Shown here in pieces: positions 1-64,000 of a stretch of DNA of 64,000 nt. The stretch is from a virus. The stretch is from the IMG/VR virus record IMGVR_UViG_3300037010_003016, positions 29,729-93,728 of that record, one strand, 5' to 3'. The notes under the pieces are model-generated. The model searched no databases, was not told where the DNA came from, and was given only the letters and a program-made list of their open reading frames with translations. How positions within the stretch are numbered: position 1 is the first letter of the stretch; each line of letters begins with the position of its first letter. The translations under genes were made by a program, and so were the position numbers.

Positions 1-1
1 A

Positions 2-3000
2 CTAGAAAGGTTAAAAAAAGAACTAGAAGGCATTTCAGAATCAATTGATGAGGTAAAAGATAATTCATTTGATGACAAAACTAGGAATGCAGTCGATGTT
101 ATTAGAAAATCAGTTGATGAGATAAGTTCAAAAGTAAAGAATGGATTATTTGATCCGAATAATGTAGAAGAAGTTCTTAAAGCTATCAAAGAAGTAAAAG
201 GCTTAAAAAAGAAATTAGATTTTCTAGGCGCTAAACTCGATAATATGGAATCGGGTTTGAGTGCCTTAAACAAAGCTGTTGAAAAAAGTCGTGTTTCTCT
301 TTCCCAAGCTTTCAGAACAAGCCTAGCCGATAAACTTTCAAAATTATCTAAAAATTCTAACGGTCAATTTGCCAAAATCATTACTATGGTGAGTGAAGAG
401 CAAATGATTGCTAGAAAAGAAAGAATTGCTCTTCAACAAATACAAGAATCAGGCTTTAGTAACCAATATAAAAAATTCGCTTCAGAAATTGTTGACTTAA
501 AGTCAGACTTTTCAATAAAACTTCAACAAAATAGAAAAACCTTTGGAAATATAGTAAAAACTTCATTCTCAGATTTTCAAAGTAAAGGCATTCTTGGTGT
601 TGCCTATGAGATGAAGAAAAATTATGAAATCTTCGGAAAGAAACAACAGGTTGATATAGAAGGCTTAAGAAAAGACCTTAAAACACAAAAAGACGAATAT
701 CAAAAATCATTAGATCAACAACTTGCGAGAATCGATATTCTACTTGCAGGCGCTTCAGAAGAAGAAAAAAGGGAACTTGAAGAACAGAAAGCTCAAATAC
801 TAAAAGAACAAGAGGTTTTTCAAAACCAATATAAAGAAAATCTTGTAGAAGCTCTCGTTAGCAAGGAAAAAGCTAACTACAGTCTCTTCAGAAAACTCTC
901 TATGAATAGAGAAGATGAAGAAAGGCTTAGAAATAAGATTGAAGATCAAGTTAAACTAGATGAAGAAATCGATTCTATAAAAAAACAAATTGTAGAAAAA
1001 AGAAAAGATCCTGTTCTTAAAGAAATTGAAGAAAGTAGAGATACAGTAGTAGATAGACTAAATGAAATTTCAGGAGACGCTGAAGCTGCGGCTGCCGAAA
1101 GAGAAAAAAGAGAAGAAGAAAAGAAAAAAGCCGAAAAAGAACTTGCTAAGTTAGAAGAAAAGCTTCGTGAGCTAGAAACGAAGAAAGAAGGAAACGAAAA
1201 AGATTTAGCGAAAAAAGAAATGAAACTACCGTCTTTTATGACGGGAATAAAAAATAACAACAATGAAAATAGTCCAAGAGGAGTTCGTGGAATAGTTGAA
1301 GCCACTTCAGCCGGAGTGATAGGTCTTCTTGGTGGTTTTTTCAGATCGCAAAGAGTAGAAAATACATTAAATAATACTTCAGAGTCTAGAGAACAAGCTT
1401 CAAATTCTAATACTGAAATAGGCAGGTCAACAACATCTTCTACAGCTAGACCAAGAGTTGAAACAGACAGACCAGAAACTGAAACAAGCAGACCTAGAAC
1501 TAGAACACGTAGACAAAGAACGGAAACTAATAGTCCAGAAACAGACAGACCAGAAACTGAAACAAGCAGACCTAGAACTAGAACACGTAGACAAAGAACA
1601 GAAACTAATAGACAAAGAGCTAGAGAAAGTAGACAAAGAGCTAGAGAAAACAGACAAAGTGTTAGAGCTGAAATAGTTAGAATAAGATCTGGAATAGTTA
1701 GACCAACACCATCTTTTATTACTAGGTCAATAGTAGAAACAAACAGGCCGTCAACTGAAACTGTTTTACCAGTACAGTCTTCTACTGTTTTACCAGTACA
1801 GTCTTCTACTGTTAGACCATCTTCTACTGTTTTACCAGTACAGTCTTCTATAGCTAGACCAGTACAGTCTTCTACTGTTTTACCAGTACAGTCTTCTATA
1901 GCTAGACCAGTACAGTCTTCTACTGTTTTACCAGTACAGTCTTCTACTGTTAGACCAGTACAGTCTTCTATGGCTAGACCGTCTTCTACTGTTAGACCAG
2001 TACAGTCTTCTACTACTAGACCGACAACTGAAACTGTTTTACCAGTACAGTCTTCTACTGTTAGACCAGTACAGTCTTCTACTACTAGACCGACAACTGA
2101 AACTGTTTTACCAGTACAGTCTTCTATGGCTAGACCGTCTTCTACTGTTAGACCAGTACAGTCTTCTACTGTTTTACCAGTACAGTCTTCTATGGCTAGA
2201 CCGTCTTCTACTGTTTTACCAGTACAGTCTTCTACTATTAGACCATCTTCTACTGTTTTACCAGTACAGTCTTCTACTGTTAGACCAGTACAGTCTTCTA
2301 CTGTTTTACCAGTACAACATTTTATTACTAAACCGGCTGTTGAAATAACTAAATCAATGGCTGAAATAACCAAACAGTCTTTCGAAGTAGCTAGACCAAC
2401 ACAACATTTTATGACTTTGCCAAGGGCTGAAGTAGATAAATCGAACAACACCAAAGTTCATAAAGTTGCTGGCCATTCTACTGGAATAGTTAATGCAGTT
2501 AGAGGTTTTTTCAAACCAAAAAAAGGCGAAAAAACACAAAACACTGATTCTGAATCTAAAGGACAAAATTCAAATCCTAAAGTCGAATCAGAAAAATCAA
2601 CACAGCCAACACAGCCGACCTTTATGTCTGGTTCAAAGGCTGAGGTAGATAAATCTGGTAATTTTAAAACTCACGAAGTAGCAGGTTATTCTAAAGGAAT
2701 ATTGGGTGCAGTTGGAGGTTTAATTGGCGCAGTTGGAGGTCTTTTCGGTTCTAAAAGACGTGGCGGAAAAGAAGACGAAAAAGAAGGTCAAAAAGAGGAT
2801 AAAAAAGAGAAAAAAGGTTTATTTGGTGGTTTATTTAATAAGAAAGTTCCTAAAAAATCAGTAAAAGAAGCTCCAAAACCCAAAGGCGGTCTATTTTCAA
2901 ATTTATTTAAGGCTGAAACAGATAAGAGTAAAAACTTTAAAACTCACGGAATGGATAAATGGAAAAAAGGTATTCTAGGACTTCTTAAAGGTCTTTTAAA

Positions 3001-4888
3001 AGGTCTTCTCTGGATGGCTAAGGGTCTTTTCAAAGTAGTCAAGAAATTCGGTTCATTCTTAAGAAAATCTTTATCTGCTGCAAGAAGAGGACTTACTAAA
3101 GTAGCTAAGAAAATCGGCTCATTCGCAAAAAATGCTGTTTCAAAAGGAAAAGCAGGTCTTTCAAAAGTAGCTAATAAAACTGGTTCACTAGTAAAAAATA
3201 TCGCAGATAAAGGTAAGGCCGGTCTTTCTTCAACTTGGAAATTTATTAAAAAGCTAGGTTCTCCGAAAGTTGCAGGTCCATTAGCTGGTATTATGGGCGG
3301 TATCGACAGATTTTTAGAAGTAAAAGATGATAAGAATCTTAATAGAGGACAAAAAACAGCTAAAATAGGAGCTTCCGCTATTGGAGCAGCTGGTGGCGCG
3401 GCTTTAGGTTCTCTTTTTGGTCCGATAGGAACAATGGTTGGAGGTTATCTAGGTAAAAAACTAGGTGATAGTGTTGGAGATTGGCTTTCAGACAAGATGT
3501 CTGACCCAAATTCAACGCTTACGAAAACTTTTACTGCGATAGGCGATGCCTTTGTTTGGATTTGGAACAAAGTGCAAGAAGTTCCAAAAGTATTAATAGA
3601 TGTAATAACATCACCATTTACTTGGATTCAAAAAGGTATATCTGCGATAGGCGCAGGTATTAAAAAAGTTTGGAACTTTATTAAAACTGTTGGCACTACT
3701 ATACAAAGTTTAACAAAACTTCTTTTAGAAGCTCCAGGAAAATTTATTAAGACAGTTGCAGACTTTGTCACTTCACTTCCAGGAAAATTATTTGATTCTA
3801 TAACTTCTATCCCTCTTCCAGGATGGGTTTCAAAATTAACAAATTCTAATACTGTTGGCGAGTTATTTTCTTCTGGAGCAAATGTTGTATCAAACACAGC
3901 AAGTAAAGTAGGAAACTTTGTTTCTTCTACAGCAAGTGCCGCAGGAAACTTCATTTCTTCTACAGCAGGCAAAGTAGGAAATTTTGTTTCTTCTGCCGCA
4001 AGCAAAGTAGGAAATACAGTATCTTCTGTTGCTAGTTCAATTGGCTCAGGTATTAGTGGAGCAATCGACAAAATAAAAAGTGGTTTAGGTTTCAAAAAAC
4101 AATCTGGCGTAGATTTGGATAATGTAAATCCAGCTTTCTTTAAAAACTTTCAAGGAATGGCAGCTGATTTTAAAAAAGCAACAGGAAGAGATATTCAAGT
4201 AAACTCTGGATATAGGGATTCAGTAAAACAAGCACAATTATACGCCGAGAATGTTAAACAGTATCCGCCGAAAGGTAATGGTAAAGTGGCGCCTCCAGGA
4301 AGATCCGCTCACGAAAAGGGTCTTGCTATGGACATAAACTCCAATGATGCTAATGAAGCTGATAGGCTCGGTCTTCTAGCTAAATGGGGAATAGATAGAC
4401 CATTACTTCACAGTCCTAGATTACCTGAAGCGTGGCACATTCAACCTGCGGGAGTTAATGCTAAAGCTGCTCCTCCTTTGAAACCTGTACCACCAATTAA
4501 AGTAAGCAGTGGCGGAGGAAGTTCTTCTGATCCAAATCCTAGACAAGTTGAAAGTGTAAACAGACCAAATGTTAAAAATCCGTCAGAAGGCGCTAAGAAA
4601 AGTGCTTCGGTGACTCCTTCATCTAGTTCTCCAAGCACACCTAAAGCTCCTGCGACACCAGCAACAGTTACTCCTGTAGGTTCAACTAGCAGCGCTGTTA
4701 ATAAAATTGGAGAAGCCGGAAAAATGGCAATAAATAAACCAAATCAAGAAGCGCAACAACAAAGTAATCTTGCTATGACTAATCCAGCAAGCAAAGATCT
4801 ATCAAAGGTAACAACTACCAATATAAGTCTTCACGATTTTGAAGCTGACAGAATGGGATTATTGACACAATTTTTCATAAAAGGATAA
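2..4888 (+). CDS. Tail tape-measure-like protein with C-terminal M15 peptidase (5' partial)
   Basis: The frame is open from base 2, so the first internal ATG (245) is not the real start and the N-terminus lies outside the window. From that ATG there are 1547 residues. They form a Lys/Glu-rich coiled coil, a low-complexity Thr/Arg-rich part, about 20 copies of an eight-residue TVLPVQSS/TVRPVQSS repeat (bases about 1755-2320), Gly/Ala/Val-rich hydrophobic segments (about 2650-4080), and a VanY/M15-type peptidase domain. The catalytic signature is SAHEKGLAMDI (His codon 4310, Asp codon 4331) followed by EAWHI (His codon 4436). Length, coiled coils and position just before gp48/54-like and hub genes suggest a tape measure that carries the peptidoglycan-cutting activity. 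The role is inferred; the M15 motif is seen directly. Confidence 0.75.
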   Translation, partial: LERLKKELEGISESIDEVKDNSFDDKTRNAVDVIRKSVDEISSKVKNGLFDPNNVEEVLKAIKEVKGLKKKLDFLGAKLDNMESGLSALNKAVEKSRVSLSQAFRTSLADKLSKLSKNSNGQFAKIITMVSEEQMIARKERIALQQIQESGFSNQYKKFASEIVDLKSDFSIKLQQNRKTFGNIVKTSFSDFQSKGILGVAYEMKKNYEIFGKKQQVDIEGLRKDLKTQKDEYQKSLDQQLARIDILLAGASEEEKRELEEQKAQILKEQEVFQNQYKENLVEALVSKEKANYSLFRKLSMNREDEERLRNKIEDQVKLDEEIDSIKKQIVEKRKDPVLKEIEESRDTVVDRLNEISGDAEAAAAEREKREEEKKKAEKELAKLEEKLRELETKKEGNEKDLAKKEMKLPSFMTGIKNNNNENSPRGVRGIVEATSAGVIGLLGGFFRSQRVENTLNNTSESREQASNSNTEIGRSTTSSTARPRVETDRPETETSRPRTRTRRQRTETNSPETDRPETETSRPRTRTRRQRTETNRQRARESRQRARENRQSVRAEIVRIRSGIVRPTPSFITRSIVETNRPSTETVLPVQSSTVLPVQSSTVRPSSTVLPVQSSIARPVQSSTVLPVQSSIARPVQSSTVLPVQSSTVRPVQSSMARPSSTVRPVQSSTTRPTTETVLPVQSSTVRPVQSSTTRPTTETVLPVQSSMARPSSTVRPVQSSTVLPVQSSMARPSSTVLPVQSSTIRPSSTVLPVQSSTVRPVQSSTVLPVQHFITKPAVEITKSMAEITKQSFEVARPTQHFMTLPRAEVDKSNNTKVHKVAGHSTGIVNAVRGFFKPKKGEKTQNTDSESKGQNSNPKVESEKSTQPTQPTFMSGSKAEVDKSGNFKTHEVAGYSKGILGAVGGLIGAVGGLFGSKRRGGKEDEKEGQKEDKKEKKGLFGGLFNKKVPKKSVKEAPKPKGGLFSNLFKAETDKSKNFKTHGMDKWKKGILGLLKGLLKGLLWMAKGLFKVVKKFGSFLRKSLSAARRGLTKVAKKIGSFAKNAVSKGKAGLSKVANKTGSLVKNIADKGKAGLSSTWKFIKKLGSPKVAGPLAGIMGGIDRFLEVKDDKNLNRGQKTAKIGASAIGAAGGAALGSLFGPIGTMVGGYLGKKLGDSVGDWLSDKMSDPNSTLTKTFTAIGDAFVWIWNKVQEVPKVLIDVITSPFTWIQKGISAIGAGIKKVWNFIKTVGTTIQSLTKLLLEAPGKFIKTVADFVTSLPGKLFDSITSIPLPGWVSKLTNSNTVGELFSSGANVVSNTASKVGNFVSSTASAAGNFISSTAGKVGNFVSSAASKVGNTVSSVASSIGSGISGAIDKIKSGLGFKKQSGVDLDNVNPAFFKNFQGMAADFKKATGRDIQVNSGYRDSVKQAQLYAENVKQYPPKGNGKVAPPGRSAHEKGLAMDINSNDANEADRLGLLAKWGIDRPLLHSPRLPEAWHIQPAGVNAKAAPPLKPVPPIKVSSGGGSSSDPNPRQVESVNRPNVKNPSEGAKKSASVTPSSSSPSTPKAPATPATVTPVGSTSSAVNKIGEAGKMAINKPNQEAQQQSNLAMTNPASKDLSKVTTTNISLHDFEADRMGLLTQFFIKG
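1755..2320 (+). repeat. In-frame TVLPVQSS-type tandem repeats in the tape measure gene
   Basis: Degenerate tandem units of 24 bp (alternating with shorter units) encode T-V-L/R-P-V-Q-S-S. About twenty units are visible, interspersed with MARPSS and TTETVLP variants. Repeat-number change would alter the protein length and, if this is the ruler region, could alter tail length. Confidence 0.8.
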
Positions 4889-4894
4889 ATTTGA

Positions 4895-5923
4895 ATGGAT
4901 ATTACACCGTATTTTCAGATGGCGCTCGATGCTCCGTCGGCGTTCATATCAAAAGATAATACTGTTGATACTTCTCCAACAAATATATCAAGAGGAGATC
5001 TTCCTTCATTTGCTCAACAACCGGAATCGCAGCCAAAAACAAGACAATCAAGCATTGCCAATTCAAAACTCGGGTTACAAGTTTCTGATTTAACTGCTAT
5101 TCAAAGACCACCGTCTCCTCTATCTGGTAAACAAAATCAAGACGGTCTTTTGAGGGTCACTTTAAGTGCAGGAAAAATAGATCACGCATTCTTTTTTAAA
5201 GATGCAAGAAATGTTACTGATGCTGATTTTAAAGGAGAAATGCATTTTACTTTTCTAGTAGCTACAGAACTAGTTGAGAAAATAGATATCAATTGGCAAG
5301 AAACAGACCTATTTAAAATCGCTTCTGGTTTAGGTGGTCAAATTGCTCAAACAGGTCAAGAAGCAACTAACTCATTACTTGCAGCAACAAATGATAATAT
5401 TGTGAATCCATTTACAAGAATGAAGTTCGCCGGTGTCAAACCAAGAGATTGGGGGATTCAGGCTTATTTCTATCCTAAAAACCAAAAAGAATCTGATATG
5501 CTTTCAAAACAAATAACAATGCTGAAAGATGCGGCTCTTCCAATAGCATCAGGAATATTTCTTGAATCGCCTAAAGTTTTCAAAATTACATTCGGTAGTG
5601 ATGGCAGCGTATTAAATAATATTGCCCAACCTGGACTATGTGCAATAACAAGTATACATTTGAATTATACTCCTTTGGAAGGAAAGGCTACTTTTTTTGA
5701 AAATTGGAGATCAAAAGCTATGAAACTTGATATTAGTCTTGCAGAAATTACACCAATATATTTCGGTAAAAACTCTGGAGGTATTTCTTCTGCAAAAGGA
5801 TTTGAATCTGCTTTTGTTGGTTCTAATATTGTGCAGCAAGCCACTTCTACTAAGACAGCGAACAGCACACCACCTACAAATACCGCTACTCCAGCATCAA
5901 CAGACACTAATGTGAGACATTAA
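4895..5923 (+). CDS. Baseplate tail-tube initiator, gp48/gp54-like
   Basis: 342 aa. The central segment NPFTRMKFAGVKPRDWGIQ, followed by Y-x-P-K-N-x-x-E-S and a K-D-A-A-L-P stretch, matches the conserved pattern of T4 gp48/gp54-type proteins, which cap the baseplate hub and start tail-tube polymerisation. The ends are Ser/Thr/Pro-rich. It starts 6 bp after the tape measure stop and abuts the next gene (TAATG). Only one gp48/54-like gene is present here, whereas T4 has two, so it may serve for both or its partner lies elsewhere. Confidence 0.65.
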   Translation: MDITPYFQMALDAPSAFISKDNTVDTSPTNISRGDLPSFAQQPESQPKTRQSSIANSKLGLQVSDLTAIQRPPSPLSGKQNQDGLLRVTLSAGKIDHAFFFKDARNVTDADFKGEMHFTFLVATELVEKIDINWQETDLFKIASGLGGQIAQTGQEATNSLLAATNDNIVNPFTRMKFAGVKPRDWGIQAYFYPKNQKESDMLSKQITMLKDAALPIASGIFLESPKVFKITFGSDGSVLNNIAQPGLCAITSIHLNYTPLEGKATFFENWRSKAMKLDISLAEITPIYFGKNSGGISSAKGFESAFVGSNIVQQATSTKTANSTPPTNTATPASTDTNVRH

Positions 5924-8436
5924 TGAAAAATGCACTATTAAATTTTAATGAGATCTCATTTCCAGAAAGAAATATTACTCTTTATGACCTTTCTGAGAAG
6001 TCTATGAGAGATATTCCGGAAAAATATAAAATAAACAACGAATATTTCGAAACTATGCAAGTAGAAGATTCTGCTACTCCAGATCTTCTTTCTTCCCTCT
6101 ATTACGGCGAAACTGTTGAGTGGGACATTGTATGCCTAGAAAATAATATCAGTCCTATTTACGATCTTCCTAAATCTCAAAGAGTGCTAGAAAGAAGAGT
6201 TGATGACTTACTTAAAAAATGGGAAGAAACTTTCCTTCCGATTATTTCTCAAAGTATGACAGAAGAAGAAATCGAAAGAAAAATACAAACTAAGAGGGAT
6301 TATTTTTATACTATTGTCGAAAAAGAAAATGAAACATACAGAAATCTGAAATTCTTAAAGAAAAATTATATGATTTATATGTATGAAGACGTAAGAAAAA
6401 ATATTAAAAATTTCGTAGAATCAGAATCCATAGATTATAAGCCTGTATTTATAGAAGGAAATGATCAAATTCATACTGTTGTTATAGCTACTCCTATTGA
6501 TAGCAAAAATATCCACAGAGAATATGATCTTCTTATAACTGAGAACGGAACTATAACAACAGTATACGATATAGTGTCGATTATAGGAATTTATTTTGAA
6601 GAAAAAACTCTTTCTTACGATTCTTTTGCGCAAAATACAATTGTTTTGAGTAATTATCCTTTTAATCAAATTTCTCACAAACAATTTAATGTATATGAAA
6701 CTGATATACATAGCGATATAAATTTCAGTTTCTCGAAAGACAGTTCTAATAATTCAACAATAACCATTACGGCTTCTATAACGGAAACTTATTTTTCTCA
6801 TTTGAATAAAATAACATCAGCATTAAACGGTCTTGTTTCAGTTTCGACTTTCGATTCAAATATAAAAAAGAGTTTGACTTCAGTATCAGGAACAGACTAT
6901 CCAAAAGCTACTCTTCCTGGAAGCACAGTTACTCTTCTTTCCGATAATAGAATTCTAATTATAGGTGGATTAGATGGTTCTACATCTCAAACTACAACAT
7001 ACTTTGGAACATTTTCCGGTAATACAATAAACTGGGTTTCAGGAACAGACCTTCCGGCGGCTCTTAATAATCACACAACAACGCTTCTTTCTGATGGGAG
7101 AATTCTAGTTATTGGAGGTTCTAACAACGGTTCGGCTGTCGATAAAACATACTTTGGAACAATATCTGGTAATACAATTACTTGGGTAGAAGGAACAAAA
7201 TTCAATTCTGTAATTGTGAATCACGCAACAGTATTACTTTCTGATGGAAGATTATTAATCACCGGTGGCTCAGGAGATTCTTCTTCTAATCAAACAACAA
7301 CGTATAATCAATCAACATTCGGAACAATCTCTGGTAATACTATTACTTGGAATTCAGGAAAAGAAATTAAAATAGAGCAACATTCTTGTGTTCTTTTACC
7401 TGATGGAAGAGTTTTAATTTCTGGAGGACTCTCAAAAGATGTTTCTGGAAATAATGTGACGACAACATATTACTCTAATACAACCTTCGGTGTAATCTCT
7501 AATAATACAATTACTTGGTCTACTGGTTCTGATATGCCTGCTGATATTCAGTTTCTACATTCTAGTACTGTACTAGGAGATGGAAGAATTCTATTTAACG
7601 GCGGTTACAAAGTATCTGACAGTGTTTCTGTAAATGAACAGTATTTGGCAATAATTAATGGAACAACAATAACATTTGAACGGTTAGATGACCTTCCGGA
7701 TTTGACATCAGGACATAAAACGGTTTTCCTTCCAGATTCAAGAGTCTTGGTAAGTGGTGGAACATCAGCAAAAAATACTATAGTATTTGTGAAACTAAAA
7801 GAACTTGTTAAATATAAATTAACATCTCTTAAAGAAGACTCAAGCTTTAACATCACAAATGCTTCAAACTTCACAACACTAGATTCAGCATATACTCTTT
7901 CTCTAATTGATTCTGCAAAAACATTTTCTTTAGAATTGAATGGATTTGATGTTATAATTAGAAATAATAGTGGAAATATAGTTGACGATATTTCTTATTT
8001 CATAACAGAACTTGCGAGGAGATTTATAACTGCTACGAATATTGATAATAAAATCGTTATAACATCTACTACATCAAAAATTACTAATCTTGAAAATATT
8101 TCAATTACATATCAAACTTCGCAAGCTATGCAACTTGCTTATGCTGATGTTGAGTATAACTATATTCCGAAATATCAAGTTATTACTGTGACTTTGGTTT
8201 CAAGCACAACTTCGTCTGAAACATTTAGTATCTATATTAATAATGTCACATACACATACAATAAAGCTGATAACCAAACAGTTGATGCTTCTATTTTGAT
8301 GAATTCAATCACTGATGTTAATTTTGATAAGACTTTAGTAAATCCAACAACATTTACTTTAACAAATAAATATATGAGTAGAAGATGTTTAGCTACGTGT
8401 ACTAATAATATTACTCTCACTGAAAGATTTATTTAA
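5923..8436 (+). CDS. gp53-like baseplate wedge protein fused to a six-blade kelch-type propeller
   Basis: 837 aa. The N-terminal 110 residues carry the gp53-type pattern: YYGETVEWDIV, then ENNISPIYDLP. A middle domain follows to about residue 320. About residues 325-620 hold six kelch-like repeats, each with a TLLSDGRILVIGG-type core and an intervening TYFGTISGNTITW-type strand. The last ~200 residues look beta-rich. T4 gp53 is about 196 aa, so this is a large extension. Kelch propellers usually bind proteins or sugars, so the domain could be an added surface-recognition or fibre-docking module on the baseplate (inference). It overlaps both neighbours by one base. Confidence 0.65.
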   Translation: MKNALLNFNEISFPERNITLYDLSEKSMRDIPEKYKINNEYFETMQVEDSATPDLLSSLYYGETVEWDIVCLENNISPIYDLPKSQRVLERRVDDLLKKWEETFLPIISQSMTEEEIERKIQTKRDYFYTIVEKENETYRNLKFLKKNYMIYMYEDVRKNIKNFVESESIDYKPVFIEGNDQIHTVVIATPIDSKNIHREYDLLITENGTITTVYDIVSIIGIYFEEKTLSYDSFAQNTIVLSNYPFNQISHKQFNVYETDIHSDINFSFSKDSSNNSTITITASITETYFSHLNKITSALNGLVSVSTFDSNIKKSLTSVSGTDYPKATLPGSTVTLLSDNRILIIGGLDGSTSQTTTYFGTFSGNTINWVSGTDLPAALNNHTTTLLSDGRILVIGGSNNGSAVDKTYFGTISGNTITWVEGTKFNSVIVNHATVLLSDGRLLITGGSGDSSSNQTTTYNQSTFGTISGNTITWNSGKEIKIEQHSCVLLPDGRVLISGGLSKDVSGNNVTTTYYSNTTFGVISNNTITWSTGSDMPADIQFLHSSTVLGDGRILFNGGYKVSDSVSVNEQYLAIINGTTITFERLDDLPDLTSGHKTVFLPDSRVLVSGGTSAKNTIVFVKLKELVKYKLTSLKEDSSFNITNASNFTTLDSAYTLSLIDSAKTFSLELNGFDVIIRNNSGNIVDDISYFITELARRFITATNIDNKIVITSTTSKITNLENISITYQTSQAMQLAYADVEYNYIPKYQVITVTLVSSTTSSETFSIYINNVTYTYNKADNQTVDASILMNSITDVNFDKTLVNPTTFTLTNKYMSRRCLATCTNNITLTERFI

Positions 8437-9584
8437 TGTTTAATACTAGAAATGAACAGAAACTTAAACATTTCACGCTAATATTTGACGACAATAAAGC
8501 GAGAAGTATTGGGACTGTTTATATCACTTCTCTTCAAATAAACAGAAGTCTTGATAACTCTTATGTATCCGGAGTTTTGAAATTTGTAGATACTCAAAAC
8601 TTGGTCGAGATTATTCCGCTTAATAAGAATAACAAGATAGATATTATAGCGAAATGTTGTCTAGATATAGAGTATAAAGAAACCTTCGTCGCTATAAAAA
8701 CTAAAGTAAATTCTGTTGGAAATAAAACAAACGAAGTAGAAATAGAATTTGTGGATCAAGACACATATCAGTTTATGTGTCAAACTCATACTGAAGTATT
8801 TGTAGATAAAAAACCTGGAGATATAATTAGCGATCTTCTAAGTGAATATATGGTTTCAGACAAAGGTGTAGACTATATAGAAAATGATTACGCTAAATCT
8901 CTAGATTATTATACTGTTCAAGGTAATAAACCTCTAATAGCTAGTTTAAATCTACTTGCTAAGAAATACAATATGAAAGTATATCAAACTAGAGATAATA
9001 TCTGTTGTAAGTCATACGACAATATAATTAAAGACGCAAAGGAATTCGAACATCCGTATATTTTCCATCACCTTAATCCGTATTATCTATATCAAATAAA
9101 AGAATTTAAAGTGATAAAAATGGGAGCAGGAAGCTCTCCTCTTACGACACCTAAACAAAAGATCTTTTCAATTGATATTACTGATTTAAGACAACAGTTT
9201 AGGTTATATTCCAGAGATTTAATGGAAAAGGATCAGAACACTTTGACAGAAAAGGAAATCGATTATAGCCCAAAAAATCTTTTAGAAAGATCTGTTTATA
9301 AACATATCAAAACTGTTGAAGAAGATGTCCGTTATACATTCGCTAACAGTTTTAATGAAAATAATATGATGGAAATTTTAATTCCTGGAACATTTGACTC
9401 TCCGGATATAGGTGATAAGATAACTATACATAGAGAAACACCTGACAGAGGAGAATCGTTTAAACCAGATCAAAACATCGCTGGTTATTGGTTAGTGAAA
9501 GGCGTTTCTTATATGTTCATAACACAAGATCTTTTTATGATTAAATTAATATTAGTTAGAAGTGGTTATAAGGATAGAATATGA
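8436..9584 (+). CDS. Baseplate central hub protein, gp27-like
   Basis: 382 aa. It begins at an ATG overlapping the previous stop (TAATG) and ends 4 bp into the gp5-like gene (ATGA). Sequence features fit gp27/gpD-type hubs: N-terminal beta domain (ITSLQINRSLDNSYVSGVL), a central KPGDIISDLLSEY element, and a C-terminal domain ending in a ligand-like beta fold (IPGTFDSPDIGDKITIHRE). The hub joins the tail tube to the membrane-piercing spike. The adjacent OB-fold spike gene supports the assignment. Confidence 0.65.
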   Translation: MFNTRNEQKLKHFTLIFDDNKARSIGTVYITSLQINRSLDNSYVSGVLKFVDTQNLVEIIPLNKNNKIDIIAKCCLDIEYKETFVAIKTKVNSVGNKTNEVEIEFVDQDTYQFMCQTHTEVFVDKKPGDIISDLLSEYMVSDKGVDYIENDYAKSLDYYTVQGNKPLIASLNLLAKKYNMKVYQTRDNICCKSYDNIIKDAKEFEHPYIFHHLNPYYLYQIKEFKVIKMGAGSSPLTTPKQKIFSIDITDLRQQFRLYSRDLMEKDQNTLTEKEIDYSPKNLLERSVYKHIKTVEEDVRYTFANSFNENNMMEILIPGTFDSPDIGDKITIHRETPDRGESFKPDQNIAGYWLVKGVSYMFITQDLFMIKLILVRSGYKDRI

Positions 9585-10459
9585 TAGATTCACTAGAACA
9601 AGCAAGTGACCTTTCAAGTAGAAATCAGATCTTTTACAGAGGAGTTGTAGAAGACAATCAAGACCCATTAAAAATGGGAAGAGTAAGGGTAAGAATTTTC
9701 GGAATTCACTCTGAAGACCCTAAAGTAAATCCTGTTGATAATCTTCCTTGGGCAGAATGTTTGGTTTCTCCAGATTTTGGACTAATTTCAGGAATAGGCG
9801 TTTCTTCTGTTCCTGAACAAGGTTGTTATGTTTGGGTATTTTTTGATGCGGGAGAACACGACCATCCTGTAGTAATTGGAGTAACAGCAGGCGTTAGAAA
9901 ACAAAGAGACACAATATCATTCTGCGATAAAGATCTCAAATATCCTCTTCTTTCAAGATTGAATGAACCAGACTATAATAGATTAGCTAGGGGAGAAAAA
10001 CAAGACCAAACTCCTTGTGCTAAAAAACAACAAGATAATAAAGTAGAAGAACCTTATGATAATTATAAGAAAGGCAAATATACAAAAAATAAAGTTCTAG
10101 AAACTTCAAGCGGTCACGTTATTGAGATAGATGATACCGAAGGAAATGAAAGAATCCATATCTTCCATAAATCAGGTTCACTTATAGAAATGCTTCCTGA
10201 TGGAAAAATTGTCATTAAATCATTGAATAATACATATGAAATAGTAAATGGTGATAGGAAAACTCATATAACAGGGAATTCTATAGAATTTATTGATTCA
10301 GATATTAAAAGAGAAACTCACGGCTCAGAAACGATAAAAATCGGCGGAAATGTTTCATTTGAAATCGGCGGAAGTTTGTCTTTTAAAACTGGAGGCGCAA
10401 CTAATTTTCATTCCGGAGGCGCTTTCTCTGTTTCTGCTCCATCCATAAATTTGAATTAA
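9581..10459 (+). CDS. Baseplate spike protein, gp5-like (OB fold and beta-helix, no lysozyme)
   Basis: 292 aa. Residues about 17-105 form the VgrG/gp5 OB-fold (FYRGVVEDNQDPLKMGRVRV, then DNLPWAE and EQGCYVWVFFDAG). The C-terminal half has the short repeated beta strands of the triple-stranded spike helix (ETIKIGGNVSFEIGGSLSF). T4 gp5 is 575 aa with an internal lysozyme domain, which is absent here. The M15 peptidase in the tape-measure-like protein may take its place (inference). The PAAR tip gene follows after a 167-bp gap. Confidence 0.8.
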   Translation: MIDSLEQASDLSSRNQIFYRGVVEDNQDPLKMGRVRVRIFGIHSEDPKVNPVDNLPWAECLVSPDFGLISGIGVSSVPEQGCYVWVFFDAGEHDHPVVIGVTAGVRKQRDTISFCDKDLKYPLLSRLNEPDYNRLARGEKQDQTPCAKKQQDNKVEEPYDNYKKGKYTKNKVLETSSGHVIEIDDTEGNERIHIFHKSGSLIEMLPDGKIVIKSLNNTYEIVNGDRKTHITGNSIEFIDSDIKRETHGSETIKIGGNVSFEIGGSLSFKTGGATNFHSGGAFSVSAPSINLN

Positions 10460-10536
10460 GGAAATTCGTGTACTGGTTAAGAGTTTTTTGTTGTTCTATT
10501 TTGATACCAATTTTTTATCCATTTTGTGTGTAAAAC

Positions 10537-10554
10537 ACCGTCCTAAAGGACGGT
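10537..10554. terminator. Perfect 8-bp hairpin between spike and PAAR genes
   Basis: ACCGTCCT and AGGACGGT are perfectly complementary with a two-base loop. No U-run follows, so termination is uncertain; it could be an RNA stability or processing hairpin. Confidence 0.5.
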
Positions 10555-10566
10555 TGATATAAGCAC

Positions 10567-10575
10567 AAATAAATA
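10567..10575 (+). promoter_or_regulatory. T4-type late promoter candidate
   Basis: AAATAAATA lies 52 bp upstream of the PAAR gene. It matches the T4 late consensus TATAAATA except for the first base. Confidence 0.5.
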
Positions 10576-10626
10576 TTTTACCATACAAAAAAAGCGTCCC
10601 ACTTATATTATCATTGAGGAATATTA

Positions 10627-10917
10627 ATGCTTGGAGTAGTAAGAAAAGGTGATATGTCTACTGGAGACCCTTGTAAAGCGCCACCAAGAAAAGCTGCCGG
10701 AGGTTCTCCAAATGTCTTTGCCAACGGTCTTCCTATTATGAGAGTTGGCGATAAATATGAAGATCACTCTTGTCCAGGAAGTCCTCCACATTCAGCTACA
10801 GCTTCTTCCGGTTCTTCAAAGGTTTTCATTAACGGTAGACCGGCACATAGACACGGAGACAAAATAAGTTGTGGTTCTAAAGCTGATAAATGCTCGCCAA
10901 ATGTTTTAATAGGATAG
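10627..10917 (+). CDS. PAAR-domain spike tip protein
   Basis: 96 aa, all PAAR fold: GDMSTGDPCKAPPR, NVFANGLPIMRVGDK, SSKVFINGRPAHRHGDKISC and C-terminal SPNVLIG. His and Cys residues fit the metal-binding apex. PAAR proteins sharpen the gp5/VgrG spike. The ATG follows GAGGAATATT, and the gene sits directly after the gp5-like gene. Confidence 0.9.
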   Translation: MLGVVRKGDMSTGDPCKAPPRKAAGGSPNVFANGLPIMRVGDKYEDHSCPGSPPHSATASSGSSKVFINGRPAHRHGDKISCGSKADKCSPNVLIG

Positions 10918-10923
10918 AAGAAA

Positions 10924-12540
10924 TTGATTACACCGAGCTTAACATCTAATTTGCCGTCTTCTTTTTCGGATCTTCTTACAAATCAAGCAACTAGTATTCC
11001 TGAAAATTATCAAGAATTTATTCACCAACAAATGCAATCAGAAGCGGAAGATAGATTTAAGACTCAATCTACTCTTCTTAAAATAGATATTAATCAGTTT
11101 GATACTCTTCTAAATGAATTCGTAAATCAAGTAAATACTATGTCAGATTTGACTCCTAGATCAGGATTGTTCAAAAATACTACACCGAAGAACACTCTTC
11201 AAAACCTCAGACCAGATAGAAAATCTGTTTCTTCAATATGTATTAATGACTGTTTTGCTGATATTTCTCCTTCTGCTAAAACAGTAAGAGATAAACAAGT
11301 TGAAGTTCTTAAAGGCGTTCTATCTCATCCAAACGATTTTTTAAAACAAGATTTAGGTGTTTTTAATTCAGGAGAAGAAACTGTTTCTTCAGCTCTTAAA
11401 ACCGTATCAACATACAATCTAGCAAACTCAATAAAAGATACGACTAGTCAATTAACAAATATAAACGGTTTTTCTCTACCAAATAATAAAGATGTTATGA
11501 GTCTTATAACCTCAAATGCACAGGGATTAATAGGCGGTGCAAGTTTGCCGACTTCTGTTGGATTGTTTTCCAATTCTGTAGGCGGAATAGACGCTCTTCA
11601 AAAGGATGTAGCAGGTACACTTAATAGTATGATGCCTGGACAAAAGTCGGAACTTGTTTCTTCTATTGTAAGTAAGGCAACAGAAGAGTTAGTGAAGGAT
11701 ATAAAATCAGTAACAAATGCTTTGGGGGTTGTTTCTAGTGCGAAGTTTGATTCTGCTCAAAAAGGAAAAGTCGCTCTTAAAGATTTGGCTTCCGCATTCC
11801 AACAAACTTCTACTACAGCCTTTTCTGGTATTGACGATTTGATAAAAACTTTAGGCGCTAACGAAGAATTTAAAAATCTTGCAAACTCTCTAAATTCATC
11901 TGTTACTAATATTCGAGGTCTATTGACATCATCTATGAGTCAAATAAATTCTTTACTTTCTGGGAGTAAATTAGCATTACCTGACGCAACAAAAATGCTT
12001 AGTAATATTACTTCAGAAGTTCAAGGTAAACTGTCATCTATGATGGATTCAACTCTCGGAAATCTTTCTTCTTTAAAATCAGAGATGTTAACAAATCTCG
12101 ATGTTAAAGTCGACTATTTGGATCTTCCACTTCCTTCTATATATCAAATGATTGATGTAGTGAAAGAAGACATAAAAGATCTTCACTCTCAATCTTTGAC
12201 ACCAACCGAACAAAGTCTTTTTGGTATGATAACAGAGATAGAATCCTTTGCGAAAACAAAACAATTAAGTCAAAGGGCAAAAAGTTTGACAGATATGAGA
12301 AATTGTATAAAGAAACAAGTTCCGACTGCGAATTTAATAAATATTTCCTTTATAAATAATCTACCACTAACCGAATCTAACGATTTAGATATAATGAGAA
12401 TCCAAAACAGAACAACAACAAAATTAGATACTAAAAAGTTAGACACGCTCAAAACTATGTATAAAAACTATAAAAGAGAAATAAGAGCAACTATTCCTCA
12501 AAACGATTACTATAAAACTGTTGCGCAAGGGGTGATTTAA
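10924..12540 (+). CDS. Unknown structural/baseplate-associated protein
   Basis: 538 aa with a TTG start 6 bp after the PAAR stop; no better start is near. It is Ser/Asn/Leu-rich and largely helical in appearance, with long heptad-like stretches (about residues 190-400) and no recognised motif. Position between the PAAR tip and gp25 argues for a virion or baseplate assembly role, but the family is not recognised. Confidence 0.5.
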   Translation: MITPSLTSNLPSSFSDLLTNQATSIPENYQEFIHQQMQSEAEDRFKTQSTLLKIDINQFDTLLNEFVNQVNTMSDLTPRSGLFKNTTPKNTLQNLRPDRKSVSSICINDCFADISPSAKTVRDKQVEVLKGVLSHPNDFLKQDLGVFNSGEETVSSALKTVSTYNLANSIKDTTSQLTNINGFSLPNNKDVMSLITSNAQGLIGGASLPTSVGLFSNSVGGIDALQKDVAGTLNSMMPGQKSELVSSIVSKATEELVKDIKSVTNALGVVSSAKFDSAQKGKVALKDLASAFQQTSTTAFSGIDDLIKTLGANEEFKNLANSLNSSVTNIRGLLTSSMSQINSLLSGSKLALPDATKMLSNITSEVQGKLSSMMDSTLGNLSSLKSEMLTNLDVKVDYLDLPLPSIYQMIDVVKEDIKDLHSQSLTPTEQSLFGMITEIESFAKTKQLSQRAKSLTDMRNCIKKQVPTANLINISFINNLPLTESNDLDIMRIQNRTTTKLDTKKLDTLKTMYKNYKREIRATIPQNDYYKTVAQGVI

Positions 12541-12541
12541 A

Positions 12542-12910
12542 ATGGCACAGGACATTTTTTATGTTGACGTTGCTTGTAAGAATACTGGTTTCGATATTAA
12601 CTATGAAGCCGTAGAAAATTCCATTAGAAATATACTTTTAACACCAATAGGAAGTCTTCCGTCTTCACCTGAGTTTGGTTCAAGATTAAGTTCTCTTCTT
12701 TTTTCGGCTATGAATTCAAATATAGTTGATGTCGTTAAGGGTGAAATAACTTCTTCAATAGAAATGTGGGAGAAAAGAGTAACAGTTAAATTCGTTGATG
12801 TTCAACCTCATCCAGAATATAATTCTCTAGAAATAAAAGTTTATTTCACTCTAAAAATAGATAATGATTCCACAGCAAGAGTACTCAAAATAAATATGAA
12901 AACACCATAG
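12542..12910 (+). CDS. Baseplate wedge protein gp25
   Basis: 122 aa, the usual gp25 length. It shows the GPW/gp25 pattern: NSIRNILLTPIGSLPSSPEF, then G-S-R-L-S-S-L-L-F, and a C-terminal beta strand ending VLKINM. gp25 is the conserved sheath-initiating wedge component, also found in R-type pyocins and T6SS. It starts 1 bp after the preceding stop and is followed by gp6. Confidence 0.9.
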   Translation: MAQDIFYVDVACKNTGFDINYEAVENSIRNILLTPIGSLPSSPEFGSRLSSLLFSAMNSNIVDVVKGEITSSIEMWEKRVTVKFVDVQPHPEYNSLEIKVYFTLKIDNDSTARVLKINMKTP

Positions 12911-12919
12911 GAAAAATAA

Positions 12920-15049
12920 ATGTTAGATTTTGTACCGTTCAATCAAGATGATATTCAATCAGCTTTAAATGAAAAAGCAACAGAACTAGGTTTCGTTGAC
13001 GCTATTTTTCCTGGTTCAAATACAGCTTTCTTAACAACATTATTATCTTACGCCGTCGCTATGAATAATGCGAACGCATCTCTTATGCTTTCTGAATTCT
13101 TTCTTGCTACTGCAACAAAAAGAAAAAACATATTGAAAATGGCCAGAATGCTAGGCTATGAAGTAAAAAGAAAAACATCATATCAATATCAATTATTGAT
13201 TAAGTGTGAAGCTCCTGATGGAGTATTAAACAACCAACCGTTTAACTGTGTTCTTCCAAAATATAGCGCTTTTACTGACGGAAATAATACTTTTTACTAT
13301 ATGGATTCTGATAAAGAAATCATTGGAATAACTCAAGACCAAATAACAAAAGAAACAACCTTATATAATACTCTTCTCAAAACAAAAGGCAATATTACTC
13401 AATCAGATCTTGATGAACATAATATACAAACATTTTTCTTTATAACAGTAAAGGAAGGAACTCTGTTTAGATATTTTGATCCTGTATATGCTCCACTAGG
13501 AAGTAGCGAATTATGCTTTAAAATGACAAAAACTCTTCAACCTGATGGTTCTTTAGGAACAACATATACTATACCACTAGATTATCAAGATATTGAACAA
13601 GACGGAATTGAAGTTTTTGTTTCAAGATATAATGCTGATGGCGAATACGAGGATAAAGTTCTTTGGCAAAATGTTCAGTTTCAAGATATAGATTTAAAAA
13701 AATATAATTTTGAAAAATCATATGTCGTATTGAGAGATATCGATACTAATACATCAACAATTTATTTTAAATTCGCAGGCGTCTGTGATGAACCTATACT
13801 TAATGCCGAAGTGTTTGTTAATGTGCTTATTTCAAAAGGTTCTCAAGGAAGCGCCCAAGGAAAAATCACATTCGTATCAGCAAATAAAAACTTTAATGTT
13901 GTTCCTATTGGCGTAACTGATAGTTCGATCTATACTGTATTTACTTATATGAATGAAGTGTTTGCTGGTTCTGATGAAGAGTCAAATGAACAAATTAAAG
14001 AAATAGCGGCAGTATTTCATAATGTCGCAAACAGAGCTGTTACCGCTCAAGATTATGAAGTTATATTAAAACAACACCAATTAGTTCAAGATTCTTCCGT
14101 TTGGGGTGGCGAAGACTATGTAATAGAACAACTTGGTACAGTTTATATTTCAGGTCTTCCAACAAAAACAACAAAATCTAAACAATATTTGAATGTTAAT
14201 GGCGGGAATGTTGAATATAAAAGAATATATTCTTCTGAAAATGAAAAAGAGTTTTATTTTACTGATGAAAATAAAAGCGATATTCTTACATATCTTTCAA
14301 AATACAAAATAATGACTCTAAAAAATGAATTCAGACAACCATTATACTTCAACCTTGATATCAATGTAAGAATAACAAAACCCATTTTTGACTCAAATGT
14401 TTTGAATAAAATCATAACATCTGTGACTGATTTATTTGATACTACATATGAAACATTTAATAATGAGTTCTTTAGAAGTGGAATATCAAAAATAGTTTAT
14501 TCTTCTATTGGTGATACTAACGGCGTCGATATTAATGTTTCTCAAAAAATCGTTCTTTCAAAATACAATATAATAGACAAGTCAAATGAGTCAGGAGCAA
14601 ATAAATTTTTTGAATTTTTTCTTCCTCTTCCGTTTACTAACTTTATAGACGAAAATAGTTTTGTAAATCCCGATTTGCTTCCGGATATATCGACTATTGG
14701 TTTCTTAACAGATGATGTAAAAATTGGTAATAATAACCTTATTGTCAATTTTACTCAAGGAAGCGTTTTATATGATGGTAGAACTGTATCATTTAATATT
14801 TCTTATAATAATGTTGTTTGTGGTACATATATAGTTTCAAAAATATACGGTAAACAATTCATCTATATAAAATTGAATCTTAGAACATCTAACGCATCTG
14901 TTGATGTAAATTCGTCATCAAGTCTAGCTGACACATTCTTTACTAATAATCAGTATCTTAATTTTGTTTTCTCGCCAAATTCTCAAGATGCAAGATACAT
15001 AAGAAATTCTACCCCAAGATTAAACTATTTCAAAATAAGTAGCCTATAA
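12920..15049 (+). CDS. Baseplate wedge protein gp6 (baseplate J-like)
   Basis: 709 aa (T4 gp6 is 660). The N-terminus (FPGSNTAFLTTLLSYAVAMN, then LMLSEFFLATATKRKNILKM and ARMLGYEV) is typical of gp6, which forms the inner ring of the baseplate with gp25 and gp53. A NRAVTAQDYEVILKQH segment near residue 372 matches the baseplate J core. The gene order gp25-gp6 is as in T4-like phages. Confidence 0.85.
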   Translation: MLDFVPFNQDDIQSALNEKATELGFVDAIFPGSNTAFLTTLLSYAVAMNNANASLMLSEFFLATATKRKNILKMARMLGYEVKRKTSYQYQLLIKCEAPDGVLNNQPFNCVLPKYSAFTDGNNTFYYMDSDKEIIGITQDQITKETTLYNTLLKTKGNITQSDLDEHNIQTFFFITVKEGTLFRYFDPVYAPLGSSELCFKMTKTLQPDGSLGTTYTIPLDYQDIEQDGIEVFVSRYNADGEYEDKVLWQNVQFQDIDLKKYNFEKSYVVLRDIDTNTSTIYFKFAGVCDEPILNAEVFVNVLISKGSQGSAQGKITFVSANKNFNVVPIGVTDSSIYTVFTYMNEVFAGSDEESNEQIKEIAAVFHNVANRAVTAQDYEVILKQHQLVQDSSVWGGEDYVIEQLGTVYISGLPTKTTKSKQYLNVNGGNVEYKRIYSSENEKEFYFTDENKSDILTYLSKYKIMTLKNEFRQPLYFNLDINVRITKPIFDSNVLNKIITSVTDLFDTTYETFNNEFFRSGISKIVYSSIGDTNGVDINVSQKIVLSKYNIIDKSNESGANKFFEFFLPLPFTNFIDENSFVNPDLLPDISTIGFLTDDVKIGNNNLIVNFTQGSVLYDGRTVSFNISYNNVVCGTYIVSKIYGKQFIYIKLNLRTSNASVDVNSSSSLADTFFTNNQYLNFVFSPNSQDARYIRNSTPRLNYFKISSL

Positions 15050-15051
15050 TA

Positions 15052-16581
15052 ATGATTGTTAATAAGCAGTTCTCAAATATTCCGGAAATAGGTGTTAATG
15101 AGCTTGAGGTAATATATCAAGATATAATTCCTCCTCAACTTAGAGATACAAGTCCGGTTCTTTATGACTTATTCTTTCTCTTTTTGAGATACATAGAACC
15201 AACAACAAGAATTTCTTTTGATTTTAATCTTAAAAATAATGAATATTTTGATACAATAGATCTTCAAGCGTTCAAAAGAAATATTGTAAATATGTTTCTT
15301 AATTCATTTAGTGTCGCTTTCTATAAAGGACTAGATGATACTGAGGTTATTAACGACCTAAAAAAATTCTTTACTGCAATAGGTCAAGACTTTGTTGATA
15401 TAGATAGAAATTATCCTTTTAATGACGGTTTCAATTTTACTGAAGACTTGATACTTTTCTCTCAAAAATCTGTAACAGATAAAGGTAAAGTAAATCCTTT
15501 CTATTACTACGCAAAATTACTTTCTAAAACTAAACTTTCGTTTGACGATGATACTAACTTTTATATAAATGTCGAAGAAGGAGATAAGCCTTTTAAATAT
15601 ACTGTAGAAGGTTCGCTTAGAAGAGTACTGTTTAACAAAATTATTAAGCCGCTTGTTCACCCTGTTGGATTTAGTTACGAGTATGCTAATAAAGTATATA
15701 ATTTTTTGGAAGATTACTTTGATGTTGAAGAAATTCAATCAAACTTCGTAGTAAGAATATCAGAAGGTCCAAGCGTCAGGGATTTTTCTTCTGGTGTTTC
15801 ATTTATATATTACACAAAAGATGGTTTCGGAAAAGATAATTATCTTATAACATACACTGATGGTTCTTATATAAAAAAGGACGGTTCAGGGAAAATTATC
15901 TTCTATTCCAAAGATAACACAGTTCTTTCAGTATTAGAAAGGGCAAAACTTACTGTAAGCTACGACAGAAAGTTTGTAACAAGAATAAAAGAAAGTTTAT
16001 TTGAAAGTTCAAATAAAATCATAAAAATGAACTTCTGGAAATATGGATGTCCGAGATTAGGTGTTGACGAAAAAAAACTTGGTGAAAAAGGATTGAAACT
16101 TTGCTCATTCCGTATAGGAGGAGGATATACAAAAGAGTTATTTGTTTACTCAGAAGACTATTTTATTACTTCAGACTCTTCTGATTCATTAATCACAGCA
16201 GAAACATTACAGTTAGAAGAAAATCAAAAAATATCAGAGAAATTTGAAACACACGATACTATAACAAATTTTGGAAATATCTTTAGACTTCGAGATAAAA
16301 TGGCTAGAGGTCATTATTTAGGAGAAGACGGATTAAAACTTAACGATAAGAAACGCCCTGTTATTATTCATCCATATGAAGAAGTTATGTTCCCGTATGC
16401 ATCTGTTGATGTTAAAGTTCTATCAGTTAAAAGTTATGGTTTGTTTGAAAGAATGACCACAGGCTATTATTTGGGCGAAGGAATAAGACTTAACGACCCT
16501 AAATATCCTGTTAAAGTTCTTCCATACGAAAATGTTTTGTTCCCAAATTCAACTATTGATTTTGAAATACGTAAGAAATAA
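15052..16581 (+). CDS. Baseplate wedge/tail protein downstream of gp6, family unclear
   Basis: 509 aa, starting 2 bp after gp6. The N-terminal region includes PPQLRDTSPVLYDLFFLFLR. The C-terminus has two copies of a ~40-residue repeat (K/RMARGHYLGE...LKLNDKKRPV...PYEEVMFPYAS and RMTTGYYLGE...IRLNDPKYPV...PYENVLFPNST). Position suggests a gp7/gp8/gp10-region wedge protein or fibre adaptor, but no specific T4 match is recognised. Confidence 0.5.
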   Translation: MIVNKQFSNIPEIGVNELEVIYQDIIPPQLRDTSPVLYDLFFLFLRYIEPTTRISFDFNLKNNEYFDTIDLQAFKRNIVNMFLNSFSVAFYKGLDDTEVINDLKKFFTAIGQDFVDIDRNYPFNDGFNFTEDLILFSQKSVTDKGKVNPFYYYAKLLSKTKLSFDDDTNFYINVEEGDKPFKYTVEGSLRRVLFNKIIKPLVHPVGFSYEYANKVYNFLEDYFDVEEIQSNFVVRISEGPSVRDFSSGVSFIYYTKDGFGKDNYLITYTDGSYIKKDGSGKIIFYSKDNTVLSVLERAKLTVSYDRKFVTRIKESLFESSNKIIKMNFWKYGCPRLGVDEKKLGEKGLKLCSFRIGGGYTKELFVYSEDYFITSDSSDSLITAETLQLEENQKISEKFETHDTITNFGNIFRLRDKMARGHYLGEDGLKLNDKKRPVIIHPYEEVMFPYASVDVKVLSVKSYGLFERMTTGYYLGEGIRLNDPKYPVKVLPYENVLFPNSTIDFEIRKK

Positions 16582-16584
16582 ATA
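16576..16584 (+). promoter_or_regulatory. T4-type late promoter candidate
   Basis: AAATAAATA overlaps the stop codon of the upstream gene, 27 bp before the TTG start at 16611. Confidence 0.4.
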
Positions 16585-16610
16585 AAGAATAAAGTTAAAG
16601 GAGAAAAATC

Positions 16611-17231
16611 TTGAAAGAAGAAATGAAAGCAAGAGGTTATTTTAAAATTGAGTCTCTTGATAAAGATGGAAATATTATTGATACATATGAAGACAATAAT
16701 CTTGTTGTTGTAAATGCTAGAATCTATATGGCTAAAGTAATAGCAGGACAAGTAACAAATGCAGTTGGTATTTCAAGATTTGTTATTGGTACAGATGGTT
16801 ACGGCACTAATCTTATGACTCCTCTTAATGTCGGCGATAAATTTACAAAAGGACAACAAACAGAAATATTTGATGAAAATAGAAATCAACTGATTTCTCA
16901 ATCATTTAATGACTATTACTATACTGTTGATTTTACAGATCCGGGCGCAAATGGTTATGCGACAAATGTTTCTGGAATAGGTAACGGCGAAAAAAATTCA
17001 TCTGCTTCTCCAAGTGTAAATGTAAATGCTGCCGGAACAGTTTTAACATTTGTTGTTATTCTTCCGTCTGATGTTGCAAACGGTTCAAACGATTCTGCGG
17101 CATTTACTGAAGCTGGTTTATTTTTTAAAACTTCTGGAACATCATATAATATGTTTGCTATGAAGACATTTCCAGTTAAAGCTAAAGACTCTTCGGTTGA
17201 ACACAAAATAACTTGGACAATCTATTTCTAA
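16611..17231 (+). CDS. Phage tail/fibre-associated structural protein
   Basis: 206 aa. TTG is chosen because AAGGAG ends about 8 nt upstream; an in-frame ATG at 16623 is the alternative. The N-terminus (KARGYFKIESLDKDGN, then NNLVVVNARIYMAKVIAG) and the following ISRFVIGTDG motif are of a type commonly seen in phage tail regions. Neighbours are wedge and fibre genes. The exact role is unknown. Confidence 0.55.
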   Translation: MKEEMKARGYFKIESLDKDGNIIDTYEDNNLVVVNARIYMAKVIAGQVTNAVGISRFVIGTDGYGTNLMTPLNVGDKFTKGQQTEIFDENRNQLISQSFNDYYYTVDFTDPGANGYATNVSGIGNGEKNSSASPSVNVNAAGTVLTFVVILPSDVANGSNDSAAFTEAGLFFKTSGTSYNMFAMKTFPVKAKDSSVEHKITWTIYF

Positions 17232-17247
17232 ATACTAGGACAACACT

Positions 17248-18393
17248 ATGATAACGACTGTACAAGAATTTTATCAAAATTATATGATGAAAGACGGTGA
17301 TTTGCTCGCCGAAGAACTTCTCAATAAACCTTTTTTTCGACTGAAATATGAATTACAAGCTCTTATTTCGTTTTTCAAGCTCGATAATGTTCCTGATTGG
17401 AATTCAACAACATATTACAAAGAATCTGATGCTGTATTTTATAATAATCGTTTTTGGGTGTGTATAAAACCTTCAAGAGGTTCTGCTCCGGATTCGAATA
17501 GTTCTAATTGGGTATTAAGTTCTTTTGATGTTTTAACAGGAGCAAAAATAGCGATCGAAACCGAAGAACACATTATCAGTGGAGTAACAAACAGTGTCGC
17601 TTTTACAAATTTTCCTAGAGTAGTATTTCTAAACGGTTTTTTACTTGATTCAAGTGAATATAGAGTTAATGATGATAATACGGTAACTTTAATTTCAAAA
17701 TATTTCAATTTAGATGATATTGTTACAGCCATAATAACAAGTAACACAATAAACGAGACGAATTCTCCTATTGTTGGAATCGAAGAACATATCTCTGACG
17801 GAAAATCGAATAGTATTACTTTCACAAATACTCCTAAAATATTATTTGTAAACAGCGTAATGATTAGTTCAAGCGAGTATAGTATAAATGGTAATACTGT
17901 AACATTCACTTCAACTCTCGATCCGGGAATTGTTGTTTCGAGTTTAATAATAAGTAATACGACAAACGGAGCAAATTTTACAATTACAACTGAAGAATTT
18001 ACTTCTAATGGACAATCAAATTTTGTTACTTTTACTAATGACCCTAATTTAGTATTTTTAAATGGCGCTTTGCTCAATTTAAACGAATACAATATAAATA
18101 ACAATTTTGTATCTTTTCTTCCAGGAGTTCTCAAGTCAGGCGATATTATTTCGTTTGTTTCAATAAGAAATTCAATAAACAAAATAAAAAAACACGAACA
18201 TACTTATATTGCTTCTGAAGATAATAATGTAATTTCTGTTCCATCAGATATGGATTTGACTTCTATTTTCGTTTATAGAAACGGTGTCATTTTGAGAAGT
18301 TTAACATATACTGTTAATAATCACACAAAAGAAATTTCATTCATTCCTGGTACTCTATCAGACGGCGATTGGGTTCTAATACAAGTTGTCTAA
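17248..18393 (+). CDS. Tail fibre/appendage protein with carbohydrate-binding-like module
   Basis: 381 aa. About residues 50-90 carry WNSTTYYKESDAVFYNNRFW...SNWVL, the spacing of Trp/Tyr residues typical of CBM5/12-like chitin-binding modules. Three ~75-residue repeats follow (EEHISDGKSNSITFTNTPKI...SSSEYSI...VTF...), and the C-terminus has a related unit. Likely a receptor-binding or adaptor protein of the tail (inference). The next gene overlaps its end by 8 bp. Confidence 0.6.
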   Translation: MITTVQEFYQNYMMKDGDLLAEELLNKPFFRLKYELQALISFFKLDNVPDWNSTTYYKESDAVFYNNRFWVCIKPSRGSAPDSNSSNWVLSSFDVLTGAKIAIETEEHIISGVTNSVAFTNFPRVVFLNGFLLDSSEYRVNDDNTVTLISKYFNLDDIVTAIITSNTINETNSPIVGIEEHISDGKSNSITFTNTPKILFVNSVMISSSEYSINGNTVTFTSTLDPGIVVSSLIISNTTNGANFTITTEEFTSNGQSNFVTFTNDPNLVFLNGALLNLNEYNINNNFVSFLPGVLKSGDIISFVSIRNSINKIKKHEHTYIASEDNNVISVPSDMDLTSIFVYRNGVILRSLTYTVNNHTKEISFIPGTLSDGDWVLIQVV

Positions 18394-18817
18394 GTTCTGT
18401 CAAGGTACTTATGTACCAAAAAATCCCCAGAAATACGCTGGGGATGTCTCTAAAATCTACTATCGCTCTTCTTGGGAAAAACTCTTTATGTGTTGGTGTG
18501 ATTTTACCGACGCTGTAGTAAAATGGGCAAGCGAAGAAATTGTTATACCATATCTATATACAATAGACAACAAAATCCACAGGTATTTTCCCGATTTTTA
18601 TGTTGAGATAGAAAAGAACGGTATAATTGAAAAATACCTTATAGAAATAAAACCTTCAAAAGATATGCAAATCAAAGCTACAAAAAATAAAAAAAGACTA
18701 GTCGAGAACGCTATCACTGTAGAACAAAATAGATGTAAATGGGAAGCAGCTCAAAAATTTTGTGAAGAAAATGGTATAACATTTAAAGTTCTCACCGAAA
18801 AAGATTTACCTGTGTGA
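18386..18817 (+). CDS. Head completion protein gp4
   Basis: 143 aa, TTG start overlapping the previous gene. Diagnostic gp4 (gp50/4) motifs: YYRSSWEKLFMCWCDF, VVKWASEEIVIPY, HRYFPDFYVEI and YLIEIKPSKD. The E...D...ExK arrangement is nuclease-like. gp4 acts after DNA packaging to prepare filled heads for tail attachment. Confidence 0.85.
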   Translation: MSKFCQGTYVPKNPQKYAGDVSKIYYRSSWEKLFMCWCDFTDAVVKWASEEIVIPYLYTIDNKIHRYFPDFYVEIEKNGIIEKYLIEIKPSKDMQIKATKNKKRLVENAITVEQNRCKWEAAQKFCEENGITFKVLTEKDLPV

Positions 18818-18821
18818 TTAT

Positions 18822-18844
18822 TTTAAACCTTTATTATTTATAAT
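18822..18844 (+). promoter_or_regulatory. Middle/early-type promoter (TTTAAAC, TATAAT)
   Basis: TTTAAAC at 18822 and TATAAT at 18839, start-to-start 17 nt as in the other promoters of this class, 28 bp before the 18872 gene. Confidence 0.6.
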
Positions 18845-18871
18845 TCTATGTTCTAAAAAAGGAGAATTCGT

Positions 18872-19057
18872 ATGGAAATAAGAAAAATTTCAGAGTGTAA
18901 AAGAGACTGTGTTGGTCAAAAAATCGAAGGTTCTAACCACAAAAAAAGAACTGAGAAAGGTGTTGGTATGTATGTCATCATAGAAAACAACGGTAGAGGC
19001 GGAAGAAGAACCTCTAGAACAGTTCATTGTAGAGAAAAGGACTTACCGAGAGGTTAA
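18872..19057 (+). CDS. Small basic hypothetical protein
   Basis: 61 aa, Lys/Arg-rich, with two Cys near the N-terminus and one near the C-terminus. A good ribosome site (AAAAGGAGAATTC) and its own promoter support it as a real gene. No family recognised. It converges with the minus-strand gene at 19060. Confidence 0.55.
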   Translation: MEIRKISECKRDCVGQKIEGSNHKKRTEKGVGMYVIIENNGRGGRRTSRTVHCREKDLPRG

Positions 19058-19059
19058 TC

Positions 19060-19584
19060 TTAACCTCTCTTTTTCATAGCCTTTGATGCTCTTGCGAATA
19101 AGACTTCTCCTTTAGGCGCTCCTTTTATGAAAGTCTCTACTCTTAGTTCTATTGCTTGTTGATGAAGATTGAAAGGGATTTTAACACCTCTTTTACTTAT
19201 TCTTTTTCTTATATAAAGTCTTAAAACAGGTTTTCCTAGCTTTAAAACGAATTTTCTTATTTGACTCCAGCTAAAAACAATCCTTTGTTGTTTTTCTATT
19301 TCTTTTCCGTATAGAGAAAAGAGATATTGATATAAAATTTTTCTTCTTCTTACAGGTAGATAATGGAAATTTAATCCCAAAAGATAGTTTGATGACAGCC
19401 TGAGACAGAATACCATTGGAGTTCTATCCCATCTATTAGTTTTATCTTTAGCATCGTATGTAAAGAAAACAAGGTTTCCTGGAGCAAGATTCTTATTATC
19501 CAGAGGTCTTGTCTCTTTCATAATAAGACTTCTTACCATTCTTAATGATGCTTCAGCCGATAATTGGTCCTTAGTTTTTTTCAT
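19060..19584 (-). CDS. Conserved late protein, possibly gp2-like DNA end protector
   Basis: 174 aa, basic. The pattern APGNLVFFTYDAK...WDRTPMVFCL...LLGLNFHYLPVRRRKILY is one I associate with a small conserved protein of T4-superfamily phages, sometimes annotated as DNA end protector. In T4, gene 2 lies next to gene 4, as here, which supports but does not prove that reading. A late-type TATAAATA promoter on this strand lies 40 bp upstream. Confidence 0.45.
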   Translation of the reverse strand: MKKTKDQLSAEASLRMVRSLIMKETRPLDNKNLAPGNLVFFTYDAKDKTNRWDRTPMVFCLRLSSNYLLGLNFHYLPVRRRKILYQYLFSLYGKEIEKQQRIVFSWSQIRKFVLKLGKPVLRLYIRKRISKRGVKIPFNLHQQAIELRVETFIKGAPKGEVLFARASKAMKKRG

Positions 19585-19623
19585 AATTTTAAACTTCTTT
19601 AAGGTAAAATAATATCAATATAT

Positions 19624-19631
19624 TATTTATA
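19624..19631 (-). promoter_or_regulatory. T4-type late promoter, minus strand
   Basis: Perfect TATAAATA on the minus strand upstream of the 19584 start. Confidence 0.6.
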
Positions 19632-19644
19632 GGAATTAAAATTA

Positions 19645-20379
19645 ATGGCGGTTTATTTAAAAGAAGAAGATCTACTTTTAGAACTTCGAAAATGTAAGGA
19701 AGATCCAAAACATTCAAAGGAAGCTCTAGGTGAAATGTTTATTTCAATAGCAAACAATATGACGAGGATGCCTAGTTTCTCCAATTATTCTGACCTATGG
19801 AAAGCCGATATGATTTCAAATGCTGTTATGAGATGCCTTCTTTATTATAGAAATTTTGACGAATCTAAGATTAGTAAAAGAACTAATAAACCAGTAAAAG
19901 CCTTTGCATATCTTACTGAGATTTGCTTTAAATCATTTGTTGAAGTAATAAATCAGAAAAGACGAAATGAAAAAATAATGGAAAGAAGCATAGAGATATC
20001 ACAGCTTGATGAAGTAATCAAAGAATATGGAAAAAAGCTTCTAAGAAAAAGTTATGAAGAAGAGGAAGAGATTGTTCCAACATATTATGTCGTTGTTTCT
20101 AAGAATGGAAACGATATTAAACAACCTGAAGAAATAAAACACGACACTCTTGTAGTACTACTAGAAGAAGCTGAAGTTTCTTTTGAACTTTTTGAAAAAC
20201 TAAAAAGAGAAAATAAATTTGAAAATCTTGTACTCCAAAAATATTCTAAAGAAAAATTTGACTTCTATAAAAATCCGAATAAGAAAAAAAATGTAAAAGA
20301 TATCATCAAAATGAGTGACGATGAGATTTTAAAAGAGCTAGGAATAGAATCTATTGATGAATGGGCAAATGATGAGTAA
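19645..20379 (+). CDS. Late transcription sigma factor gp55
   Basis: 244 aa. The region-2-like core MFISIANNMTRMPSFSNYSD...ADMISNAVMRCLLYYRNFD, followed by AFAYLTEICFKSFVEVINQ, matches gp55, the sigma that reads TATAAATA promoters without a -35 element. T4 gp55 is 185 aa, so this one is longer. The C-terminus (ESIDEWANDE) resembles a short sliding-clamp-binding tail, as in T4 gp55. It overlaps gp47. Confidence 0.75.
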   Translation: MAVYLKEEDLLLELRKCKEDPKHSKEALGEMFISIANNMTRMPSFSNYSDLWKADMISNAVMRCLLYYRNFDESKISKRTNKPVKAFAYLTEICFKSFVEVINQKRRNEKIMERSIEISQLDEVIKEYGKKLLRKSYEEEEEIVPTYYVVVSKNGNDIKQPEEIKHDTLVVLLEEAEVSFELFEKLKRENKFENLVLQKYSKEKFDFYKNPNKKKNVKDIIKMSDDEILKELGIESIDEWANDE

Positions 20380-21457
20380 TAAAAAGGCTATAATTGTCGG
20401 CGACCTTCACTTTGGAATGAAGAATTTCGACGAGAGAGTCTTTGAAGAACAAAAGGCTTTTTTTGAAAACCTTTTGAAATTCGCTCATAATGAGAAAATA
20501 GAAAATATTTTCTTTTGTGGAGATTTCTTCGATAATAGAAGAACAATAGACATCAATTTTCTATATAGAGCGAAAAACGAGATTATAGCTCTCTTACCAA
20601 AATATAATATAATCGGATGGGAAGTTCTAGGTAACCACGACATATATTTTAAGAACAAAAGAAGCGTTAATTCTACATCTCTTTTTGAAACAGAAAATTT
20701 TAAAGTTATATCCGAGCCGACCGAAATAAACTTCTTTGGAAAGACTGTAGCATTTATTCCTTGGATATTACCTGATGAAACGCTTCAAGAAATGAATTCT
20801 GACTATGTTATAGGACACTTTGAAATTAAGAATTTCGAAATTTTGAAGAATGTCGTAGACGAGCATAGTAAAATAGATAAAAACTTTTTAAAAAAGATTT
20901 ATCCGAACGCTAAAATAGTATTTTCAGGACACTACCATTTAAAGAACTCTGATGGGTATATCTATTATGTAGGCACACCATACCAAATAAATTGGGGTGA
21001 TTTTGACACAGAAAGAGGCTTCTATGTTTTAAACTTTGAAACAGAAGAACTAGAATTTTTCCCAAATACCTTTTCGAAAAGATTTATCAAAATTCTCTAT
21101 CACGAATCTGATGAAAAGCCGTATAAAATAGAAGGTTTAATTCCAGGAAAAGTATTTGAGATGGATTTGTCTGAAATAAAAGAAAAAATTGAATTGTTAA
21201 AACAAAATACGATAAAATTTATTATAAACGATTCAAAAGACCATCTATATGACGAAGCGCTCTTTTTATTAAAATCTAATGATGTTAAATTCGACTTTGT
21301 TAATAATGTTGAAGTTTCTGAATTATCAATAAAGATGTCTGAAACTACAAGTAAAATGATACAAAACAAGTCAACAATAGAGCTTTTGATATCATATTTT
21401 GAAACTGAAAATACAGATTTGAAAGAAGAATTCCTAGCGATACTGGAAAGTAAATGA
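20369..21457 (+). CDS. Recombination nuclease subunit gp47 (SbcD/Mre11-like)
   Basis: The phosphoesterase motifs are clear: GDLHFGM, FFCGDFFDNRR, EVLGNHDIYF, FSGHYHLKNSDG. Mre11-type Mn nuclease that works with gp46 in end resection and recombination-dependent replication. The frame is open from TTG 20354, but ATG 20369 or 20372, overlapping the gp55 stop, is more likely. The stop overlaps the gp46 start (ATGA). Confidence 0.9.
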   Translation: MMSNKKAIIVGDLHFGMKNFDERVFEEQKAFFENLLKFAHNEKIENIFFCGDFFDNRRTIDINFLYRAKNEIIALLPKYNIIGWEVLGNHDIYFKNKRSVNSTSLFETENFKVISEPTEINFFGKTVAFIPWILPDETLQEMNSDYVIGHFEIKNFEILKNVVDEHSKIDKNFLKKIYPNAKIVFSGHYHLKNSDGYIYYVGTPYQINWGDFDTERGFYVLNFETEELEFFPNTFSKRFIKILYHESDEKPYKIEGLIPGKVFEMDLSEIKEKIELLKQNTIKFIINDSKDHLYDEALFLLKSNDVKFDFVNNVEVSELSIKMSETTSKMIQNKSTIELLISYFETENTDLKEEFLAILESK

Positions 21458-23220
21458 TTAAATTCAAAAAGATTAGAGTTAAGAACTTTTTAAGTTTCGG
21501 AAATTCTTTTACCGAATTCAAGTACAAAAACGGACTTGATTTGGTAGTTTCACATAACGGCTCAGGGAAGTCTTCGATAGGTATAGAGGCTCTTTATTTC
21601 GCTGTTTTTGGCAAACCTTATAGAAAGATTAAGTTACAATCTTTGATAAACAATATCAACGAGAAGGAATTGCTTGTTGAGTTGTTTTTTGATTATAATG
21701 GGAAAGAGTATCAGATAAGAAGAGGTCTGAAACCTCAAGTTTTTGAGATTTACGAGAATGGCGAATTATTAGACCAACTATCTCATAATAAAAATCAGCA
21801 AGAATTTCTTACTCAGACTCTTATGGGCGGAGTTTCTGAAAATATTTTTAGACAACTTATTGTTCTAGGTGCTAATATTTCTTCTTCTAAAGCGTTTCTA
21901 GATCTTAATAAACAAGAAAAAGAAGATGTCTTTCAAATTATTGCTGACACCGAAATATTTAAAGACCTAAAAATAAGATTAAAAGAAAAACTAGGTAATC
22001 AAAAAACTCTAATCAGAGAATATACCTATCAACAAGAAACTCTTGAGAAAACTCTAGAGTCAGAACAAATTATTCTTAACCAACTTATAGAAGAAAACGA
22101 GCTTAAGAAAGAGGGCGAGAAAGCACTACTCAAAGAAGAGCTTGATAATAAAAACAAAATCATTGAAGAGATGAAGTTAGAGCTTTCAAAATTTAAACCA
22201 TTGAAAGATGGTTACGAGAAAGCACTTAAAATAAAGGAAACTATCGAAAATAATTTAAGCGCTCTCTCTATAAAAAGAAAAGAAATAGAAAAAGAAATTC
22301 AAAAACTCGAAATAACAGAAAAAACATACTCACATTGTATAGGTTGTAAAAAGCTTGAGTTGTTAGGAGTAGCCTATTCTGAAGAGGAGTTAAATCATCA
22401 TAGAGAAAATCTTCAAATTAATGACGAAGAAATAAAAATTCAAAAATCAAAGCTTGTTGAATTAAACAAGAAGCTTAACTCTTTAAAAGAAAGATTAGAC
22501 GATGCTAAAGCCTTGAAAGCGAAGCTTGACATCCATTTAAGTGAAAAAACGAAAATAGAAATTAAAATTAACACAATGCTTGATAGCTCTCCGAAGGTTT
22601 CAAAATCAGAAGAGTCTTTAAAGAATTCTATCTCTGAAAAGAAAGAGCAAATCAAAACCATCTTAACTAAATTATCTAAAGATAGAACTAAATTAGAAAA
22701 ATATCAAAGACTTGAAAGCCTTCTTGATTCTGATAGGCTAAAAGGAGTTGTAATTTCTATGCAACTTCCACTTTTCAACAAGTTGATTAATGAGTATCTT
22801 GAGAAATTTTCCGGAATTTCTTATAACATATTCATTGACAAGGACTTCACTGAAAGAATAATTCTTAGAGGCGAGGAAAAAGAATATAATTCAATGAGTA
22901 ATGGCGAAAAAATGAGAATAAACTTTAGTATTCTTTTCGCATTCCACAAAATGATTGAGCTAAGAAATGGCTTTAAAACCAATCTTCTAGTTCTAGATGA
23001 AGTTCTTGACTCTTCTGCTGATTATAATGGTAGAATGGAACTTCTTGAGATTTTGAAAAGAGAATACACTAACGAGAAAGATGTTATTATAATTTCTCAC
23101 AATACAGATATTGTTAGTGATAACTCAGAATTTGATAGGATAATATCTATTGATAAAAGTAAACATTTCAGTAAAATCATTATAAGTGAAAATGGAGACA
23201 ACGGAAAAGATGAAAAATGA
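21454..23220 (+). CDS. Recombination ATPase subunit gp46 (SbcC/Rad50-like)
   Basis: 588 aa. Walker A SHNGSGKSS near residue 34, long coiled coil, zinc hook C-I-G-C near residue 295, signature MSNGEKMRINFS and Walker B LLVLDEVLDSS near residue 510. Partner of gp47, with a 4-bp overlap (ATGA). Confidence 0.92.
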   Translation: MIKFKKIRVKNFLSFGNSFTEFKYKNGLDLVVSHNGSGKSSIGIEALYFAVFGKPYRKIKLQSLINNINEKELLVELFFDYNGKEYQIRRGLKPQVFEIYENGELLDQLSHNKNQQEFLTQTLMGGVSENIFRQLIVLGANISSSKAFLDLNKQEKEDVFQIIADTEIFKDLKIRLKEKLGNQKTLIREYTYQQETLEKTLESEQIILNQLIEENELKKEGEKALLKEELDNKNKIIEEMKLELSKFKPLKDGYEKALKIKETIENNLSALSIKRKEIEKEIQKLEITEKTYSHCIGCKKLELLGVAYSEEELNHHRENLQINDEEIKIQKSKLVELNKKLNSLKERLDDAKALKAKLDIHLSEKTKIEIKINTMLDSSPKVSKSEESLKNSISEKKEQIKTILTKLSKDRTKLEKYQRLESLLDSDRLKGVVISMQLPLFNKLINEYLEKFSGISYNIFIDKDFTERIILRGEEKEYNSMSNGEKMRINFSILFAFHKMIELRNGFKTNLLVLDEVLDSSADYNGRMELLEILKREYTNEKDVIIISHNTDIVSDNSEFDRIISIDKSKHFSKIIISENGDNGKDEK

Positions 23221-23470
23221 TACAAAAGAATTTATAGAAGAAGTAAAAAATTTCGCTAACACTAAAGGACTAAGTTTAAAAGATACAAAACTTTTAGAAC
23301 TTATTCTTCTTTACTGTGACGAAAATGAACTTGACGAGGAAGAAATAGGTGTAATGCTTTCAAAAGATAGAGGTATTACGGCTATTCTAGAAAAAGAAAT
23401 GATTGAAGAAAAACTTCATAATGTGAAAAAGTATTCAATAAAAGAAGAAGAAAGTCTAGAGGACTTCTAA
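23210..23470 (+). CDS. Small acidic protein, candidate late transcription coactivator gp33
   Basis: 87 aa from ATG 23210 (GGAAAAG upstream); in-frame GTG 23186 and ATG 23192 are alternatives. The pattern ILLYCDENELDEEEIG...ITAILEKEMIEEKLHNVKK resembles gp33, and the C-terminus EESLEDF looks like a clamp-binding tail of the kind used by gp33 and gp55. The gp55 gene lies nearby. Similarity is judged by eye on a short protein. Confidence 0.45.
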   Translation: MKNDTKEFIEEVKNFANTKGLSLKDTKLLELILLYCDENELDEEEIGVMLSKDRGITAILEKEMIEEKLHNVKKYSIKEEESLEDF

Positions 23471-23471
23471 T

Positions 23472-23975
23472 ATGTTACCTGAATCAAAACAGTATCAAAT
23501 CTATTGGTCAGTAGAACTTACTAGAAAAGAAGGTAGACTTGTTAGATTTGTATCTGTATCTGATAAGAAGAAAATTCTTTTTAGAAATGTAGTAAATGTG
23601 AATTTTTATGAGAGCTGGACTGAAAAAAACTTTAAGCTAGCGGCGATTTGTTGCGCATTCTACAATAAGAAAAACTTGTTTAAAGAATTTGAAAAAGACC
23701 TAAGCAAATATAAAAGATTTAAAGATTACTTCTCAAAACCAAATTTTTACTTTTCAAAAGACCAAAACTATATGGAAGAGAAATATGGTAAGGAATTCGA
23801 TGTTAAAGACATAATGAAAGAATATCTTTCTAATAAGATTTCATTATTAATGCCATTATTTTCCTTTGAAGAAATTGATGACTCAAGTAGAATTTTGAAA
23901 TTTGAAAAAGAAAGATTACGATTTTTGAGCCTCTATATTGATAGAGAGAAATTGTTAAACTTAATTCAGATATAA
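23472..23975 (+). CDS. Hypothetical protein in replication cluster
   Basis: 167 aa, basic and aromatic-rich, helical C-terminal half. It sits between the gp33-like and gp44 genes, where T4 has gp45 and small genes, but it does not look like a sliding clamp. No family recognised. Confidence 0.5.
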   Translation: MLPESKQYQIYWSVELTRKEGRLVRFVSVSDKKKILFRNVVNVNFYESWTEKNFKLAAICCAFYNKKNLFKEFEKDLSKYKRFKDYFSKPNFYFSKDQNYMEEKYGKEFDVKDIMKEYLSNKISLLMPLFSFEEIDDSSRILKFEKERLRFLSLYIDREKLLNLIQI

Positions 23976-24001
23976 TAATACTCTAAAGAAAAAGGATATC
24001 G

Positions 24002-24967
24002 ATGAAAAAAATTGACAACAGACATTTTATTTGGGCTGAAAAATATCGACCACAAAGTCTAGTTGATATGATACTCCCTTCTGATGTTATGGCTAAATTT
24101 CAAGAGTTTAAAGAACAAAGCCAAATTCCAAATCTTCTTCTTTGTTCGTCAACTCCAGGATTAGGAAAGTCTTCAATAGCTACAGCTATTCTTAAGGATC
24201 TTGAAGCTGATAGTCTTTGGATAAATTGTTCTAGAGACGGTAATATAGATACAGCAAGAAATAAAATAACAAATTTTGCTACTAATGCGTCTTTTACTGA
24301 TGCTCCAAAAATTGTTATTATGGACGAATCTGATGGTCTTTCTTCTAGTGCTGGAGGAGCACAACAAGCTCTTAGAGGTATAATTGAAGAGTTCTCCAAA
24401 AACACAAGATTTATATTTACAGCAAACTATCCTGATAAGTTAATAGAGCCTTTAAGAAACAGACTTGTAACTTTCGATTTTGATGAAATGTTCCATAAAA
24501 ATAAGAAAGAACTAGGTGCTCAAATATTTAAAAGACTAACATTCATTCTTGAAAATGAAGGTATTGAATACGAAAAAGAACAACTTCAAAAAGTTATTCT
24601 AACCTATTATCCTTCAGTAAGAAAGATGATAATGATTTTACAACAAAATTCTACTAGCGGAAAACTAGAAATTTCCGAGAGAATTTTGAATGAAAATTTA
24701 GTTGTTGACGAGATTATTGTAGCATTAAAGAAAAAAGATTTTTCAAAAGCGAGACCTCTGTTAAATGAATTATCTGATCCAGAGCATCTCTATACTATGG
24801 TTTATAGCAAAATAGACAAAATTGTTTCAGAGAAAAGTATTCCTGTTGTTATAATGACTACAGCGAAATATCTAGATATGAGTCAAAGGTCAAGAGACAA
24901 GTATATTACTCTAGCTGCGTATTGCGCTGAACTATGTCTTTCACAACAAATTGAATATAAAGGTTAA
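24002..24967 (+). CDS. Sliding clamp loader large subunit gp44
   Basis: 321 aa (T4 gp44 is 319). N-terminal WAEKYRPQSLVDMILP, Walker A STPGLGKSS near residue 52, Walker B IVIMDESDGL, sensor FIFTANYPDK and the RNRL arginine finger. It loads gp45 with gp62; a gp62-like gene is at 43501. AAAGGATATC precedes the ATG. Confidence 0.92.
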   Translation: MKKIDNRHFIWAEKYRPQSLVDMILPSDVMAKFQEFKEQSQIPNLLLCSSTPGLGKSSIATAILKDLEADSLWINCSRDGNIDTARNKITNFATNASFTDAPKIVIMDESDGLSSSAGGAQQALRGIIEEFSKNTRFIFTANYPDKLIEPLRNRLVTFDFDEMFHKNKKELGAQIFKRLTFILENEGIEYEKEQLQKVILTYYPSVRKMIMILQQNSTSGKLEISERILNENLVVDEIIVALKKKDFSKARPLLNELSDPEHLYTMVYSKIDKIVSEKSIPVVIMTTAKYLDMSQRSRDKYITLAAYCAELCLSQQIEYKG

Positions 24968-24969
24968 AA

Positions 24970-26199
24970 ATGGAACTTACAAATAAACAAGTATTACATT
25001 CTACTACATCGGATCTTGCTTTTTCTCTTCCGGAATTTATTTCTAGAGAAAATTTACTTTCTCAGATTGATAGTTCTTTTACTGCTTTCACTTATATTCT
25101 TAGACAAAAAAATGCTTTTGAAGCGGTAGAAATTCTTAAAGAGAAAATGCGTATTGAAGTCATTGAAAGACCGATTAGTGTAAATTATACTTTGTTTCAA
25201 TATAAAGGTTATAATGAAGATGGAGAACTTATATTATTCTTTCATCTACTTTACGACAGAAAAGAAACTGATGAAGAGTTTAACGAATATGATATTTATG
25301 TAAAAAACATTAAAGAAACAGAATTTGTAAATAAAGTATTTGCTGAGTTTGATGTTGAAGTATCACAAACAAAAATTCAGATAAGAAGATTCTATCAAAG
25401 ATCTGATGGTCTTTTAGGAAGAAGTAGCAACATATACTATAGACTAGAAGAAATGAAAGAATTTAAAAAGGAATATTATCCGTATATTGATGTAGATGAA
25501 ATGTTTAAACAATTTCTTCTTTCAAACGAGAACATTTTGATAGTAATAGGCGATCCAGGGTTAGGAAAATCTAAAATGTTGAATGTTTACCAAAGGTTTC
25601 TTCTTGAAAATATAGATTTAGTAAAGAAAGATGATAATTCAGAAACTTCTGGAGAAATTTTAGCTTTCTATTTGAAAAATGAAAATCTTCTTTCAAACGA
25701 TGAGTTTTGGAATGAAATAAGTGAAGAAATTCCAGATCTTGTTATTTTAGATGATATAGATTATTACTTGACTCATAGAACAGCCGAAGTGAATTCAAAT
25801 ATAGACGATCAAAAAAATAAATTCATTTCTAATTTTCTTACCACTACTGATGGTCTATTTACAAAAACTAAAAAGACAAAGTTTTTGATAACATCAAATC
25901 TTTCTACGGAAGATCTAGATGTTGCTCTTCTAAGAAAAGGAAGAATGTTTGATATTATAAAATTGAGACCACTAACTAATTCCGAAGCTAAGAATGTTTG
26001 GAATACCTACGATTTAGATGAAGATTTTGATAAGTATTTTAAGAGCGAGACAGTTTTACCTTCTGATCTTGGTTCTATAATAAAACTTCTTCAAGAGAAA
26101 AAGGCTAAGAAGAAAGAAACAAAACATTCTTATTTAAAAGAAGAAGGTATTTCTATTTTAGAAAAAGTTAAGAAAAGAAAACATAAAGAAATGATTTGA
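24970..26199 (+). CDS. AAA+ ATPase of unknown role
   Basis: 409 aa. Walker A GDPGLGKSK near residue 194, Walker B DLVILDDIDYY, sensor KFLITSNLS and RKGRMF arginine finger. The N-terminal ~180 residues are unlike known partners. The gene starts 2 bp after gp44, so it is probably co-expressed with replication genes. No ClpP-docking IGF/LGF loop is evident. Confidence 0.65.
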   Translation: MELTNKQVLHSTTSDLAFSLPEFISRENLLSQIDSSFTAFTYILRQKNAFEAVEILKEKMRIEVIERPISVNYTLFQYKGYNEDGELILFFHLLYDRKETDEEFNEYDIYVKNIKETEFVNKVFAEFDVEVSQTKIQIRRFYQRSDGLLGRSSNIYYRLEEMKEFKKEYYPYIDVDEMFKQFLLSNENILIVIGDPGLGKSKMLNVYQRFLLENIDLVKKDDNSETSGEILAFYLKNENLLSNDEFWNEISEEIPDLVILDDIDYYLTHRTAEVNSNIDDQKNKFISNFLTTTDGLFTKTKKTKFLITSNLSTEDLDVALLRKGRMFDIIKLRPLTNSEAKNVWNTYDLDEDFDKYFKSETVLPSDLGSIIKLLQEKKAKKKETKHSYLKEEGISILEKVKKRKHKEMI

Positions 26200-26210
26200 T
26201 AACTATTTAG

Positions 26211-26237
26211 AGAGATATACAACTTCAGTATATCTCT
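26211..26237. terminator. Terminator hairpin after the AAA+ gene
   Basis: Perfect 10-bp stem AGAGATATAC/GTATATCTCT with a 7-nt loop, then a T-rich tail (TCTTTCTTCTTTAC). Confidence 0.65.
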
Positions 26238-26278
26238 TCTTTCTTCTTTACTCCTACTATTCCTTTCAAGTATTATCT

Positions 26279-26455
26279 CTACTTTAATATAATTTATTAG
26301 TTTAAAAAGAGTTTGTGTTTCTATAGCCGTCCTTAGAATATAGCATATAGCATTTTCTTATCTAAAAAAATTTTATTTTTTACTTTTATATAATAATCGC
26401 TAAAAAATTTATTTTTCTACTTTAATATAATACTACACTAAAAAATATTTTTATT
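26279..26455 (+). repeat. 38-bp tandem repeats with promoter-like TATAAT elements
   Basis: Units beginning CTAAAAAA occur at 26362, 26400 and 26438, an exact 38-bp period; the third is partial. The first two each end in a [TC]TACTTT[TA]ATATAAT element. A further CTACTTTAATATAAT copy lies at 26279. The 26200-26695 gap holds no credible gene. Confidence 0.65.
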
Positions 26456-26630
26456 AAATGATGTTTTATATACAACTAAAAAGTTTGAATCATATAATGA
26501 TGGTTTAGGAGAGGTTTACTAAGATATAGATAACATTTTATAGGTTTAAGTTTCTGTGGTATTAATCAAAGTTCAAAGCATTTTTAATAAAGATTATCAT
26601 TATTAAATTTTTGATACTCTTTCATATCTG

Positions 26631-26654
26631 GAGTAGCAGAAGATCCTGCTACTC
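26631..26654. terminator. Hairpin between convergent transcripts
   Basis: GAGTAGCAG/CTGCTACTC, 9-bp perfect stem, 6-nt loop, followed on the plus strand by an AT-rich stretch ending TCTTTTTAG. It lies 42 bp from the 3' end of the minus-strand fibre gene. Confidence 0.5.
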
Positions 26655-26695
26655 TTATATTATTTTCAGTCTTTTTAGTAAAATAACTATCAGAC

Positions 26696-29600
26696 CTAAT
26701 TAGAACTATCTATTATTATAGTGTCGCCTTTAGATAGTGAATCATTAAAGGTCAAAGTAGTTCCATCTACAGACCAAGCAGTAGAAGGAATTCTTACACC
26801 ATTTTTAAATACTGCGAAACAAGAACCTTTAGGTCCATTCAATGTAATTTGTGTTTGTCCATCATCCGCAGTTAATTCTTGTGTGTAAGCAGGTAATTTA
26901 GTTCCTGAGGTTATTAGACCTTTACTATTGACTGTGATGTAATTATAAGATCCGGCTGTAACTACATCAGGAAGCGTAGCTGTAGCACTAATATCACTTG
27001 AACCATCAAATGTTGGAGTAGTAAATGATATATCTCCAGTAACTTTTAAAACTCTACCTGTAGCCAATTTAGACGGTATATATGAATTAATAGCACCTGT
27101 TACAAACGCTGTAGTAGCTATTTGGGTTGTATTTGTTCCAGAATCAGCTGTTGGTGCTACTGGTGTACCTGTAAATGAAGGCGAATCAATAGGAGCTTTA
27201 GTACCTACTACATTAGTTAAAGCTGAAACAGTTGATTCGTCTTTTGATAGTTGGTCGGCTATTTCTTTTAGTGTATCTAGTGTAGAAGGAGCTGAATTAA
27301 CTAGATTAGCTATAGCTGTGTCAGTATAAGATTTAGCTGAAGATAGTGTACTAGTGTCTTTATTATCAACATCCGTTTTAGTATAAGCATCTGTTATACC
27401 ATAACCACTTACAGTAGTTGGTTTATTTAGTATTTGGGCTACACCACTAGTAGCAGACCAATCAGAGTTTACTTGCGGTTGATTATTGTAATTATCACTT
27501 ACCCATTTCTTAGTATCAGATATAGCACCAGCTACAAATTTTGTAGTAGCTATTTGATCTGTATTAGTACTAGAGTCGGCTGTTGGTGCTATTGGTGTTC
27601 CTGTAAATGTAGGAGAGCTGATTGGAGCTTTAGCACTTAGAGCTGTATCTACATCAGTCTTTGAATAAACATCTGTAATACCATATCCTGCTACTGTAGT
27701 AGGTTTATTTAGTATTTGAGCTACACCACTAGTAGCGCTCCAGTCGGCATTTACTTGAGATTTTCCATTACCATAATTATCATTTACCCACTTTTTAGTA
27801 TCAGATATTGCGCCAGAAACGAATTCTGTAGTAGCTATTTGAGTAGTATTATCTCCAGATGTTGGTGTAGGCGCTTTAGGTGTGCCTGTAAATGTAGGTG
27901 AGTCTAATGGTGCTTTAGTTCCTACCACATTTGTAAGAGCGGAAACTGCTGATTCATCATTTGTAAGTTGATCAGCTATTTCTTTTAGTGTGTCTAACGT
28001 TGATGGAGCAGAATTTACTAGATTAGCTATAGCTGTATCTGTATAAGATTTAGCTGAAGATAAAGTACTAGAATCTTTATTATCAACATCAGTTTTAGTG
28101 TAAGCATCAGTAATACCATATCCAGCAATAGTAGTAGGCTTGTTTAGTATTTGAGCAACACCACTAGTAGCACTCCAATCTGAACTTACTTGAGGTAGAG
28201 CGCCAGCAAAAGGCTGTTTACTAATCCAAGTTTTTGTATCTGAAATAGCTCCAGAAACAAATTTTGTAGTAGCTACTTGGTCTGTATTAGTACTAGCGTC
28301 TGCTGTTGGTGCTATTGGTGTTCCTGTGAATGTAGGAGAGTCTATAGGTGCTTTAGCACTTAGAGCTGTATCTACATCAGATTTAGTATAAGCGTCTGTA
28401 ATACCATAACCAGCAATAGTAGTTGGCTTATTAAGAATTTGAGCTACACCACTAGTAGCCGACCAGTCGGAATTTACTTGAGTTTTATCATCACCATAGT
28501 TATCATTTACCCATTTCTTAGTATCAGAAATAGCACCTGCGACAAATTTTGTAGTAGCTAATTGATCTGTATTTGTACTAGCATCTGCTGTTGGAGCAGT
28601 TGGAGTTCCAGTGAACGCAGGAGAGTCTAATGGAGCTTTAGTACCTACTACATTAGTTAAAGCGGAAACACCAGACTCGTCTTTTGACATTTGATCAGCT
28701 ATTTCTTTCAGAGTATCTAGTGTAGAAGGAGCTGAGTCAACTAGATTAGCTATTGCTGTATCTGTATAAGATTTAGCTGATGATAGTGTACTAGAGTCTT
28801 TATTATCTACATCTGTTTTTGTATAAGCATCAGTAATACCATATCCAGCAATAGTGGTAGGTTTATTCAAAATTTGGGCTACACCACTAGTAGCACTCCA
28901 ATCCGAACTTACTTGCGGTAAAGCATTATAGAAAGGTTGTTTGCTAATCCAAGTTTTAGTATCTGATATAGCTCCAGATACAAATTTTGTAGTAGCTAAT
29001 TGATCTGTATTAGTACTAGCATCTGGAGTTGGTGCTATCGGTGTTCCTGTAAATGTAGGAGAGTCAATTGGAGCTTTACTTTTTAGCGCAGTATCAACAT
29101 CAGATTTTGTGTAAGAGTCTGTGATACCATAACCAGCTACTGTAGTAGGTTTATTGAGTATTTGGGCTACTCCGCTTGTTGCTGTCCAATCAGAACTTAC
29201 TTGTGGTAAAGCGTTATAGAAAGGCTGTTTACTTATCCAAGTTTTTGTATCTGAAATAGCTCCTGTAACAAATTTTGTAGTAGCTATTTGGTCTGTATTA
29301 GTAGTAGCATCAGCTGTTGGAGCTACAGGAGTTCCTGTGAATGAAGGCGAATCAATAGGAGCTTTAGTACCTACCACATTAGTTAAAGCTGAAACAGTTG
29401 ATTCATCGTGTGATAGTTGATCAGCTATTTCTTTCAAAGTATCTAGTGTAGATGGAGCTGAATTAACTAGATTAGCTATTGCTGTATCTGTATAAGATTT
29501 AGCTGATGAAAGAGTACTAGAGTCTTTATTATCAACATCAGTTTTAGTGTAAGCATCAGTAATACCATATCCAGCAATAGTAGTAGGCTTGTTTAGTATT

Positions 29601-29764
29601 TGAGCAGCACCACTAGTAGCTGTCCAGTCAGGATTTACTTGGACGTGGTCATTACTATAATTATCACTTACCCATTTCTTAGTATCAGAAATGGCGCTAG
29701 AAACATAATCTTTGGTAGCTAATTGGTCTGTAGATGTAATTCTTCCCATTTTTATACGCCCCAA
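26696..29764 (-). CDS. Long tail fibre protein with repeated shaft modules
   Basis: 1022 aa. Built of about seven modules of 120-150 residues. Each combines W-x-A-T-S-G-V-A-Q-I-L-N-K-P-T-T, AGYGITDAYTK, SSAKSYTDTAIANLV, SAPSTLDTLKEIADQL and SPTFTGTPxAPT with an IATTKFV motif. These are standard collar-type repeats of phage fibre shafts. The C-terminal ~120 residues are non-repetitive and probably form the receptor-binding tip. Its start overlaps the end of the 97-aa gene upstream on the same strand. Confidence 0.85.
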   Translation of the reverse strand: MGRIKMGRITSTDQLATKDYVSSAISDTKKWVSDNYSNDHVQVNPDWTATSGAAQILNKPTTIAGYGITDAYTKTDVDNKDSSTLSSAKSYTDTAIANLVNSAPSTLDTLKEIADQLSHDESTVSALTNVVGTKAPIDSPSFTGTPVAPTADATTNTDQIATTKFVTGAISDTKTWISKQPFYNALPQVSSDWTATSGVAQILNKPTTVAGYGITDSYTKSDVDTALKSKAPIDSPTFTGTPIAPTPDASTNTDQLATTKFVSGAISDTKTWISKQPFYNALPQVSSDWSATSGVAQILNKPTTIAGYGITDAYTKTDVDNKDSSTLSSAKSYTDTAIANLVDSAPSTLDTLKEIADQMSKDESGVSALTNVVGTKAPLDSPAFTGTPTAPTADASTNTDQLATTKFVAGAISDTKKWVNDNYGDDKTQVNSDWSATSGVAQILNKPTTIAGYGITDAYTKSDVDTALSAKAPIDSPTFTGTPIAPTADASTNTDQVATTKFVSGAISDTKTWISKQPFAGALPQVSSDWSATSGVAQILNKPTTIAGYGITDAYTKTDVDNKDSSTLSSAKSYTDTAIANLVNSAPSTLDTLKEIADQLTNDESAVSALTNVVGTKAPLDSPTFTGTPKAPTPTSGDNTTQIATTEFVSGAISDTKKWVNDNYGNGKSQVNADWSATSGVAQILNKPTTVAGYGITDVYSKTDVDTALSAKAPISSPTFTGTPIAPTADSSTNTDQIATTKFVAGAISDTKKWVSDNYNNQPQVNSDWSATSGVAQILNKPTTVSGYGITDAYTKTDVDNKDTSTLSSAKSYTDTAIANLVNSAPSTLDTLKEIADQLSKDESTVSALTNVVGTKAPIDSPSFTGTPVAPTADSGTNTTQIATTAFVTGAINSYIPSKLATGRVLKVTGDISFTTPTFDGSSDISATATLPDVVTAGSYNYITVNSKGLITSGTKLPAYTQELTADDGQTQITLNGPKGSCFAVFKNGVRIPSTAWSVDGTTLTFNDSLSKGDTIIIDSSN

Positions 29765-30045
29765 ATACCATAAGCTCTAAATGTAACTCCAGCAGTAGAA
29801 GTATTTACTACAACACTCTCTCCAGAAACTACTATCATATCAGTTCTTTCTAGCACATCATTAGCAGCTATAGTTGTTTTGTATTCTATTGCGTCTCCGC
29901 CTATTGTTATACTTACAGTAGCTGAATCAGAAGTCGTATTACAAGCATTTATAGTCATAGTAGCAGTTTTACCTACAGGCACTTTACACAAAACTGTATC
30001 TGTGTTAGCATCTGGCGTTACACTACCAAATTTTATTCCGGCCAT
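29752..30045 (-). CDS. Small beta-rich structural protein upstream of the fibre
   Basis: 97 aa with alternating hydrophobic/Thr residues typical of a beta sandwich (VPVGKTATMTINACN, SATVSITIGGDAIEYKT, TAGVTFRAYGIWG). It is co-transcribed with the fibre gene (13-bp overlap) behind a minus-strand late promoter, so probably a virion protein. Function unknown. Confidence 0.6.
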   Translation of the reverse strand: MAGIKFGSVTPDANTDTVLCKVPVGKTATMTINACNTTSDSATVSITIGGDAIEYKTTIAANDVLERTDMIVVSGESVVVNTSTAGVTFRAYGIWGV

Positions 30046-30068
30046 TTTATCCCCCTTAGTTTTCGAGA

Positions 30069-30076
30069 TATTTATA
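30069..30076 (-). promoter_or_regulatory. T4-type late promoter, minus strand
   Basis: Perfect TATAAATA on the minus strand, 24 bp upstream of the 30045 start. A second AATAAATA on the same strand is at 30126-30133. Confidence 0.6.
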
Positions 30077-30172
30077 ACACTTTAAAAATCTGAAAACTTA
30101 TTGATACAATATTAAATTTGTGATATATTTATTTTGACTCTTTAGTGAAACTCCGGACCTGAATAATAAGGT

Positions 30173-30180
30173 GATAAATA
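30173..30180 (+). promoter_or_regulatory. T4-type late promoter for the head operon
   Basis: GATAAATA ends 26 bp before the portal ATG (30207) and is divergent from the minus-strand late promoter at 30069. Confidence 0.55.
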
Positions 30181-30206
30181 TTCTAGGAAAATATTTTGGA
30201 GTATCT

Positions 30207-31757
30207 ATGGGATTTTTTGAATCATTAAACGAAAGCCTTAAAACAGGTTTTTTCAAACAAAAACGACCGGAAATGATGCCAATCATACAACAACAAACTG
30301 TAGACAGGTATCTTACACACGGAGAAGAAAACTATTCAAATACAGTTTTTTGGTTTGATGGTTTACCTTCTTCTACTACTTCGGCTTTCTCAGATAAAAG
30401 TGCACTAGAACAGCTTCTTGAAAAACAAGCTAATCTTATCACTACTTATAGAAAAGTATCATCATATTCTGATGTACAAGCTGGAATAGATGAAATAATT
30501 AATGAGTTTCTTTTCACAGCAGCGAAAGACGATCCGATACAAGTACAATTTGATGATAGTGCTGAAGTTTCAGATTCTATAAAAGAAGCATTTGCGGAAG
30601 CCTTAAAATCAGTTTTGAGACTTTTGAATTTTGAAGAAAATTCTTATACTATGGTTCAATCTTGGTTTATAGATGGTCAACTAAATATTCAAGTTGAATA
30701 TCATAAAAATTTGAATAGAGGAATTAAATCTCTTAATATACTATCACCTTATTACCTTTATTTTGATAAGAATGACAATAAATGGAAGTATTTTCAAATT
30801 AGAGAAAATAAGTTCTTTATATTTAATCAACAAGACTTAAATGAAATAACATTTCTTCCAGAAGAAGTTATAAGACTAGATTCAGGACTTTTTGATCAAG
30901 GAGTTATTCGTTCAAATCTACATAATGCGATAAAAGTAGCTAATATGCTTGAGTCTCTGGAAGATATGTTAGTTCCAATGAGATTTTCACACTCTGTATC
31001 AAGAAGAGTGTTTAATATGGATATATCTGGTCTGCCTGCGGCGAAAGCCCAGCAAGCGGCGCTTGAGATGCAAAATAAATTCAGATATAAAAAGGTATAC
31101 GATCCGTCAACAGGAAGTATAACAAATACTTCTGCCGTCAATGCGATAGTAGAAGACTATTGGGTTATGTCAAGAGACGGTAATAAAGGTCTAGATGTAC
31201 AAACTCTAGATGAAACTGGAAATCTTGGCGAGATGAATGACATCAAATACATAAGAGAAAAACTTTATCTAGCGATGAAAGTTCCTCTCTCTAGAATGAA
31301 TGTCGATACATCCGCCGATTATGATTTTGGTTCAATGACTGTATCTAGAGATGAAATAAAATTCTTCTCATATATTAGTAGACTAAGAAGACAATTCAAT
31401 AAACTTTTCATTGAACTTATGAAAAGACAATTAGTTTCTCAAGGTAAAATGAAAGAAAGTGAGTTTGAAAAATTCAAAGGTCAATTCAAACTAATATATT
31501 CAAAAGAAAATTCTTTCCTTGATAAACTAGAAACCGAATCATTTAAAGAGAAAATTGATACTTATAGTACTGTAGAGCCTCTTATAGGTAAAAAATTTAG
31601 CGAACTATGGGTAAATAAAAATATTCTTAAGATGACAGACGAAGAAATTAGGCAGATGAGAACTGAAATCGATCAAGAAGCTGCTGAAAGGAAAAAAAGA
31701 GAAGCTGAAAACAGCGGTGGAAGTTCTGATGAAGAAGAAAACGATGAAGAATACTAA
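30207..31757 (+). CDS. Portal vertex protein gp20
   Basis: 516 aa from ATG 30207, preceded by TTGGAG at good spacing; T4 gp20 is 524 aa. The frame is open to GTG 30171, but that codon lies in the late promoter. gp20-type motifs include VQAGIDEIINEF, SPYYLYFDKNDNKWKYFQI, VPLSRMNVDTSADYDFG and DKLETESFKEKIDTYS. It forms the dodecameric DNA gate. The C-terminus is Glu-rich. Confidence 0.9.
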   Translation: MGFFESLNESLKTGFFKQKRPEMMPIIQQQTVDRYLTHGEENYSNTVFWFDGLPSSTTSAFSDKSALEQLLEKQANLITTYRKVSSYSDVQAGIDEIINEFLFTAAKDDPIQVQFDDSAEVSDSIKEAFAEALKSVLRLLNFEENSYTMVQSWFIDGQLNIQVEYHKNLNRGIKSLNILSPYYLYFDKNDNKWKYFQIRENKFFIFNQQDLNEITFLPEEVIRLDSGLFDQGVIRSNLHNAIKVANMLESLEDMLVPMRFSHSVSRRVFNMDISGLPAAKAQQAALEMQNKFRYKKVYDPSTGSITNTSAVNAIVEDYWVMSRDGNKGLDVQTLDETGNLGEMNDIKYIREKLYLAMKVPLSRMNVDTSADYDFGSMTVSRDEIKFFSYISRLRRQFNKLFIELMKRQLVSQGKMKESEFEKFKGQFKLIYSKENSFLDKLETESFKEKIDTYSTVEPLIGKKFSELWVNKNILKMTDEEIRQMRTEIDQEAAERKKREAENSGGSSDEEENDEEY

Positions 31758-31775
31758 GCGAATAAAGGAGAAGTA

Positions 31776-31961
31776 ATGAAAAATATAGTAGATCTTTGTG
31801 CTAACGGAAAATTTTCGGATTTTCTTTCTACGGCAAAAGAAGAAATAAGAAATAGAATAACTTCTAGAGAAGATGTCTCTCAAAGAATTTCTGAAATTAG
31901 AAAATACAGAGAAGTAATAAAAAACTCTAAACCTGCATCTGTGGAGAAAAAAGGAGAATAA
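31776..31961 (+). CDS. Prohead core protein, gp67/gp68-like
   Basis: 61 aa, charged and helical, between portal and prohead protease, exactly where T4 has genes 67 and 68. AAAGGAG ribosome site. Assignment by position and character; the sequence is too short for certainty. Confidence 0.6.
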   Translation: MKNIVDLCANGKFSDFLSTAKEEIRNRITSREDVSQRISEIRKYREVIKNSKPASVEKKGE

Positions 31962-31963
31962 AC

Positions 31964-32653
31964 ATGAAAAACTTAAAACTAATGGTTGAAGCAGAAGAAA
32001 CACAAGTAGATTTTCTTGTAGAAGCTTCAGAAGGTAAAAAAAATATCTTTATAGAAGGTGTTTTTTCTACAATAGGAGAAAGGAACAGAAACAAAAGAAT
32101 TTACCCTAGACATATTTGGGAGTCTAATGTTGCTCAGTATCAAGAGGAGTTAAAAAATTCTACTGTAAACACACTAATGGAAATGGAACATCCGCCTAGA
32201 ACTACAGTAGATCCACTAGAAGCGGTTGCAAAGATAACCAAATTGGACATAGAAGGAAAATATGTAATAGGTAAGTCCAAATTTTTAGATAATCCAAAAG
32301 CTAATATTATAAAAAACTTAATCGATGAAGGTATCAGAATAGGTGTTTCTTCTAGAGGAGTAGGTAATGTTGGTAATGATGGTGTTATAACTAATTATAA
32401 ATTGATCAATTTTGACATAGTATCTCTCCCTTCAGACTACAATGTGAACCTAAACAGAGTATACGAATGCTTTGTAGAAGGTATCTACACTGATAAGACT
32501 TATACTATTAATGAATCTACAGGTCTAATAGAAGAAGTAAAAGAAGAAGCTATAATAGAAAGTAAACTTACTCAAATAAAAAAACTAAAAGACTACGATA
32601 GAAAACTAGTAGAAACTTATATCCTCAACCAATTTAAAAACCTCTTAAAGTAA
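31964..32653 (+). CDS. Prohead core protease gp21
   Basis: 229 aa (T4 gp21 is 212). Serine protease of the herpes-assemblin-like fold: GVFSTIGERNRNKRIYPRHI, catalytic His in EMEHPPR (near residue 73), catalytic Ser in IGVSSRGVGN (near residue 129), then FDIVSLPSDYNVN. It cleaves scaffold and capsid proteins during head maturation. Confidence 0.9.
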   Translation: MKNLKLMVEAEETQVDFLVEASEGKKNIFIEGVFSTIGERNRNKRIYPRHIWESNVAQYQEELKNSTVNTLMEMEHPPRTTVDPLEAVAKITKLDIEGKYVIGKSKFLDNPKANIIKNLIDEGIRIGVSSRGVGNVGNDGVITNYKLINFDIVSLPSDYNVNLNRVYECFVEGIYTDKTYTINESTGLIEEVKEEAIIESKLTQIKKLKDYDRKLVETYILNQFKNLLK

Positions 32654-32661
32654 TCCCTCTT

Positions 32662-32687
32662 AAAACGGAGATAAAAATCTCCGTTTT
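32662..32687 (+). terminator. Terminator after the protease gene
   Basis: AAAACGGAGAT, AAAA loop, ATCTCCGTTTT: an 11-bp perfect stem with a T-rich 3' arm. Confidence 0.75.
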
Positions 32688-32693
32688 CTTCAC

Positions 32694-32702
32694 AAATAAA
32701 TA
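32694..32702 (+). promoter_or_regulatory. T4-type late promoter for scaffold/capsid genes
   Basis: AAATAAATA, 54 bp upstream of the scaffold start, directly after the terminator. Confidence 0.55.
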
Positions 32703-32756
32703 TACTTGTAAAGGTGTTAAATCCTTACGGAAAGAAAAACTAACTCGGAGAAGAAT

Positions 32757-33527
32757 ATGAATTTAAAACCAATTTTTGAATCTATTGACTCTGAAGTTTT
32801 TACCGACGAACTTAAAGAAAAAGTAGAAGTAATTCTTTCCGCAGAAGTAGAACAAAGAGTAGCTGAAAGTCTTGAAAAAGAAAAAGAAGCGCTTGTCGAA
32901 TCTATGGAAGCTGAAAAGGAAGAATTTAAAACTTCTCTTTCTGAAAAAGTTGAAAACTATTTTGACTATCTTACACAAGAACTAAGTGAAAAATTCCTTA
33001 TTGAATCCGCAGAAGAAGTTGTTGAATTGAGAAAAGCAGCTCTTTTCGAATCAGTAAAGGCGCTCGCTGGCGAATTCGGAATCACTATTGCCGAAGCGAA
33101 AGCTTGTGATAAAGAAGACGAAGAAGATAAAGAAGACGGTGAAACTGAAGAAGAAAAAGAAGGTAAAGGTAAAAAAGATAAAGAAGCTGAAGAGTTGAAA
33201 GAGTCTTTTGATAAACTATTTGAAGAACATCAAGCTCTAAAAGCTAAATATATAGAACTGTCTAAGATAGGACTTATAAAAGAACTATCTGAAGGTCTAA
33301 CTCTACCTCAAGCCGAAAATTTCGCAAAACTTGCAAAAGTTGTGGAATTGAAATCTACTGATGTAGAATCTGTAGAAAAATTTATGGAACAACTAAAATC
33401 TATTAAAGAAGCTCTTGAATTTACTAGTTCAGAAGCTAAAGAAGAGGAAAAAGTTGTTTCTGAGTCTGTAAAAGAAGAAACAAAAAAAGCTGTATCAGTT
33501 ATTGATATTGCTAAAAAACACTGGTAA
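32757..33527 (+). CDS. Prohead scaffold protein gp22
   Basis: 256 aa, highly charged (Glu/Lys), coiled-coil; an acidic insert (about residues 118-148) is followed by another helix. gp22-type N-terminus (MNLKPIFESIDSEVFTDEL) and position between protease and capsid. It forms the internal core that is degraded by gp21. Confidence 0.8.
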   Translation: MNLKPIFESIDSEVFTDELKEKVEVILSAEVEQRVAESLEKEKEALVESMEAEKEEFKTSLSEKVENYFDYLTQELSEKFLIESAEEVVELRKAALFESVKALAGEFGITIAEAKACDKEDEEDKEDGETEEEKEGKGKKDKEAEELKESFDKLFEEHQALKAKYIELSKIGLIKELSEGLTLPQAENFAKLAKVVELKSTDVESVEKFMEQLKSIKEALEFTSSEAKEEEKVVSESVKEETKKAVSVIDIAKKHW

Positions 33528-33553
33528 TAAAAATTAAAGGAGTAAAATCTAAA

Positions 33554-34891
33554 ATGGAAAATCTTGTAGAAAAATACAGTGATGCTCTAGAAAGCAAAAA
33601 ATTTGCTGCTCTAAGAGAATCTGAAAAATCAGTTATGGCGACGCTTCTTGAAAACACAGCTAAAGAAGCTCAAAAACTTATAAGCGAAGGTACAGTATCT
33701 GGCGATATTCAAACTTTCACAAATATACTTCTTCCTCTTGTAAGAAGAACTCACCCAAATCTAATCGCTAACGCTCTTACTGGTGTTGCTCCACTTCCTG
33801 GACCAACAGGTTATATCTATGCTCTTACAACTAGATATACTGGCACAAGCGATAACTCAATTGTTCCTGTAGCAAACGCACAAATCCTTGTAACTGATCT
33901 TGCTGATGCATCTACTAAATTTACAGTAGGCGGTGATATATCAACTTCTGATAAAAAAGCTGGTAAAGTTATCTACATAGAAGGAAGCAAACTACTTGTT
34001 AAAAATGTTTCTGGCGTATTTGCTGCTGGTGATGCGGTTGACAATGCTAATCCTTTCTCTGCTGCTGAAACTACTGTAACTGCTGTTTTCTCAAACGAAG
34101 CTACATTTACAAGAGTGCTTAAAAACTATACTGGTCCTGTTTCTACAGCCGTAGGTGAACAACTTGGCACTGATATGAAAGAACTAGGTATTACAATAGC
34201 TAGACAAATGGTAGAAACAACAACCAGAAAACTAAAAGCAAAATACACTGTTGAAATGTTCCAAGACCTTCAAGCAGTTCACGGTCTAAATGCTGAAAAC
34301 GAATTGATGAACCTTATCTCTTATGAACTTCAAGCTGAACTTGATAGGGAAATTGTTACTTATGTAAACAATACAGCTACTGTTGTTTCTGACGCTACTG
34401 TTCACTCTTATGATGGTAGATGGGAAATAGAAAAATACAGAAGCCTAGCTCTTAAAATTGATGCTGAATCTAGAGAAATCGGTAGATTGACAAGAAGAGG
34501 CGCTGGTAATACTCTTGTAGTATCTCCAAAAGTTTCTATTATGCTTTCTGCTCTCGGTGGTTTCATTCTTTCTCCAGTTCCTAACAATGTTGATGGTCTA
34601 TCACTTGCTTCTCAAGTTGGTACATTTGACGGTAAATACAATGTTATAGTTGACAACTTTGCTGAAGCTGATTATGTAACTACACTTTACAAAGGTGCTA
34701 CTGCTGCTGACAATATGTGTTTCTACAGCCCATATGTCCCAGTAAGCTTTATCAAAACTGTAAATCCTGAATCTGGTCAACCAGCTCTAATCGCTGCTTC
34801 TAGGTATGCTCTAAGCAAAAACCCTCTTAACCCAGAAAATTACGCTAGAACATTCGGTGTTTCTCTAACAAGTACTGTACTAGGTGCTTAA
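33554..34891 (+). CDS. Major capsid protein gp23
   Basis: 445 aa (T4 gp23 precursor is 521). gp23 motifs: LVRRTHPNLIANALTGVAPLPGPTG, split here as LVRRTHPNLIAN and GVAPLPGPTGYIYAL; also YTVEMFQDLQAVHGLNAE and the C-terminal NPENYARTFGV. A GAGGTGTCTG-type GGCDI region is shorter than in T4. AAGGAG site upstream, terminator downstream. Confidence 0.92.
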   Translation: MENLVEKYSDALESKKFAALRESEKSVMATLLENTAKEAQKLISEGTVSGDIQTFTNILLPLVRRTHPNLIANALTGVAPLPGPTGYIYALTTRYTGTSDNSIVPVANAQILVTDLADASTKFTVGGDISTSDKKAGKVIYIEGSKLLVKNVSGVFAAGDAVDNANPFSAAETTVTAVFSNEATFTRVLKNYTGPVSTAVGEQLGTDMKELGITIARQMVETTTRKLKAKYTVEMFQDLQAVHGLNAENELMNLISYELQAELDREIVTYVNNTATVVSDATVHSYDGRWEIEKYRSLALKIDAESREIGRLTRRGAGNTLVVSPKVSIMLSALGGFILSPVPNNVDGLSLASQVGTFDGKYNVIVDNFAEADYVTTLYKGATAADNMCFYSPYVPVSFIKTVNPESGQPALIAASRYALSKNPLNPENYARTFGVSLTSTVLGA

Positions 34892-34902
34892 TAGCCTTCA
34901 TT

Positions 34903-34932
34903 CTTAGAGTCCTCTTTGGACTCTAAGTTTTT
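34903..34932 (+). terminator. Rho-independent terminator after the capsid gene
   Basis: CTTAGAGTCC, TCTTT loop, GGACTCTAAG, then TTTTT. Confidence 0.85.
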
Positions 34933-34993
34933 AATTAAATATCTTCTCTTTGAAGTTGTTTTGTTAAAAACTTTCTTTCAAACAATCCGCTTT

Positions 34994-35002
34994 AAATAAA
35001 TA
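34994..35002 (+). promoter_or_regulatory. T4-type late promoter candidate
   Basis: AAATAAATA, 28 bp before the papain-like protease gene. Confidence 0.55.
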
Positions 35003-35030
35003 ATTCTATCATATCATTAGGAATAGAAGT

Positions 35031-35858
35031 ATGCAACCAACAATTCTAAAAGATCTAATAGATGATAGAGACTATATTTTCTCTTCAAATACTCAGATAG
35101 TCAATTCCTTTTCGCTTAAAGACTATGTTGAAGTAATAGAAGACCAAAGACAAACACATAGTTGTACAGCTCACGCTGGAACTTCAGCTTTTGAAATTCA
35201 TCTAAAAATGCAAAACAACTTCTTTCAAACCTCTAGACTATTCTTATATTATTGGTTGAGAAATGGAAATTCAAATTTAGAAGGTAAAGATAATGGAGCA
35301 TATACAAGAGATGTATGTAAATGTCTTTATACTTACGGAATATGTCCAGAAGATCATTGGAAATTCGATCTTAATAATATTGAAACACAACCGCCTCAAT
35401 CTGTTATAGATGAAGCAAAAAAGAACAGAGTATTGAAATATGAAAGAATTATTGAACAAAAAGACAATACTTTAAAATCAATCAAACAAGCAATTTGTGA
35501 AAAGAAACCTATAATAATAGGAATGAATATTGACGATAGATTTTTCTCTGCTGGTGTTCAAAGTGTATTTGAAGAACAAGTAAAAGCATTTAAATCTACA
35601 CCTAGAGGCGAAGATAAAGGCGGTCATACTATGGTAATAGTAGGATATGATGGGGATAATCTAATTATAGAAAACTCTTGGAGTTCTCAGTGGGGAAATA
35701 ATGGTTTTATTTGTTTACCTTATGAAGATATATCAGGAGATATATTAGATTTGTGGGTAATGTCTGAGATTGACACAAATTTACAGAATGATGTGAAACA
35801 AATAACTCTTTTAGATAAAATCAAAATCTTTTTTAAAAACCTTTTTAGGAGAAAATAA
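35031..35858 (+). CDS. Papain-like (C1A) cysteine protease
   Basis: 275 aa. Catalytic architecture is complete: oxyanion Gln39 six residues before Cys45 (DQRQTHSC), His in GGHTMVIVGYD, Asn in IENSWSSQWGNNGF. C1A proteases cut peptide bonds; in a phage the target could be a virion protein or a host protein. No signal peptide is seen. A late promoter directly upstream implies late expression. It shares a one-base stop/start overlap with the glycine-rich gene that follows. Confidence 0.85.
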   Translation: MQPTILKDLIDDRDYIFSSNTQIVNSFSLKDYVEVIEDQRQTHSCTAHAGTSAFEIHLKMQNNFFQTSRLFLYYWLRNGNSNLEGKDNGAYTRDVCKCLYTYGICPEDHWKFDLNNIETQPPQSVIDEAKKNRVLKYERIIEQKDNTLKSIKQAICEKKPIIIGMNIDDRFFSAGVQSVFEEQVKAFKSTPRGEDKGGHTMVIVGYDGDNLIIENSWSSQWGNNGFICLPYEDISGDILDLWVMSEIDTNLQNDVKQITLLDKIKIFFKNLFRRK

Positions 35859-36355
35859 TGTTTTATAATGATACAACAGTAAAAGTTAATGATAGGTTTA
35901 CTGTTCCTGGTACTTATTATTGGACTTGTCCTGTCGGAGTTTCAAAAGTTACAACACTATGTATAGGCGGCGGAGGCTATAGTTCTAGCACAAGTTCTGG
36001 TGTTGGTGGAGGAATAGGATGGAAAACAAATATTCCTGTTGTTCCAGGAACACAATACCTTGTTAAAGTAGGAAAAGGCGGTACTACAGCAAATAACTCA
36101 AATACTCCTGGAGAGACTTCATTTTTTATTTCTCCATATTTTGTTGCTGGAAATGGAGGAGGTACATACCAAACTGGTTACGGCGGTGTCGGAGATGGTG
36201 GCGGAGACGGCATTTATGTAAGAACTTGGAATGGTTCAAGCGGTTATGGATCTCCGTCTACAGACTCTTCTAGTAATTACGGAGTAGGCGCTGTAAGAAT
36301 TGTTAGCGGAATTCCATTAGATCTTTCCTTTAATGGTTATCTGTTTTGGTTATAA
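35858..36355 (+). CDS. Glycine-rich structural-type protein
   Basis: 165 aa. VPGTYYWTCPVGVSKVTTL followed by CIGGGG and several Gly-rich loops is the pattern of glycine-rich tail or decoration domains. Translationally coupled to the papain-like protease, so a substrate or partner relation is possible (inference). Confidence 0.55.
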   Translation: MFYNDTTVKVNDRFTVPGTYYWTCPVGVSKVTTLCIGGGGYSSSTSSGVGGGIGWKTNIPVVPGTQYLVKVGKGGTTANNSNTPGETSFFISPYFVAGNGGGTYQTGYGGVGDGGGDGIYVRTWNGSSGYGSPSTDSSSNYGVGAVRIVSGIPLDLSFNGYLFWL

Positions 36356-36356
36356 T

Positions 36357-36379
36357 TTTAAACTAAAATAAGTTAAAAT
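36357..36379 (+). promoter_or_regulatory. Middle/early-type promoter (TTTAAAC, TAAAAT)
   Basis: TTTAAAC at 36357 and TAAAAT at 36374, start-to-start 17 nt, before the 36400 gene. Confidence 0.55.
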
Positions 36380-36399
36380 AAAAATATGAAAGGATTTTT

Positions 36400-36885
36400 G
36401 TGGGAATAAACAGCAAACAAAAAGGTAATAGCTTCGAAAGAATAGTAGCAAATAGACTATCAGAAGTTTTCGAAGACTATTACGGGAAGAAACAATCTTT
36501 TTATAGAAACGCTAATTCTGGTGCGTTCTTCGGCGGAAAAAATCAATTTAGAACTGAAACACATTTAGAAGAACACCAAGACTTTGGAGATATAATCACT
36601 CCTAAAGACTTTAGATTTACTATTGAGTGTAAAGCGTATAAAACTCCTCCATCATTTAAGTCTATTATAGAAGGCAAAGTCACACAATGGGATACTTGGC
36701 TAGAACAAGCTGAAACTGACGCCGAAAATGCTAAAAAACAGCCGCTTCTAATTGTAAAATACAATAACTGTCCTATAATAGTCTTCTCGAAAATTTACTA
36801 TGAACTAGAGATAGTTTCTCTATATAAAGACTATTTCATTTATCAATTTGAAGAGTTTTTGAAAATAGGTGAAGATTTACTTTAG
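36400..36885 (+). CDS. PD-(D/E)XK nuclease, Holliday-junction-resolvase-like
   Basis: 161 aa, GTG start with AAAGGA upstream. KQKGNSFERIVANRL (catalytic Glu), FGDIITP (Asp) and FTIECKAYK (Glu-x-Lys) give the full PD-(D/E)XK signature in Hjc-like order. Likely resolves or trims branched DNA during replication or packaging (inference). Confidence 0.7.
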   Translation: MGINSKQKGNSFERIVANRLSEVFEDYYGKKQSFYRNANSGAFFGGKNQFRTETHLEEHQDFGDIITPKDFRFTIECKAYKTPPSFKSIIEGKVTQWDTWLEQAETDAENAKKQPLLIVKYNNCPIIVFSKIYYELEIVSLYKDYFIYQFEEFLKIGEDLL

Positions 36886-36897
36886 AAAGGAGAAAAT

Positions 36898-37185
36898 ATG
36901 TTTGAATTTCCTTCAGTTCCTAGATGGGTTAATAAAAAAGATGTAGTAATAGAACTTGATCCGTACGAACAAATAACTGAGTCTGGTATTATTACTGGAG
37001 TAGGAAATAGATCTGTTTTAGATAGACAAACTCAAGGTACTGTAGTTGTTGTTGGTAGTAAAGTAAAAGAGGTCGAAGTCGGTGATAAAGTAGTTTTTGG
37101 AAAAGAGTTCGGTATCGATTACACTGTTGGTGATAAGAAGTATACACAGATTCTGGAGAAACATATTCAACTCAAAATGGATTAA
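36898..37185 (+). CDS. GroES-like co-chaperonin, copy 1
   Basis: 95 aa. KDVVIELDPYEQITESGIIT, GTVVVVGSKVKEVEVGDKVV, then a terminal beta strand matches the GroES fold, with a short mobile loop at ESGIITG. Phage co-chaperonins such as T4 gp31 replace host GroES to fold the capsid protein. RBS AAAGGAG. Confidence 0.75.
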   Translation: MFEFPSVPRWVNKKDVVIELDPYEQITESGIITGVGNRSVLDRQTQGTVVVVGSKVKEVEVGDKVVFGKEFGIDYTVGDKKYTQILEKHIQLKMD

Positions 37186-37225
37186 ACTTTTTAAGCTAAA
37201 AATTTCTTAAAAGATTAAAGTTAAA

Positions 37226-37248
37226 TTTAAGAAAATTTTAGCTATAAT
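37226..37248 (+). promoter_or_regulatory. Middle/early-type promoter (TTTAAG, TATAAT)
   Basis: TTTAAG at 37226, TATAAT at 37243, between the two co-chaperonin genes; start-to-start 17 nt. Confidence 0.65.
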
Positions 37249-37296
37249 TCTTCTTGAAAAGAAATCTAATAACCAAAGATTCAATAAAGGAAGAAT

Positions 37297-37596
37297 ATGT
37301 CAGAAGAAACACAATCAATTCTTTTATGGTTAAACAAAAGAGATATAGTAATAGAGCTTGATTCTGATGAACTTGATACTTCTGATGAAGAAGGTGAAAG
37401 AATTGATTCAGAAAGACAAGCTAAAGGTACTGTAATTGCTGTTGGTAAAAAAGTAAAAAATATCAAAGAAGGTGATAGAGTAATATTTGAAAAAGCATAT
37501 TGCTTGTCTTATTCTATTTGTGGTAAAAACTATGTAAAAACCCAAGAAAGATTTATACAATTTAAGTTACATAAAGTCTTTTTGAGACACAATTAA
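37297..37596 (+). CDS. GroES-like co-chaperonin, copy 2
   Basis: 99 aa paralogue of the preceding gene. It aligns over KRDIVIELDSDELDTSDEEG, ERQAKGTVIAVGKKVKN, IKEGDRVIFEKAY and a terminal FIQFKL strand. The mobile-loop region is acidic (DTSDEEGER) instead of hydrophobic, so chaperonin binding may differ. It has its own promoter. Confidence 0.65.
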   Translation: MSEETQSILLWLNKRDIVIELDSDELDTSDEEGERIDSERQAKGTVIAVGKKVKNIKEGDRVIFEKAYCLSYSICGKNYVKTQERFIQFKLHKVFLRHN

Positions 37597-37598
37597 AA

Positions 37599-37621
37599 TT
37601 TAAACTTTCCAGAGCTATAAT
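37599..37621 (+). promoter_or_regulatory. Middle/early-type promoter (TTTAAAC, TATAAT)
   Basis: TTTAAAC at 37599 and TATAAT at 37616, upstream of dCMP deaminase. Confidence 0.65.
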
Positions 37622-37643
37622 TTCTTCCTTTAAAAGGAATATT

Positions 37644-38159
37644 ATGAACACTTTAACAGACAAAGAAAAGAAATATCATAATTTCTATATGGACATAGCA
37701 GAAAGATGTTCACTAATGTCTTTTGCTGAAAGAAAGAAAGTAGGTTGTGTTATTGTTAAAGATGGTAACATAATCGCTATGGGTTGGAATGGTATGCCTT
37801 CAGGAATGGATAATAGATGTGAAGACTTAATTACTTGTTCTTATTGTAATGGAAGCGGTTCAGTCGATATTGTTCACGGTATGGTTGATTGTGATCGTTG
37901 TGATGGAACAGGACATTTTCTTGTTACTAAAACAGAGTGTCTTCACGCAGAATTGAACGCTCTTTCTAAACTAGCTAAATCAAATAATTCTGCTGAAGGA
38001 GCTACTCTTTATGTTACTCTTTCACCTTGTGTTGATTGTGCTAAGTTGATAATACAATCAGGAATAAAAACTGTAGTATTTAAAGAGCCATATAGAGATC
38101 TTTCTGGTATTGAATTACTAGAAAAATGCGGCATAAAAGTAATATATCCACAGAAGTAA
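37644..38159 (+). CDS. dCMP deaminase with inserted DnaJ-like zinc motif
   Basis: 171 aa. Catalytic zinc motifs HAEL (in ECLHAELNAL) and PCVDC, with N-terminal GCVIVKDGNIIAMGWNG. Converts dCMP to dUMP for dTMP synthesis. Between the halves lies an insert with two C-x-x-C-x-G-x-G elements (CSYCNGSG and CDRCDGTG), as in the DnaJ zinc domain. Other phage dCMP deaminases bind a structural zinc in this region, so the insert may be structural. Confidence 0.88.
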   Translation: MNTLTDKEKKYHNFYMDIAERCSLMSFAERKKVGCVIVKDGNIIAMGWNGMPSGMDNRCEDLITCSYCNGSGSVDIVHGMVDCDRCDGTGHFLVTKTECLHAELNALSKLAKSNNSAEGATLYVTLSPCVDCAKLIIQSGIKTVVFKEPYRDLSGIELLEKCGIKVIYPQK

Positions 38160-38175
38160 AATCAAAAGGAACTTT

Positions 38176-38763
38176 ATGATAGTAAATCCAATAGCAATTG
38201 AATCAAATACTAGAGGCGAAAAACAGTATGACTGTTATAGCCGACTATTTAATAAAAATAGAACAGTATTTCTTGTAGGAGAAATAGAAGAAGAACTTGT
38301 TACTTCAGTGATATCTCAGCTGCTTTATCTTGATTCTGTTTCGGACGAGCAAATAACTATGCTTATAAACTCTCCAGGAGGAGTAATTACAGACGGCTTT
38401 TCTCTAGTTGATATTATGAGAACTATTTCTTCTCCTGTTAGAACTGTTTGTATTGGTCAAGCAGCTTCAATGGGAGCTTTCATTCTTTCTTGCGGTACTA
38501 AAGGTCAAAGATACACTTTACCTAATTCTCGTATACTCTTCCATCAACCTTTATCGGGAGTACAAGGACAGGTAACTGATATAGGAATTCACTACAAAGA
38601 AGTTATGTTCCTTAAAGAAAGACTGTATGAAATTCTAAGTGAAAATACAGGACAAAAAAAAGAAGTAATTTATGACAAATTAGAAAGAGACTGTTGGATG
38701 TCTCCAAAAGAAGCTTTAGAATTTGGAGCTATTGATCACATTAAAGAGAAACCGACGAACTGA
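38176..38763 (+). CDS. clpP: ClpP serine protease
   Basis: 195 aa, full ClpP length. Catalytic triad Ser98 (QAASMGAF), His123 (LFHQPL) and Asp172 (ERDCWMS), with spacing as in bacterial ClpP; INSPGGVITDG forms the oxyanion/strand region. ClpP forms tetradecameric barrels fed by ClpX/ClpA, which would be host-supplied as no Clp unfoldase is seen here. It may degrade tmRNA-tagged or host proteins (inference). RBS AAAAGGAAC. Confidence 0.92.
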   Translation: MIVNPIAIESNTRGEKQYDCYSRLFNKNRTVFLVGEIEEELVTSVISQLLYLDSVSDEQITMLINSPGGVITDGFSLVDIMRTISSPVRTVCIGQAASMGAFILSCGTKGQRYTLPNSRILFHQPLSGVQGQVTDIGIHYKEVMFLKERLYEILSENTGQKKEVIYDKLERDCWMSPKEALEFGAIDHIKEKPTN

Positions 38764-38808
38764 TATTAAAATAATTTACAGAATATACTCAAAGGGATGG
38801 TTATTTAA

Positions 38809-38817
38809 AAATAAATA
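38809..38817 (+). promoter_or_regulatory. T4-type late promoter candidate upstream of nrdA
   Basis: AAATAAATA, 33 bp before the nrdA-N start. A late promoter before nrdA would be unexpected, so use is uncertain. Confidence 0.35.
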
Positions 38818-38850
38818 GCCTCCCCATTTTATCTCACGAAAGGAAAAAGA

Positions 38851-39918
38851 ATGAACGAATTTGAAAGAATTATGCTTCAAGAGTCGTATGTGAATCCTGC
38901 AGCAGGAGAAAAACCCGAAGACGTTTACAAAAGAGTTTGTCGCGCTGGAGCCGACAATCCCGAACACGAAAAAAGACTTTATAGCTATTTTGAGCGAAAT
39001 TGGTTTAGAACATCAACACCAATAACAGCGAATCTAGGAAATGAAAGAGGTTTACCTATTTCTTGTTTCGTACAGCAAACTTCAGATTCTCTTAATGATA
39101 TCTTTAACAAATATTATGAGGCTATGGTTCTTGGTGCTGCTGGAGGTGGTATAGGAAATGACTTCTCAGAAGTAAGAGAGGTAGGCGCTAAAACTAAGAA
39201 CGGTAAAACATCAGGTATAATGCCTTTCCTAAAAATAAGCGAGTCTATTGCTCAAGGTATTTCTCAAGGAGGTTTGAGAAGAGCCTCTCAAGCAATTTAT
39301 CTAGATGTACATCATCCTGAAATAGAAGAATTTATAGAAATGAGAACTACAAAAGGTGCTTCTATAGAAAGAAGGATGCCTAAACTACATCACGCAGTAA
39401 AACTTACTGATGAGTTTTTAAATGCTGTCATAAACGGCGAGTCATATAACCTATACTCTAGAAAAGACGGAAGTGTAGTAAAAACTCTAGATGCTTTTGA
39501 CATATTTACAAAAATTCTTACTAAGAGACATCAACACGGCGAACCTTATCTATTCTTTTCGGAAAACGCTAATAAGAATTTGAATGAATTGTATGTGAAA
39601 GCTGGATGGAAAATAACAACTTCACAGTTATGCTTATCTGGCGATTCTATATTAGAAACAGAAGAAGGCTATAAAAAACTAAAAGATATAAAAATAGGCG
39701 ATAAAGTAAAGTCTATGAATACTGAAACAAAAGAAATTTCATTCAAAGAAGTTACTGATTTTGCTATGACTTCGCCTAAAGCTAAAGTAATGAGAATAAC
39801 AGATACTGAATCTGGCAAACAAATCGTTTGTACTCCTGACCATAAAATTTGGACAGAAAACAGAGGTTATGTTATGGCCAAAGATTTGAATGAAACTGAT
39901 GTTCTTAAAATATCTTAA
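38851..39918 (+). CDS. nrdA: Ribonucleotide reductase large subunit, N-terminal part with split-intein N half
   Basis: 355 aa. Residues 1-260 are the N-extein: class I NrdA without an ATP cone, with the redox Cys in GLPISCFVQQ. Residues 261-355 are an intein N-terminal domain: block A CLSGDSILETEEG and block B IVCTPDHKIW (T-x-x-H). The frame then ends at TAA. The partner gene starts 16 bp further on with the intein C-terminal domain. After trans-splicing the junction becomes QL|CNEI, the conserved NrdA motif holding the thiyl-radical cysteine. Confidence 0.9.
   Translation: MNEFERIMLQESYVNPAAGEKPEDVYKRVCRAGADNPEHEKRLYSYFERNWFRTSTPITANLGNERGLPISCFVQQTSDSLNDIFNKYYEAMVLGAAGGGIGNDFSEVREVGAKTKNGKTSGIMPFLKISESIAQGISQGGLRRASQAIYLDVHHPEIEEFIEMRTTKGASIERRMPKLHHAVKLTDEFLNAVINGESYNLYSRKDGSVVKTLDAFDIFTKILTKRHQHGEPYLFFSENANKNLNELYVKAGWKITTSQLCLSGDSILETEEGYKKLKDIKIGDKVKSMNTETKEISFKEVTDFAMTSPKAKVMRITDTESGKQIVCTPDHKIWTENRGYVMAKDLNETDVLKIS
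39631..39915 (+). other. Split intein, N-terminal half (IntN)
   Basis: 95 residues from Cys261 to the stop. Contains splicing blocks A and B, no endonuclease. Confidence 0.88.
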
Positions 39919-39933
39919 TAAGGGAAGAAATAT

Positions 39934-40032
39934 ATGCTCAAAATAGAATTTTTAGAGGAAGAAATTCCTGTTTATGATATAACTGTGGAGGATAACCACA
40001 ATTTTTTCGCTAATGAAATACTAGTTTCAAAC
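39934..40032 (+). other. Split intein, C-terminal half (IntC)
   Basis: 33 residues, ending V-S-N before Cys+1. Its own ATG and ribosome site make this a fractured gene rather than a frameshifted one. Confidence 0.88.
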
Positions 40033-41010
40033 TGCAATGAAATAATGTTGAGAGTAGCAGAAGATTACACTGCTGTATGTTGTTTGGCTTCAGTCAACCT
40101 AGCAAAATACGATGAGTGGAAAGACAACTACCAATTTATAGAAGATATTATGAGACTTCTTGATAATGTAATTGACGATTTTGAAAGAAAAGCTAAATCT
40201 GGAAAATTCGGTGAACCGAGAGGTTTCCAAAACTCTCTTAAATCCGCTCTATATGAAAGATCTGTTGGTCTAGGTCAAATGGGTCTTCACACATATCTCC
40301 AATCTAAAATGATACCTTTCGAGTCAGCTCTTGCTGAAGGTTTCCAAAGAAAGGTTTGTACTTTCTTGAAAGATGCTACTGATAGAGCGTCAAAAGAAAT
40401 AGCTAAAGAAAAAGGCGCTTGTCCTATGTCTATCGAATATGGAGATGGAACTGATAGATTCGTCTGTAAGATGGCTATTGCTCCTACTGGAAGTATTTCT
40501 ATTCTTTGTGACAATGTGTCTCCTGGAATAGATCCTATTATAGCTAACGCTTATATTCACGAAAATAAAACAGGAAAACACGAAATAAGAAATGTCAATC
40601 TTGAAAAGTATATCAAGAAATATGCTGAAGAGAATGGCGAAGATGATAAGTGGATTGAAAAACAGTGGAAAAGAATAATCAAAGACAGAGGTTCTGTTCA
40701 AGGTCTTGAGTGGATGAGTGACGACGCTAAACTTGTATTCAAAACAGCTTACGAAATAGACCAAAGATGGATTATTTCTCACGCTAAAGTAAGACAAGAA
40801 AAAATTGACCAAGGTCAATCCGTAAATCTATTCTTTAATCACGATGTTGATAGAAGTTATCTTGCTTATGTACATTTACAAGCTTGGAAAGCTGGATTAA
40901 AAGGTCTTTACTACTGTAGAAGTCAATCTGCTACTAAAGCTAGCTCAAATTACGAAAGAGAAATAATTCAAGAAATGGACAAATATGAAACTTGTTTGTC
41001 TTGTCAATAA
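39934..41010 (+). CDS. nrdA: Ribonucleotide reductase large subunit, C-terminal part with split-intein C half
   Basis: 358 aa. Residues 1-33 are IntC: block F VYDITVEDNHNFFANEILVS and the terminal Asn33, then Cys34 (+1). Residues 34-358 are the C-extein: CNEIML (catalytic Cys and Glu), VCCLASVNL (second redox Cys), GLYYCRSQ (radical-transfer Tyr pair) and C-terminal CLSCQ. The spliced enzyme would be 585 aa, compact because the ATP cone is missing. RBS GGGAAG lies in the 15-bp spacer. Confidence 0.9.
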   Translation: MLKIEFLEEEIPVYDITVEDNHNFFANEILVSNCNEIMLRVAEDYTAVCCLASVNLAKYDEWKDNYQFIEDIMRLLDNVIDDFERKAKSGKFGEPRGFQNSLKSALYERSVGLGQMGLHTYLQSKMIPFESALAEGFQRKVCTFLKDATDRASKEIAKEKGACPMSIEYGDGTDRFVCKMAIAPTGSISILCDNVSPGIDPIIANAYIHENKTGKHEIRNVNLEKYIKKYAEENGEDDKWIEKQWKRIIKDRGSVQGLEWMSDDAKLVFKTAYEIDQRWIISHAKVRQEKIDQGQSVNLFFNHDVDRSYLAYVHLQAWKAGLKGLYYCRSQSATKASSNYEREIIQEMDKYETCLSCQ

Positions 41011-41025
41011 AAAGGATGGTGTAAA

Positions 41026-42486
41026 ATGTCAAAAAAATATAATTTATTTCATACTGATTCAAAATCATATAAACCATTTCATTATCCAAGCGCTTATGAT
41101 AGATATAAAACTCACGAGGTAGCCCTTCACTGGACTACCGAAGAGATAGACCTTTCAGGCGATATGAAAGACTGGACTACTATTTCTATAGAAGAAAAGC
41201 ACATAATAACAAGTATATTTCAAGGTTTTGTTCAAAATGACACAGAAGTAGGTATGGGATATGATATTCTTATTAGAGCATTTAAACCCAATGAAGTTAA
41301 AATGATGTTGAGAAGCTTCGGAAACAGAGAATCTCTACATCAAGACGCTTATAGTTTGCTTCTTGATACTCTAGGCTTTCCAGAAGAGTTCTATAAAGAA
41401 TACGAGTATATTCCTAGTCTTTCTCTAAAATATGATTATATACATAAAGCAAGAGTTAGACAATTCCATTACTATGTTTCTGAATATGGTATAGAAAAAG
41501 CTGATATAGAATTCAGAAAAGATGTTGCTAGAATGATAGCTGTTTATTCTGGTTTAGTAGAAGGTATATCTTTATTTGCTCAGTTTGCTATACTAGCTTC
41601 TTTCTCTAGAGATGGTAAATTTCCTGGTATGAACAAGGTTTTGTCGTGGAGTATCCTTGATGAAAATTGTATAATAGAAGGTACGGAAGTTCAATTAGAA
41701 GATGGTTCTTGGAAAAAGATAGAAGATCTTCAGCCAGGAGAAAAAATACTCCAATTCGATATGGAAACAGAAGAATATTCTTTTGTAGAACCAACACACT
41801 TTACTAAATCTTGTCCAGATTACTATTATAAATTTGAGTCAGATGATGTCGAACAAATAGTTACTCCTGGTCATAGAATGGTATTTAAAAGAGATGGAAA
41901 AGCACAAGAAGAAATAGCAGAAAAATATGAATTTGTGGAAGGTGATGAATTTATAAAAGGCGGTAGTAGTAAAATAGAAAAAACAAAGCTTGAAAATACA
42001 GATAAAAAAAATTTCTATTGTCCAACTGTTCCAGGAAAAGCTTTTGTTATTAGAAGTAATGGCAAAGTTTCTGTTACTGGAAACTGTCACATCGACGGCA
42101 ACGCTTGGTTATTCAAAACTATAATAAAAGAGAATAGACAAATCTGGAATGATGATTTTAAAAGAGATATTTACGAAGCTGCCAGACAGATTGTAGCTAA
42201 AGAAGAAGATTATATTGATTATGTATTCAAACTAGGAGACTTGAATAATCTTACTAAAGATGAAATGAAACTTTATGTAAGATATATTGCTGATCAAAGA
42301 TTAAAACAATTCGGACTCAAACCGAACTACGGTATCAAAGAAAATCCTCTTCCTTGGATGGAAAATCAGTTGAGTCTGACTACTTACACTAATTTCTTTG
42401 AAAGTACTGTCTCAGAATATTCTTTTGGTACTATGACTGGAAGTTGGGACGAGGCTAAAGAAAAAATGAAAGAACTTTTCTCGTGA
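41026..42486 (+). CDS. nrdB: Ribonucleotide reductase small subunit with mini-intein
   Basis: 486 aa precursor; 347 aa after splicing. Ferritin-like R2 with helices carrying iron ligands (e.g. REDLHQDAY-type E-S-L-H-Q-D in NRESLHQDAYS). Residues 215-353 are a contiguous mini-intein: block A CIIEGTEVQLEDGSWKKI, block B IVTPGHRMVF, blocks F/G FVIRSNGKVSVTGN, then Cys354. The junction is DEN|CHIDG, splitting an E-x-x-H iron-ligand pair. It follows nrdA by 15 bp. Confidence 0.92.
   Translation: MSKKYNLFHTDSKSYKPFHYPSAYDRYKTHEVALHWTTEEIDLSGDMKDWTTISIEEKHIITSIFQGFVQNDTEVGMGYDILIRAFKPNEVKMMLRSFGNRESLHQDAYSLLLDTLGFPEEFYKEYEYIPSLSLKYDYIHKARVRQFHYYVSEYGIEKADIEFRKDVARMIAVYSGLVEGISLFAQFAILASFSRDGKFPGMNKVLSWSILDENCIIEGTEVQLEDGSWKKIEDLQPGEKILQFDMETEEYSFVEPTHFTKSCPDYYYKFESDDVEQIVTPGHRMVFKRDGKAQEEIAEKYEFVEGDEFIKGGSSKIEKTKLENTDKKNFYCPTVPGKAFVIRSNGKVSVTGNCHIDGNAWLFKTIIKENRQIWNDDFKRDIYEAARQIVAKEEDYIDYVFKLGDLNNLTKDEMKLYVRYIADQRLKQFGLKPNYGIKENPLPWMENQLSLTTYTNFFESTVSEYSFGTMTGSWDEAKEKMKELFS
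41668..42084 (+). other. Mini-intein in NrdB (no homing endonuclease)
   Basis: 139 residues with all splicing blocks and no LAGLIDADG or HNH insert. Confidence 0.9.
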
Positions 42487-42494
42487 AAGTTTTT

Positions 42495-42517
42495 TTTAAA
42501 ATAAAATCCGCTATAAT
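42495..42517 (+). promoter_or_regulatory. Middle/early-type promoter (TTTAAA, TATAAT)
   Basis: TTTAAA at 42495 and TATAAT at 42512, upstream of the membrane protein gene. Confidence 0.6.
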
Positions 42518-42538
42518 AAAAATTAAAAAGGAAACAAA

Positions 42539-42922
42539 ATGTTTATTTATCTAATCGGTGTGATTTTCTATATTTTCGGTAGCGGATTTGTTTCTGCTTA
42601 TACAGCTATGTTTTGGGTCTCGTTAGTTGGCTTCAGTATTGTTAGCTTTATTGCTTTTTTGATTCTTGTATTTAGTGGAGCTGCAATAGGCTCTTCTGTC
42701 GGGAATAATAAAGGTTTGTCAACAGTTCTCGGTGCTTTAGGCGGAACGGTGTTACTTCCATTTATTATGGTTTTTGGAATTTTGAAAATTGCTCTTCTTT
42801 GGTATGTAATGTCAAATGTTGCTATTACAGGTATGACAGGTACAACTCTTGTTGCTGCTGTTGCGCACGCTGTCATCACATTGCTTGAATGGATAAAAAC
42901 TATTTTACAACCGAAAGCTTAA
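42539..42922 (+). CDS. Multi-pass membrane protein
   Basis: 127 aa, mostly hydrophobic. At least three, probably four, transmembrane segments; the first includes IYLIGVIFYIFGSGF, and a Gly-rich loop (GSSVGNNKGLSTVLGALGG) sits in the middle. No charged C-terminal tail typical of class I holins, though a holin role cannot be excluded. Function unknown. Confidence 0.55.
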   Translation: MFIYLIGVIFYIFGSGFVSAYTAMFWVSLVGFSIVSFIAFLILVFSGAAIGSSVGNNKGLSTVLGALGGTVLLPFIMVFGILKIALLWYVMSNVAITGMTGTTLVAAVAHAVITLLEWIKTILQPKA

Positions 42923-42925
42923 ATA

Positions 42926-43480
42926 ATGCCAAAAACATTTGTTATATCTGATACACACTTCTTTCACTTTAACTGTATCAGATACAACTCTCGTCCATTC
43001 TCTGATGAGTATGAGATGAACGAGACTATCGCTAAAAATTGGAATTCTGTAGTCTCTCCTGAAGACACGGTAATCCATCTTGGCGACCTTTCTTGTGGGT
43101 TACAAGGCAGAAAGGATTCTTTAAGCGAACTTTGTCGAAGCCTTAACGGTAATATAATTCTTATAAAAGGAAATCACGACCATTTCGACTCTTCATTTTA
43201 TATAAACGAATGTGGTTTTAAGGCTTTCATAAAGTTTATTAAAACTGAAAGAGTATTTTTCTCACATATTCCTGTTGTTGATGAATACGAAGTGTTCGAT
43301 AATAAAGAAGCCTTCCAGCAGTATAAAAAAGAATGGGAAGAATGGAAATCTGGTAAACAAAATCCAATAAACATATTTGGACACGTCCATAACACACATT
43401 TTAAGTCGACTCAGGGTATCTGCGTTTCTGTAGAAAATACGAACTATACTCCGCTCGATTTGTCTACAATTTTAAACTAA
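42926..43480 (+). CDS. Calcineurin-like metallophosphoesterase
   Basis: 184 aa. All five motifs are present: ISDTHFFH, HLGDLS, LIKGNHDH, FFSHIP and FGHVHN. Small phage/bacterial phosphoesterase type; substrate unknown. Starts 3 bp after the membrane protein gene. Confidence 0.8.
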   Translation: MPKTFVISDTHFFHFNCIRYNSRPFSDEYEMNETIAKNWNSVVSPEDTVIHLGDLSCGLQGRKDSLSELCRSLNGNIILIKGNHDHFDSSFYINECGFKAFIKFIKTERVFFSHIPVVDEYEVFDNKEAFQQYKKEWEEWKSGKQNPINIFGHVHNTHFKSTQGICVSVENTNYTPLDLSTILN

Positions 43481-43493
43481 AATAGGATAAAAT
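43471..43493 (+). promoter_or_regulatory. Middle/early-type promoter giving a near-leaderless mRNA
   Basis: TTTAAAC at 43471 and TAAAAT at 43488, start-to-start 17 nt. The next ATG is at 43501, leaving almost no leader. Confidence 0.5.
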
Positions 43494-43500
43494 ACAAGTT

Positions 43501-43908
43501 ATGGAAAAAAGAAATTCGTGGAATGTAATGTCTAGTGCATTTAAAAAAGACTTCTATCCGACAGAAGAAGAAATAAAAGACATTTCTTCTTTTGTCTTTT
43601 GTAGATTTTTATCAAACCATCCTTTTGGTGCTCTTATAGTAAACTTTATTAATGTTTACCCAGAAGTGCCGATTGAAAATCAATATCAACTTGTTAGATA
43701 TTCTATGCCGAAAATTCAGTATTTAAAGTATCCATCAATTAAAAAAATATCTAAGACAGAAGAGTTAGAAAATATAATGGATTATTTTAACTGTTCAGAA
43801 AAAACAGCACTAGAATATTTAGAGTTAATGAGTGATGAAGAAAAGGAAAGGATTATGAAAAAATTCGAGCATCACAGAATAGAAAAAAGAAAGAATAGAA
43901 AGAAATGA
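43501..43908 (+). CDS. Clamp loader small subunit, gp62-like
   Basis: 135 aa. The sequence F-C-R-F-L-S-N-H-P-F-G, a conserved Q-Y-x-L-V-R-Y-S segment, and the C-terminal EELENIMDYFNCSEKTALEY with LELMSDEEKERIMKKF follow the gp62 pattern of T4-superfamily phages. It would partner gp44 (24002), though the genes are 19 kb apart here instead of adjacent as in T4. No ribosome site precedes the ATG. Confidence 0.65.
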   Translation: MEKRNSWNVMSSAFKKDFYPTEEEIKDISSFVFCRFLSNHPFGALIVNFINVYPEVPIENQYQLVRYSMPKIQYLKYPSIKKISKTEELENIMDYFNCSEKTALEYLELMSDEEKERIMKKFEHHRIEKRKNRKK

Positions 43909-44870
43909 TTTTACATATAAGTCATACAGATCTTGATGGTATAGGATGTCAAACTTGTGTAATAGAAACATTTCCAGATGAAGAGGTATCTCTTAGAAAT
44001 ATTTCATATATTCATATAGAACCAACACTTAATATTCTTTCTTCAATAGCAGGAAAGTATTCTAAGGTTTTTATTACTGACTTAATGTTTAAAAACGAAA
44101 AATATTTAATTACTCTACAGGAAATATCTAACAAATATCCTAATGTAGAATTTTATTTTTTCGACCATCATAATTATGATTTTAATATTAAGAAATATCA
44201 AACTAAAAACCTTATAATTTTACATACAAATAAAATGTCAGCTAGTAAAATTACTTTCCTAGCTTGTAAGAAAAAATGGAATCTAGAAAATTCAAAGCTT
44301 GAAAGATTTATAGAACATATAAGTGCTTATGATATCTTCGATAGAGATAGTATTTTCTTTGAAAAAGGATTTAAACTTTTCAGACTTACAACTTGTGAAA
44401 AGTATAGGTTTCAAAACATAGTTAAACTCATTGATGATATGATAGCTTCAGATTATTTACTATTTTCTGAAGAACACGAAGAAATGATAAAAAATAAAAT
44501 CGAAGAAAATAAAAGAACTCTCGAGAAATATAAGAATTCTGGAGGTATAATTTTCGAAAAGAACTGTGTAGCAGCATTTTCAACAAATGAATATATTATA
44601 GATCTAATAAGAGAAGAATATGAAAAAGACTATGATATATTCATTAATATGACTCTTTTTGGAAGAGGCTCTGTAAGATTATCTGATAGTTTAAATACTA
44701 AAGAGTTTGATGTTAAGAGTATACTAGAAGATATTTGTAAAAGAAAAGAATCCTTTAAAGAATTAGATGGTCACGAAAAAGCTTTTGGTATTCTTTTTGA
44801 TAAAAATCACGAGAGCTATAAGAAAGACATTGTATCCATAGTCCAAGAGTTTTTCAAATATTTAAAATAG
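43905..44870 (+). CDS. DHH-family phosphoesterase
   Basis: 321 aa. DHH motifs: SHTDLDGIGCQ, VFITDLMF, FFDHHNYD and HISAYDIFDRD. Members are nanoRNase/pAp phosphatase or cyclic-dinucleotide phosphodiesterases; substrate here is unknown. Could recycle oligoribonucleotides or remove a second-messenger defence signal (inference). ATGA overlap with the gp62-like gene. Confidence 0.75.
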   Translation: MILHISHTDLDGIGCQTCVIETFPDEEVSLRNISYIHIEPTLNILSSIAGKYSKVFITDLMFKNEKYLITLQEISNKYPNVEFYFFDHHNYDFNIKKYQTKNLIILHTNKMSASKITFLACKKKWNLENSKLERFIEHISAYDIFDRDSIFFEKGFKLFRLTTCEKYRFQNIVKLIDDMIASDYLLFSEEHEEMIKNKIEENKRTLEKYKNSGGIIFEKNCVAAFSTNEYIIDLIREEYEKDYDIFINMTLFGRGSVRLSDSLNTKEFDVKSILEDICKRKESFKELDGHEKAFGILFDKNHESYKKDIVSIVQEFFKYLK

Positions 44871-44901
44871 ATTTTTATAAAATATTCCATAAAGGATGTA
44901 C

Positions 44902-46251
44902 ATGGAAGAACAAATTCTACACTCCTTACTTTATTCCCCGGAATATTTCAGTAAGGTATTCACTCATTTAAAGCGAACACATTTTTCTAAAGTCGAAAAC
45001 GCTGAAATTTTTTCGGCTATAAAGTCTTATTTTGAAAGGACAGAAGAATACCCTAGACCAAAAGAAATAGGTCTGTTTATAAAAAATGATCCAAAATACT
45101 CTGAGTCTAGAGATTTTCAAAAAGGCATTCTGAGTCATTTCAAAGAAATATTCGTTGACTCAACTCCTATACATAATTTGCAGTATATGGTTGAAGAAAC
45201 TGAAAAGTTTGTCAAGCTAAAAGAACTACAAGACGCTATTCTTTCTTCGGCTAAAATAATGCAAAAACAGGGTGAGCTTACTCAAATACCTGTTATGATA
45301 GAAGAAGCCCTTAAGATACACTTTGATTCTGATATAGGACACGATTATAATTCTGAAATATCTGAAAGGATCGAGTACTATAATAAAAAGAATTTCGGAT
45401 ATACTTCCGGTATTGGAGAGTTCGATAAGAAACTAGGCGGCTTCCGACCAAAGACTTTAAACATTTTTGCTTCACCATCACACGGAGGTAAATCTGCTCT
45501 TTTGGTCCATACAGCAGCTTCTAACTTATTAAAGAAAAAGAATGTTCTGTATATTACACTAGAAATGTCAGAACTAGAAATATCGAAAAGAATAGATGCT
45601 AATATTCTTAATATAGATCTTTTTGAGTTATCGAAAATAGACAAAACAGTCTTGAAATCGAAATTTGAAGAAGTTAGACCACAACTAGGAAAACTTGTAA
45701 TTAAAGAGTATCCTGCTGGATCTATGGATATTGTGACTCTTAATGGTCTTATAACTGACCTTAAGAACAAAAAGGACTTTGTACCTGATTTAGTTATTAT
45801 AGACTATATAGGCTTGATGAAGTCTTCAAGAGGAAGTTTAGGAACATTCGGTAACACTTATAGCCTTATGAAATCTGTTGCCGAAGAGTGTCACGGATTT
45901 GCTAAGAAACAAAATTTACCAGTTGTGACAGCCGTTCAGTTGAATAGAAGTTCTTACGGCAATATAGATGCAACCGAGGACACCGTTTCAGATTCTCTCG
46001 GTTTTGTTATGACAGCTGACACTCTTACTCTTATGATATCTAACGATGAAATGAGAAAGAATGGACAGATAATTCTATCAATTAGAAAAAATAGGAATAC
46101 AGGCGACCTATCTAAAATATTGATTGGCGTAAACTTTAAACGAATGCAATTCTTCGACGCCGCTGGGACAATAGAAGAAACTTCTCCAGCCGAAAGCACG
46201 CTAATGAAAGACAATGAATTATTTGAAGCGTTCACAAGTCAAAGTTTTTGA
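44902..46251 (+). CDS. Replicative DNA helicase gp41 (DnaB-like)
   Basis: 449 aa from ATG 44902, preceded by AAAGG at good spacing; an in-frame ATG at 44896 is too close to that site. Walker A SPSHGGKSA near residue 191, LYITLEMSELEISKRID, Walker B VIIDYIGLM near residue 298, VVTAVQLNRSS and SIRKNRNTG. Hexameric fork helicase. No intein in this copy. Confidence 0.92.
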   Translation: MEEQILHSLLYSPEYFSKVFTHLKRTHFSKVENAEIFSAIKSYFERTEEYPRPKEIGLFIKNDPKYSESRDFQKGILSHFKEIFVDSTPIHNLQYMVEETEKFVKLKELQDAILSSAKIMQKQGELTQIPVMIEEALKIHFDSDIGHDYNSEISERIEYYNKKNFGYTSGIGEFDKKLGGFRPKTLNIFASPSHGGKSALLVHTAASNLLKKKNVLYITLEMSELEISKRIDANILNIDLFELSKIDKTVLKSKFEEVRPQLGKLVIKEYPAGSMDIVTLNGLITDLKNKKDFVPDLVIIDYIGLMKSSRGSLGTFGNTYSLMKSVAEECHGFAKKQNLPVVTAVQLNRSSYGNIDATEDTVSDSLGFVMTADTLTLMISNDEMRKNGQIILSIRKNRNTGDLSKILIGVNFKRMQFFDAAGTIEETSPAESTLMKDNELFEAFTSQSF

Positions 46252-46303
46252 TATCATCCGAAATAGAAGTTGACTTCAAAATAATTTCTAAAAAACTTTT
46301 TAT

Positions 46304-46326
46304 TTTAAACTTTTTTAGAATATAAT
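46304..46326 (+). promoter_or_regulatory. Middle/early-type promoter (TTTAAAC, TATAAT)
   Basis: TTTAAAC at 46304, TATAAT at 46321. The predicted transcript starts with a hairpin (TAGAAAG...CTTTCTA, 46334-46360), whose loop holds GATAAATA, a possible late promoter. Confidence 0.65.
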
Positions 46327-46377
46327 TTGACTTTAGAAAGTGATAAATAATCGCTTTCTATATAAAAGGAGATAAAA

Positions 46378-46581
46378 ATGAAAAAAGTTCTTGTAAGCCT
46401 TCTTGTTATAGCTGGTCTTGCTTCTGTAGGTTTTGCAGCTGAAGCTAAAAAAGCTGATGAAAACAAAACTGAAAAAGTCGAATCAAAAAAAGCTAAAAAA
46501 GCTGAAGAAAGAAAAGCTAAAAAAGCTGAAGCAAAAAAAGCAGCTGAAGCTAAAAAAGCTGAAGCAAACGCTACAAAATAA
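46378..46581 (+). CDS. Exported Lys/Ala/Glu-repeat small protein
   Basis: 67 aa. Clear Sec signal peptide (MKKVLVSLLVIAGLASVGFA, cleavage predicted near A-A-E). The mature part is nearly only Lys, Ala and Glu with AKKAE/KKAEAKKA repeats, probably one amphipathic helix. Strong AAAGGAG site. It would act in the periplasm; no lipobox, so not a classical o-spanin. Function unknown. The tmRNA region follows directly. Confidence 0.7.
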   Translation: MKKVLVSLLVIAGLASVGFAAEAKKADENKTEKVESKKAKKAEERKAKKAEAKKAAEAKKAEANATK

Positions 46582-46587
46582 AACGAT

Positions 46588-46624
46588 CTAAAGCCGAATA
46601 ATACACCTTTGTGCTAGGCTTTAG
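46588..46624 (+). terminator. 8-bp hairpin after the exported-protein gene
   Basis: CTAAAGCC/GGCTTTAG, 21-nt loop, no U-run; may be an attenuator or the first element of the structured RNA region. Confidence 0.45.
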
Positions 46625-46628
46625 AAAT

Positions 46629-46812
46629 AAGTCCATCTAGTTGCCAGTAACCTCTTTTGTCGAAAGAGGCTAGACGGATATGCGGCGTCAAATAGCGCCG
46701 CTGACTGTGTGCTTAATAAAAAGTCCATTTAGTTATCAGTAACCTCTTTCAATGATAGGAAGAGGCTAGATGGATACACGGGAGTAACTACCCGTTGATT
46801 GTTTAATGAAGC
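46629..46812 (+). ncRNA. Tandem pair of a ~92-nt structured RNA motif
   Basis: Two copies start at 46629 and 46721. Each has AAGTCCAT[CT]TAG...CTAGA[CT]GGATA closing stem, an internal CAGTAA strand, a CCTCTT/AAGAGG stem, then a second GC-rich hairpin (GCGGCG/CGCCGC in copy 1, ACGGG/CCCGT in copy 2) and a YTGAYTGT tail. Hairpin sequences differ but pairing is kept, and the closing stem shows consistent changes. No coding frame explains it. Known family not recognised. Confidence 0.65.
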
Positions 46813-46820
46813 ACTTAATA

Positions 46821-46862
46821 ACTTTCTTCGATGGCTATTCGAGAATAGCCATCGAAGAAAGT
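46821..46862 (+). ncRNA. 20-bp perfect hairpin in the tmRNA upstream region
   Basis: ACTTTCTTCGATGGCTATTC pairs perfectly with its downstream copy, leaving a 2-nt loop. It could be an RNase III-type processing site for the downstream tmRNA (inference). Further hairpins follow at 46891-46912, 46927-46946 and 46984-47017. Confidence 0.6.
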
Positions 46863-47030
46863 CATTCGAATAATTTCTCATTGAGTATTCAGAAGTAAGT
46901 GCACCTCTACTTCAATGTCTCGAGAAATCCTTCGGCAGCAAAGGATCGCATAGTTTTAAGGGTGTGCGTATAGTTGTTGTCTCAGCTGGGAACATTGCTT
47001 AAACAATGAAACCAGCTTCCATTTAAACAC

Positions 47031-47318
47031 GGGCGGTTAAGGGTAAGATCCTGTTATTGTGTAGGTAAGAAATACACTTGAAAACAAATAAGTGCAAACA
47101 ATACAAACTTTAAACCTGCAGCGGAGTTGGCAGCTTAACAAGAAACAACTCCTTTTGCTACGAAGTTGAATTTTTTCTTTTCCTTTCTTTTCACTTTTCT
47201 CTAAAAACATTGTAAAACTCCTATTTGAACTCAAAATCGTTTCAAGTGCGATTTTGTTTTAACTATTTCTTAACGAAGATATCAGGATAACACGGCTTCG
47301 ATGCCGTATCGTCCACCA
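47031..47318 (+). ncRNA. ssrA: Phage-encoded tmRNA (trans-translation RNA)
   Basis: 288 nt. Acceptor stem GGGCGGT (47031) with ATCGTCC (47308, includes G-U pairs), discriminator A and encoded CCA (47316-47318). H2 ATCCTG (47048)/CAGGAT (47283). T arm ACGGC-TTCGAT-GCCGT, loop one base short. The tag frame at 47094-47138 reads ANNTNFKPAAELAA then TAA. It begins GCAAAC as in other tmRNAs and has its stop in the loop of helix GGAGTTG/CAACTCC (H5). The D-arm lacks the usual TTCGAC, and the pseudoknot region after H5 is short and AT-rich. A smpB gene lies 1 kb downstream. Confidence 0.88.
47094..47138 (+). other. tmRNA tag-peptide reading frame
   Basis: 14 codons plus TAA: ANNTNFKPAAELAA. The C-terminal L-A-A is the typical ClpXP/ClpAP degradation end. 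The ANN and F-x-P-A positions resemble Campylobacter-type tags. Confidence 0.88.
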
Positions 47319-47366
47319 TTTCTTAAATTAACCTTAATTTTTAATTTTGCTGAAATTTAAGATTAG

Positions 47367-47389
47367 TTTAAGAAATTTTTAGTTATAAT
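47367..47389 (+). promoter_or_regulatory. Middle/early-type promoter (TTTAAG, TATAAT)
   Basis: TTTAAG at 47367, TATAAT at 47384, drives the 47418-48703 operon that ends in smpB. Confidence 0.7.
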
Positions 47390-47417
47390 TTCTCAAATTA
47401 AGTAAAAAGGCTTGAAA

Positions 47418-47696
47418 ATGAAAACTATCGAAAACGATATCAAAACTTTCCAAACTTCTAAAATTATTTTCGAAGAAGGCGTTTCAGAAGAAAATATAGC
47501 TAAAGCTATTGAACTTGCTAACCAAATCGATTATTACTATAATTATATTGATGACGGTGCTCAATATAGAGCTGCGGGTAGAAAAAATAAAATTCTGGCT
47601 GAAAAACTATTAGAACTTGGCTGTGTAGAAATAATAGTACCATTTAATGGTAGAAACTGTGAAATAAAAACTGAAACTTATTGTAAAGGATTTTAA
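47418..47696 (+). CDS. Hypothetical protein
   Basis: 92 aa from ATG 47418 (AAAAGG at 8 nt); TTG 47412 is in frame but too close to that site. Acidic N-terminus, DYYYNYIDDG motif, two Cys near the C-terminus. No family recognised. First gene of the operon leading to smpB; overlaps the next by TAATG. Confidence 0.55.
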   Translation: MKTIENDIKTFQTSKIIFEEGVSEENIAKAIELANQIDYYYNYIDDGAQYRAAGRKNKILAEKLLELGCVEIIVPFNGRNCEIKTETYCKGF

Positions 47697-47893
47697 TGAG
47701 AAAAAGAGTAGTAATGACTTGTCTAGTAACAAAAACCTTTTATGTAGATGAAGAAACAGAGCAAGGCGTAGTGAACAAAATCAACAATTCGTTGGCGGAA
47801 TGGAATAATACTGACCTTTTTGAGACGATAAAGCCGGACAAAATAATAAAAATACAAAATATTAAAATTAAAGAAGTAGAGGAAGGATTTTAA
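47696..47893 (+). CDS. Hypothetical protein
   Basis: 65 aa, predicted alpha/beta (RVVMTCLVTKTFYVDEETEQ, then IKIQNIKIKEVEEGF). Translationally coupled to both neighbours. Function unknown. Confidence 0.5.
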   Translation: MRKRVVMTCLVTKTFYVDEETEQGVVNKINNSLAEWNNTDLFETIKPDKIIKIQNIKIKEVEEGF

Positions 47894-47894
47894 T

Positions 47895-48296
47895 ATGGGT
47901 ATTCAAGCAAAAATATATGGAGACTTGTATATAGCTAGAAAAAACAACTTACCAACAAAAGAAGATCTATCGTTCCTTCTTGGAGAAGTGATGGCTCCAG
48001 GAAAGAATAAAGGTAACAGGGAGAGTACTGACGGTGAATGTGTTCAAGTAATTAGAAACTTGTTGAAGAACGAATATTTGAAAGACTCGGAAAGGGCGCT
48101 TTATGAATCTTATCTTCCAAAACAAATGAATGACGATGAAGTAGTAAATGGAATTAAAAAGCTAGTTTCTGAAAAATCTCTTCCTGCTGTTCCAAAATCG
48201 CTAGGAGAAATAAACGCTCATTTTAAACAAAATTTTGATGGTCTGTATAATCCTAAAAGTCTATCAGAACTATCTAAACAGGTGTTAGGTATATGA
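47895..48296 (+). CDS. YqeY/GatB-domain-like protein
   Basis: 133 aa. The LYESYLPKQMNDDEVVNGIK segment and terminal SLSELSKQVLGI fit the YqeY/GatB tail domain (tRNA-binding helical domain), with an N-terminal helical part as in YqeY (FLLGEVMAPGKNKG...GECVQVIRNLLK). Lies immediately before smpB (4-bp overlap), so a link to aminoacyl-tRNA or tmRNA handling is plausible (inference). Confidence 0.6.
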   Translation: MGIQAKIYGDLYIARKNNLPTKEDLSFLLGEVMAPGKNKGNRESTDGECVQVIRNLLKNEYLKDSERALYESYLPKQMNDDEVVNGIKKLVSEKSLPAVPKSLGEINAHFKQNFDGLYNPKSLSELSKQVLGI

Positions 48297-48703
48297 TATC
48301 ATTCGCTAAGAACACAAAAGCGAAATTCGATTATACAATCGAAAAGGAGCTTGAGTGTTCCTTGATACTTTTTGGACAAGAGGTAAAGGCCATCAGAGAA
48401 CACCGAGCGAACTTAAAAGGTGAATATTGTATGATTGACTCTAAAGGTGTCTATACGAAATTTCATATAGGAAAGGTTGACGATCCTACAAGGTTAAAGA
48501 CAGTTCTCTGTACTAAGAAAGAAAGAGAGAAAATGATGAAATTTCTTTCTGAAAAGGGAACTACTATTATACCTCTCGAGTTATATCAAGACGAAAAAAC
48601 AGTTATTAGGCTAAAAGTTGGATTTTGTAGAGGTAAAAAACAATACGAAAAGAGAGAAACAATAAAAGAAAGAGATTTAATAAGAAGAGGCGATGGCAAT
48701 TAA
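48293..48703 (+). CDS. smpB: SmpB, tmRNA-binding protein
   Basis: 136 aa. Follows the SmpB pattern: AKFDYTIEKELECSLILFGQ, EVKAIREHRANLKGEYC, a DPTRLKTVLCTKKERE segment, GTTIIPLELYQDEKTVIRLK, VGFCRGKKQYEKRETIKERD. It binds the tRNA-like domain of tmRNA and positions it on stalled ribosomes. The C-terminal tail after KERD is very short (LIRRGDGN), whereas bacterial SmpB has a longer helical tail that probes the empty mRNA channel. Confidence 0.9.
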   Translation: MISFAKNTKAKFDYTIEKELECSLILFGQEVKAIREHRANLKGEYCMIDSKGVYTKFHIGKVDDPTRLKTVLCTKKEREKMMKFLSEKGTTIIPLELYQDEKTVIRLKVGFCRGKKQYEKRETIKERDLIRRGDGN

Positions 48704-48721
48704 GTTTAAAGGATAAGAATT

Positions 48722-49051
48722 ATGCTACTTGATGAAAATATAGGTATAGACTTCGGTTTTGGATTCGGCGACGGATCTGGTAGCGGTTATGGTGCAGGTT
48801 CAGGTAGTGGTTCTGGAATGGGAGATGGATATGGTGATGGATATGGATTTGGTTATGGTTCGGGCGAAGGCACTAGTTATGGAGATGGAGACGGTGATGG
48901 ATCTGGTAGTGGCTCTGGTTCTGGTAACGACTATGGCTGTGGCGGCGGCTCTGGTTATGGTCGTAACTATGGTTGTGGTAGTGGTTTTGGCTGTGGTAAT
49001 GGAGACTGGGAAGATGATTCAGACCAAGATGAAATTTTAAATAAAGGATAA
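48722..49051 (+). CDS. Glycine-dipeptide-repeat protein, copy 1
   Basis: 109 aa, nearly all (Gly-X)n with X = Ser, Asp, Tyr, Phe, Cys, after a short N-terminal MLLDENIGIDF. The acidic C-terminus is DWEDDSDQDEILNKG. DNA has a 6-bp period (GGNGAN/GGNTCN). Followed 3 bp later by the DUF6948-like gene and then a second copy. Function unknown; material-like or structural roles are possible. Confidence 0.65.
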   Translation: MLLDENIGIDFGFGFGDGSGSGYGAGSGSGSGMGDGYGDGYGFGYGSGEGTSYGDGDGDGSGSGSGSGNDYGCGGGSGYGRNYGCGSGFGCGNGDWEDDSDQDEILNKG

Positions 49052-49054
49052 GAA

Positions 49055-49432
49055 ATGATTAATATAAAAGATTTAACTCTAGAACAAATAACTGAACTTA
49101 AGTGCTTGTTTGAGAATATGACAATTAAAGGCTGTAATGAAATGGTAGGAACATATTCTATCATAAGAACTTACTCTGCTGGAGTATGGTTTGGCAAGGT
49201 ACTACAAAAAGAAGGTAATGAAATTATTCTAGGAGAAGCTAGAAGACTTTATTACTGGAAAACAGCTAATAAAGGTATTAGTCTAAGTGAAGTATCTATT
49301 GCCGGTCTAGATAATAGTAGTAAAGTATGCGAAGCTGTAGAAAAAGTATGGCTTCAACCAATAGAGATAATTCCTTGTACTGATGTTGCGATAGAAAACA
49401 TAAAAAGTCAAAAAAGTTATGTGGTTAGATAG
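49055..49432 (+). CDS. DUF6948-like protein
   Basis: 125 aa. Pattern YSIIRTYSAGVWFGKVLQKE, then ILGEARRLYYWKTANKGISL and C-terminal PIEIIPCTDVAIENIKS matches a small conserved phage/mobile-element family I associate with DUF6948. It is flanked by two glycine-dipeptide-repeat genes. Biochemical role unknown. Confidence 0.6.
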   Translation: MINIKDLTLEQITELKCLFENMTIKGCNEMVGTYSIIRTYSAGVWFGKVLQKEGNEIILGEARRLYYWKTANKGISLSEVSIAGLDNSSKVCEAVEKVWLQPIEIIPCTDVAIENIKSQKSYVVR

Positions 49433-49712
49433 ACACATTAATAAAAGTTCCGGATTCGGTAATGGTACTGGTGATGGATTTGGTTCACAGTTTGGATTTG
49501 GAGATGGTAACGGATCTGGAGATGGTAACGGATCTGGATACGGCTGTGGACTAGGTTGCGGTTCTGCAAACGGTCAAGGTTCTATATTTAATGATGGCGA
49601 TGGTGTTGGTTACGGTATCGGAGACGGTTATGGCAATGGAGATGGTTATGGCGCTGGATATGGTTACGGAGACGGTAACGGATCTGGTGGTTATGGTGGT
49701 GGAGAAGGTTGA
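49419..49712 (+). CDS. Glycine-dipeptide-repeat protein, copy 2
   Basis: 97 aa, starting inside the 3' end of the DUF6948-like gene. (Gly-X)n composition with X = Asp, Asn, Ser, Tyr, Phe, Cys; short N-terminus MWLDRHINKSS. Hexanucleotide-periodic DNA. Paralogue of the 48722 gene. Confidence 0.6.
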   Translation: MWLDRHINKSSGFGNGTGDGFGSQFGFGDGNGSGDGNGSGYGCGLGCGSANGQGSIFNDGDGVGYGIGDGYGNGDGYGAGYGYGDGNGSGGYGGGEG

Positions 49713-49816
49713 TTTTTATATAGTTTCGGCAATGGGTGATTTGTTGGAAAATAAAAAAGTATGATACAGAGATAAAGAGTTTAGTTGTTCACTAATAATA
49801 GAGTCAGTTTAAAACT

Positions 49817-49838
49817 TGAGAAGCCGAATTGCTTCTCA
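49817..49838 (+). terminator. 8-bp hairpin downstream of glycine-repeat genes
   Basis: TGAGAAGC, CGAATT loop, GCTTCTCA; AT-rich follow-on without a clean U-run. Confidence 0.5.
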
Positions 49839-49892
49839 TACTATAAAATAAGAGATAAAAAATTTAGTTTTGAAGATTAAATTTAAGCTTTC

Positions 49893-49915
49893 TTTAAGAA
49901 TAGTTTAGTTATAAT
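49893..49915 (+). promoter_or_regulatory. Middle/early-type promoter (TTTAAG, TATAAT)
   Basis: TTTAAG at 49893, TATAAT at 49910. Confidence 0.7.
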
Positions 49916-49943
49916 TTTCTAAATTAAAAAAGAGGAGATTAAA

Positions 49944-50051
49944 ATGTTCGGTAAACCATCAGAAATAAAAAGACTTTTCGAGATAATGATATCTCAAAAT
50001 ATAGCTACTATTGCTGAAGCAGCAAAAATCCTAAAAAGCTATAAAAAATGA
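49944..50051 (+). CDS. Micro-protein, 35 aa
   Basis: MFGKPSEIKRLFEIMISQNI... ends in KSYKK. Strong AAGAGGAG site 8 nt upstream, own promoter, and ATGA overlap with the next gene. Helical; IATIAEAAKILKSYK resembles a short DNA-binding helix, but no function can be assigned. Confidence 0.6.
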   Translation: MFGKPSEIKRLFEIMISQNIATIAEAAKILKSYKK

Positions 50052-50392
50052 AACTTTTAAAAGTAGAAAATCAAAAAACAAATTCAGAAGCCGATTCTTT
50101 AATTGGTTCTGTTCACGTTTCTTATGAAAGTTCTACTTCTCTTCTATTTCCTATTTCTCTGAAAGATAAGGATATAGAGCTAGATCTTATTGTAAGAGGT
50201 AATCTTGTATCACTTCTTCTTAGAAAAACTGAATCGGGTCGATCTTATCTTGTAGAAGTTGTAGAATTAAAATTTGACACTCCTATTAGAGCTTATATTG
50301 ATATGCTTTGTGGCTTTCCAGAGCTTGTAGTTCTAGATTTTAATGATGTAGAAGAAAAATCTAAAAGAAACTACTCTATGGTAGAACTATGA
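50048..50392 (+). CDS. Hypothetical protein
   Basis: 114 aa, alpha/beta, acidic C-terminus. Coupled to the 35-aa gene by ATGA. No family recognised. Confidence 0.5.
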   Translation: MKLLKVENQKTNSEADSLIGSVHVSYESSTSLLFPISLKDKDIELDLIVRGNLVSLLLRKTESGRSYLVEVVELKFDTPIRAYIDMLCGFPELVVLDFNDVEEKSKRNYSMVEL

Positions 50393-50411
50393 CTAATATA
50401 TAGAAATAAGT

Positions 50412-50459
50412 ATATGGAGAGATCTTTGAATGGCGAAATTTTTAGTTAAATCTCCATAT
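50412..50459 (+). promoter_or_regulatory. Long hairpin upstream of the 50486 gene
   Basis: ATATGGAGA/TCTCCATAT, 9-bp perfect stem, 30-nt loop, ending 26 bp before the start codon. May be a terminator or 5' stabilising structure. Confidence 0.4.
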
Positions 50460-50485
50460 TTCAAAATACAAAACGGAGAAATAAA

Positions 50486-50941
50486 ATGTTATTTCATTCT
50501 AAAGATTTTCCAGAAGAAATTTTCGAGATTGACCATCAGGTTTTATCTAGTGCCGAAAGAGCAGGTCTTGAACATAGTTTTGAGAAGGTGAAAGTAGATG
50601 GAGGATTAAATTTCACAATTAAAAAGATATATCGATTGAGAAATTCAGGATGGCAATTTTTTGAAATAAGCTATGATTCACACACTGAAAACATAAAGAG
50701 CATAGAAGAAATAGAAAAAGCAAGTATTGACAATCTCTTTTTCCCTTCTTTAGAGTTTAAGGGTATCCAAGATAAAAAGCCTTATGGTATCGTAAAAATG
50801 GATGTAATAGCAAAAAACGTTGAACACGCTTGTACTTTCAAAGATCGATTTGTAAATTTCTCTTCAAAATTAGAAGAAGATTTTGAAACTTGTGCTTTCA
50901 AATTCTATAAAGAAATGATAGCGAACGGCGGAAACTTTTGA
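50486..50941 (+). CDS. Hypothetical protein
   Basis: 151 aa; good RBS (ACGGAGAA). Mixed alpha/beta, no recognised motif. Confidence 0.5.
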   Translation: MLFHSKDFPEEIFEIDHQVLSSAERAGLEHSFEKVKVDGGLNFTIKKIYRLRNSGWQFFEISYDSHTENIKSIEEIEKASIDNLFFPSLEFKGIQDKKPYGIVKMDVIAKNVEHACTFKDRFVNFSSKLEEDFETCAFKFYKEMIANGGNF

Positions 50942-50966
50942 TTTGTAAATAGTATCTTAAGTTTGT

Positions 50967-50989
50967 TTTAAGAAAAGTTTAGTTATAAT
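50967..50989 (+). promoter_or_regulatory. Middle/early-type promoter (TTTAAG, TATAAT)
   Basis: TTTAAG at 50967, TATAAT at 50984, for DNA ligase. Confidence 0.7.
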
Positions 50990-51019
50990 ACCTTTAAACA
51001 AAAAAATGAAAGAGATGAA

Positions 51020-52321
51020 ATGATTCTGAAAATACTTGAGCTTTTGAATTCCGACAATTCACGTCTCTTTAAAGAGAGAGTACTTGAAGAACATTTACAT
51101 AATGAAACACTTAAGAAAGTGTTGAATTATGCATATTCACCGTACAAGGTCTACAACATTCGAAAAATTCCTGAGTACAAAAAAAGATCTGCTGGTCTAA
51201 TTGGTCTAGAACAAGCAATGAATGAGCTTGACGATTTAGTCAATAGAAAATACACAGGAAACGAAGGTATAGCACATCTTAAAAATATTCTTGAATCAGT
51301 ATCAGAAAGAGACGCTCAAGTAGTTGAAAGAATAATAGGAAAAGATCTAAAATGCGGCGTGTCGACTTCTACAATCAACAAAATTTTTCCTGGTCTTGTT
51401 CCTACATTCGATTTAATGCTTTGTCAACCTTTCAATGAAAAGACTATAAAGGCTATAAAATATCCAGCACTTTCACAATTAAAAGCAGACGGAACAAGAA
51501 TTGTCTGTGTAGTTGAGTCATCTACTAATGTGAGATACTTTACAAGAAATGGAAGAGAGATAGAAAACCTTGAATGGACTATCCCTTATGTACAAGACTT
51601 CGTTGGTTATGTTATTGATGGTGAGTTTGTTGCCGAAGAAAATGGTGAGCTTCTAAAAAGACAAGCTGGAAATGGTCTTGTTCAAAAGGCTCTTAAGGGT
51701 ACTGCTTCTGAGGAAGAAAAAACAAAAATCAGATTTCAAGCTTGGGATCTAATTGGCATTAAATCATTTAAAGAAGGTTATGATAAAGAAAAATATGTCT
51801 CAAGATTTAATCGTTTGAATGAAATGATAAAAGATAATAAGTTCCTTTCTATTATACCGACAAGAAGAGTAAACTCTTTTGAAGAAGCTAAAGAACACTT
51901 CAATGAAGTTTATAATCAAGGCTTTGAAGGCACAGTCCTAAAAAATGAAGACCAAATCTATGAAAATAAGCGTGTCAAAGGACAAGTAAAATTAAAAGCA
52001 GAACTAGAGTGCTCTCTAAGAATAGTAGATTTTGAATACGGTACTCCTGGAAGTAAGTATGAAAAAGTTCTTGGTTCTCTTGTTTGCGAGTCAGAAGATG
52101 GAAAAATAAAAACTCACCTTTCAGGCTTTACCGATGAGTTTAGAAATGAATTCAAAATTGAAGACTTCAAAGGGAAAATTGTAGAAGTAGTGTATAACGA
52201 AGCTATCTCCACAAAAACCGGATCTTGGAGTTTGTTCCTTCCTAGATTTAAATCTATAAGAGAAGACCGCTCAACAGCCGATAAGTTTGAACACATAGTA
52301 AAAGAGAAAAAGGTGAAGTGA
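51020..52321 (+). CDS. ATP-dependent DNA ligase, gp30-like
   Basis: 433 aa (T4 gp30 is 487). Motif I SQLKADGTRI (Lys near residue 155), motif III VIDGEFVAEE, motif IV FEGTVLKNED, motif V QVKLKAELEC; an OB domain follows (IVEVVYNEAISTKTGSWSLF). Seals nicks in replication and recombination. RBS GAAAGAG. Confidence 0.9.
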   Translation: MILKILELLNSDNSRLFKERVLEEHLHNETLKKVLNYAYSPYKVYNIRKIPEYKKRSAGLIGLEQAMNELDDLVNRKYTGNEGIAHLKNILESVSERDAQVVERIIGKDLKCGVSTSTINKIFPGLVPTFDLMLCQPFNEKTIKAIKYPALSQLKADGTRIVCVVESSTNVRYFTRNGREIENLEWTIPYVQDFVGYVIDGEFVAEENGELLKRQAGNGLVQKALKGTASEEEKTKIRFQAWDLIGIKSFKEGYDKEKYVSRFNRLNEMIKDNKFLSIIPTRRVNSFEEAKEHFNEVYNQGFEGTVLKNEDQIYENKRVKGQVKLKAELECSLRIVDFEYGTPGSKYEKVLGSLVCESEDGKIKTHLSGFTDEFRNEFKIEDFKGKIVEVVYNEAISTKTGSWSLFLPRFKSIREDRSTADKFEHIVKEKKVK

Positions 52322-52339
52322 ATCGTCTTTGATGAAAGA

Positions 52340-52383
52340 TATAAATATTGTAGAATTTGTGATTTAAATCACACAAATTCTAC
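52340..52383 (+). promoter_or_regulatory. Perfect late promoter followed by a 12-bp 5' hairpin
   Basis: TATAAATA at 52340-52347. The transcript would begin with GTAGAATTTGTG...CACAAATTCTAC, a 12-bp perfect stem (52350-52383), just before the 25-aa gene. Confidence 0.6.
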
Positions 52384-52392
52384 GAGGTTTAC

Positions 52393-52470
52393 TATGATTT
52401 TAAGTATTATTTTTATTTCTGTGTTATCTATAGTGATCTATTATCAAGAAATAGCGAAAGGATTACTGTG
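52393..52470 (+). CDS. Single-span membrane micro-protein, 25 aa
   Basis: MILSIIFISVLSIVIYYQEI then AKGLL. One hydrophobic helix. GAGG at 9 nt upstream; its stop overlaps the GTG of the next gene. Late promoter upstream. Confidence 0.5.
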
Positions 52471-52674
52471 ATTTTAACTTCTTATAACTCTTCAAATAAC
52501 CTTTATGGTGCTCTTTACCACACTAAACTTTCAGACTATACATCAAGAATAGATGTTGCGATAAAAACTCCTAACGAAACGAAATTAAAAACCTTCGATG
52601 AAAAAGAAAACAAAAAATCTCATACAATAACTTTTCAAAAAGAACTTGGAGTTAATTTAGATTTTTACTTATGA
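52468..52674 (+). CDS. Hypothetical protein
   Basis: 68 aa, GTG start preceded by GAAAGGATTACT and overlapping the preceding stop. No family recognised. Confidence 0.45.
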   Translation: MILTSYNSSNNLYGALYHTKLSDYTSRIDVAIKTPNETKLKTFDEKENKKSHTITFQKELGVNLDFYL

Positions 52675-52685
52675 TTTAAGCTTAT

Positions 52686-52708
52686 TTTAAGTTTAGTTTA
52701 GTTATAAT
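52686..52708 (+). promoter_or_regulatory. Middle/early-type promoter (TTTAAG, TATAAT)
   Basis: TTTAAG at 52686, TATAAT at 52703. Confidence 0.7.
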
Positions 52709-52731
52709 TTCCTAAACCGAAAAGGATTAAA

Positions 52732-53025
52732 ATGACGAAAGCAGAAAAATATTTAGGTCGTTCTAAACTTACAGCTAGATGTTATGACGGTTTCTTTGAT
52801 GATGATTTTATGACAAGACTAAAAATAAAAATTGATAGAGTGCTTAAATCTACTAATGAAGAAATAATTTTTTTAACATCAGAACAAATTCTTGATACAA
52901 GAATTTATATGATAAAGGTTCTTAGAAGAATTAATCGAAAGCCTTGTGTTTATAATTGGAGTATTTTGAAATTTTCAACTTCAGAAGAAGCAATCGATTT
53001 TTATGAGGAAGAAAAATATCTTTAA
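52732..53025 (+). CDS. Hypothetical basic protein
   Basis: 97 aa, Lys/Arg-rich with several Tyr; own promoter and AAAGGATT site. No family recognised. Confidence 0.5.
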   Translation: MTKAEKYLGRSKLTARCYDGFFDDDFMTRLKIKIDRVLKSTNEEIIFLTSEQILDTRIYMIKVLRRINRKPCVYNWSILKFSTSEEAIDFYEEEKYL

Positions 53026-53057
53026 GCGGAACGAAAATAATTTTAAAGGAATCAAAT

Positions 53058-53378
53058 ATGGCAGCAAATCCAGAACTAGTAGAAAAACAAGGTCTTACGC
53101 CTAAAGATGTCGAAGAAATCGAACAACTACATTCAAAAAGAAAAGAAATAGAGTCTAAAATGTCAAAATCAAAAGATGTTTCTACTCTTAGAAAACTTTT
53201 TGAAGAATGGACAGATAATGAGTTCGAACTACAAAGAACTTGGAAGTTTAAAGAAGACGAAAGATACCATAGAAGTTGGTACTTGCCTCACTGTATTTGT
53301 CCTAAAATGGATAATAATGAGAGAATAGGACACGGTATGATTATCAATAAAAATTGTCCGATACACGGAGGAGATTAA
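53058..53378 (+). CDS. Hypothetical protein with C-terminal zinc-site-like motif
   Basis: 106 aa. Charged helical N-terminus. The C-terminus has H-C-I-C-P...H-G...NCPIHGG, a Cys/His cluster suited to one zinc; similar tails occur in small phage proteins. Function unknown. Confidence 0.55.
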   Translation: MAANPELVEKQGLTPKDVEEIEQLHSKRKEIESKMSKSKDVSTLRKLFEEWTDNEFELQRTWKFKEDERYHRSWYLPHCICPKMDNNERIGHGMIINKNCPIHGGD

Positions 53379-53379
53379 A

Positions 53380-53619
53380 ATGAATTTGTTGGCGATATAT
53401 ATTTTTTCTGTAATAGGTTGTCAAGCCGTTTTTAAAGCTTTCTTTGAGCCTATGCTTTATAAGCTCTGGTATGGAAAAACTGACAGAATAAAATACAATG
53501 AATGGTTAAGTGTTATTTCATATTTCAAAATGATGACTTGGATGCCATTCGTAAATACTATGTTTTTGGCTATTTTCGGTTATTTCTTTGTTTTATTTAA
53601 TAGAAGGGGTAAATTTTGA
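53380..53619 (+). CDS. Membrane protein, two-span
   Basis: 79 aa. Hydrophobic segments near residues 2-22 and 55-74, separated by a basic loop. It starts 1 bp after the previous gene and overlaps the next (ATGA-type). Function unknown. Confidence 0.5.
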   Translation: MNLLAIYIFSVIGCQAVFKAFFEPMLYKLWYGKTDRIKYNEWLSVISYFKMMTWMPFVNTMFLAIFGYFFVLFNRRGKF

Positions 53620-53957
53620 AAAAACAGAAAAACGAATCTCTTACCATAAAGATAATACCAGTTAAAAATAAACCGACAAATTTTAATGAGTATATCTTTA
53701 AACACGAGGCTATAAATGAAATTTTTGTTGAAGAGCTTCTTTTCGATTACGGAAGAATGTTTGTTAATTACTCTGCTTCTGATGGAATTTTTCTAGCAGA
53801 AAAAGAAAAGGTAAGCGGTACAGATTCTTACGGATTTTCGTATAAAGTTAAACAAGGCGAGTTTAAAATTCGTTTCTTATCTCAAGAACAGGCTATTTTT
53901 AATGATATATTGACTTTAGTTTTTAATAAGTTAAATGTCCAGTTTTTAGCAGGGTGA
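53616..53957 (+). CDS. Hypothetical protein
   Basis: 113 aa, mixed alpha/beta; TTG start overlapping the membrane protein stop, with GGGG upstream. No family recognised. Confidence 0.5.
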   Translation: MKKQKNESLTIKIIPVKNKPTNFNEYIFKHEAINEIFVEELLFDYGRMFVNYSASDGIFLAEKEKVSGTDSYGFSYKVKQGEFKIRFLSQEQAIFNDILTLVFNKLNVQFLAG

Positions 53958-54006
53958 ATTCTAAAAATATTTCTATGGGTTTTGAAAACTTTTCAATTAA
54001 GATACT

Positions 54007-54029
54007 TTTAAGCTTTATTTAGTTATAAT
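54007..54029 (+). promoter_or_regulatory. Middle/early-type promoter (TTTAAG, TATAAT)
   Basis: TTTAAG at 54007, TATAAT at 54024. Confidence 0.7.
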
Positions 54030-54061
54030 TACAACATATAAAAAGTTTAAAGGATTTTTAA

Positions 54062-54256
54062 ATGTACAGCTTCAGATTTTTACTAAATAACGTTGATGGT
54101 GTAAAAGGTGTTCTTTCAACTAGTGTAAACGCTTGTTGTGAAGAAGAAGCTTATGATATTATTTTCGATGAATACGGAGAAGATGTTGAAGTTCTTGAAT
54201 GTACTTGCACTGGTCCAGCGTTCGATGAAGATGCTATGAGATATGGTGATTTTTGA
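54062..54256 (+). CDS. Small acidic protein, tandem copy 1
   Basis: 64 aa. SFRFLLNNVDGVKGVLST...EEEAYDIIFDEYGEDVEVLE. Clear paralogue of the next gene. Function unknown. Confidence 0.55.
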   Translation: MYSFRFLLNNVDGVKGVLSTSVNACCEEEAYDIIFDEYGEDVEVLECTCTGPAFDEDAMRYGDF

Positions 54257-54468
54257 TGTTAAGCTTTAGGTTTCTATTAGCTAATGTTAACGGTGAAACG
54301 GGTGTTCTTCCTGTTGTAGTAGACGCTGAATATGAAGATGAAGCTTATGATATAGTTTACTTTATCTATGGAGATAATGTCGAAATTGTAGACTGTAGTG
54401 TTGTCAGTCTTATAGATGATAAAGAGGACGACGATGATGAAGATAAAATGGAGTATGAAGTAATTTAA
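54253..54468 (+). CDS. Small acidic protein, tandem copy 2
   Basis: 71 aa. SFRFLLANVNGETGVLPV...EDEAYDIVYFIYGDNVEIVD plus an acidic tail (DDKEDDDDEDKMEYE). ATGA overlap with copy 1. Confidence 0.55.
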   Translation: MMLSFRFLLANVNGETGVLPVVVDAEYEDEAYDIVYFIYGDNVEIVDCSVVSLIDDKEDDDDEDKMEYEVI

Positions 54469-54472
54469 TATA

Positions 54473-54541
54473 ATGGAGCTCATTTTCTTTTCTGTATTAT
54501 ATGTTCTTTGGTTGTATCTGTTAGCAGTTATGAAAGGTTAA
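54473..54541 (+). CDS. Possible 22-aa membrane micro-protein
   Basis: MELIFFSVLYVLWLYLLAVM then KG. A single hydrophobic helix starting 4 bp after the preceding stop; no clear ribosome site, so translation would depend on coupling. Confidence 0.3.
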   Translation: MELIFFSVLYVLWLYLLAVMKG

Positions 54542-54573
54542 ATATTGATATTATAGCCAATTAAGGATTAAAA

Positions 54574-54921
54574 ATGAGATTAAAAAACTTTGAAGTATAC
54601 AAAGTAAAGAAAGAATTCTTGAATGAAAATACTGGAGAAGAATTAGATTTTGATATAGATGTTGTTCCAATTGGAAGAGACTTTAGAGACGGCTCTCTTA
54701 AATTTATACGGTTAGATACTTTTACGGAGCAATACTTCGATGAAAGTAGTGAGGACTTCGAAGACAATTTCTATTGCTCATCTACAAAAGTAGATCTTCT
54801 TAATATGTACAGGAGCTACCTGGAGAGACAGTTAATCACTTTTTGTGAAACTGAGCCAAATATGATGAAAAGAGAAATTGAAACATTATATACTATTATT
54901 AAAATTTTACGAAAAACATAA
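54574..54921 (+). CDS. Hypothetical protein
   Basis: 115 aa, acidic. AAGGATTAAAA precedes the ATG. No family recognised. Confidence 0.5.
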   Translation: MRLKNFEVYKVKKEFLNENTGEELDFDIDVVPIGRDFRDGSLKFIRLDTFTEQYFDESSEDFEDNFYCSSTKVDLLNMYRSYLERQLITFCETEPNMMKREIETLYTIIKILRKT

Positions 54922-54988
54922 TATAGAATATAATGACTAGTGATTTAAATGGAATTGATATATAACAAAACACTTAAGAGAGGTTTAA

Positions 54989-55258
54989 ATGTACGCAATA
55001 ATTTTTCAAATAAGTGATTCTTTACCTGAAGAGTATAGTAAAACCGCTTATGCTGATATAAGAAAATTTATGGAGTCTAACGGCTTTACTTGGCAACAAG
55101 GTAGTGTTTATTTTGGTGGACCGGCAATTAATGCTGTAACTTGCGTTACGACAGTCCAAAGATTAGCGGCAACATTTCCTTGGTTTAGAACCTATGTTAA
55201 GGATATTAGAATGCTCAGGATTGAAGAAGTAAATGATTTGTTACCGGCTATAATATAA
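54989..55258 (+). CDS. VapD-like endoribonuclease family protein
   Basis: 89 aa, usual VapD length. MYAIIFQISD, then Y-x-K-x-A-Y-A-D-I-R-K-F-M-E-S-N-G-F-T-W, QGSVYFGG and a WFRTYVKDIRMLRIEEVNDL C-terminus follow the VapD pattern. VapD has a Cas2-like ferredoxin fold, and Haemophilus/Helicobacter members are ribonucleases. In a phage it may target host RNA or be the toxin of a small module; no VapX partner is recognised. AGAGG site. Confidence 0.7.
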   Translation: MYAIIFQISDSLPEEYSKTAYADIRKFMESNGFTWQQGSVYFGGPAINAVTCVTTVQRLAATFPWFRTYVKDIRMLRIEEVNDLLPAII

Positions 55259-55277
55259 AATCAAAGGTATTAAGATC

Positions 55278-55652
55278 GTGATAGTAACAAAAGACTTATT
55301 AACTTGGGATAACCTTGTTTTAAGAGAAATTACTTTCGAAAAAAGTTTGGTTGAATTACTTTTAACAATCTGTGGTGGTAATATTGGCGCTCTTTTAAAA
55401 GACTGTAAACTATATACAAGGAAAATCCCTTATGTTCTACACTTCCAAGAACTTGTTGTTACTATATTCAATTTTTCTAGTCAGAATGAAGAAACCAATC
55501 AGTTTGCTCGGACTAATTTCATTATCTCAGAAAATTTACTTACAATGATAAACGAATTCAGTATAGGCTTCTCTGAAAGAGATATAGAAAACGCTATTTA
55601 CAAGATTTTGAAAGACTTTTCAGAGAAACATCTTCAAAGACCGATATTTTAA
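55278..55652 (+). CDS. Hypothetical protein after vapD-like gene
   Basis: 124 aa, GTG start, 19 bp after the VapD-like gene. Leu/Ile-rich, helical. It could be a partner of the VapD-like protein by position only. No family recognised. Confidence 0.45.
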   Translation: MIVTKDLLTWDNLVLREITFEKSLVELLLTICGGNIGALLKDCKLYTRKIPYVLHFQELVVTIFNFSSQNEETNQFARTNFIISENLLTMINEFSIGFSERDIENAIYKILKDFSEKHLQRPIF

Positions 55653-55670
55653 ACCTAAATAAGGTATAAT
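55648..55670 (+). promoter_or_regulatory. Middle/early-type promoter (TTTAAAC, TATAAT)
   Basis: TTTAAAC at 55648 (overlapping the preceding stop), TATAAT at 55665. Confidence 0.65.
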
Positions 55671-55706
55671 AAAAATATTTTGAGCCCAAATATAAAAGGA
55701 TAACTA

Positions 55707-56801
55707 TTGTCTCAACAATTACATCATACACTTATAGATCCAGGACATAGAACTAATGTTGTAATAAGACCATTAGACGAGGCACTACTTGAGTTTGAAC
55801 TGGCTAGATTTGAAACTGCAGTAGCTTATTTTTATGATTACGAAAGGACTGGAAAACAAAGCTCGCTAGATTCTGCTTGGAAGATGATTAATGAATATTC
55901 TGGTCCGGACTTTGATGAATATTTCAGATTTAAGTTTTTGATATCAACAAGAATAAATGACCCATTCCTTCAAGCAGAGTACGATATACTAAGAGGATAT
56001 CAAATTAAATTGTCAAACGGTAATGAAGAAGTGATAAGACTTATATCTTCGCCTAAATATAATAGATTTGGTTTTGTTGATGCTCCGAATACAAAAGAAT
56101 ATGTAATAGTGTTGGAACAAGGTTTTGGTGATATCTTTATGGCATTTCAAAATGTTGAAATAATAAAAGATAAAAATATTACAATACTTCATCCAGCTCA
56201 ACACGCGCCTATAATTTCATTATTGAAATATTTGTTTCCACAATTTAAATATGAACAAGCTAAAAATGCGACTGAAATTAACAGGTATCTTCATAATAAC
56301 AAAGTTGAAAACTTTTCACTTATAATGGATTTGTTTAACTATTCCTTAGTTGTTAAAAGAGAGTTTCCTTTTTATCAACTAGATTTAAAATTTCCAAAAA
56401 ATAATAAGATAGGCTTTCAACTAAATACTACTGAAAGATCTGTAGAAGTACATAGAGACATAGATGTTGAAAATATTCTGTTCTTAAAGAGCAAATATGA
56501 ATTGACTTGCTTTAATGTTCCTAGAAAGGATTACGCAGGAGTTAATAATCCTACTATTACAAACTGGAAAGATACTTACGATCTTCTTAAAGATATGTCT
56601 GCTTTGATATGCGCTGATAGTGGAATATTACATCTTGGTGTTTTGATGGGACTAAAAACTATTTGTCTAGTAGATGCTAAGAAGTTTATTGATAGAAAAT
56701 GGAAAACAGGTTACTATAAAAATTATAGCAACTTCCATATACTTGACATAGGTTCAAAAACCTTTAAGAAAGATCTACAAAATATCTTAAAAGGAGATTG
56801 A
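55707..56801 (+). CDS. GT9-like glycosyltransferase
   Basis: 364 aa, TTG start with AAAAGGA upstream. The middle EYVIVLEQGFGDIFMAFQNV segment and the C-terminal ICADSGILHLGVLMGLKTIC segment resemble the G-D and D-S/T-G-x-x-H-L motifs of family 9 (heptosyltransferase-like) enzymes. Could modify phage DNA, host LPS or a phage protein; the target is unknown. Confidence 0.6.
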   Translation: MSQQLHHTLIDPGHRTNVVIRPLDEALLEFELARFETAVAYFYDYERTGKQSSLDSAWKMINEYSGPDFDEYFRFKFLISTRINDPFLQAEYDILRGYQIKLSNGNEEVIRLISSPKYNRFGFVDAPNTKEYVIVLEQGFGDIFMAFQNVEIIKDKNITILHPAQHAPIISLLKYLFPQFKYEQAKNATEINRYLHNNKVENFSLIMDLFNYSLVVKREFPFYQLDLKFPKNNKIGFQLNTTERSVEVHRDIDVENILFLKSKYELTCFNVPRKDYAGVNNPTITNWKDTYDLLKDMSALICADSGILHLGVLMGLKTICLVDAKKFIDRKWKTGYYKNYSNFHILDIGSKTFKKDLQNILKGD

Positions 56802-56808
56802 TTTTAAA

Positions 56809-56985
56809 ATGAAAGAAATGATTAAGGAAGAAGAAGGTAAAATATTTGTCGGATATGACGAATTTATGAATGATTTTGAAGAAGTTGAAGATTTCATTTA
56901 TAGAGGTAAAGATGGCTTGAAATACTCTCTTATTTGCAAGAGTGAAACAGATATTTTTGAGCTTGAATTAGTTGAGTGTTTGTAA
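56809..56985 (+). CDS. Small acidic protein, 58 aa
   Basis: MKEMIKEEEGKIFVGYDEFM ... ELELVECL. Begins 7 bp after the glycosyltransferase, with AAAAGGAG 12 nt upstream. Strongly acidic; no family recognised. Confidence 0.55.
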   Translation: MKEMIKEEEGKIFVGYDEFMNDFEEVEDFIYRGKDGLKYSLICKSETDIFELELVECL

Positions 56986-56993
56986 AATAAATA
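56985..56993 (+). promoter_or_regulatory. T4-type late promoter candidate
   Basis: AAATAAATA, 26 bp upstream of the ATG at 57020. Confidence 0.5.
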
Positions 56994-57019
56994 CTTAAAA
57001 ATATTTGAGTGAGAAATAT

Positions 57020-59545
57020 ATGAAAAAAATTAGTGAGTTTTTGTGTGAAGGTGCTTCAGGAAAAACTCGATACTCTACCGAATTGGGAGTTTTGTCTCAT
57101 TTTCTCGGAGGTATTGATATTAAATCTCCTGAAGATATTCTTGATGAAAATTTTTGGGGAGACACATCAAAATTTTCTGGTGGTTGGGATACTCTTAAAA
57201 AAAGATTAGATCTAATAACAAAAGATGGAAAACCTGAGATAGATGTTTCTCTTTTCAATGTTTTCAGAAGAAGAGGAGCAGAGCTTTCAAATGTAATGAA
57301 AGATGGAGACAATCCAACAGAATTTTCTTGGGCCGGTGGACAAAACAAATCAGCAGATTCGGATCCTTCTGATGTTTCATTTACTAGTGGTTCTGAATAT
57401 TCTGGTGTTTCTATAAAAGCCTCTGCTTCTTCAACATTAACTAATCTTACAGCAAAAGAAGTAGATAAAAATATAGAAGACGGCGGTGCTTCTTCAGATG
57501 ATGAAAATTCCGAAGAAATAATAGACGCATTGGAAGACAATTTACCAAAAGAATTTTCAAAAGAAAATAGTGATATTTTTATTAAGACTGCTCCTTCAGA
57601 ATTCAAAATTTTATGGAATAGTATTGTTGCTGATTATCTCCAAGAAATAAAAGAAGATAATGTAATTTACGGTTTTTCTAGGGGTGATGGGGAAAAGAAA
57701 GATTCATTTAAACAAGAAAAAATAGAAGAAGGTCAAAAGAAAAGCAAAATTATAAAATACGGAATATTTAAAAGAGACAATCAATATTATGTCGTTGTTG
57801 GATTTAATATAGATGAAAATCCAACAAAGGAAGAAAATTTTTATTCCTATAATATAAAATCAAAATATTTTAGACCTTTTGGAAATTATTTTGTTCAAAA
57901 TGCTTCAAAATTTAAAAACGAAAGAGACGCCTTCTTTAATAAAATAAAAGACTCTCTAAAACCACAATTTGAAAAACTTCTCGAAACTAAAGAAAACGTC
58001 TTTAGATTCTTAAATATTTCTAAAAAATCATATTATTACCTCACAGACAAAAAGATTTTCCTTGTGAAAAAACAAGCAGATTTTGGTGAAAATATTTCTG
58101 TAAAAATTTGTTCAAATAAGGCAGAAGATAATACTGGTATACAATACAATGTAGTAATATATTCTGATGGAACTCCAAAAGCTTCTTTTACCTTTTATTT
58201 GAGATATGCCAATGGCGTTTTCGTTGCTTCTCCGACAATAAGAATTCAGAAACCAAAAGGTTTTACAAGCTTCTGTTGGGAAGTCTTATCTGGTTCAGAA
58301 CGCACAAAAATGAGTCAATGTAAAGAATCTACAATAAACGAAGGTGGAAATGTTTCAGTAAGGCTAGGCGACGAAATACACACAGCAGATAAGATAGATT
58401 TGAATAAATTATCTAGAGGTGAAATTACAGCTAAAATAGCAGAAATGCTTAACACTATCAATGACAACTATGAAAAGAAATTCGGCACTCCTATTTGGAA
58501 AAATAGAGAATACCTAAATTCACATATGGTTTTCAACGGCTCTTCAAATGCGTTCTTTGATAAATCGATCAGTGATGAAGAATTCAAAAAATATAAACCT
58601 CTAGTCGGCGACATAGACCTTTCTGTACCTGATGTTCACTCAGAACAACTATTCGATTTTCTTCAAGATTATAGAGGTAAGGAAATATCAAAAGGCGTTC
58701 AATATATCGGTATGAATAAAGAGTCTGCTGGTAATAACGCTCAATTCAATTGTCTTTTCCTTCTCAAAGACTTCAATGTAAAAGTACAAATAGATTTTGA
58801 GTTGGTTTCATACGACCACAAGACTGGAATGCAAACAGACTTTTCATCTTTCGCTCATAGTTCTGTTTGGTCTGATACTGTAATGGGATATGAAAATAAG
58901 ATTAAGGGTGTTTCACATAAGCTATTAATAATCAATATGGTAAGAGCGCTTTCTATCAGACCAGATATTGTTTTATTGACTGATGCGTCTCCTGAACCAG
59001 AAGATCCTTCTGAAGATGATAAAATGAAATTTTCTAGTTCATCTAAAGCGAAGGGAAGGCTTTCTATGCTAGCATTCTCTGTAGATAGAGGTATGAGAGT
59101 AAAATATAGACAAATCTTCTATAAAAACGGTGACCCTGTTATGCACGATGGAAAATATGTCTTTAAAGAGGAAAAAACTTCTAATTCAGTTTATTCTAAA
59201 AATTTGGAAGAAATTTATGAGCTTCTTTTTAAAGAAAAGCCTACATCAGCAGATTTAACTCTTTTTAGATCATTCTATGGTTGCTTAACTCTACTCAAGA
59301 GATATAATATCGACAAAAAAATTATTATGACTATGACAGAAATTATGATTAAAGAGAGTTTATGGGGATTAAATCCTAAATCTCAAGTCTTAGGTTTAAG
59401 CTCAAGAGAGGAAGATGAAGGTATTAAAATGGGTATTATAAATGCTATTATAAAATACTTCCCTTATGTTAAAAAAATAGCAGAAGACTCTCAAGCGCTA
59501 AGAGACGAATATTACTCTAAAGTGACTTTGGATAGAAGAATTTAA
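57020..59545 (+). CDS. Large two-domain protein: nuclease-like N-terminus, nucleotidyltransferase-like C-terminus
   Basis: 841 aa from ATG 57020 (GAGTGAG upstream); TTG 57005 is in frame. About residues 110-140 carry DPSDVSF...YSGVSIKASAS, resembling the D...xIK core of a PD-(D/E)XK nuclease. Residues about 505-545 carry VFNGSSNAFFDKS...VGDIDLSVP, resembling the GS...DxD motif of polymerase-beta-type nucleotidyltransferases. An acidic linker (SSDDENSEEIIDALED) lies between. Late promoter upstream. Both domain calls are by motif only. Confidence 0.5.
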   Translation: MKKISEFLCEGASGKTRYSTELGVLSHFLGGIDIKSPEDILDENFWGDTSKFSGGWDTLKKRLDLITKDGKPEIDVSLFNVFRRRGAELSNVMKDGDNPTEFSWAGGQNKSADSDPSDVSFTSGSEYSGVSIKASASSTLTNLTAKEVDKNIEDGGASSDDENSEEIIDALEDNLPKEFSKENSDIFIKTAPSEFKILWNSIVADYLQEIKEDNVIYGFSRGDGEKKDSFKQEKIEEGQKKSKIIKYGIFKRDNQYYVVVGFNIDENPTKEENFYSYNIKSKYFRPFGNYFVQNASKFKNERDAFFNKIKDSLKPQFEKLLETKENVFRFLNISKKSYYYLTDKKIFLVKKQADFGENISVKICSNKAEDNTGIQYNVVIYSDGTPKASFTFYLRYANGVFVASPTIRIQKPKGFTSFCWEVLSGSERTKMSQCKESTINEGGNVSVRLGDEIHTADKIDLNKLSRGEITAKIAEMLNTINDNYEKKFGTPIWKNREYLNSHMVFNGSSNAFFDKSISDEEFKKYKPLVGDIDLSVPDVHSEQLFDFLQDYRGKEISKGVQYIGMNKESAGNNAQFNCLFLLKDFNVKVQIDFELVSYDHKTGMQTDFSSFAHSSVWSDTVMGYENKIKGVSHKLLIINMVRALSIRPDIVLLTDASPEPEDPSEDDKMKFSSSSKAKGRLSMLAFSVDRGMRVKYRQIFYKNGDPVMHDGKYVFKEEKTSNSVYSKNLEEIYELLFKEKPTSADLTLFRSFYGCLTLLKRYNIDKKIIMTMTEIMIKESLWGLNPKSQVLGLSSREEDEGIKMGIINAIIKYFPYVKKIAEDSQALRDEYYSKVTLDRRI

Positions 59546-59635
59546 TTTCTTCTGTTCACCTTAATACCATCTAGCAAAATCTGGATTATATCTTACTGGA
59601 AAGAGAAAGGCGATTTTGTTATAAAGCGTTCTTTG

Positions 59636-59661
59636 AAATAAGGGAAAATTCTCCTTTATTT
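59636..59661 (+). terminator. Terminator-like hairpin upstream of RNA A
   Basis: AAATAAGGGA, AAATTC loop, TCCTTTATTT: 10 bp with one G-U; its 3' arm runs into the promoter of RNA A. Confidence 0.5.
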
Positions 59662-59682
59662 TAAACTTTTCTTAGCTATAAT
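59660..59682 (+). promoter_or_regulatory. Promoter of RNA A (TTTAAAC, TATAAT)
   Basis: TTTAAAC at 59660, TATAAT at 59677; predicted start near 59689. Confidence 0.7.
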
Positions 59683-59689
59683 TTTAACT

Positions 59690-60000
59690 ATAAAAGGTTC
59701 TTTTAAATCCAGAGCATTATAAAGTTTGATTACAACGAACAAATATTGAAAATTGGTAATGATTGTGTATGCCTGTAAGACTTCGATCTTCCCATACATA
59801 ATCCGCTTGCTTGCCGGCGTAGACAAGCCCGATTGGATTTCCTGAGGTCAATGGAAAACCTTTGCTGCGACGAGACTCGTAAGGTCAAAATACCTACACT
59901 GTTGTGTTTAAACTTTTGTGTTGTGAGGCGCACTAAAAACTCGAGAGTCTAAAAACTCTGACATCAAACTTGATTTTATCTCTGGATTTAAAGAATTTTT
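59690..60000 (+). ncRNA. RNA A: ~310-nt structured non-coding RNA
   Basis: The transcript ends pair with each other: 59698-59714 with 59980-59995 (16 bp with one bulged base), then TTTTT. Inside is a 9-bp helix 59722-59730/59963-59971, and a hairpin TGTATG/CATACA (59766/59793). Further helices are GGATTTCC/GGAAAACC (59835-59860), ACGA/TCGT (59869-59880) and AGAGT/ACTCT (59944-59959). A small minus-strand reading frame here is not credible. Family not recognised. Confidence 0.7.
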
Positions 60001-60020
60001 AAACTAATTTCAGTTATAAT
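59998..60020 (+). promoter_or_regulatory. Promoter of RNA B (TTTAAAC, TATAAT)
   Basis: TTTAAAC at 59998 (overlapping the U-run of RNA A), TATAAT at 60015. Confidence 0.7.
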
Positions 60021-60026
60021 AATTTA

Positions 60027-60655
60027 TGAAAGTTGAAAAGAGAATTTTATTCAATGAGTTCTCTTTTCAGCCTTCCCAGCTGACACCTGATTGTGGTAAA
60101 GGCGAACAATCTATGAGTTTTCGTTGCTCTAAATAATAACGGACGGTTAGCACTTCCGTTAATATAGTGTTGAGTTAGTTTGATTGGCTGATTGCTCTAA
60201 AAAGAAGCCTTTAAGTGCTGTCTGGGAAACAGTGCGAATGATTCAATGGTTTCTTGGCGCCATTGAATCAAGAAATGATACAATTGAATCATAGAAAAAG
60301 ACTACATCGTCAGCAAAACGATGAGATCGTAGGTTTATACCCTACCCAATTAGTGAATAATTAATTCGGAGCTTCCGATTGATTAGAGCTGTCTCAAAAT
60401 GTTCTTTTTCGATTTTATCAATCTTTTATAAAAGATTCAAAAAAGAATGAATCATAAAGAGAGAATACAACGCAAATATTGTCTGCCAATTGGATAGATC
60501 CAAACTTCTCTTTTGATTTCATCATTCTTCTTTGAGTCTTTGTGTTGAGGACTCGTGGTGACCCGTGTCAAATAATTAAAATTGTAATGAATTACAAAAG
60601 AAGAATACATCGAAATTGGGTTTTGAATAGTTTCTTCTTTGATTCAATCGTTCAA
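60027..60655 (+). ncRNA. RNA B: ~600-nt ornate non-coding RNA
   Basis: No reading frame of note. Starts with a 13-bp hairpin (60032-60044/60059-60071). Other helices: TGATTCAATGG/CCATTGAATCA (60238-60269), CATCGT/ACGATG (60305-60323), GTAGG/CCTAC (60329-60345), TCGG/CCGA, and a long bulged helix pairing about 60438-60465 with 60504-60535. Also TTGGAT/ATCCAA inside that helix, GAGTC/GACTC, TTGTAAT/ATTACAA and AAAGAAGAA/TTCTTCTTT. The 3' end is inferred from the last helix. Family not recognised. Confidence 0.65.
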
Positions 60656-60657
60656 TT

Positions 60658-60680
60658 TTTAAACCTTTTTTTATTAGAAT
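60658..60680 (+). promoter_or_regulatory. Middle/early-type promoter (TTTAAAC, TAGAAT)
   Basis: TTTAAAC at 60658, TAGAAT at 60675, for the 60773 gene. Confidence 0.55.
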
Positions 60681-60772
60681 AAAATTCTAGCAAGTCAGAA
60701 ATATAATGTTTTTGATTCTGATTTGTTAGAGTTTTTACTCTTTATCTTGAAATTAAACAAGAAAGGATTACA

Positions 60773-61048
60773 ATGGCTGATACAAGTCCTTGGGAAATAG
60801 GAAAGAAATATCTCATCAGAACAGTGACTATGATTGACACTGGTAGACTAGTGGATGTGACACCGCAAGAGTTGGTGTTGGAAGACGCCGCTTGGATTGC
60901 GGACACCAATAGATTTTCTGACGCTCTGGTGGGAAAAAGAGAATTTAAAGAAGTTGAGCCGTTCCCTGACGGGAAAGTAATCATCGGCAGAGGCTCAATA
61001 ATCGATGCCGTACAAATCAACATAGATTTGCCTAGAGAACAAAAGTAA
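60773..61048 (+). CDS. Conserved mobile-element protein (YLIRTVTM family), less AT-rich
   Basis: 91 aa. WEIGKKYLIRTVTMIDTGRL, ELVLEDAAWIADTNRF, and EVEPFPDGKVIIGRGSIIDA form a tightly conserved pattern I associate with small proteins near DUF6948 and glycine-repeat genes in phages and prophages. Codon use is richer in G and C than neighbours (GTG, GCG, GAC, CCG), suggesting recent acquisition. RBS AAAGGATT. Function unknown. Confidence 0.65.
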   Translation: MADTSPWEIGKKYLIRTVTMIDTGRLVDVTPQELVLEDAAWIADTNRFSDALVGKREFKEVEPFPDGKVIIGRGSIIDAVQINIDLPREQK

Positions 61049-61104
61049 CGACGTTCTTAAGGGTCGGTTTAGTAAAATCTTTGTCTCGACCAAAATATAA
61101 ATCT

Positions 61105-61227
61105 ATGTCTTGGTCTAAGTCTAAGTTTAGATATGAGTCAGTATCAAATTCTAGACATATTTCTCGGTCTAGATCAGAGTCTTGGTTGAGAGTTGATTCA
61201 AGTTCAGGAACAGGTTTCGTGGCTTGA
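61105..61227 (+). CDS. Ser/Arg/Trp-rich micro-ORF a
   Basis: 40 aa from ATG (TTG 61081 is in frame). MSWSKSKFRYESVSNSRHIS, then RSRSES. Hexanucleotide-periodic DNA (TCTNNN). No clear ribosome site; may be a relic. Confidence 0.35.
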   Translation: MSWSKSKFRYESVSNSRHISRSRSESWLRVDSSSGTGFVA

Positions 61228-61246
61228 ATAAAAAGAAGGCATAAAA

Positions 61247-61336
61247 ATGTGTATAGCAATCTTGAGAACAGGATACGAACAAAATACATCTTGGACAAAG
61301 TCGAGATCTCAATCTTTTTCTTGTACAAAAACCTGA
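61247..61336 (+). CDS. Ser/Arg/Trp-rich micro-ORF b
   Basis: 29 aa: MCIAILRTGYEQNTSWTKSR and a short Ser-rich end. AGAAGG 7 nt upstream. Its first residues match those of micro-ORF d (MCISVLIIGRE). Confidence 0.4.
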   Translation: MCIAILRTGYEQNTSWTKSRSQSFSCTKT

Positions 61337-61339
61337 TCA

Positions 61340-61450
61340 ATGAATAAGTCTTGGACTGGAAAATATTTTAGATCCTTTTATTGGTCTTGGTCTGGGTCGA
61401 AGTCTAGACCTATTTGTACTTGTTCTTGGACTTGGCGAAGGCTAAAATAG
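61340..61450 (+). CDS. Ser/Trp-rich micro-ORF c
   Basis: 36 aa, alternating W-S, R-S, T-W; starts 3 bp after ORF b stops. No ribosome site of its own. Confidence 0.35.
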   Translation: MNKSWTGKYFRSFYWSWSGSKSRPICTCSWTWRRLK

Positions 61451-61464
61451 AGGAAGGCGTAAAA

Positions 61465-61686
61465 ATGTGTATATCAGTTTTAATAATTGGACGTGAAAAA
61501 AATAGATCTAGATCTTGGTCAAATTCTAAGTATGGGACTGGTTTTTGGTCTGGGACAAGGTCTTGGTCTTGGACTAGAACCAAAGCTAGTTCAAGGTCTG
61601 TAAGTCAGACTAAAAAATATTCTTGGTTTGTTTCAAAGTCTTGGTCTGAGTCTAGATCTAGATCGCTAGGGTCTGGAACAAAATAA
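61465..61686 (+). CDS. Ser/Arg/Trp-dipeptide-repeat protein d
   Basis: 73 aa. N-terminus MCISVLIIGREKNRSRSW, then runs such as GTRSWSWTRTK and SKSWSESRSRSLGSG. AGGAAGG site 8 nt upstream. The DNA is a degenerate 6-bp repeat (TCTTGG/TCTAGA). Basic, RS-domain-like composition. Confidence 0.5.
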   Translation: MCISVLIIGREKNRSRSWSNSKYGTGFWSGTRSWSWTRTKASSRSVSQTKKYSWFVSKSWSESRSRSLGSGTK

Positions 61687-61707
61687 AATTTTAAAGTTTA
61701 ATAAAAC

Positions 61708-61730
61708 TTTAAGGTAATTTACGATAGAAT
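61708..61730 (+). promoter_or_regulatory. Middle/early-type promoter (TTTAAG, TAGAAT)
   Basis: TTTAAG at 61708, TAGAAT at 61725. Confidence 0.55.
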
Positions 61731-61754
61731 TTCGCCTATAAAGGAGAAGATAAA

Positions 61755-61982
61755 ATGCTAGAAGCGCTCCGCCCACACGCAAAACAGCAAAGTGGTAATT
61801 GGTTGTCTAGAGATTATAAACTTCAAGAAATAGTTACCACAGAAAGAAATGGCGTGAAGTTCTCTAAAGACGCTATGAAAAACAATATGTATTCTGAAAG
61901 CGTAAAAAAGGATATAGAGGAGTTTTTCTCACCTAGAATAGAAAATGTTAGCAAACTTCTAGCTTTTGCTTCGAATAAATAG
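61755..61982 (+). CDS. Hypothetical protein
   Basis: 75 aa; AAAGGAG site and own promoter. Charged, helical. No family recognised. An IS-end relic begins 11 bp after its stop. Confidence 0.5.
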   Translation: MLEALRPHAKQQSGNWLSRDYKLQEIVTTERNGVKFSKDAMKNNMYSESVKKDIEEFFSPRIENVSKLLAFASNK

Positions 61983-61993
61983 GATTTTATAAG

Positions 61994-62109
61994 GTCGTTT
62001 GGGTTGGGAACCAGCCTTGTGGACTATAAACACAAAGCCTTTCGTGCTCAACTTTGTTGTAAGTTGTTAGTTAGGAAGTTCACTCTGTTTACAGAAGGGA
62101 ACGGTTCAC
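61994..62109 (+). mobile_element. Orphan IS200/IS605-type right end with omegaRNA-like scaffold
   Basis: Similar to the tnpB 3' end plus right end of the minus-strand element at 62706-62830, but in plus orientation. GTCGTTTGGG, then hairpins GGTTGG/CCAGCC, GTG/CAC and CAAC/GTTG, GTTAGTTAGGAAG, and a GTTC/GAAC-based terminal hairpin ending CGGTTCAC. The tnpB frame is truncated and shifted. Stems that differ from the other copy stay paired. Confidence 0.7.
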
Positions 62110-62220
62110 AAAAAATTGAGGAGTTTAAAATGCAGAATTGCATATTTAAGCTCTCGAATATAAATTTTGGTTGTCAATCAAACCAGCAAAATTGTAATTT
62201 CGAGAGCATATATTAAGTCC

Positions 62221-62356
62221 TCTAAAATATAGTTTCTGATTCTATATTTTAGATGACTCTAAACTAAAACATAGAATCTGGAACTGAAAACTTCTTTCTC
62301 TTCCGTTTCTAAAATCAGAAAACAATAAATTCTAAAAATGTGATTTTAGAGGCGGA
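62221..62356 (+). other. Hairpin-rich non-coding stretch
   Basis: 12-bp perfect stem TCTAAAATATAG/CTATATTTTAGA (62221-62253), and a second stem pairing 62302-62317 with 62341-62356 (TCCG and TCTAAAATCA arms). The 62110-62705 interval contains no credible gene. Confidence 0.5.
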
Positions 62357-62705
62357 TTTTCTCTAACAAAGCAAATCCCTTCAAATTATAACTACTGTTG
62401 TCAAATTGTCTCTAAATTTATGGTTGTAATTTCAATCATATTTTTAGGATTTATTTTTATAAGTTCTCGGTTACTTATATTTTTAAAAATTGTTGTATAT
62501 GTTTCCTTTAGAGGGATTTTAAAAGACAGAAAGCAAAAATTTTAAATCTATCGAATTATTACTATATATTCTTTGTTAATTGATAATCTATTATATCGAT
62601 TAGTTAAGAATATACCAATTCTTACAGGAAGCTACTGTATAGCTTAATTTTTGATTGCTTTATTCATAAACAATCAGTTTCTTAGTCTTGTTCTTGCTTA
62701 ATAGA

Positions 62706-62742
62706 ACTTGGTGAACCGCTCCTTCATAAATGAAGGAGCTTC
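62706..62742 (-). mobile_element. IS200/IS605-type right end, terminal hairpin
   Basis: On the minus strand, the tnpB stop is followed by GCTCCTTC-ATTTAT-GAAGGAGC and CGGTTCACC, the subterminal hairpin typical of the right end and omegaRNA 3' end. The guide would lie just beyond, at lower plus-strand coordinates. Confidence 0.7.
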
Positions 62743-64000
62743 CTAACTAACAGCTTCCAGCGAAGCTGAAACACGAAAGGCTTTGCGTTTATATAAGTCC
62801 GCAAGGCTAGTTCCTAGCCCAAACGACTTCATACCTCTATATAGTATATGTACAGACGCCTGGAAATCTGGATTAGTCTGATGACCACAAGCCGTACATA
62901 TAAATTTGTCTTGTTTAGGTCTGTTGTTCTTATCTATATTACCACAGTTTAAACAAGTAATAGAAGTATATAATGGATCTACTTTTACAAACAATTTGTC
63001 ATTAAGCGTTTGCTTATAAGAAAGCATTGTAGTAAATTGATAGAATGAAGCGCCTAAAATTGATTTATTTAAACCTGCTTTTTGTCTTACATTTTTTCCT
63101 TGTTTGACTTCATTTCCTTTAGCAGATTTAGTCATATTTTTCAATTTAAGGCCTTCAACTACTATCAAATCAAATTTGTTTGTTAATCTTGAAGAGATTT
63201 GGTGGTATAGATCCGTTCCTTTTATTAGTTATTTTCTTATGTAGTTTATTCAGTTTTTTCTGTGTCTTTTTATAATTACTCCCTAATTTGGTTTTTGATT
63301 TTTTACTTACAAGAATTCTTCTAGATTGCTTTCGTATAAGACGTCTAATTATATCTTTTTCCGATAGTATCTTACGATTAGAAGAACCATTGTTAATGAA
63401 ATTTCCTGATTCAACCGATACTAAGTTTGATATCGGTTCAAAGAGAAAATCTACATTGTTAGAAACGGCAAAGTTATACACATTCATATCTATACCTATA
63501 CAATTGTCTTCATTCAAATTGTTAATAGATACAGGCTCTATTTCTTTTTCAAACGAAATTCCTATACTAGCGTAATAACCGCTTGCATCTCTAGATATAA
63601 CAACAGAAGTAAGCTTATAATCTTTAGGAAGTTCTCTATGATATCTTAGTTTGATATCTTGTTTCATAAGTCTTAGAGTAGTATTTCGTTTATCGGTTTC
63701 TTTAATAGATACTGCTTGATTATTCCAAACAAATGATTGTCTTACATCTTTACTTGATTTAAACTTTGGAAAACTGATTGATAATGCTTTAGCTTTTTCT
63801 TTTGGAGTTATTGCTTTTTGAATGGCTTTATTTCTTTCGTCAATGACATATTTTGAAAATGCTCTTTTGACAGCTTTAAGGAAATTTATTCTAGCTTGTT
63901 GAATGACAACGGAAGAAAAAGGATTATTTCTAAGTTTTAAAGCTTTTTTTATAACTCTATCGTAAGAAACATTATCTCGATATTGTCTGTCTGACTTTTC
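62743..64000 (-). pseudogene. tnpB: Frameshifted tnpB (IS200/IS605 family), N-terminus outside window
   Basis: The frame is open from the window edge to 63170 and resumes from 63168 in another frame. The break follows K-R-N near 63213: one extra base (CC on the plus strand) disrupts what would read N-D-L-Y-H-Q-I. RuvC residues: Asp in CIGIDMN, Glu in IVVEGLKLKNM, Asp in NPDFQASVHIL; zinc finger C-x-x-C...C-x-x-C. RNA-guided nuclease family that promotes IS retention. No tnpA is visible. Confidence 0.8.

Follow-up and report, generated by a model that had tools for sequence, protein, structure and literature searches.

The question raised by this locus is whether the phage carries a trans-translation system of its own. 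In general, tmRNA and SmpB rescue stalled ribosomes and tag the nascent chains for proteolysis, and tags of this type are read by Clp unfoldases. In the window, i.e. the whole 64-kb stretch of DNA analysed, a 288-nt RNA gene at 47031-47318 and a protein gene at 48293-48703 probably make up such a system; there is good support for identifying the pair as a tmRNA and an SmpB of the phage. All features described here lie on the + strand.

Protein comparisons place the virus among the T4-like phages, nearest to those of Campylobacter, with gp23 approximately 50% and gp41 37% identical to the Campylobacter T4-like phages. As a guess, its host is probably a Campylobacter-type bacterium; DNA matches to 397 Campylobacterota genomes, with two candidates scored per genome, so that CRISPR spacers could escape, revealed gene-level likeness only.

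Predicted anatomy and detection of the tmRNA

The acceptor stem is predicted to be formed by 47031-47037 and 47308-47314 as seven base pairs, GGGCGGU/AUCGUCC, with pair probabilities of 0.80-1.0 in the minimum-free-energy fold and with G.U as the third pair, corresponding to G3.U70. It is followed by a reduced, unpaired D loop, UAAGGGUAAG (47038-47047), lacking TTCGAC, the conserved D-loop sequence of tmRNAs. The long helix H2 joins 47048-47074 to 47264-47288 at probabilities mostly of 0.74-0.99, with an inner three-pair piece at 0.23-0.28 only; a first sketch of H2 as GTTAT/ATAAC was rejected at a pair probability of 0.18, ATCCTG/CAGGAT with a neighbouring pair being favoured (0.75-0.82). The T arm at 47292-47307 (0.83-0.93) has a loop, UUCGAU, of six bases against the usual seven, and the segment 47292-47318, delimited by the fold and the alignment to the Rfam model RF00023, continues with the 3' acceptor strand, the discriminator A and the encoded CCA (47316-47318). 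The predicted tRNA-like domain comprises a G3.U70 acceptor, T arm, CCA and stemless D loop.

At the usual place of PK1 a 6-bp hairpin is predicted (47075-47094), which ends on the base that opens the resume codon; the initial annotation had mentioned neither this hairpin nor the shortened central loop of SmpB and the phage ClpP described below. The tag reading frame (47094-47138, GCA to TAA), ANNTNFKPAAELAA, starts with an alanine codon, has a hydrophobic/alanine end and is predicted to stop in the loop of helix H5 (47123-47152; pair probabilities 0.99-1.0). A 9-bp hairpin (47232-47256) is the sole strong predicted structure of the PK2-PK4 region; the fold program cannot display pseudoknots. 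According to excerpts of PMC3968760, PK1 can be replaced by a stable hairpin, PK2-4 are dispensable for tagging, and contact between the T and D loops is reported as required for SmpB binding. With a T loop of six bases and no TTCGAC in the D loop, this contact could be weaker in the phage RNA. The whole RNA folds moderately more stably than its shuffled versions (z -2.4; none of 100 as low). Sequence and fold prediction together support this anatomy, and the 288-nt RNA with acceptor stem, CCA, T arm, H2, H5 and tag frame that had been proposed initially was recovered by the fold as well as by a descriptor search.

The descriptor demanded a 7-bp acceptor with G1, G3 and U70, a 5-bp T stem with a TTCRA loop of 6-7 bases, and NCCA, 180-420 nt apart. 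It matched once in the 64-kb window, exactly at 47031-47318, and never in 400 windows simulated with an order-1 Markov model. Because it had been written after the sequence of 47031-47318 had been seen, other DNA served as a test, for which a spacing of up to 480 was allowed. Among 51 genome loci selected through the tag pattern it gave 14 matches, which were exactly the 14 tmRNAs; 80 phage loci (717 kb) gave none; and 15 matches fell in 13 of 78 SmpB loci, ten of which were also called by ARAGORN, the other three (L167, L172, L173) being without ARAGORN confirmation. Five ARAGORN tmRNAs among these 78 loci were missed by the descriptor.

On the region 47031-47318 ARAGORN called no tmRNA, and Rfam at its gathering cut-off gave no match for this RNA. 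The tmRNA-model match over 47031-47318 anticipated by the initial annotation was found as a full-model RF00023 match at 47041-47318, but below threshold (13.5 against 47 bits; E 9.2e-5 in the 94-kb record) and with the 5' acceptor strand wrongly placed. This match alone proves little and was rejected as proof, because other records contain matches that cover no more than a tRNA (~75 nt) or a T arm and yet score as well or better. A permuted tmRNA (RF04321, 47002-47138, 21.5 against 47 bits, E 0.087) was rejected as well, since in the one-piece form the ends pair with each other and bear CCA. The RNA is worn down so far that standard gene finders miss it. In the loci examined, ARAGORN called two and missed ten of the 12 phage tmRNA matches above the Rfam cut-off; gene finders under-count phage tmRNAs, and the RNA at 47031-47318 escapes both ARAGORN and the Rfam cut-off.

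The tag start, searched for as ANN[TAVIM]NFxPA, occurred in 51 stretches of the genome collection; 14 were tmRNAs, all 14 from Campylobacterota, and by sequence comparison this start is a Campylobacterota signature. Its DNA, GCAAACAATACAAA, is kept almost to the base, as in locus L266. The start ANNxNFxPA and a large part of the DNA encoding it are thus common to the phage and the chromosomal ssrA of Campylobacterota, whereas 12 of the 14 chromosomal tags end in YAKAA or YAKVA and the phage tag in AELAA. The initial view that the tag is unlike the Campylobacter type holds for its C-terminal half and fails for the shared start. The Campylobacterota tmRNAs are 357-376 nt long and all have TTCGAC (12 compared), in contrast to the 288-nt phage RNA. 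The absence of this word, correctly pointed out before, is not peculiar to the phage, however: of 15 further phage tmRNA matches whose 5' ends were inspected, 13 do not have it in its exact form.

The full tag pattern occurred in IMG/VR only in the two near-identical records; a looser pattern added one match (L285), rejected because no stop closes its frame and ARAGORN makes no call there. Blastn of 46585-47330 in phage records gave one weak match, a microvirus gene, and neither the tag-pattern searches of IMG/VR nor blastn in phage records found diverged tmRNA copies. The two near-identical relatives carry no change in the tmRNA-smpB region. Within the loci of at least 80 gp41 relatives (32-36% identical) no SmpB was found; ARAGORN called one tmRNA in them, marked with an asterisk that we take to mean 'permuted'.

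SmpB, its gene unit and flanking DNA

The full SmpB gene reported initially about 1 kb downstream of the RNA is present at 48293-48703 (136 aa); it is complete, near the tmRNA and in the same direction. The SmpB profile search suggested at that stage gave a match to Pfam PF01668 at 1.5e-31 (109.7 bits, cut-off 27); scores stayed below the NCBIfam equivalog cut-offs (108 vs 130 and 107.7 vs 119.1 bits). The AlphaFold model has a pLDDT of 88, the 21 PDB matches (E<=0.001) were all to chains of SmpB, and T. maritima SmpB matched with a TM of 0.86 (E 2.8e-13), which supports a predicted SmpB fold.

The central loop is 5-8 residues shorter than in most of the rows compared, and similarly short in the phage SmpB of locus L137; the SmpBs of Campylobacterota have a longer loop and are 29-35% identical to the phage protein (nine sequences). 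The C-terminal tail, rightly called short in the initial annotation, lacks approximately six residues relative to that of E. coli, and, by the numbering in excerpts of PMC4151336, the protein retains RGKK, Y for H136, EKR for DKR and equivalents of K143/R145; it has no counterparts of W147 and R153, which the same excerpts describe as important in E. coli SmpB. In a tree that took in 44 of the 78 non-self SmpB loci and 9 of 11 Campylobacterota rows (L274 and L277, where the motif search did not find SmpB, were left out), the phage protein sits on a long branch (1.83 changes per column).

The genes of the smpB unit follow one another closely. The first gene (47412-47696, ATG at 47418) and the next (47696-47893, one-base overlap with its neighbour) have no assigned function. 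They are followed by a YqeY-like gene (47895-48296; PHROG tRNA amidotransferase 3.1e-14; Pfam YqeY 1.6e-5, at 25.5 bits just short of the cut-off of 27), which smpB overlaps by four bases. An A+T-rich inverted repeat followed by TTTTT (47318-47376), found by inverted-repeat search, is a possible terminator and is absent from the terminator scan, which demands at least three G-C pairs; TATAAT at 47384-47389 was seen by eye and is absent from the promoter-scan list. Directly upstream of the tmRNA lies a strongly structured non-coding stretch (46590-47030; z -8.2 relative to 100 shuffled versions). It contains an element of approximately 90 nt in two copies arranged in tandem (46629-46718 and 46721-46818) and a hairpin whose 24-nt arms pair almost perfectly (46817-46866).

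Phage ClpP and comparison with known systems

The proposed downstream partner is encoded some 8 kb away, at 38176-38763 (clpP, 195 aa). Its homology is evident from the match to Pfam PF00574 (217 bits, cut-off 20.2), with scores below the NCBIfam cut-offs (TIGR00493, 222.5 vs 308.6 bits; PRK00277, 234 vs 249); S98, H123 and D172 are present, presumably the catalytic triad going by E. coli ClpP positions. The fit to ClpP models (1.4e-69) greatly exceeds that to the head-maturation model (1.1e-17), and the T4-type prohead protease (S77) is a separate phage gene. No Clp unfoldase was recognised among the window proteins scanned with Pfam.

The comparison sample was selected and not randomly drawn: of the 78 SmpB loci other than the phage's own, 34 were searched for tmRNA and 31 of these 34 for ClpP. 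A tmRNA above the Rfam cut-off occurred in 9 of 34 SmpB-bearing IMG/VR records, and in three of six huge-phage/Lak records with SmpB, presumably part of the set in the huge-phage trans-translation paper; five of these six have ClpP. Altogether, 11 of 12 other phage records with tmRNA and SmpB had ClpP, compared with 11 of the 25 whose SmpB came without an above-cut-off tmRNA (Fisher p 0.011), in a sample of related phages and with one weak ClpP-like match (G010, 4.7e-27) counted in. Among records over 220 kb the association vanishes (6/6 vs 6/7), and four of five other ClpP-bearing large phages have no tmRNA above cut-off. In G012 and G025 the ClpP gene lies approximately 0.6 kb from the tmRNA. 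ClpP was found in none of 16 records of a group without SmpB; this is a weak control without p-value, SmpB absence having been checked over the whole record in G001, near gp41 in 14 records and by organism tally in F341.

The tmRNA and SmpB kit is of a kind known from large phages: according to excerpts of PMC7162821 the pair has already been published, and huge phages and Lak records have both on one phage genome, as here. Those six genomes are of 540-735 kb, whereas the phage here, T4-like, is represented by records of 94 and 138 kb, and its RNA is shorter (288 nt), below cut-off and 1 kb from SmpB. Bacillus phage G also has a tmRNA (67.6 bits) and a ClpP-like protein, gp257, but there a ClpX-like gp258 adjoins ClpP; no Bacillus phage figures in the organism tally of 66 SmpB-bearing records. 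Phage-borne tmRNAs are likewise described in excerpts on mycobacteriophages, marine and Streptomyces phages (PMC4131195, PMC9004378, PMC5764925), with a count of 402 among 18,146 phages (PMC9004378); these excerpts make no mention of a phage SmpB adjoining the tmRNA. The SmpBs of Carsonella, Hodgkinia and haemoplasmas lack the central loop (PMC4131195, in excerpt), a reduction similar to that of the phage loop, but those are reduced bacterial genomes, whereas here the carrier is a phage and the RNA partner is reduced too. Three features are new here: how strongly the RNA is reduced, the shorter central loop of SmpB and the separate ClpP.

Proposed function and alternative readings

In the proposed mechanism, the 288-nt RNA would be processed into tmRNA and charged with alanine via G3.U70, and the phage SmpB would escort it into ribosomes stalled on broken messages. 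The 14-codon frame would then be read to its stop, the ribosome freed and (A)ANNTNFKPAAELAA added to the stalled peptide, which would be fed to Clp, with extra ClpP from the phage. The likely use would be ribosome rescue during infection; we infer charging, binding, tagging, degradation and timing. The system may be useful while host mRNA is being degraded, and may be specialised, as had been suggested initially. Because RNA and protein are both altered at possible meeting sites (the D loop at TTCGAC, the SmpB central loop), they may be a co-evolved private pair. A private, orthogonal tag-and-destroy line is a tentative and rather doubtful extension. In it, the minimal tmRNA and SmpB would have shed their host-type mutual contacts jointly, and so would partner each other in place of the host pair, and the phage ClpP would take up the proteins that they tag.

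It is unlikely that the phage RNA, SmpB or both act as a decoy, titrating host SmpB, tmRNA or ribosomes so that host trans-translation is slowed and phage proteins stay untagged. Excerpts of PMC4131195 and PMC11915505 report the tmRNA of phage DS6A, barely more than a tRNA-like domain, as an inhibitor, and a worn tRNA-like domain with SmpB could bind without working; however, a decoy would have no need of a full tag frame that ends in -LAA and has its stop enclosed by H5, the tag start is conserved almost to the base, the phage supplies SmpB too, and ClpP accords with degradation. It is quite unlikely, in our estimate, that an ssrA-smpB pair was acquired and is now decaying and inactive. The lack of TTCGAC, the apparent lack of PK1, the little structure predicted for PK2-PK4, the short SmpB loop and tail and the long SmpB branch would fit decay, but the predicted fold keeps the acceptor, T arm, H2 and H5 paired, G3.U70 and CCA are retained, both the tag and the SmpB reading frame are open and the smpB unit is tightly packed.

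Other roles, with SmpB regulating the host, ClpP acting in replication or the maturation of heads, and the RNA belonging to a larger structured non-coding RNA from ~46590, appear very unlikely. The strong structure of 46590-47030 and the suggestion, in excerpts of PMC6102473 and PMC11242549, that Clp proteins of jumbo phages serve replication or assembly speak for them; against them stand the separate S77 prohead protease and the far better fit of the ClpP models. Lastly, that an unrelated intergenic stretch resembles a tmRNA by chance, as the score below the Rfam cut-off and the fold z of only -2.4 might suggest, has a negligible probability given the absence of descriptor matches from simulated windows and phage loci, a tag motif found among tmRNAs in Campylobacterota only, and SmpB close by.

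A phage-borne trans-translation system is the reading that we retain as probable. The apparent link between phage tmRNA and phage ClpP is testable on many genomes; if the private line were true, tmRNA, SmpB and ClpP would be a functional module that recurs in large phages, in some cases encoded side by side. If active, the locus would offer a small natural tmRNA with a tag, showing how little of the system suffices, and possibly an orthogonal rescue pair.

A reduced tmRNA and its tag

The window takes in bases 29729-93728 of a virus record of 93,728 bases. The initial annotation had placed a 288-nt tmRNA with a tag frame at 47031-47318; an unguided fold recovered the tmRNA plan on the + strand, where the tag frame spans 47094-47138, and a descriptor matched there alone in the window. 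The covariance-model match expected at this place was borne out only in part, since under lax settings the Rfam tmRNA model RF00023 matched 47041-47318 over its whole length, but at 13.5 bits, below the cut-off of 47 (E = 9.2e-5 when the record was searched, 0.0014 when 351 bases were), and misplaced the 5' acceptor strand inward by ten bases. ARAGORN called neither tRNA nor tmRNA in the window, and no Rfam family matched there at gathering scores.

In the predicted fold of the 288 bases, the acceptor stem GGGCGGU/AUCGUCC has G.U as its third pair and the D loop comprises ten unpaired bases. H2 was predicted between 47048-47074 and 47264-47288, a 6-bp hairpin reaches base 1 of the resume codon and ends there, H5 encloses the stop codon of the tag, and one more strong hairpin occupies 47232-47256. 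The 5-bp T arm with its six-base loop UUCGAU is followed by the acceptor strand, A and CCA. Total fold energy was only moderately low (z -2.4); the strength of the modelled fold rests in specific helices, not in total energy.

The descriptor (tRNA-like ends with G1, G3, U70 and CCA) was drawn up with the phage sequence in view. On both strands of the window 47031-47318 was its sole match, and 400 simulated windows gave none. With spacing widened for other DNA, it was run on 51 genome loci selected for the tag pattern and gave 14 hits, which coincide with the 14 tmRNAs recognised there by their tags; ARAGORN called 13 of these as well. It matched nothing in 80 T4-like phage loci. In 78 SmpB loci (L115-L192) it gave 15 matches in 13 loci, 10 of them ARAGORN tmRNAs too, with those in L167, L172 and L173 being unconfirmed candidates, and missed 5 of 15 ARAGORN tmRNAs. 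At the sequence level, the tmRNA at 47031-47318 is real.

The start of the tag, ANNTNFKPAAELAA, agrees with a Campylobacterota pattern. In the genome collection, ANN[T/A/V/I/M]NFxPA occurred in 51 stretches, 37 of which were not tmRNAs; the 14 tmRNA tags were all from Campylobacterota, judged by record titles. Among the closest were ANNTNFRPAYAAA (locus L249, a Helicobacteraceae genome) and ANNTNFAPAYAKVA (loci L232, L258 and L266). The C-terminal part reads AELAA versus the usual YAKAA/YAKVA, with the LAA end present; in E. coli, the C-terminal LAA of the tag is reportedly bound by ClpX (PMC3968760, accessible part). Exact TTCGAC, missing from the D loop here, was also absent from 13 of the 15 other phage tmRNA matches compared; many of the 15 carry unusual tags. 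Loci L194, L196-L203 and L017-L019 contain phage tmRNA matches that ARAGORN leaves uncalled, although they score above or close to the Rfam cut-off; their tags are odd (for example ...ELAIAA and ...VAVA), and their D loops resemble TATTGAT.

The stretch 46590-47030, immediately 5' of the tmRNA, is non-coding and strongly structured, with two tandem copies of a ~90-nt element (46629-46718 and 46721-46818), whose arms by eye differ in places with pairing kept, followed by a long near-perfect hairpin (46817-46866). It matched no Rfam family at gathering, and among 285 loci its core motif was confined to records of the same phage.

A shortened SmpB

The SmpB gene proposed about 1 kb downstream was confirmed at 48293-48703 (+) by the Pfam SmpB profile (109.7 bits); all 21 PDB matches of its AlphaFold model (pLDDT 88) at E<=0.001 were SmpB chains. 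The protein scored under both NCBIfam equivalog cut-offs. Relative to the Campylobacterota rows its central loop, FHIGKVDDPTRLK, lacks 8 residues; relative to most phage rows it lacks 5-8. A similarly short loop was found in the phage SmpB of locus L137, where ARAGORN reported, ~30 bases downstream, a tmRNA marked with an asterisk, which we take to mean permuted. In our own alignment the tail retains RGKK, Y, EKR and two basic residues, stops about six residues short of the E. coli end and lacks counterparts of W147 and R153 of E. coli (residue roles from the accessible part of PMC4151336). In a tree of 60 SmpBs, the phage protein formed a very long branch without supported neighbour.

Across IMG/VR, 547 of 578 pattern-matched stretches encoded an SmpB relative. 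In the SmpB tree, 38 of 50 viral rows fell into one group, its support (91/92) not firm, with 9 Campylobacterota rows outside, and 25 of 34 SmpB-bearing records had no tmRNA over the Rfam cut-off; some phages may thus bring SmpB without tmRNA. A YqeY-like (tRNA amidotransferase-related) gene (47895-48296) overlaps smpB by 4 bases, and two short glycine-rich repetitive ORFs (48722-49051 and 49419-49712) lie downstream.

ClpP as a possible third part

Clp unfoldases, for which ClpP is the peptidase partner, degrade proteins that carry a tmRNA tag. The phage clpP (38176-38763, +) encodes S98, H123 and D172. In a DNA search of 30000-49900 against 397 Campylobacterota genomes, 319 gave some match; among the matches listed, nearly all lay near 38364-38604, inside this gene, and a few in a lysine-alanine-rich ORF near 46440-46580. 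With 10 Campylobacterota ClpPs, the only bacterial ones in the comparison, the protein shares 49.7-54.5% identity. The other phage ClpPs compared reach at most 44.5%, and a faecal 'Bacteriophage sp.' fragment that carries no annotation up to 49.5%.

Other SmpB-bearing records were split by whether a tmRNA passed the Rfam cut-off: ClpP occurred in 11 of the 12 where one did and in 11 of the 25 where none did (Fisher 0.011), or in 13/14 versus 9/23 with two sub-threshold full-length tmRNAs counted (p = 0.0016). At 90-220 kb the figures were 5/5 versus 4/13 (p = 0.029), and above 220 kb 6/6 versus 6/7, no difference. All of these p-values are too good, because some of the records are related to one another, and the counts include a weak ClpP match (4.7e-27) in phage record G010. 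In two phage records (G012, G025) a gap of ~0.6 kb separates the tmRNA from a clpP that precedes it in the same orientation; in our phage the distance is 8 kb. Phage G has a tmRNA, ClpP and a ClpX-like gene; four other ClpP-bearing phages had no tmRNA over the cut-off. The accessible literature names ClpXP for degradation of tmRNA-tagged proteins (PMC3968760), discusses phage Clp proteins for replication or assembly (PMC6102473, PMC11242549) and, as searched, held no statement on a tmRNA-ClpP link in phages, which does not prove its absence. ClpP is a possible third part of the kit.

A papain-like cysteine protease gene (35031-35858; Pfam Peptidase_C1, 2.1e-14) lies 2-3 kb before clpP. The ribonucleotide reductase large subunit is split-intein-like, in two ORFs within 38851-41010: 38851-39918 ends in an intein N-terminal part and 39934-41010 starts, by eye, with a C-terminal part; the small subunit (41026-42486) has an internal Hint domain.

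Probable host and proposed function

The phage has a T4-type portal, prohead protease, scaffold and capsid protein. Its gp23 is closest to Campylobacter phages CP21 and relatives (~50%, among the 15 best of 2,492 records), its gp41 to Campylobacter phage F341 (37%), and the host is probably a member of the Campylobacterota. By organism, none of the 66 phage records that matched SmpB was a Campylobacter phage, and F341 had no tmRNA match. Of the other IMG/VR relatives found, L006 is the nearest (gp41 45% identical); its 68 kb had neither SmpB nor tmRNA, and there gp41 is directly followed by an apparent DNA polymerase, seemingly split by eye (5037-9543, intein-like C-terminal start at 8560, an ORF between). 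Two records in IMG/VR, of 138 and 23 kb, have the tmRNA-smpB region unchanged.

The annotation's phage-borne rescue system stands as far as tmRNA and SmpB are both present, and it may, as suggested, be specialised. In E. coli a hairpin can stand in for PK1 and PK2-PK4 are dispensable for tagging (PMC3968760, accessible part), so a phage RNA reduced in this way could be functional. SmpB binding reportedly requires contact between the T and D loops. In the phage, this site of the RNA and the central loop of SmpB have both changed, as would be expected of a co-evolved pair and equally of a weak or inhibitory one. Rescue of stalled ribosomes with tagging for Clp is the most likely role: when ribosomes stall on truncated messages in the infected cell, the RNA and SmpB would free them, the released peptides would be marked for Clp, and the extra phage ClpP would speed their disposal.

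Phage tmRNA in general is already well known. The accessible part of PMC7162821 reports tmRNA with SmpB in huge phages, and the DS6A phage tmRNA, as far as its published description was available, is smaller than 288 nt, with little beyond the tRNA-like domain; the present RNA is the shortest with a tag among the phage tmRNAs compared here. What is new is the reduced tagged tmRNA, found alongside an SmpB that is shortened and a ClpP encoded separately, in a T4-like phage whose hosts are probably Campylobacterota.
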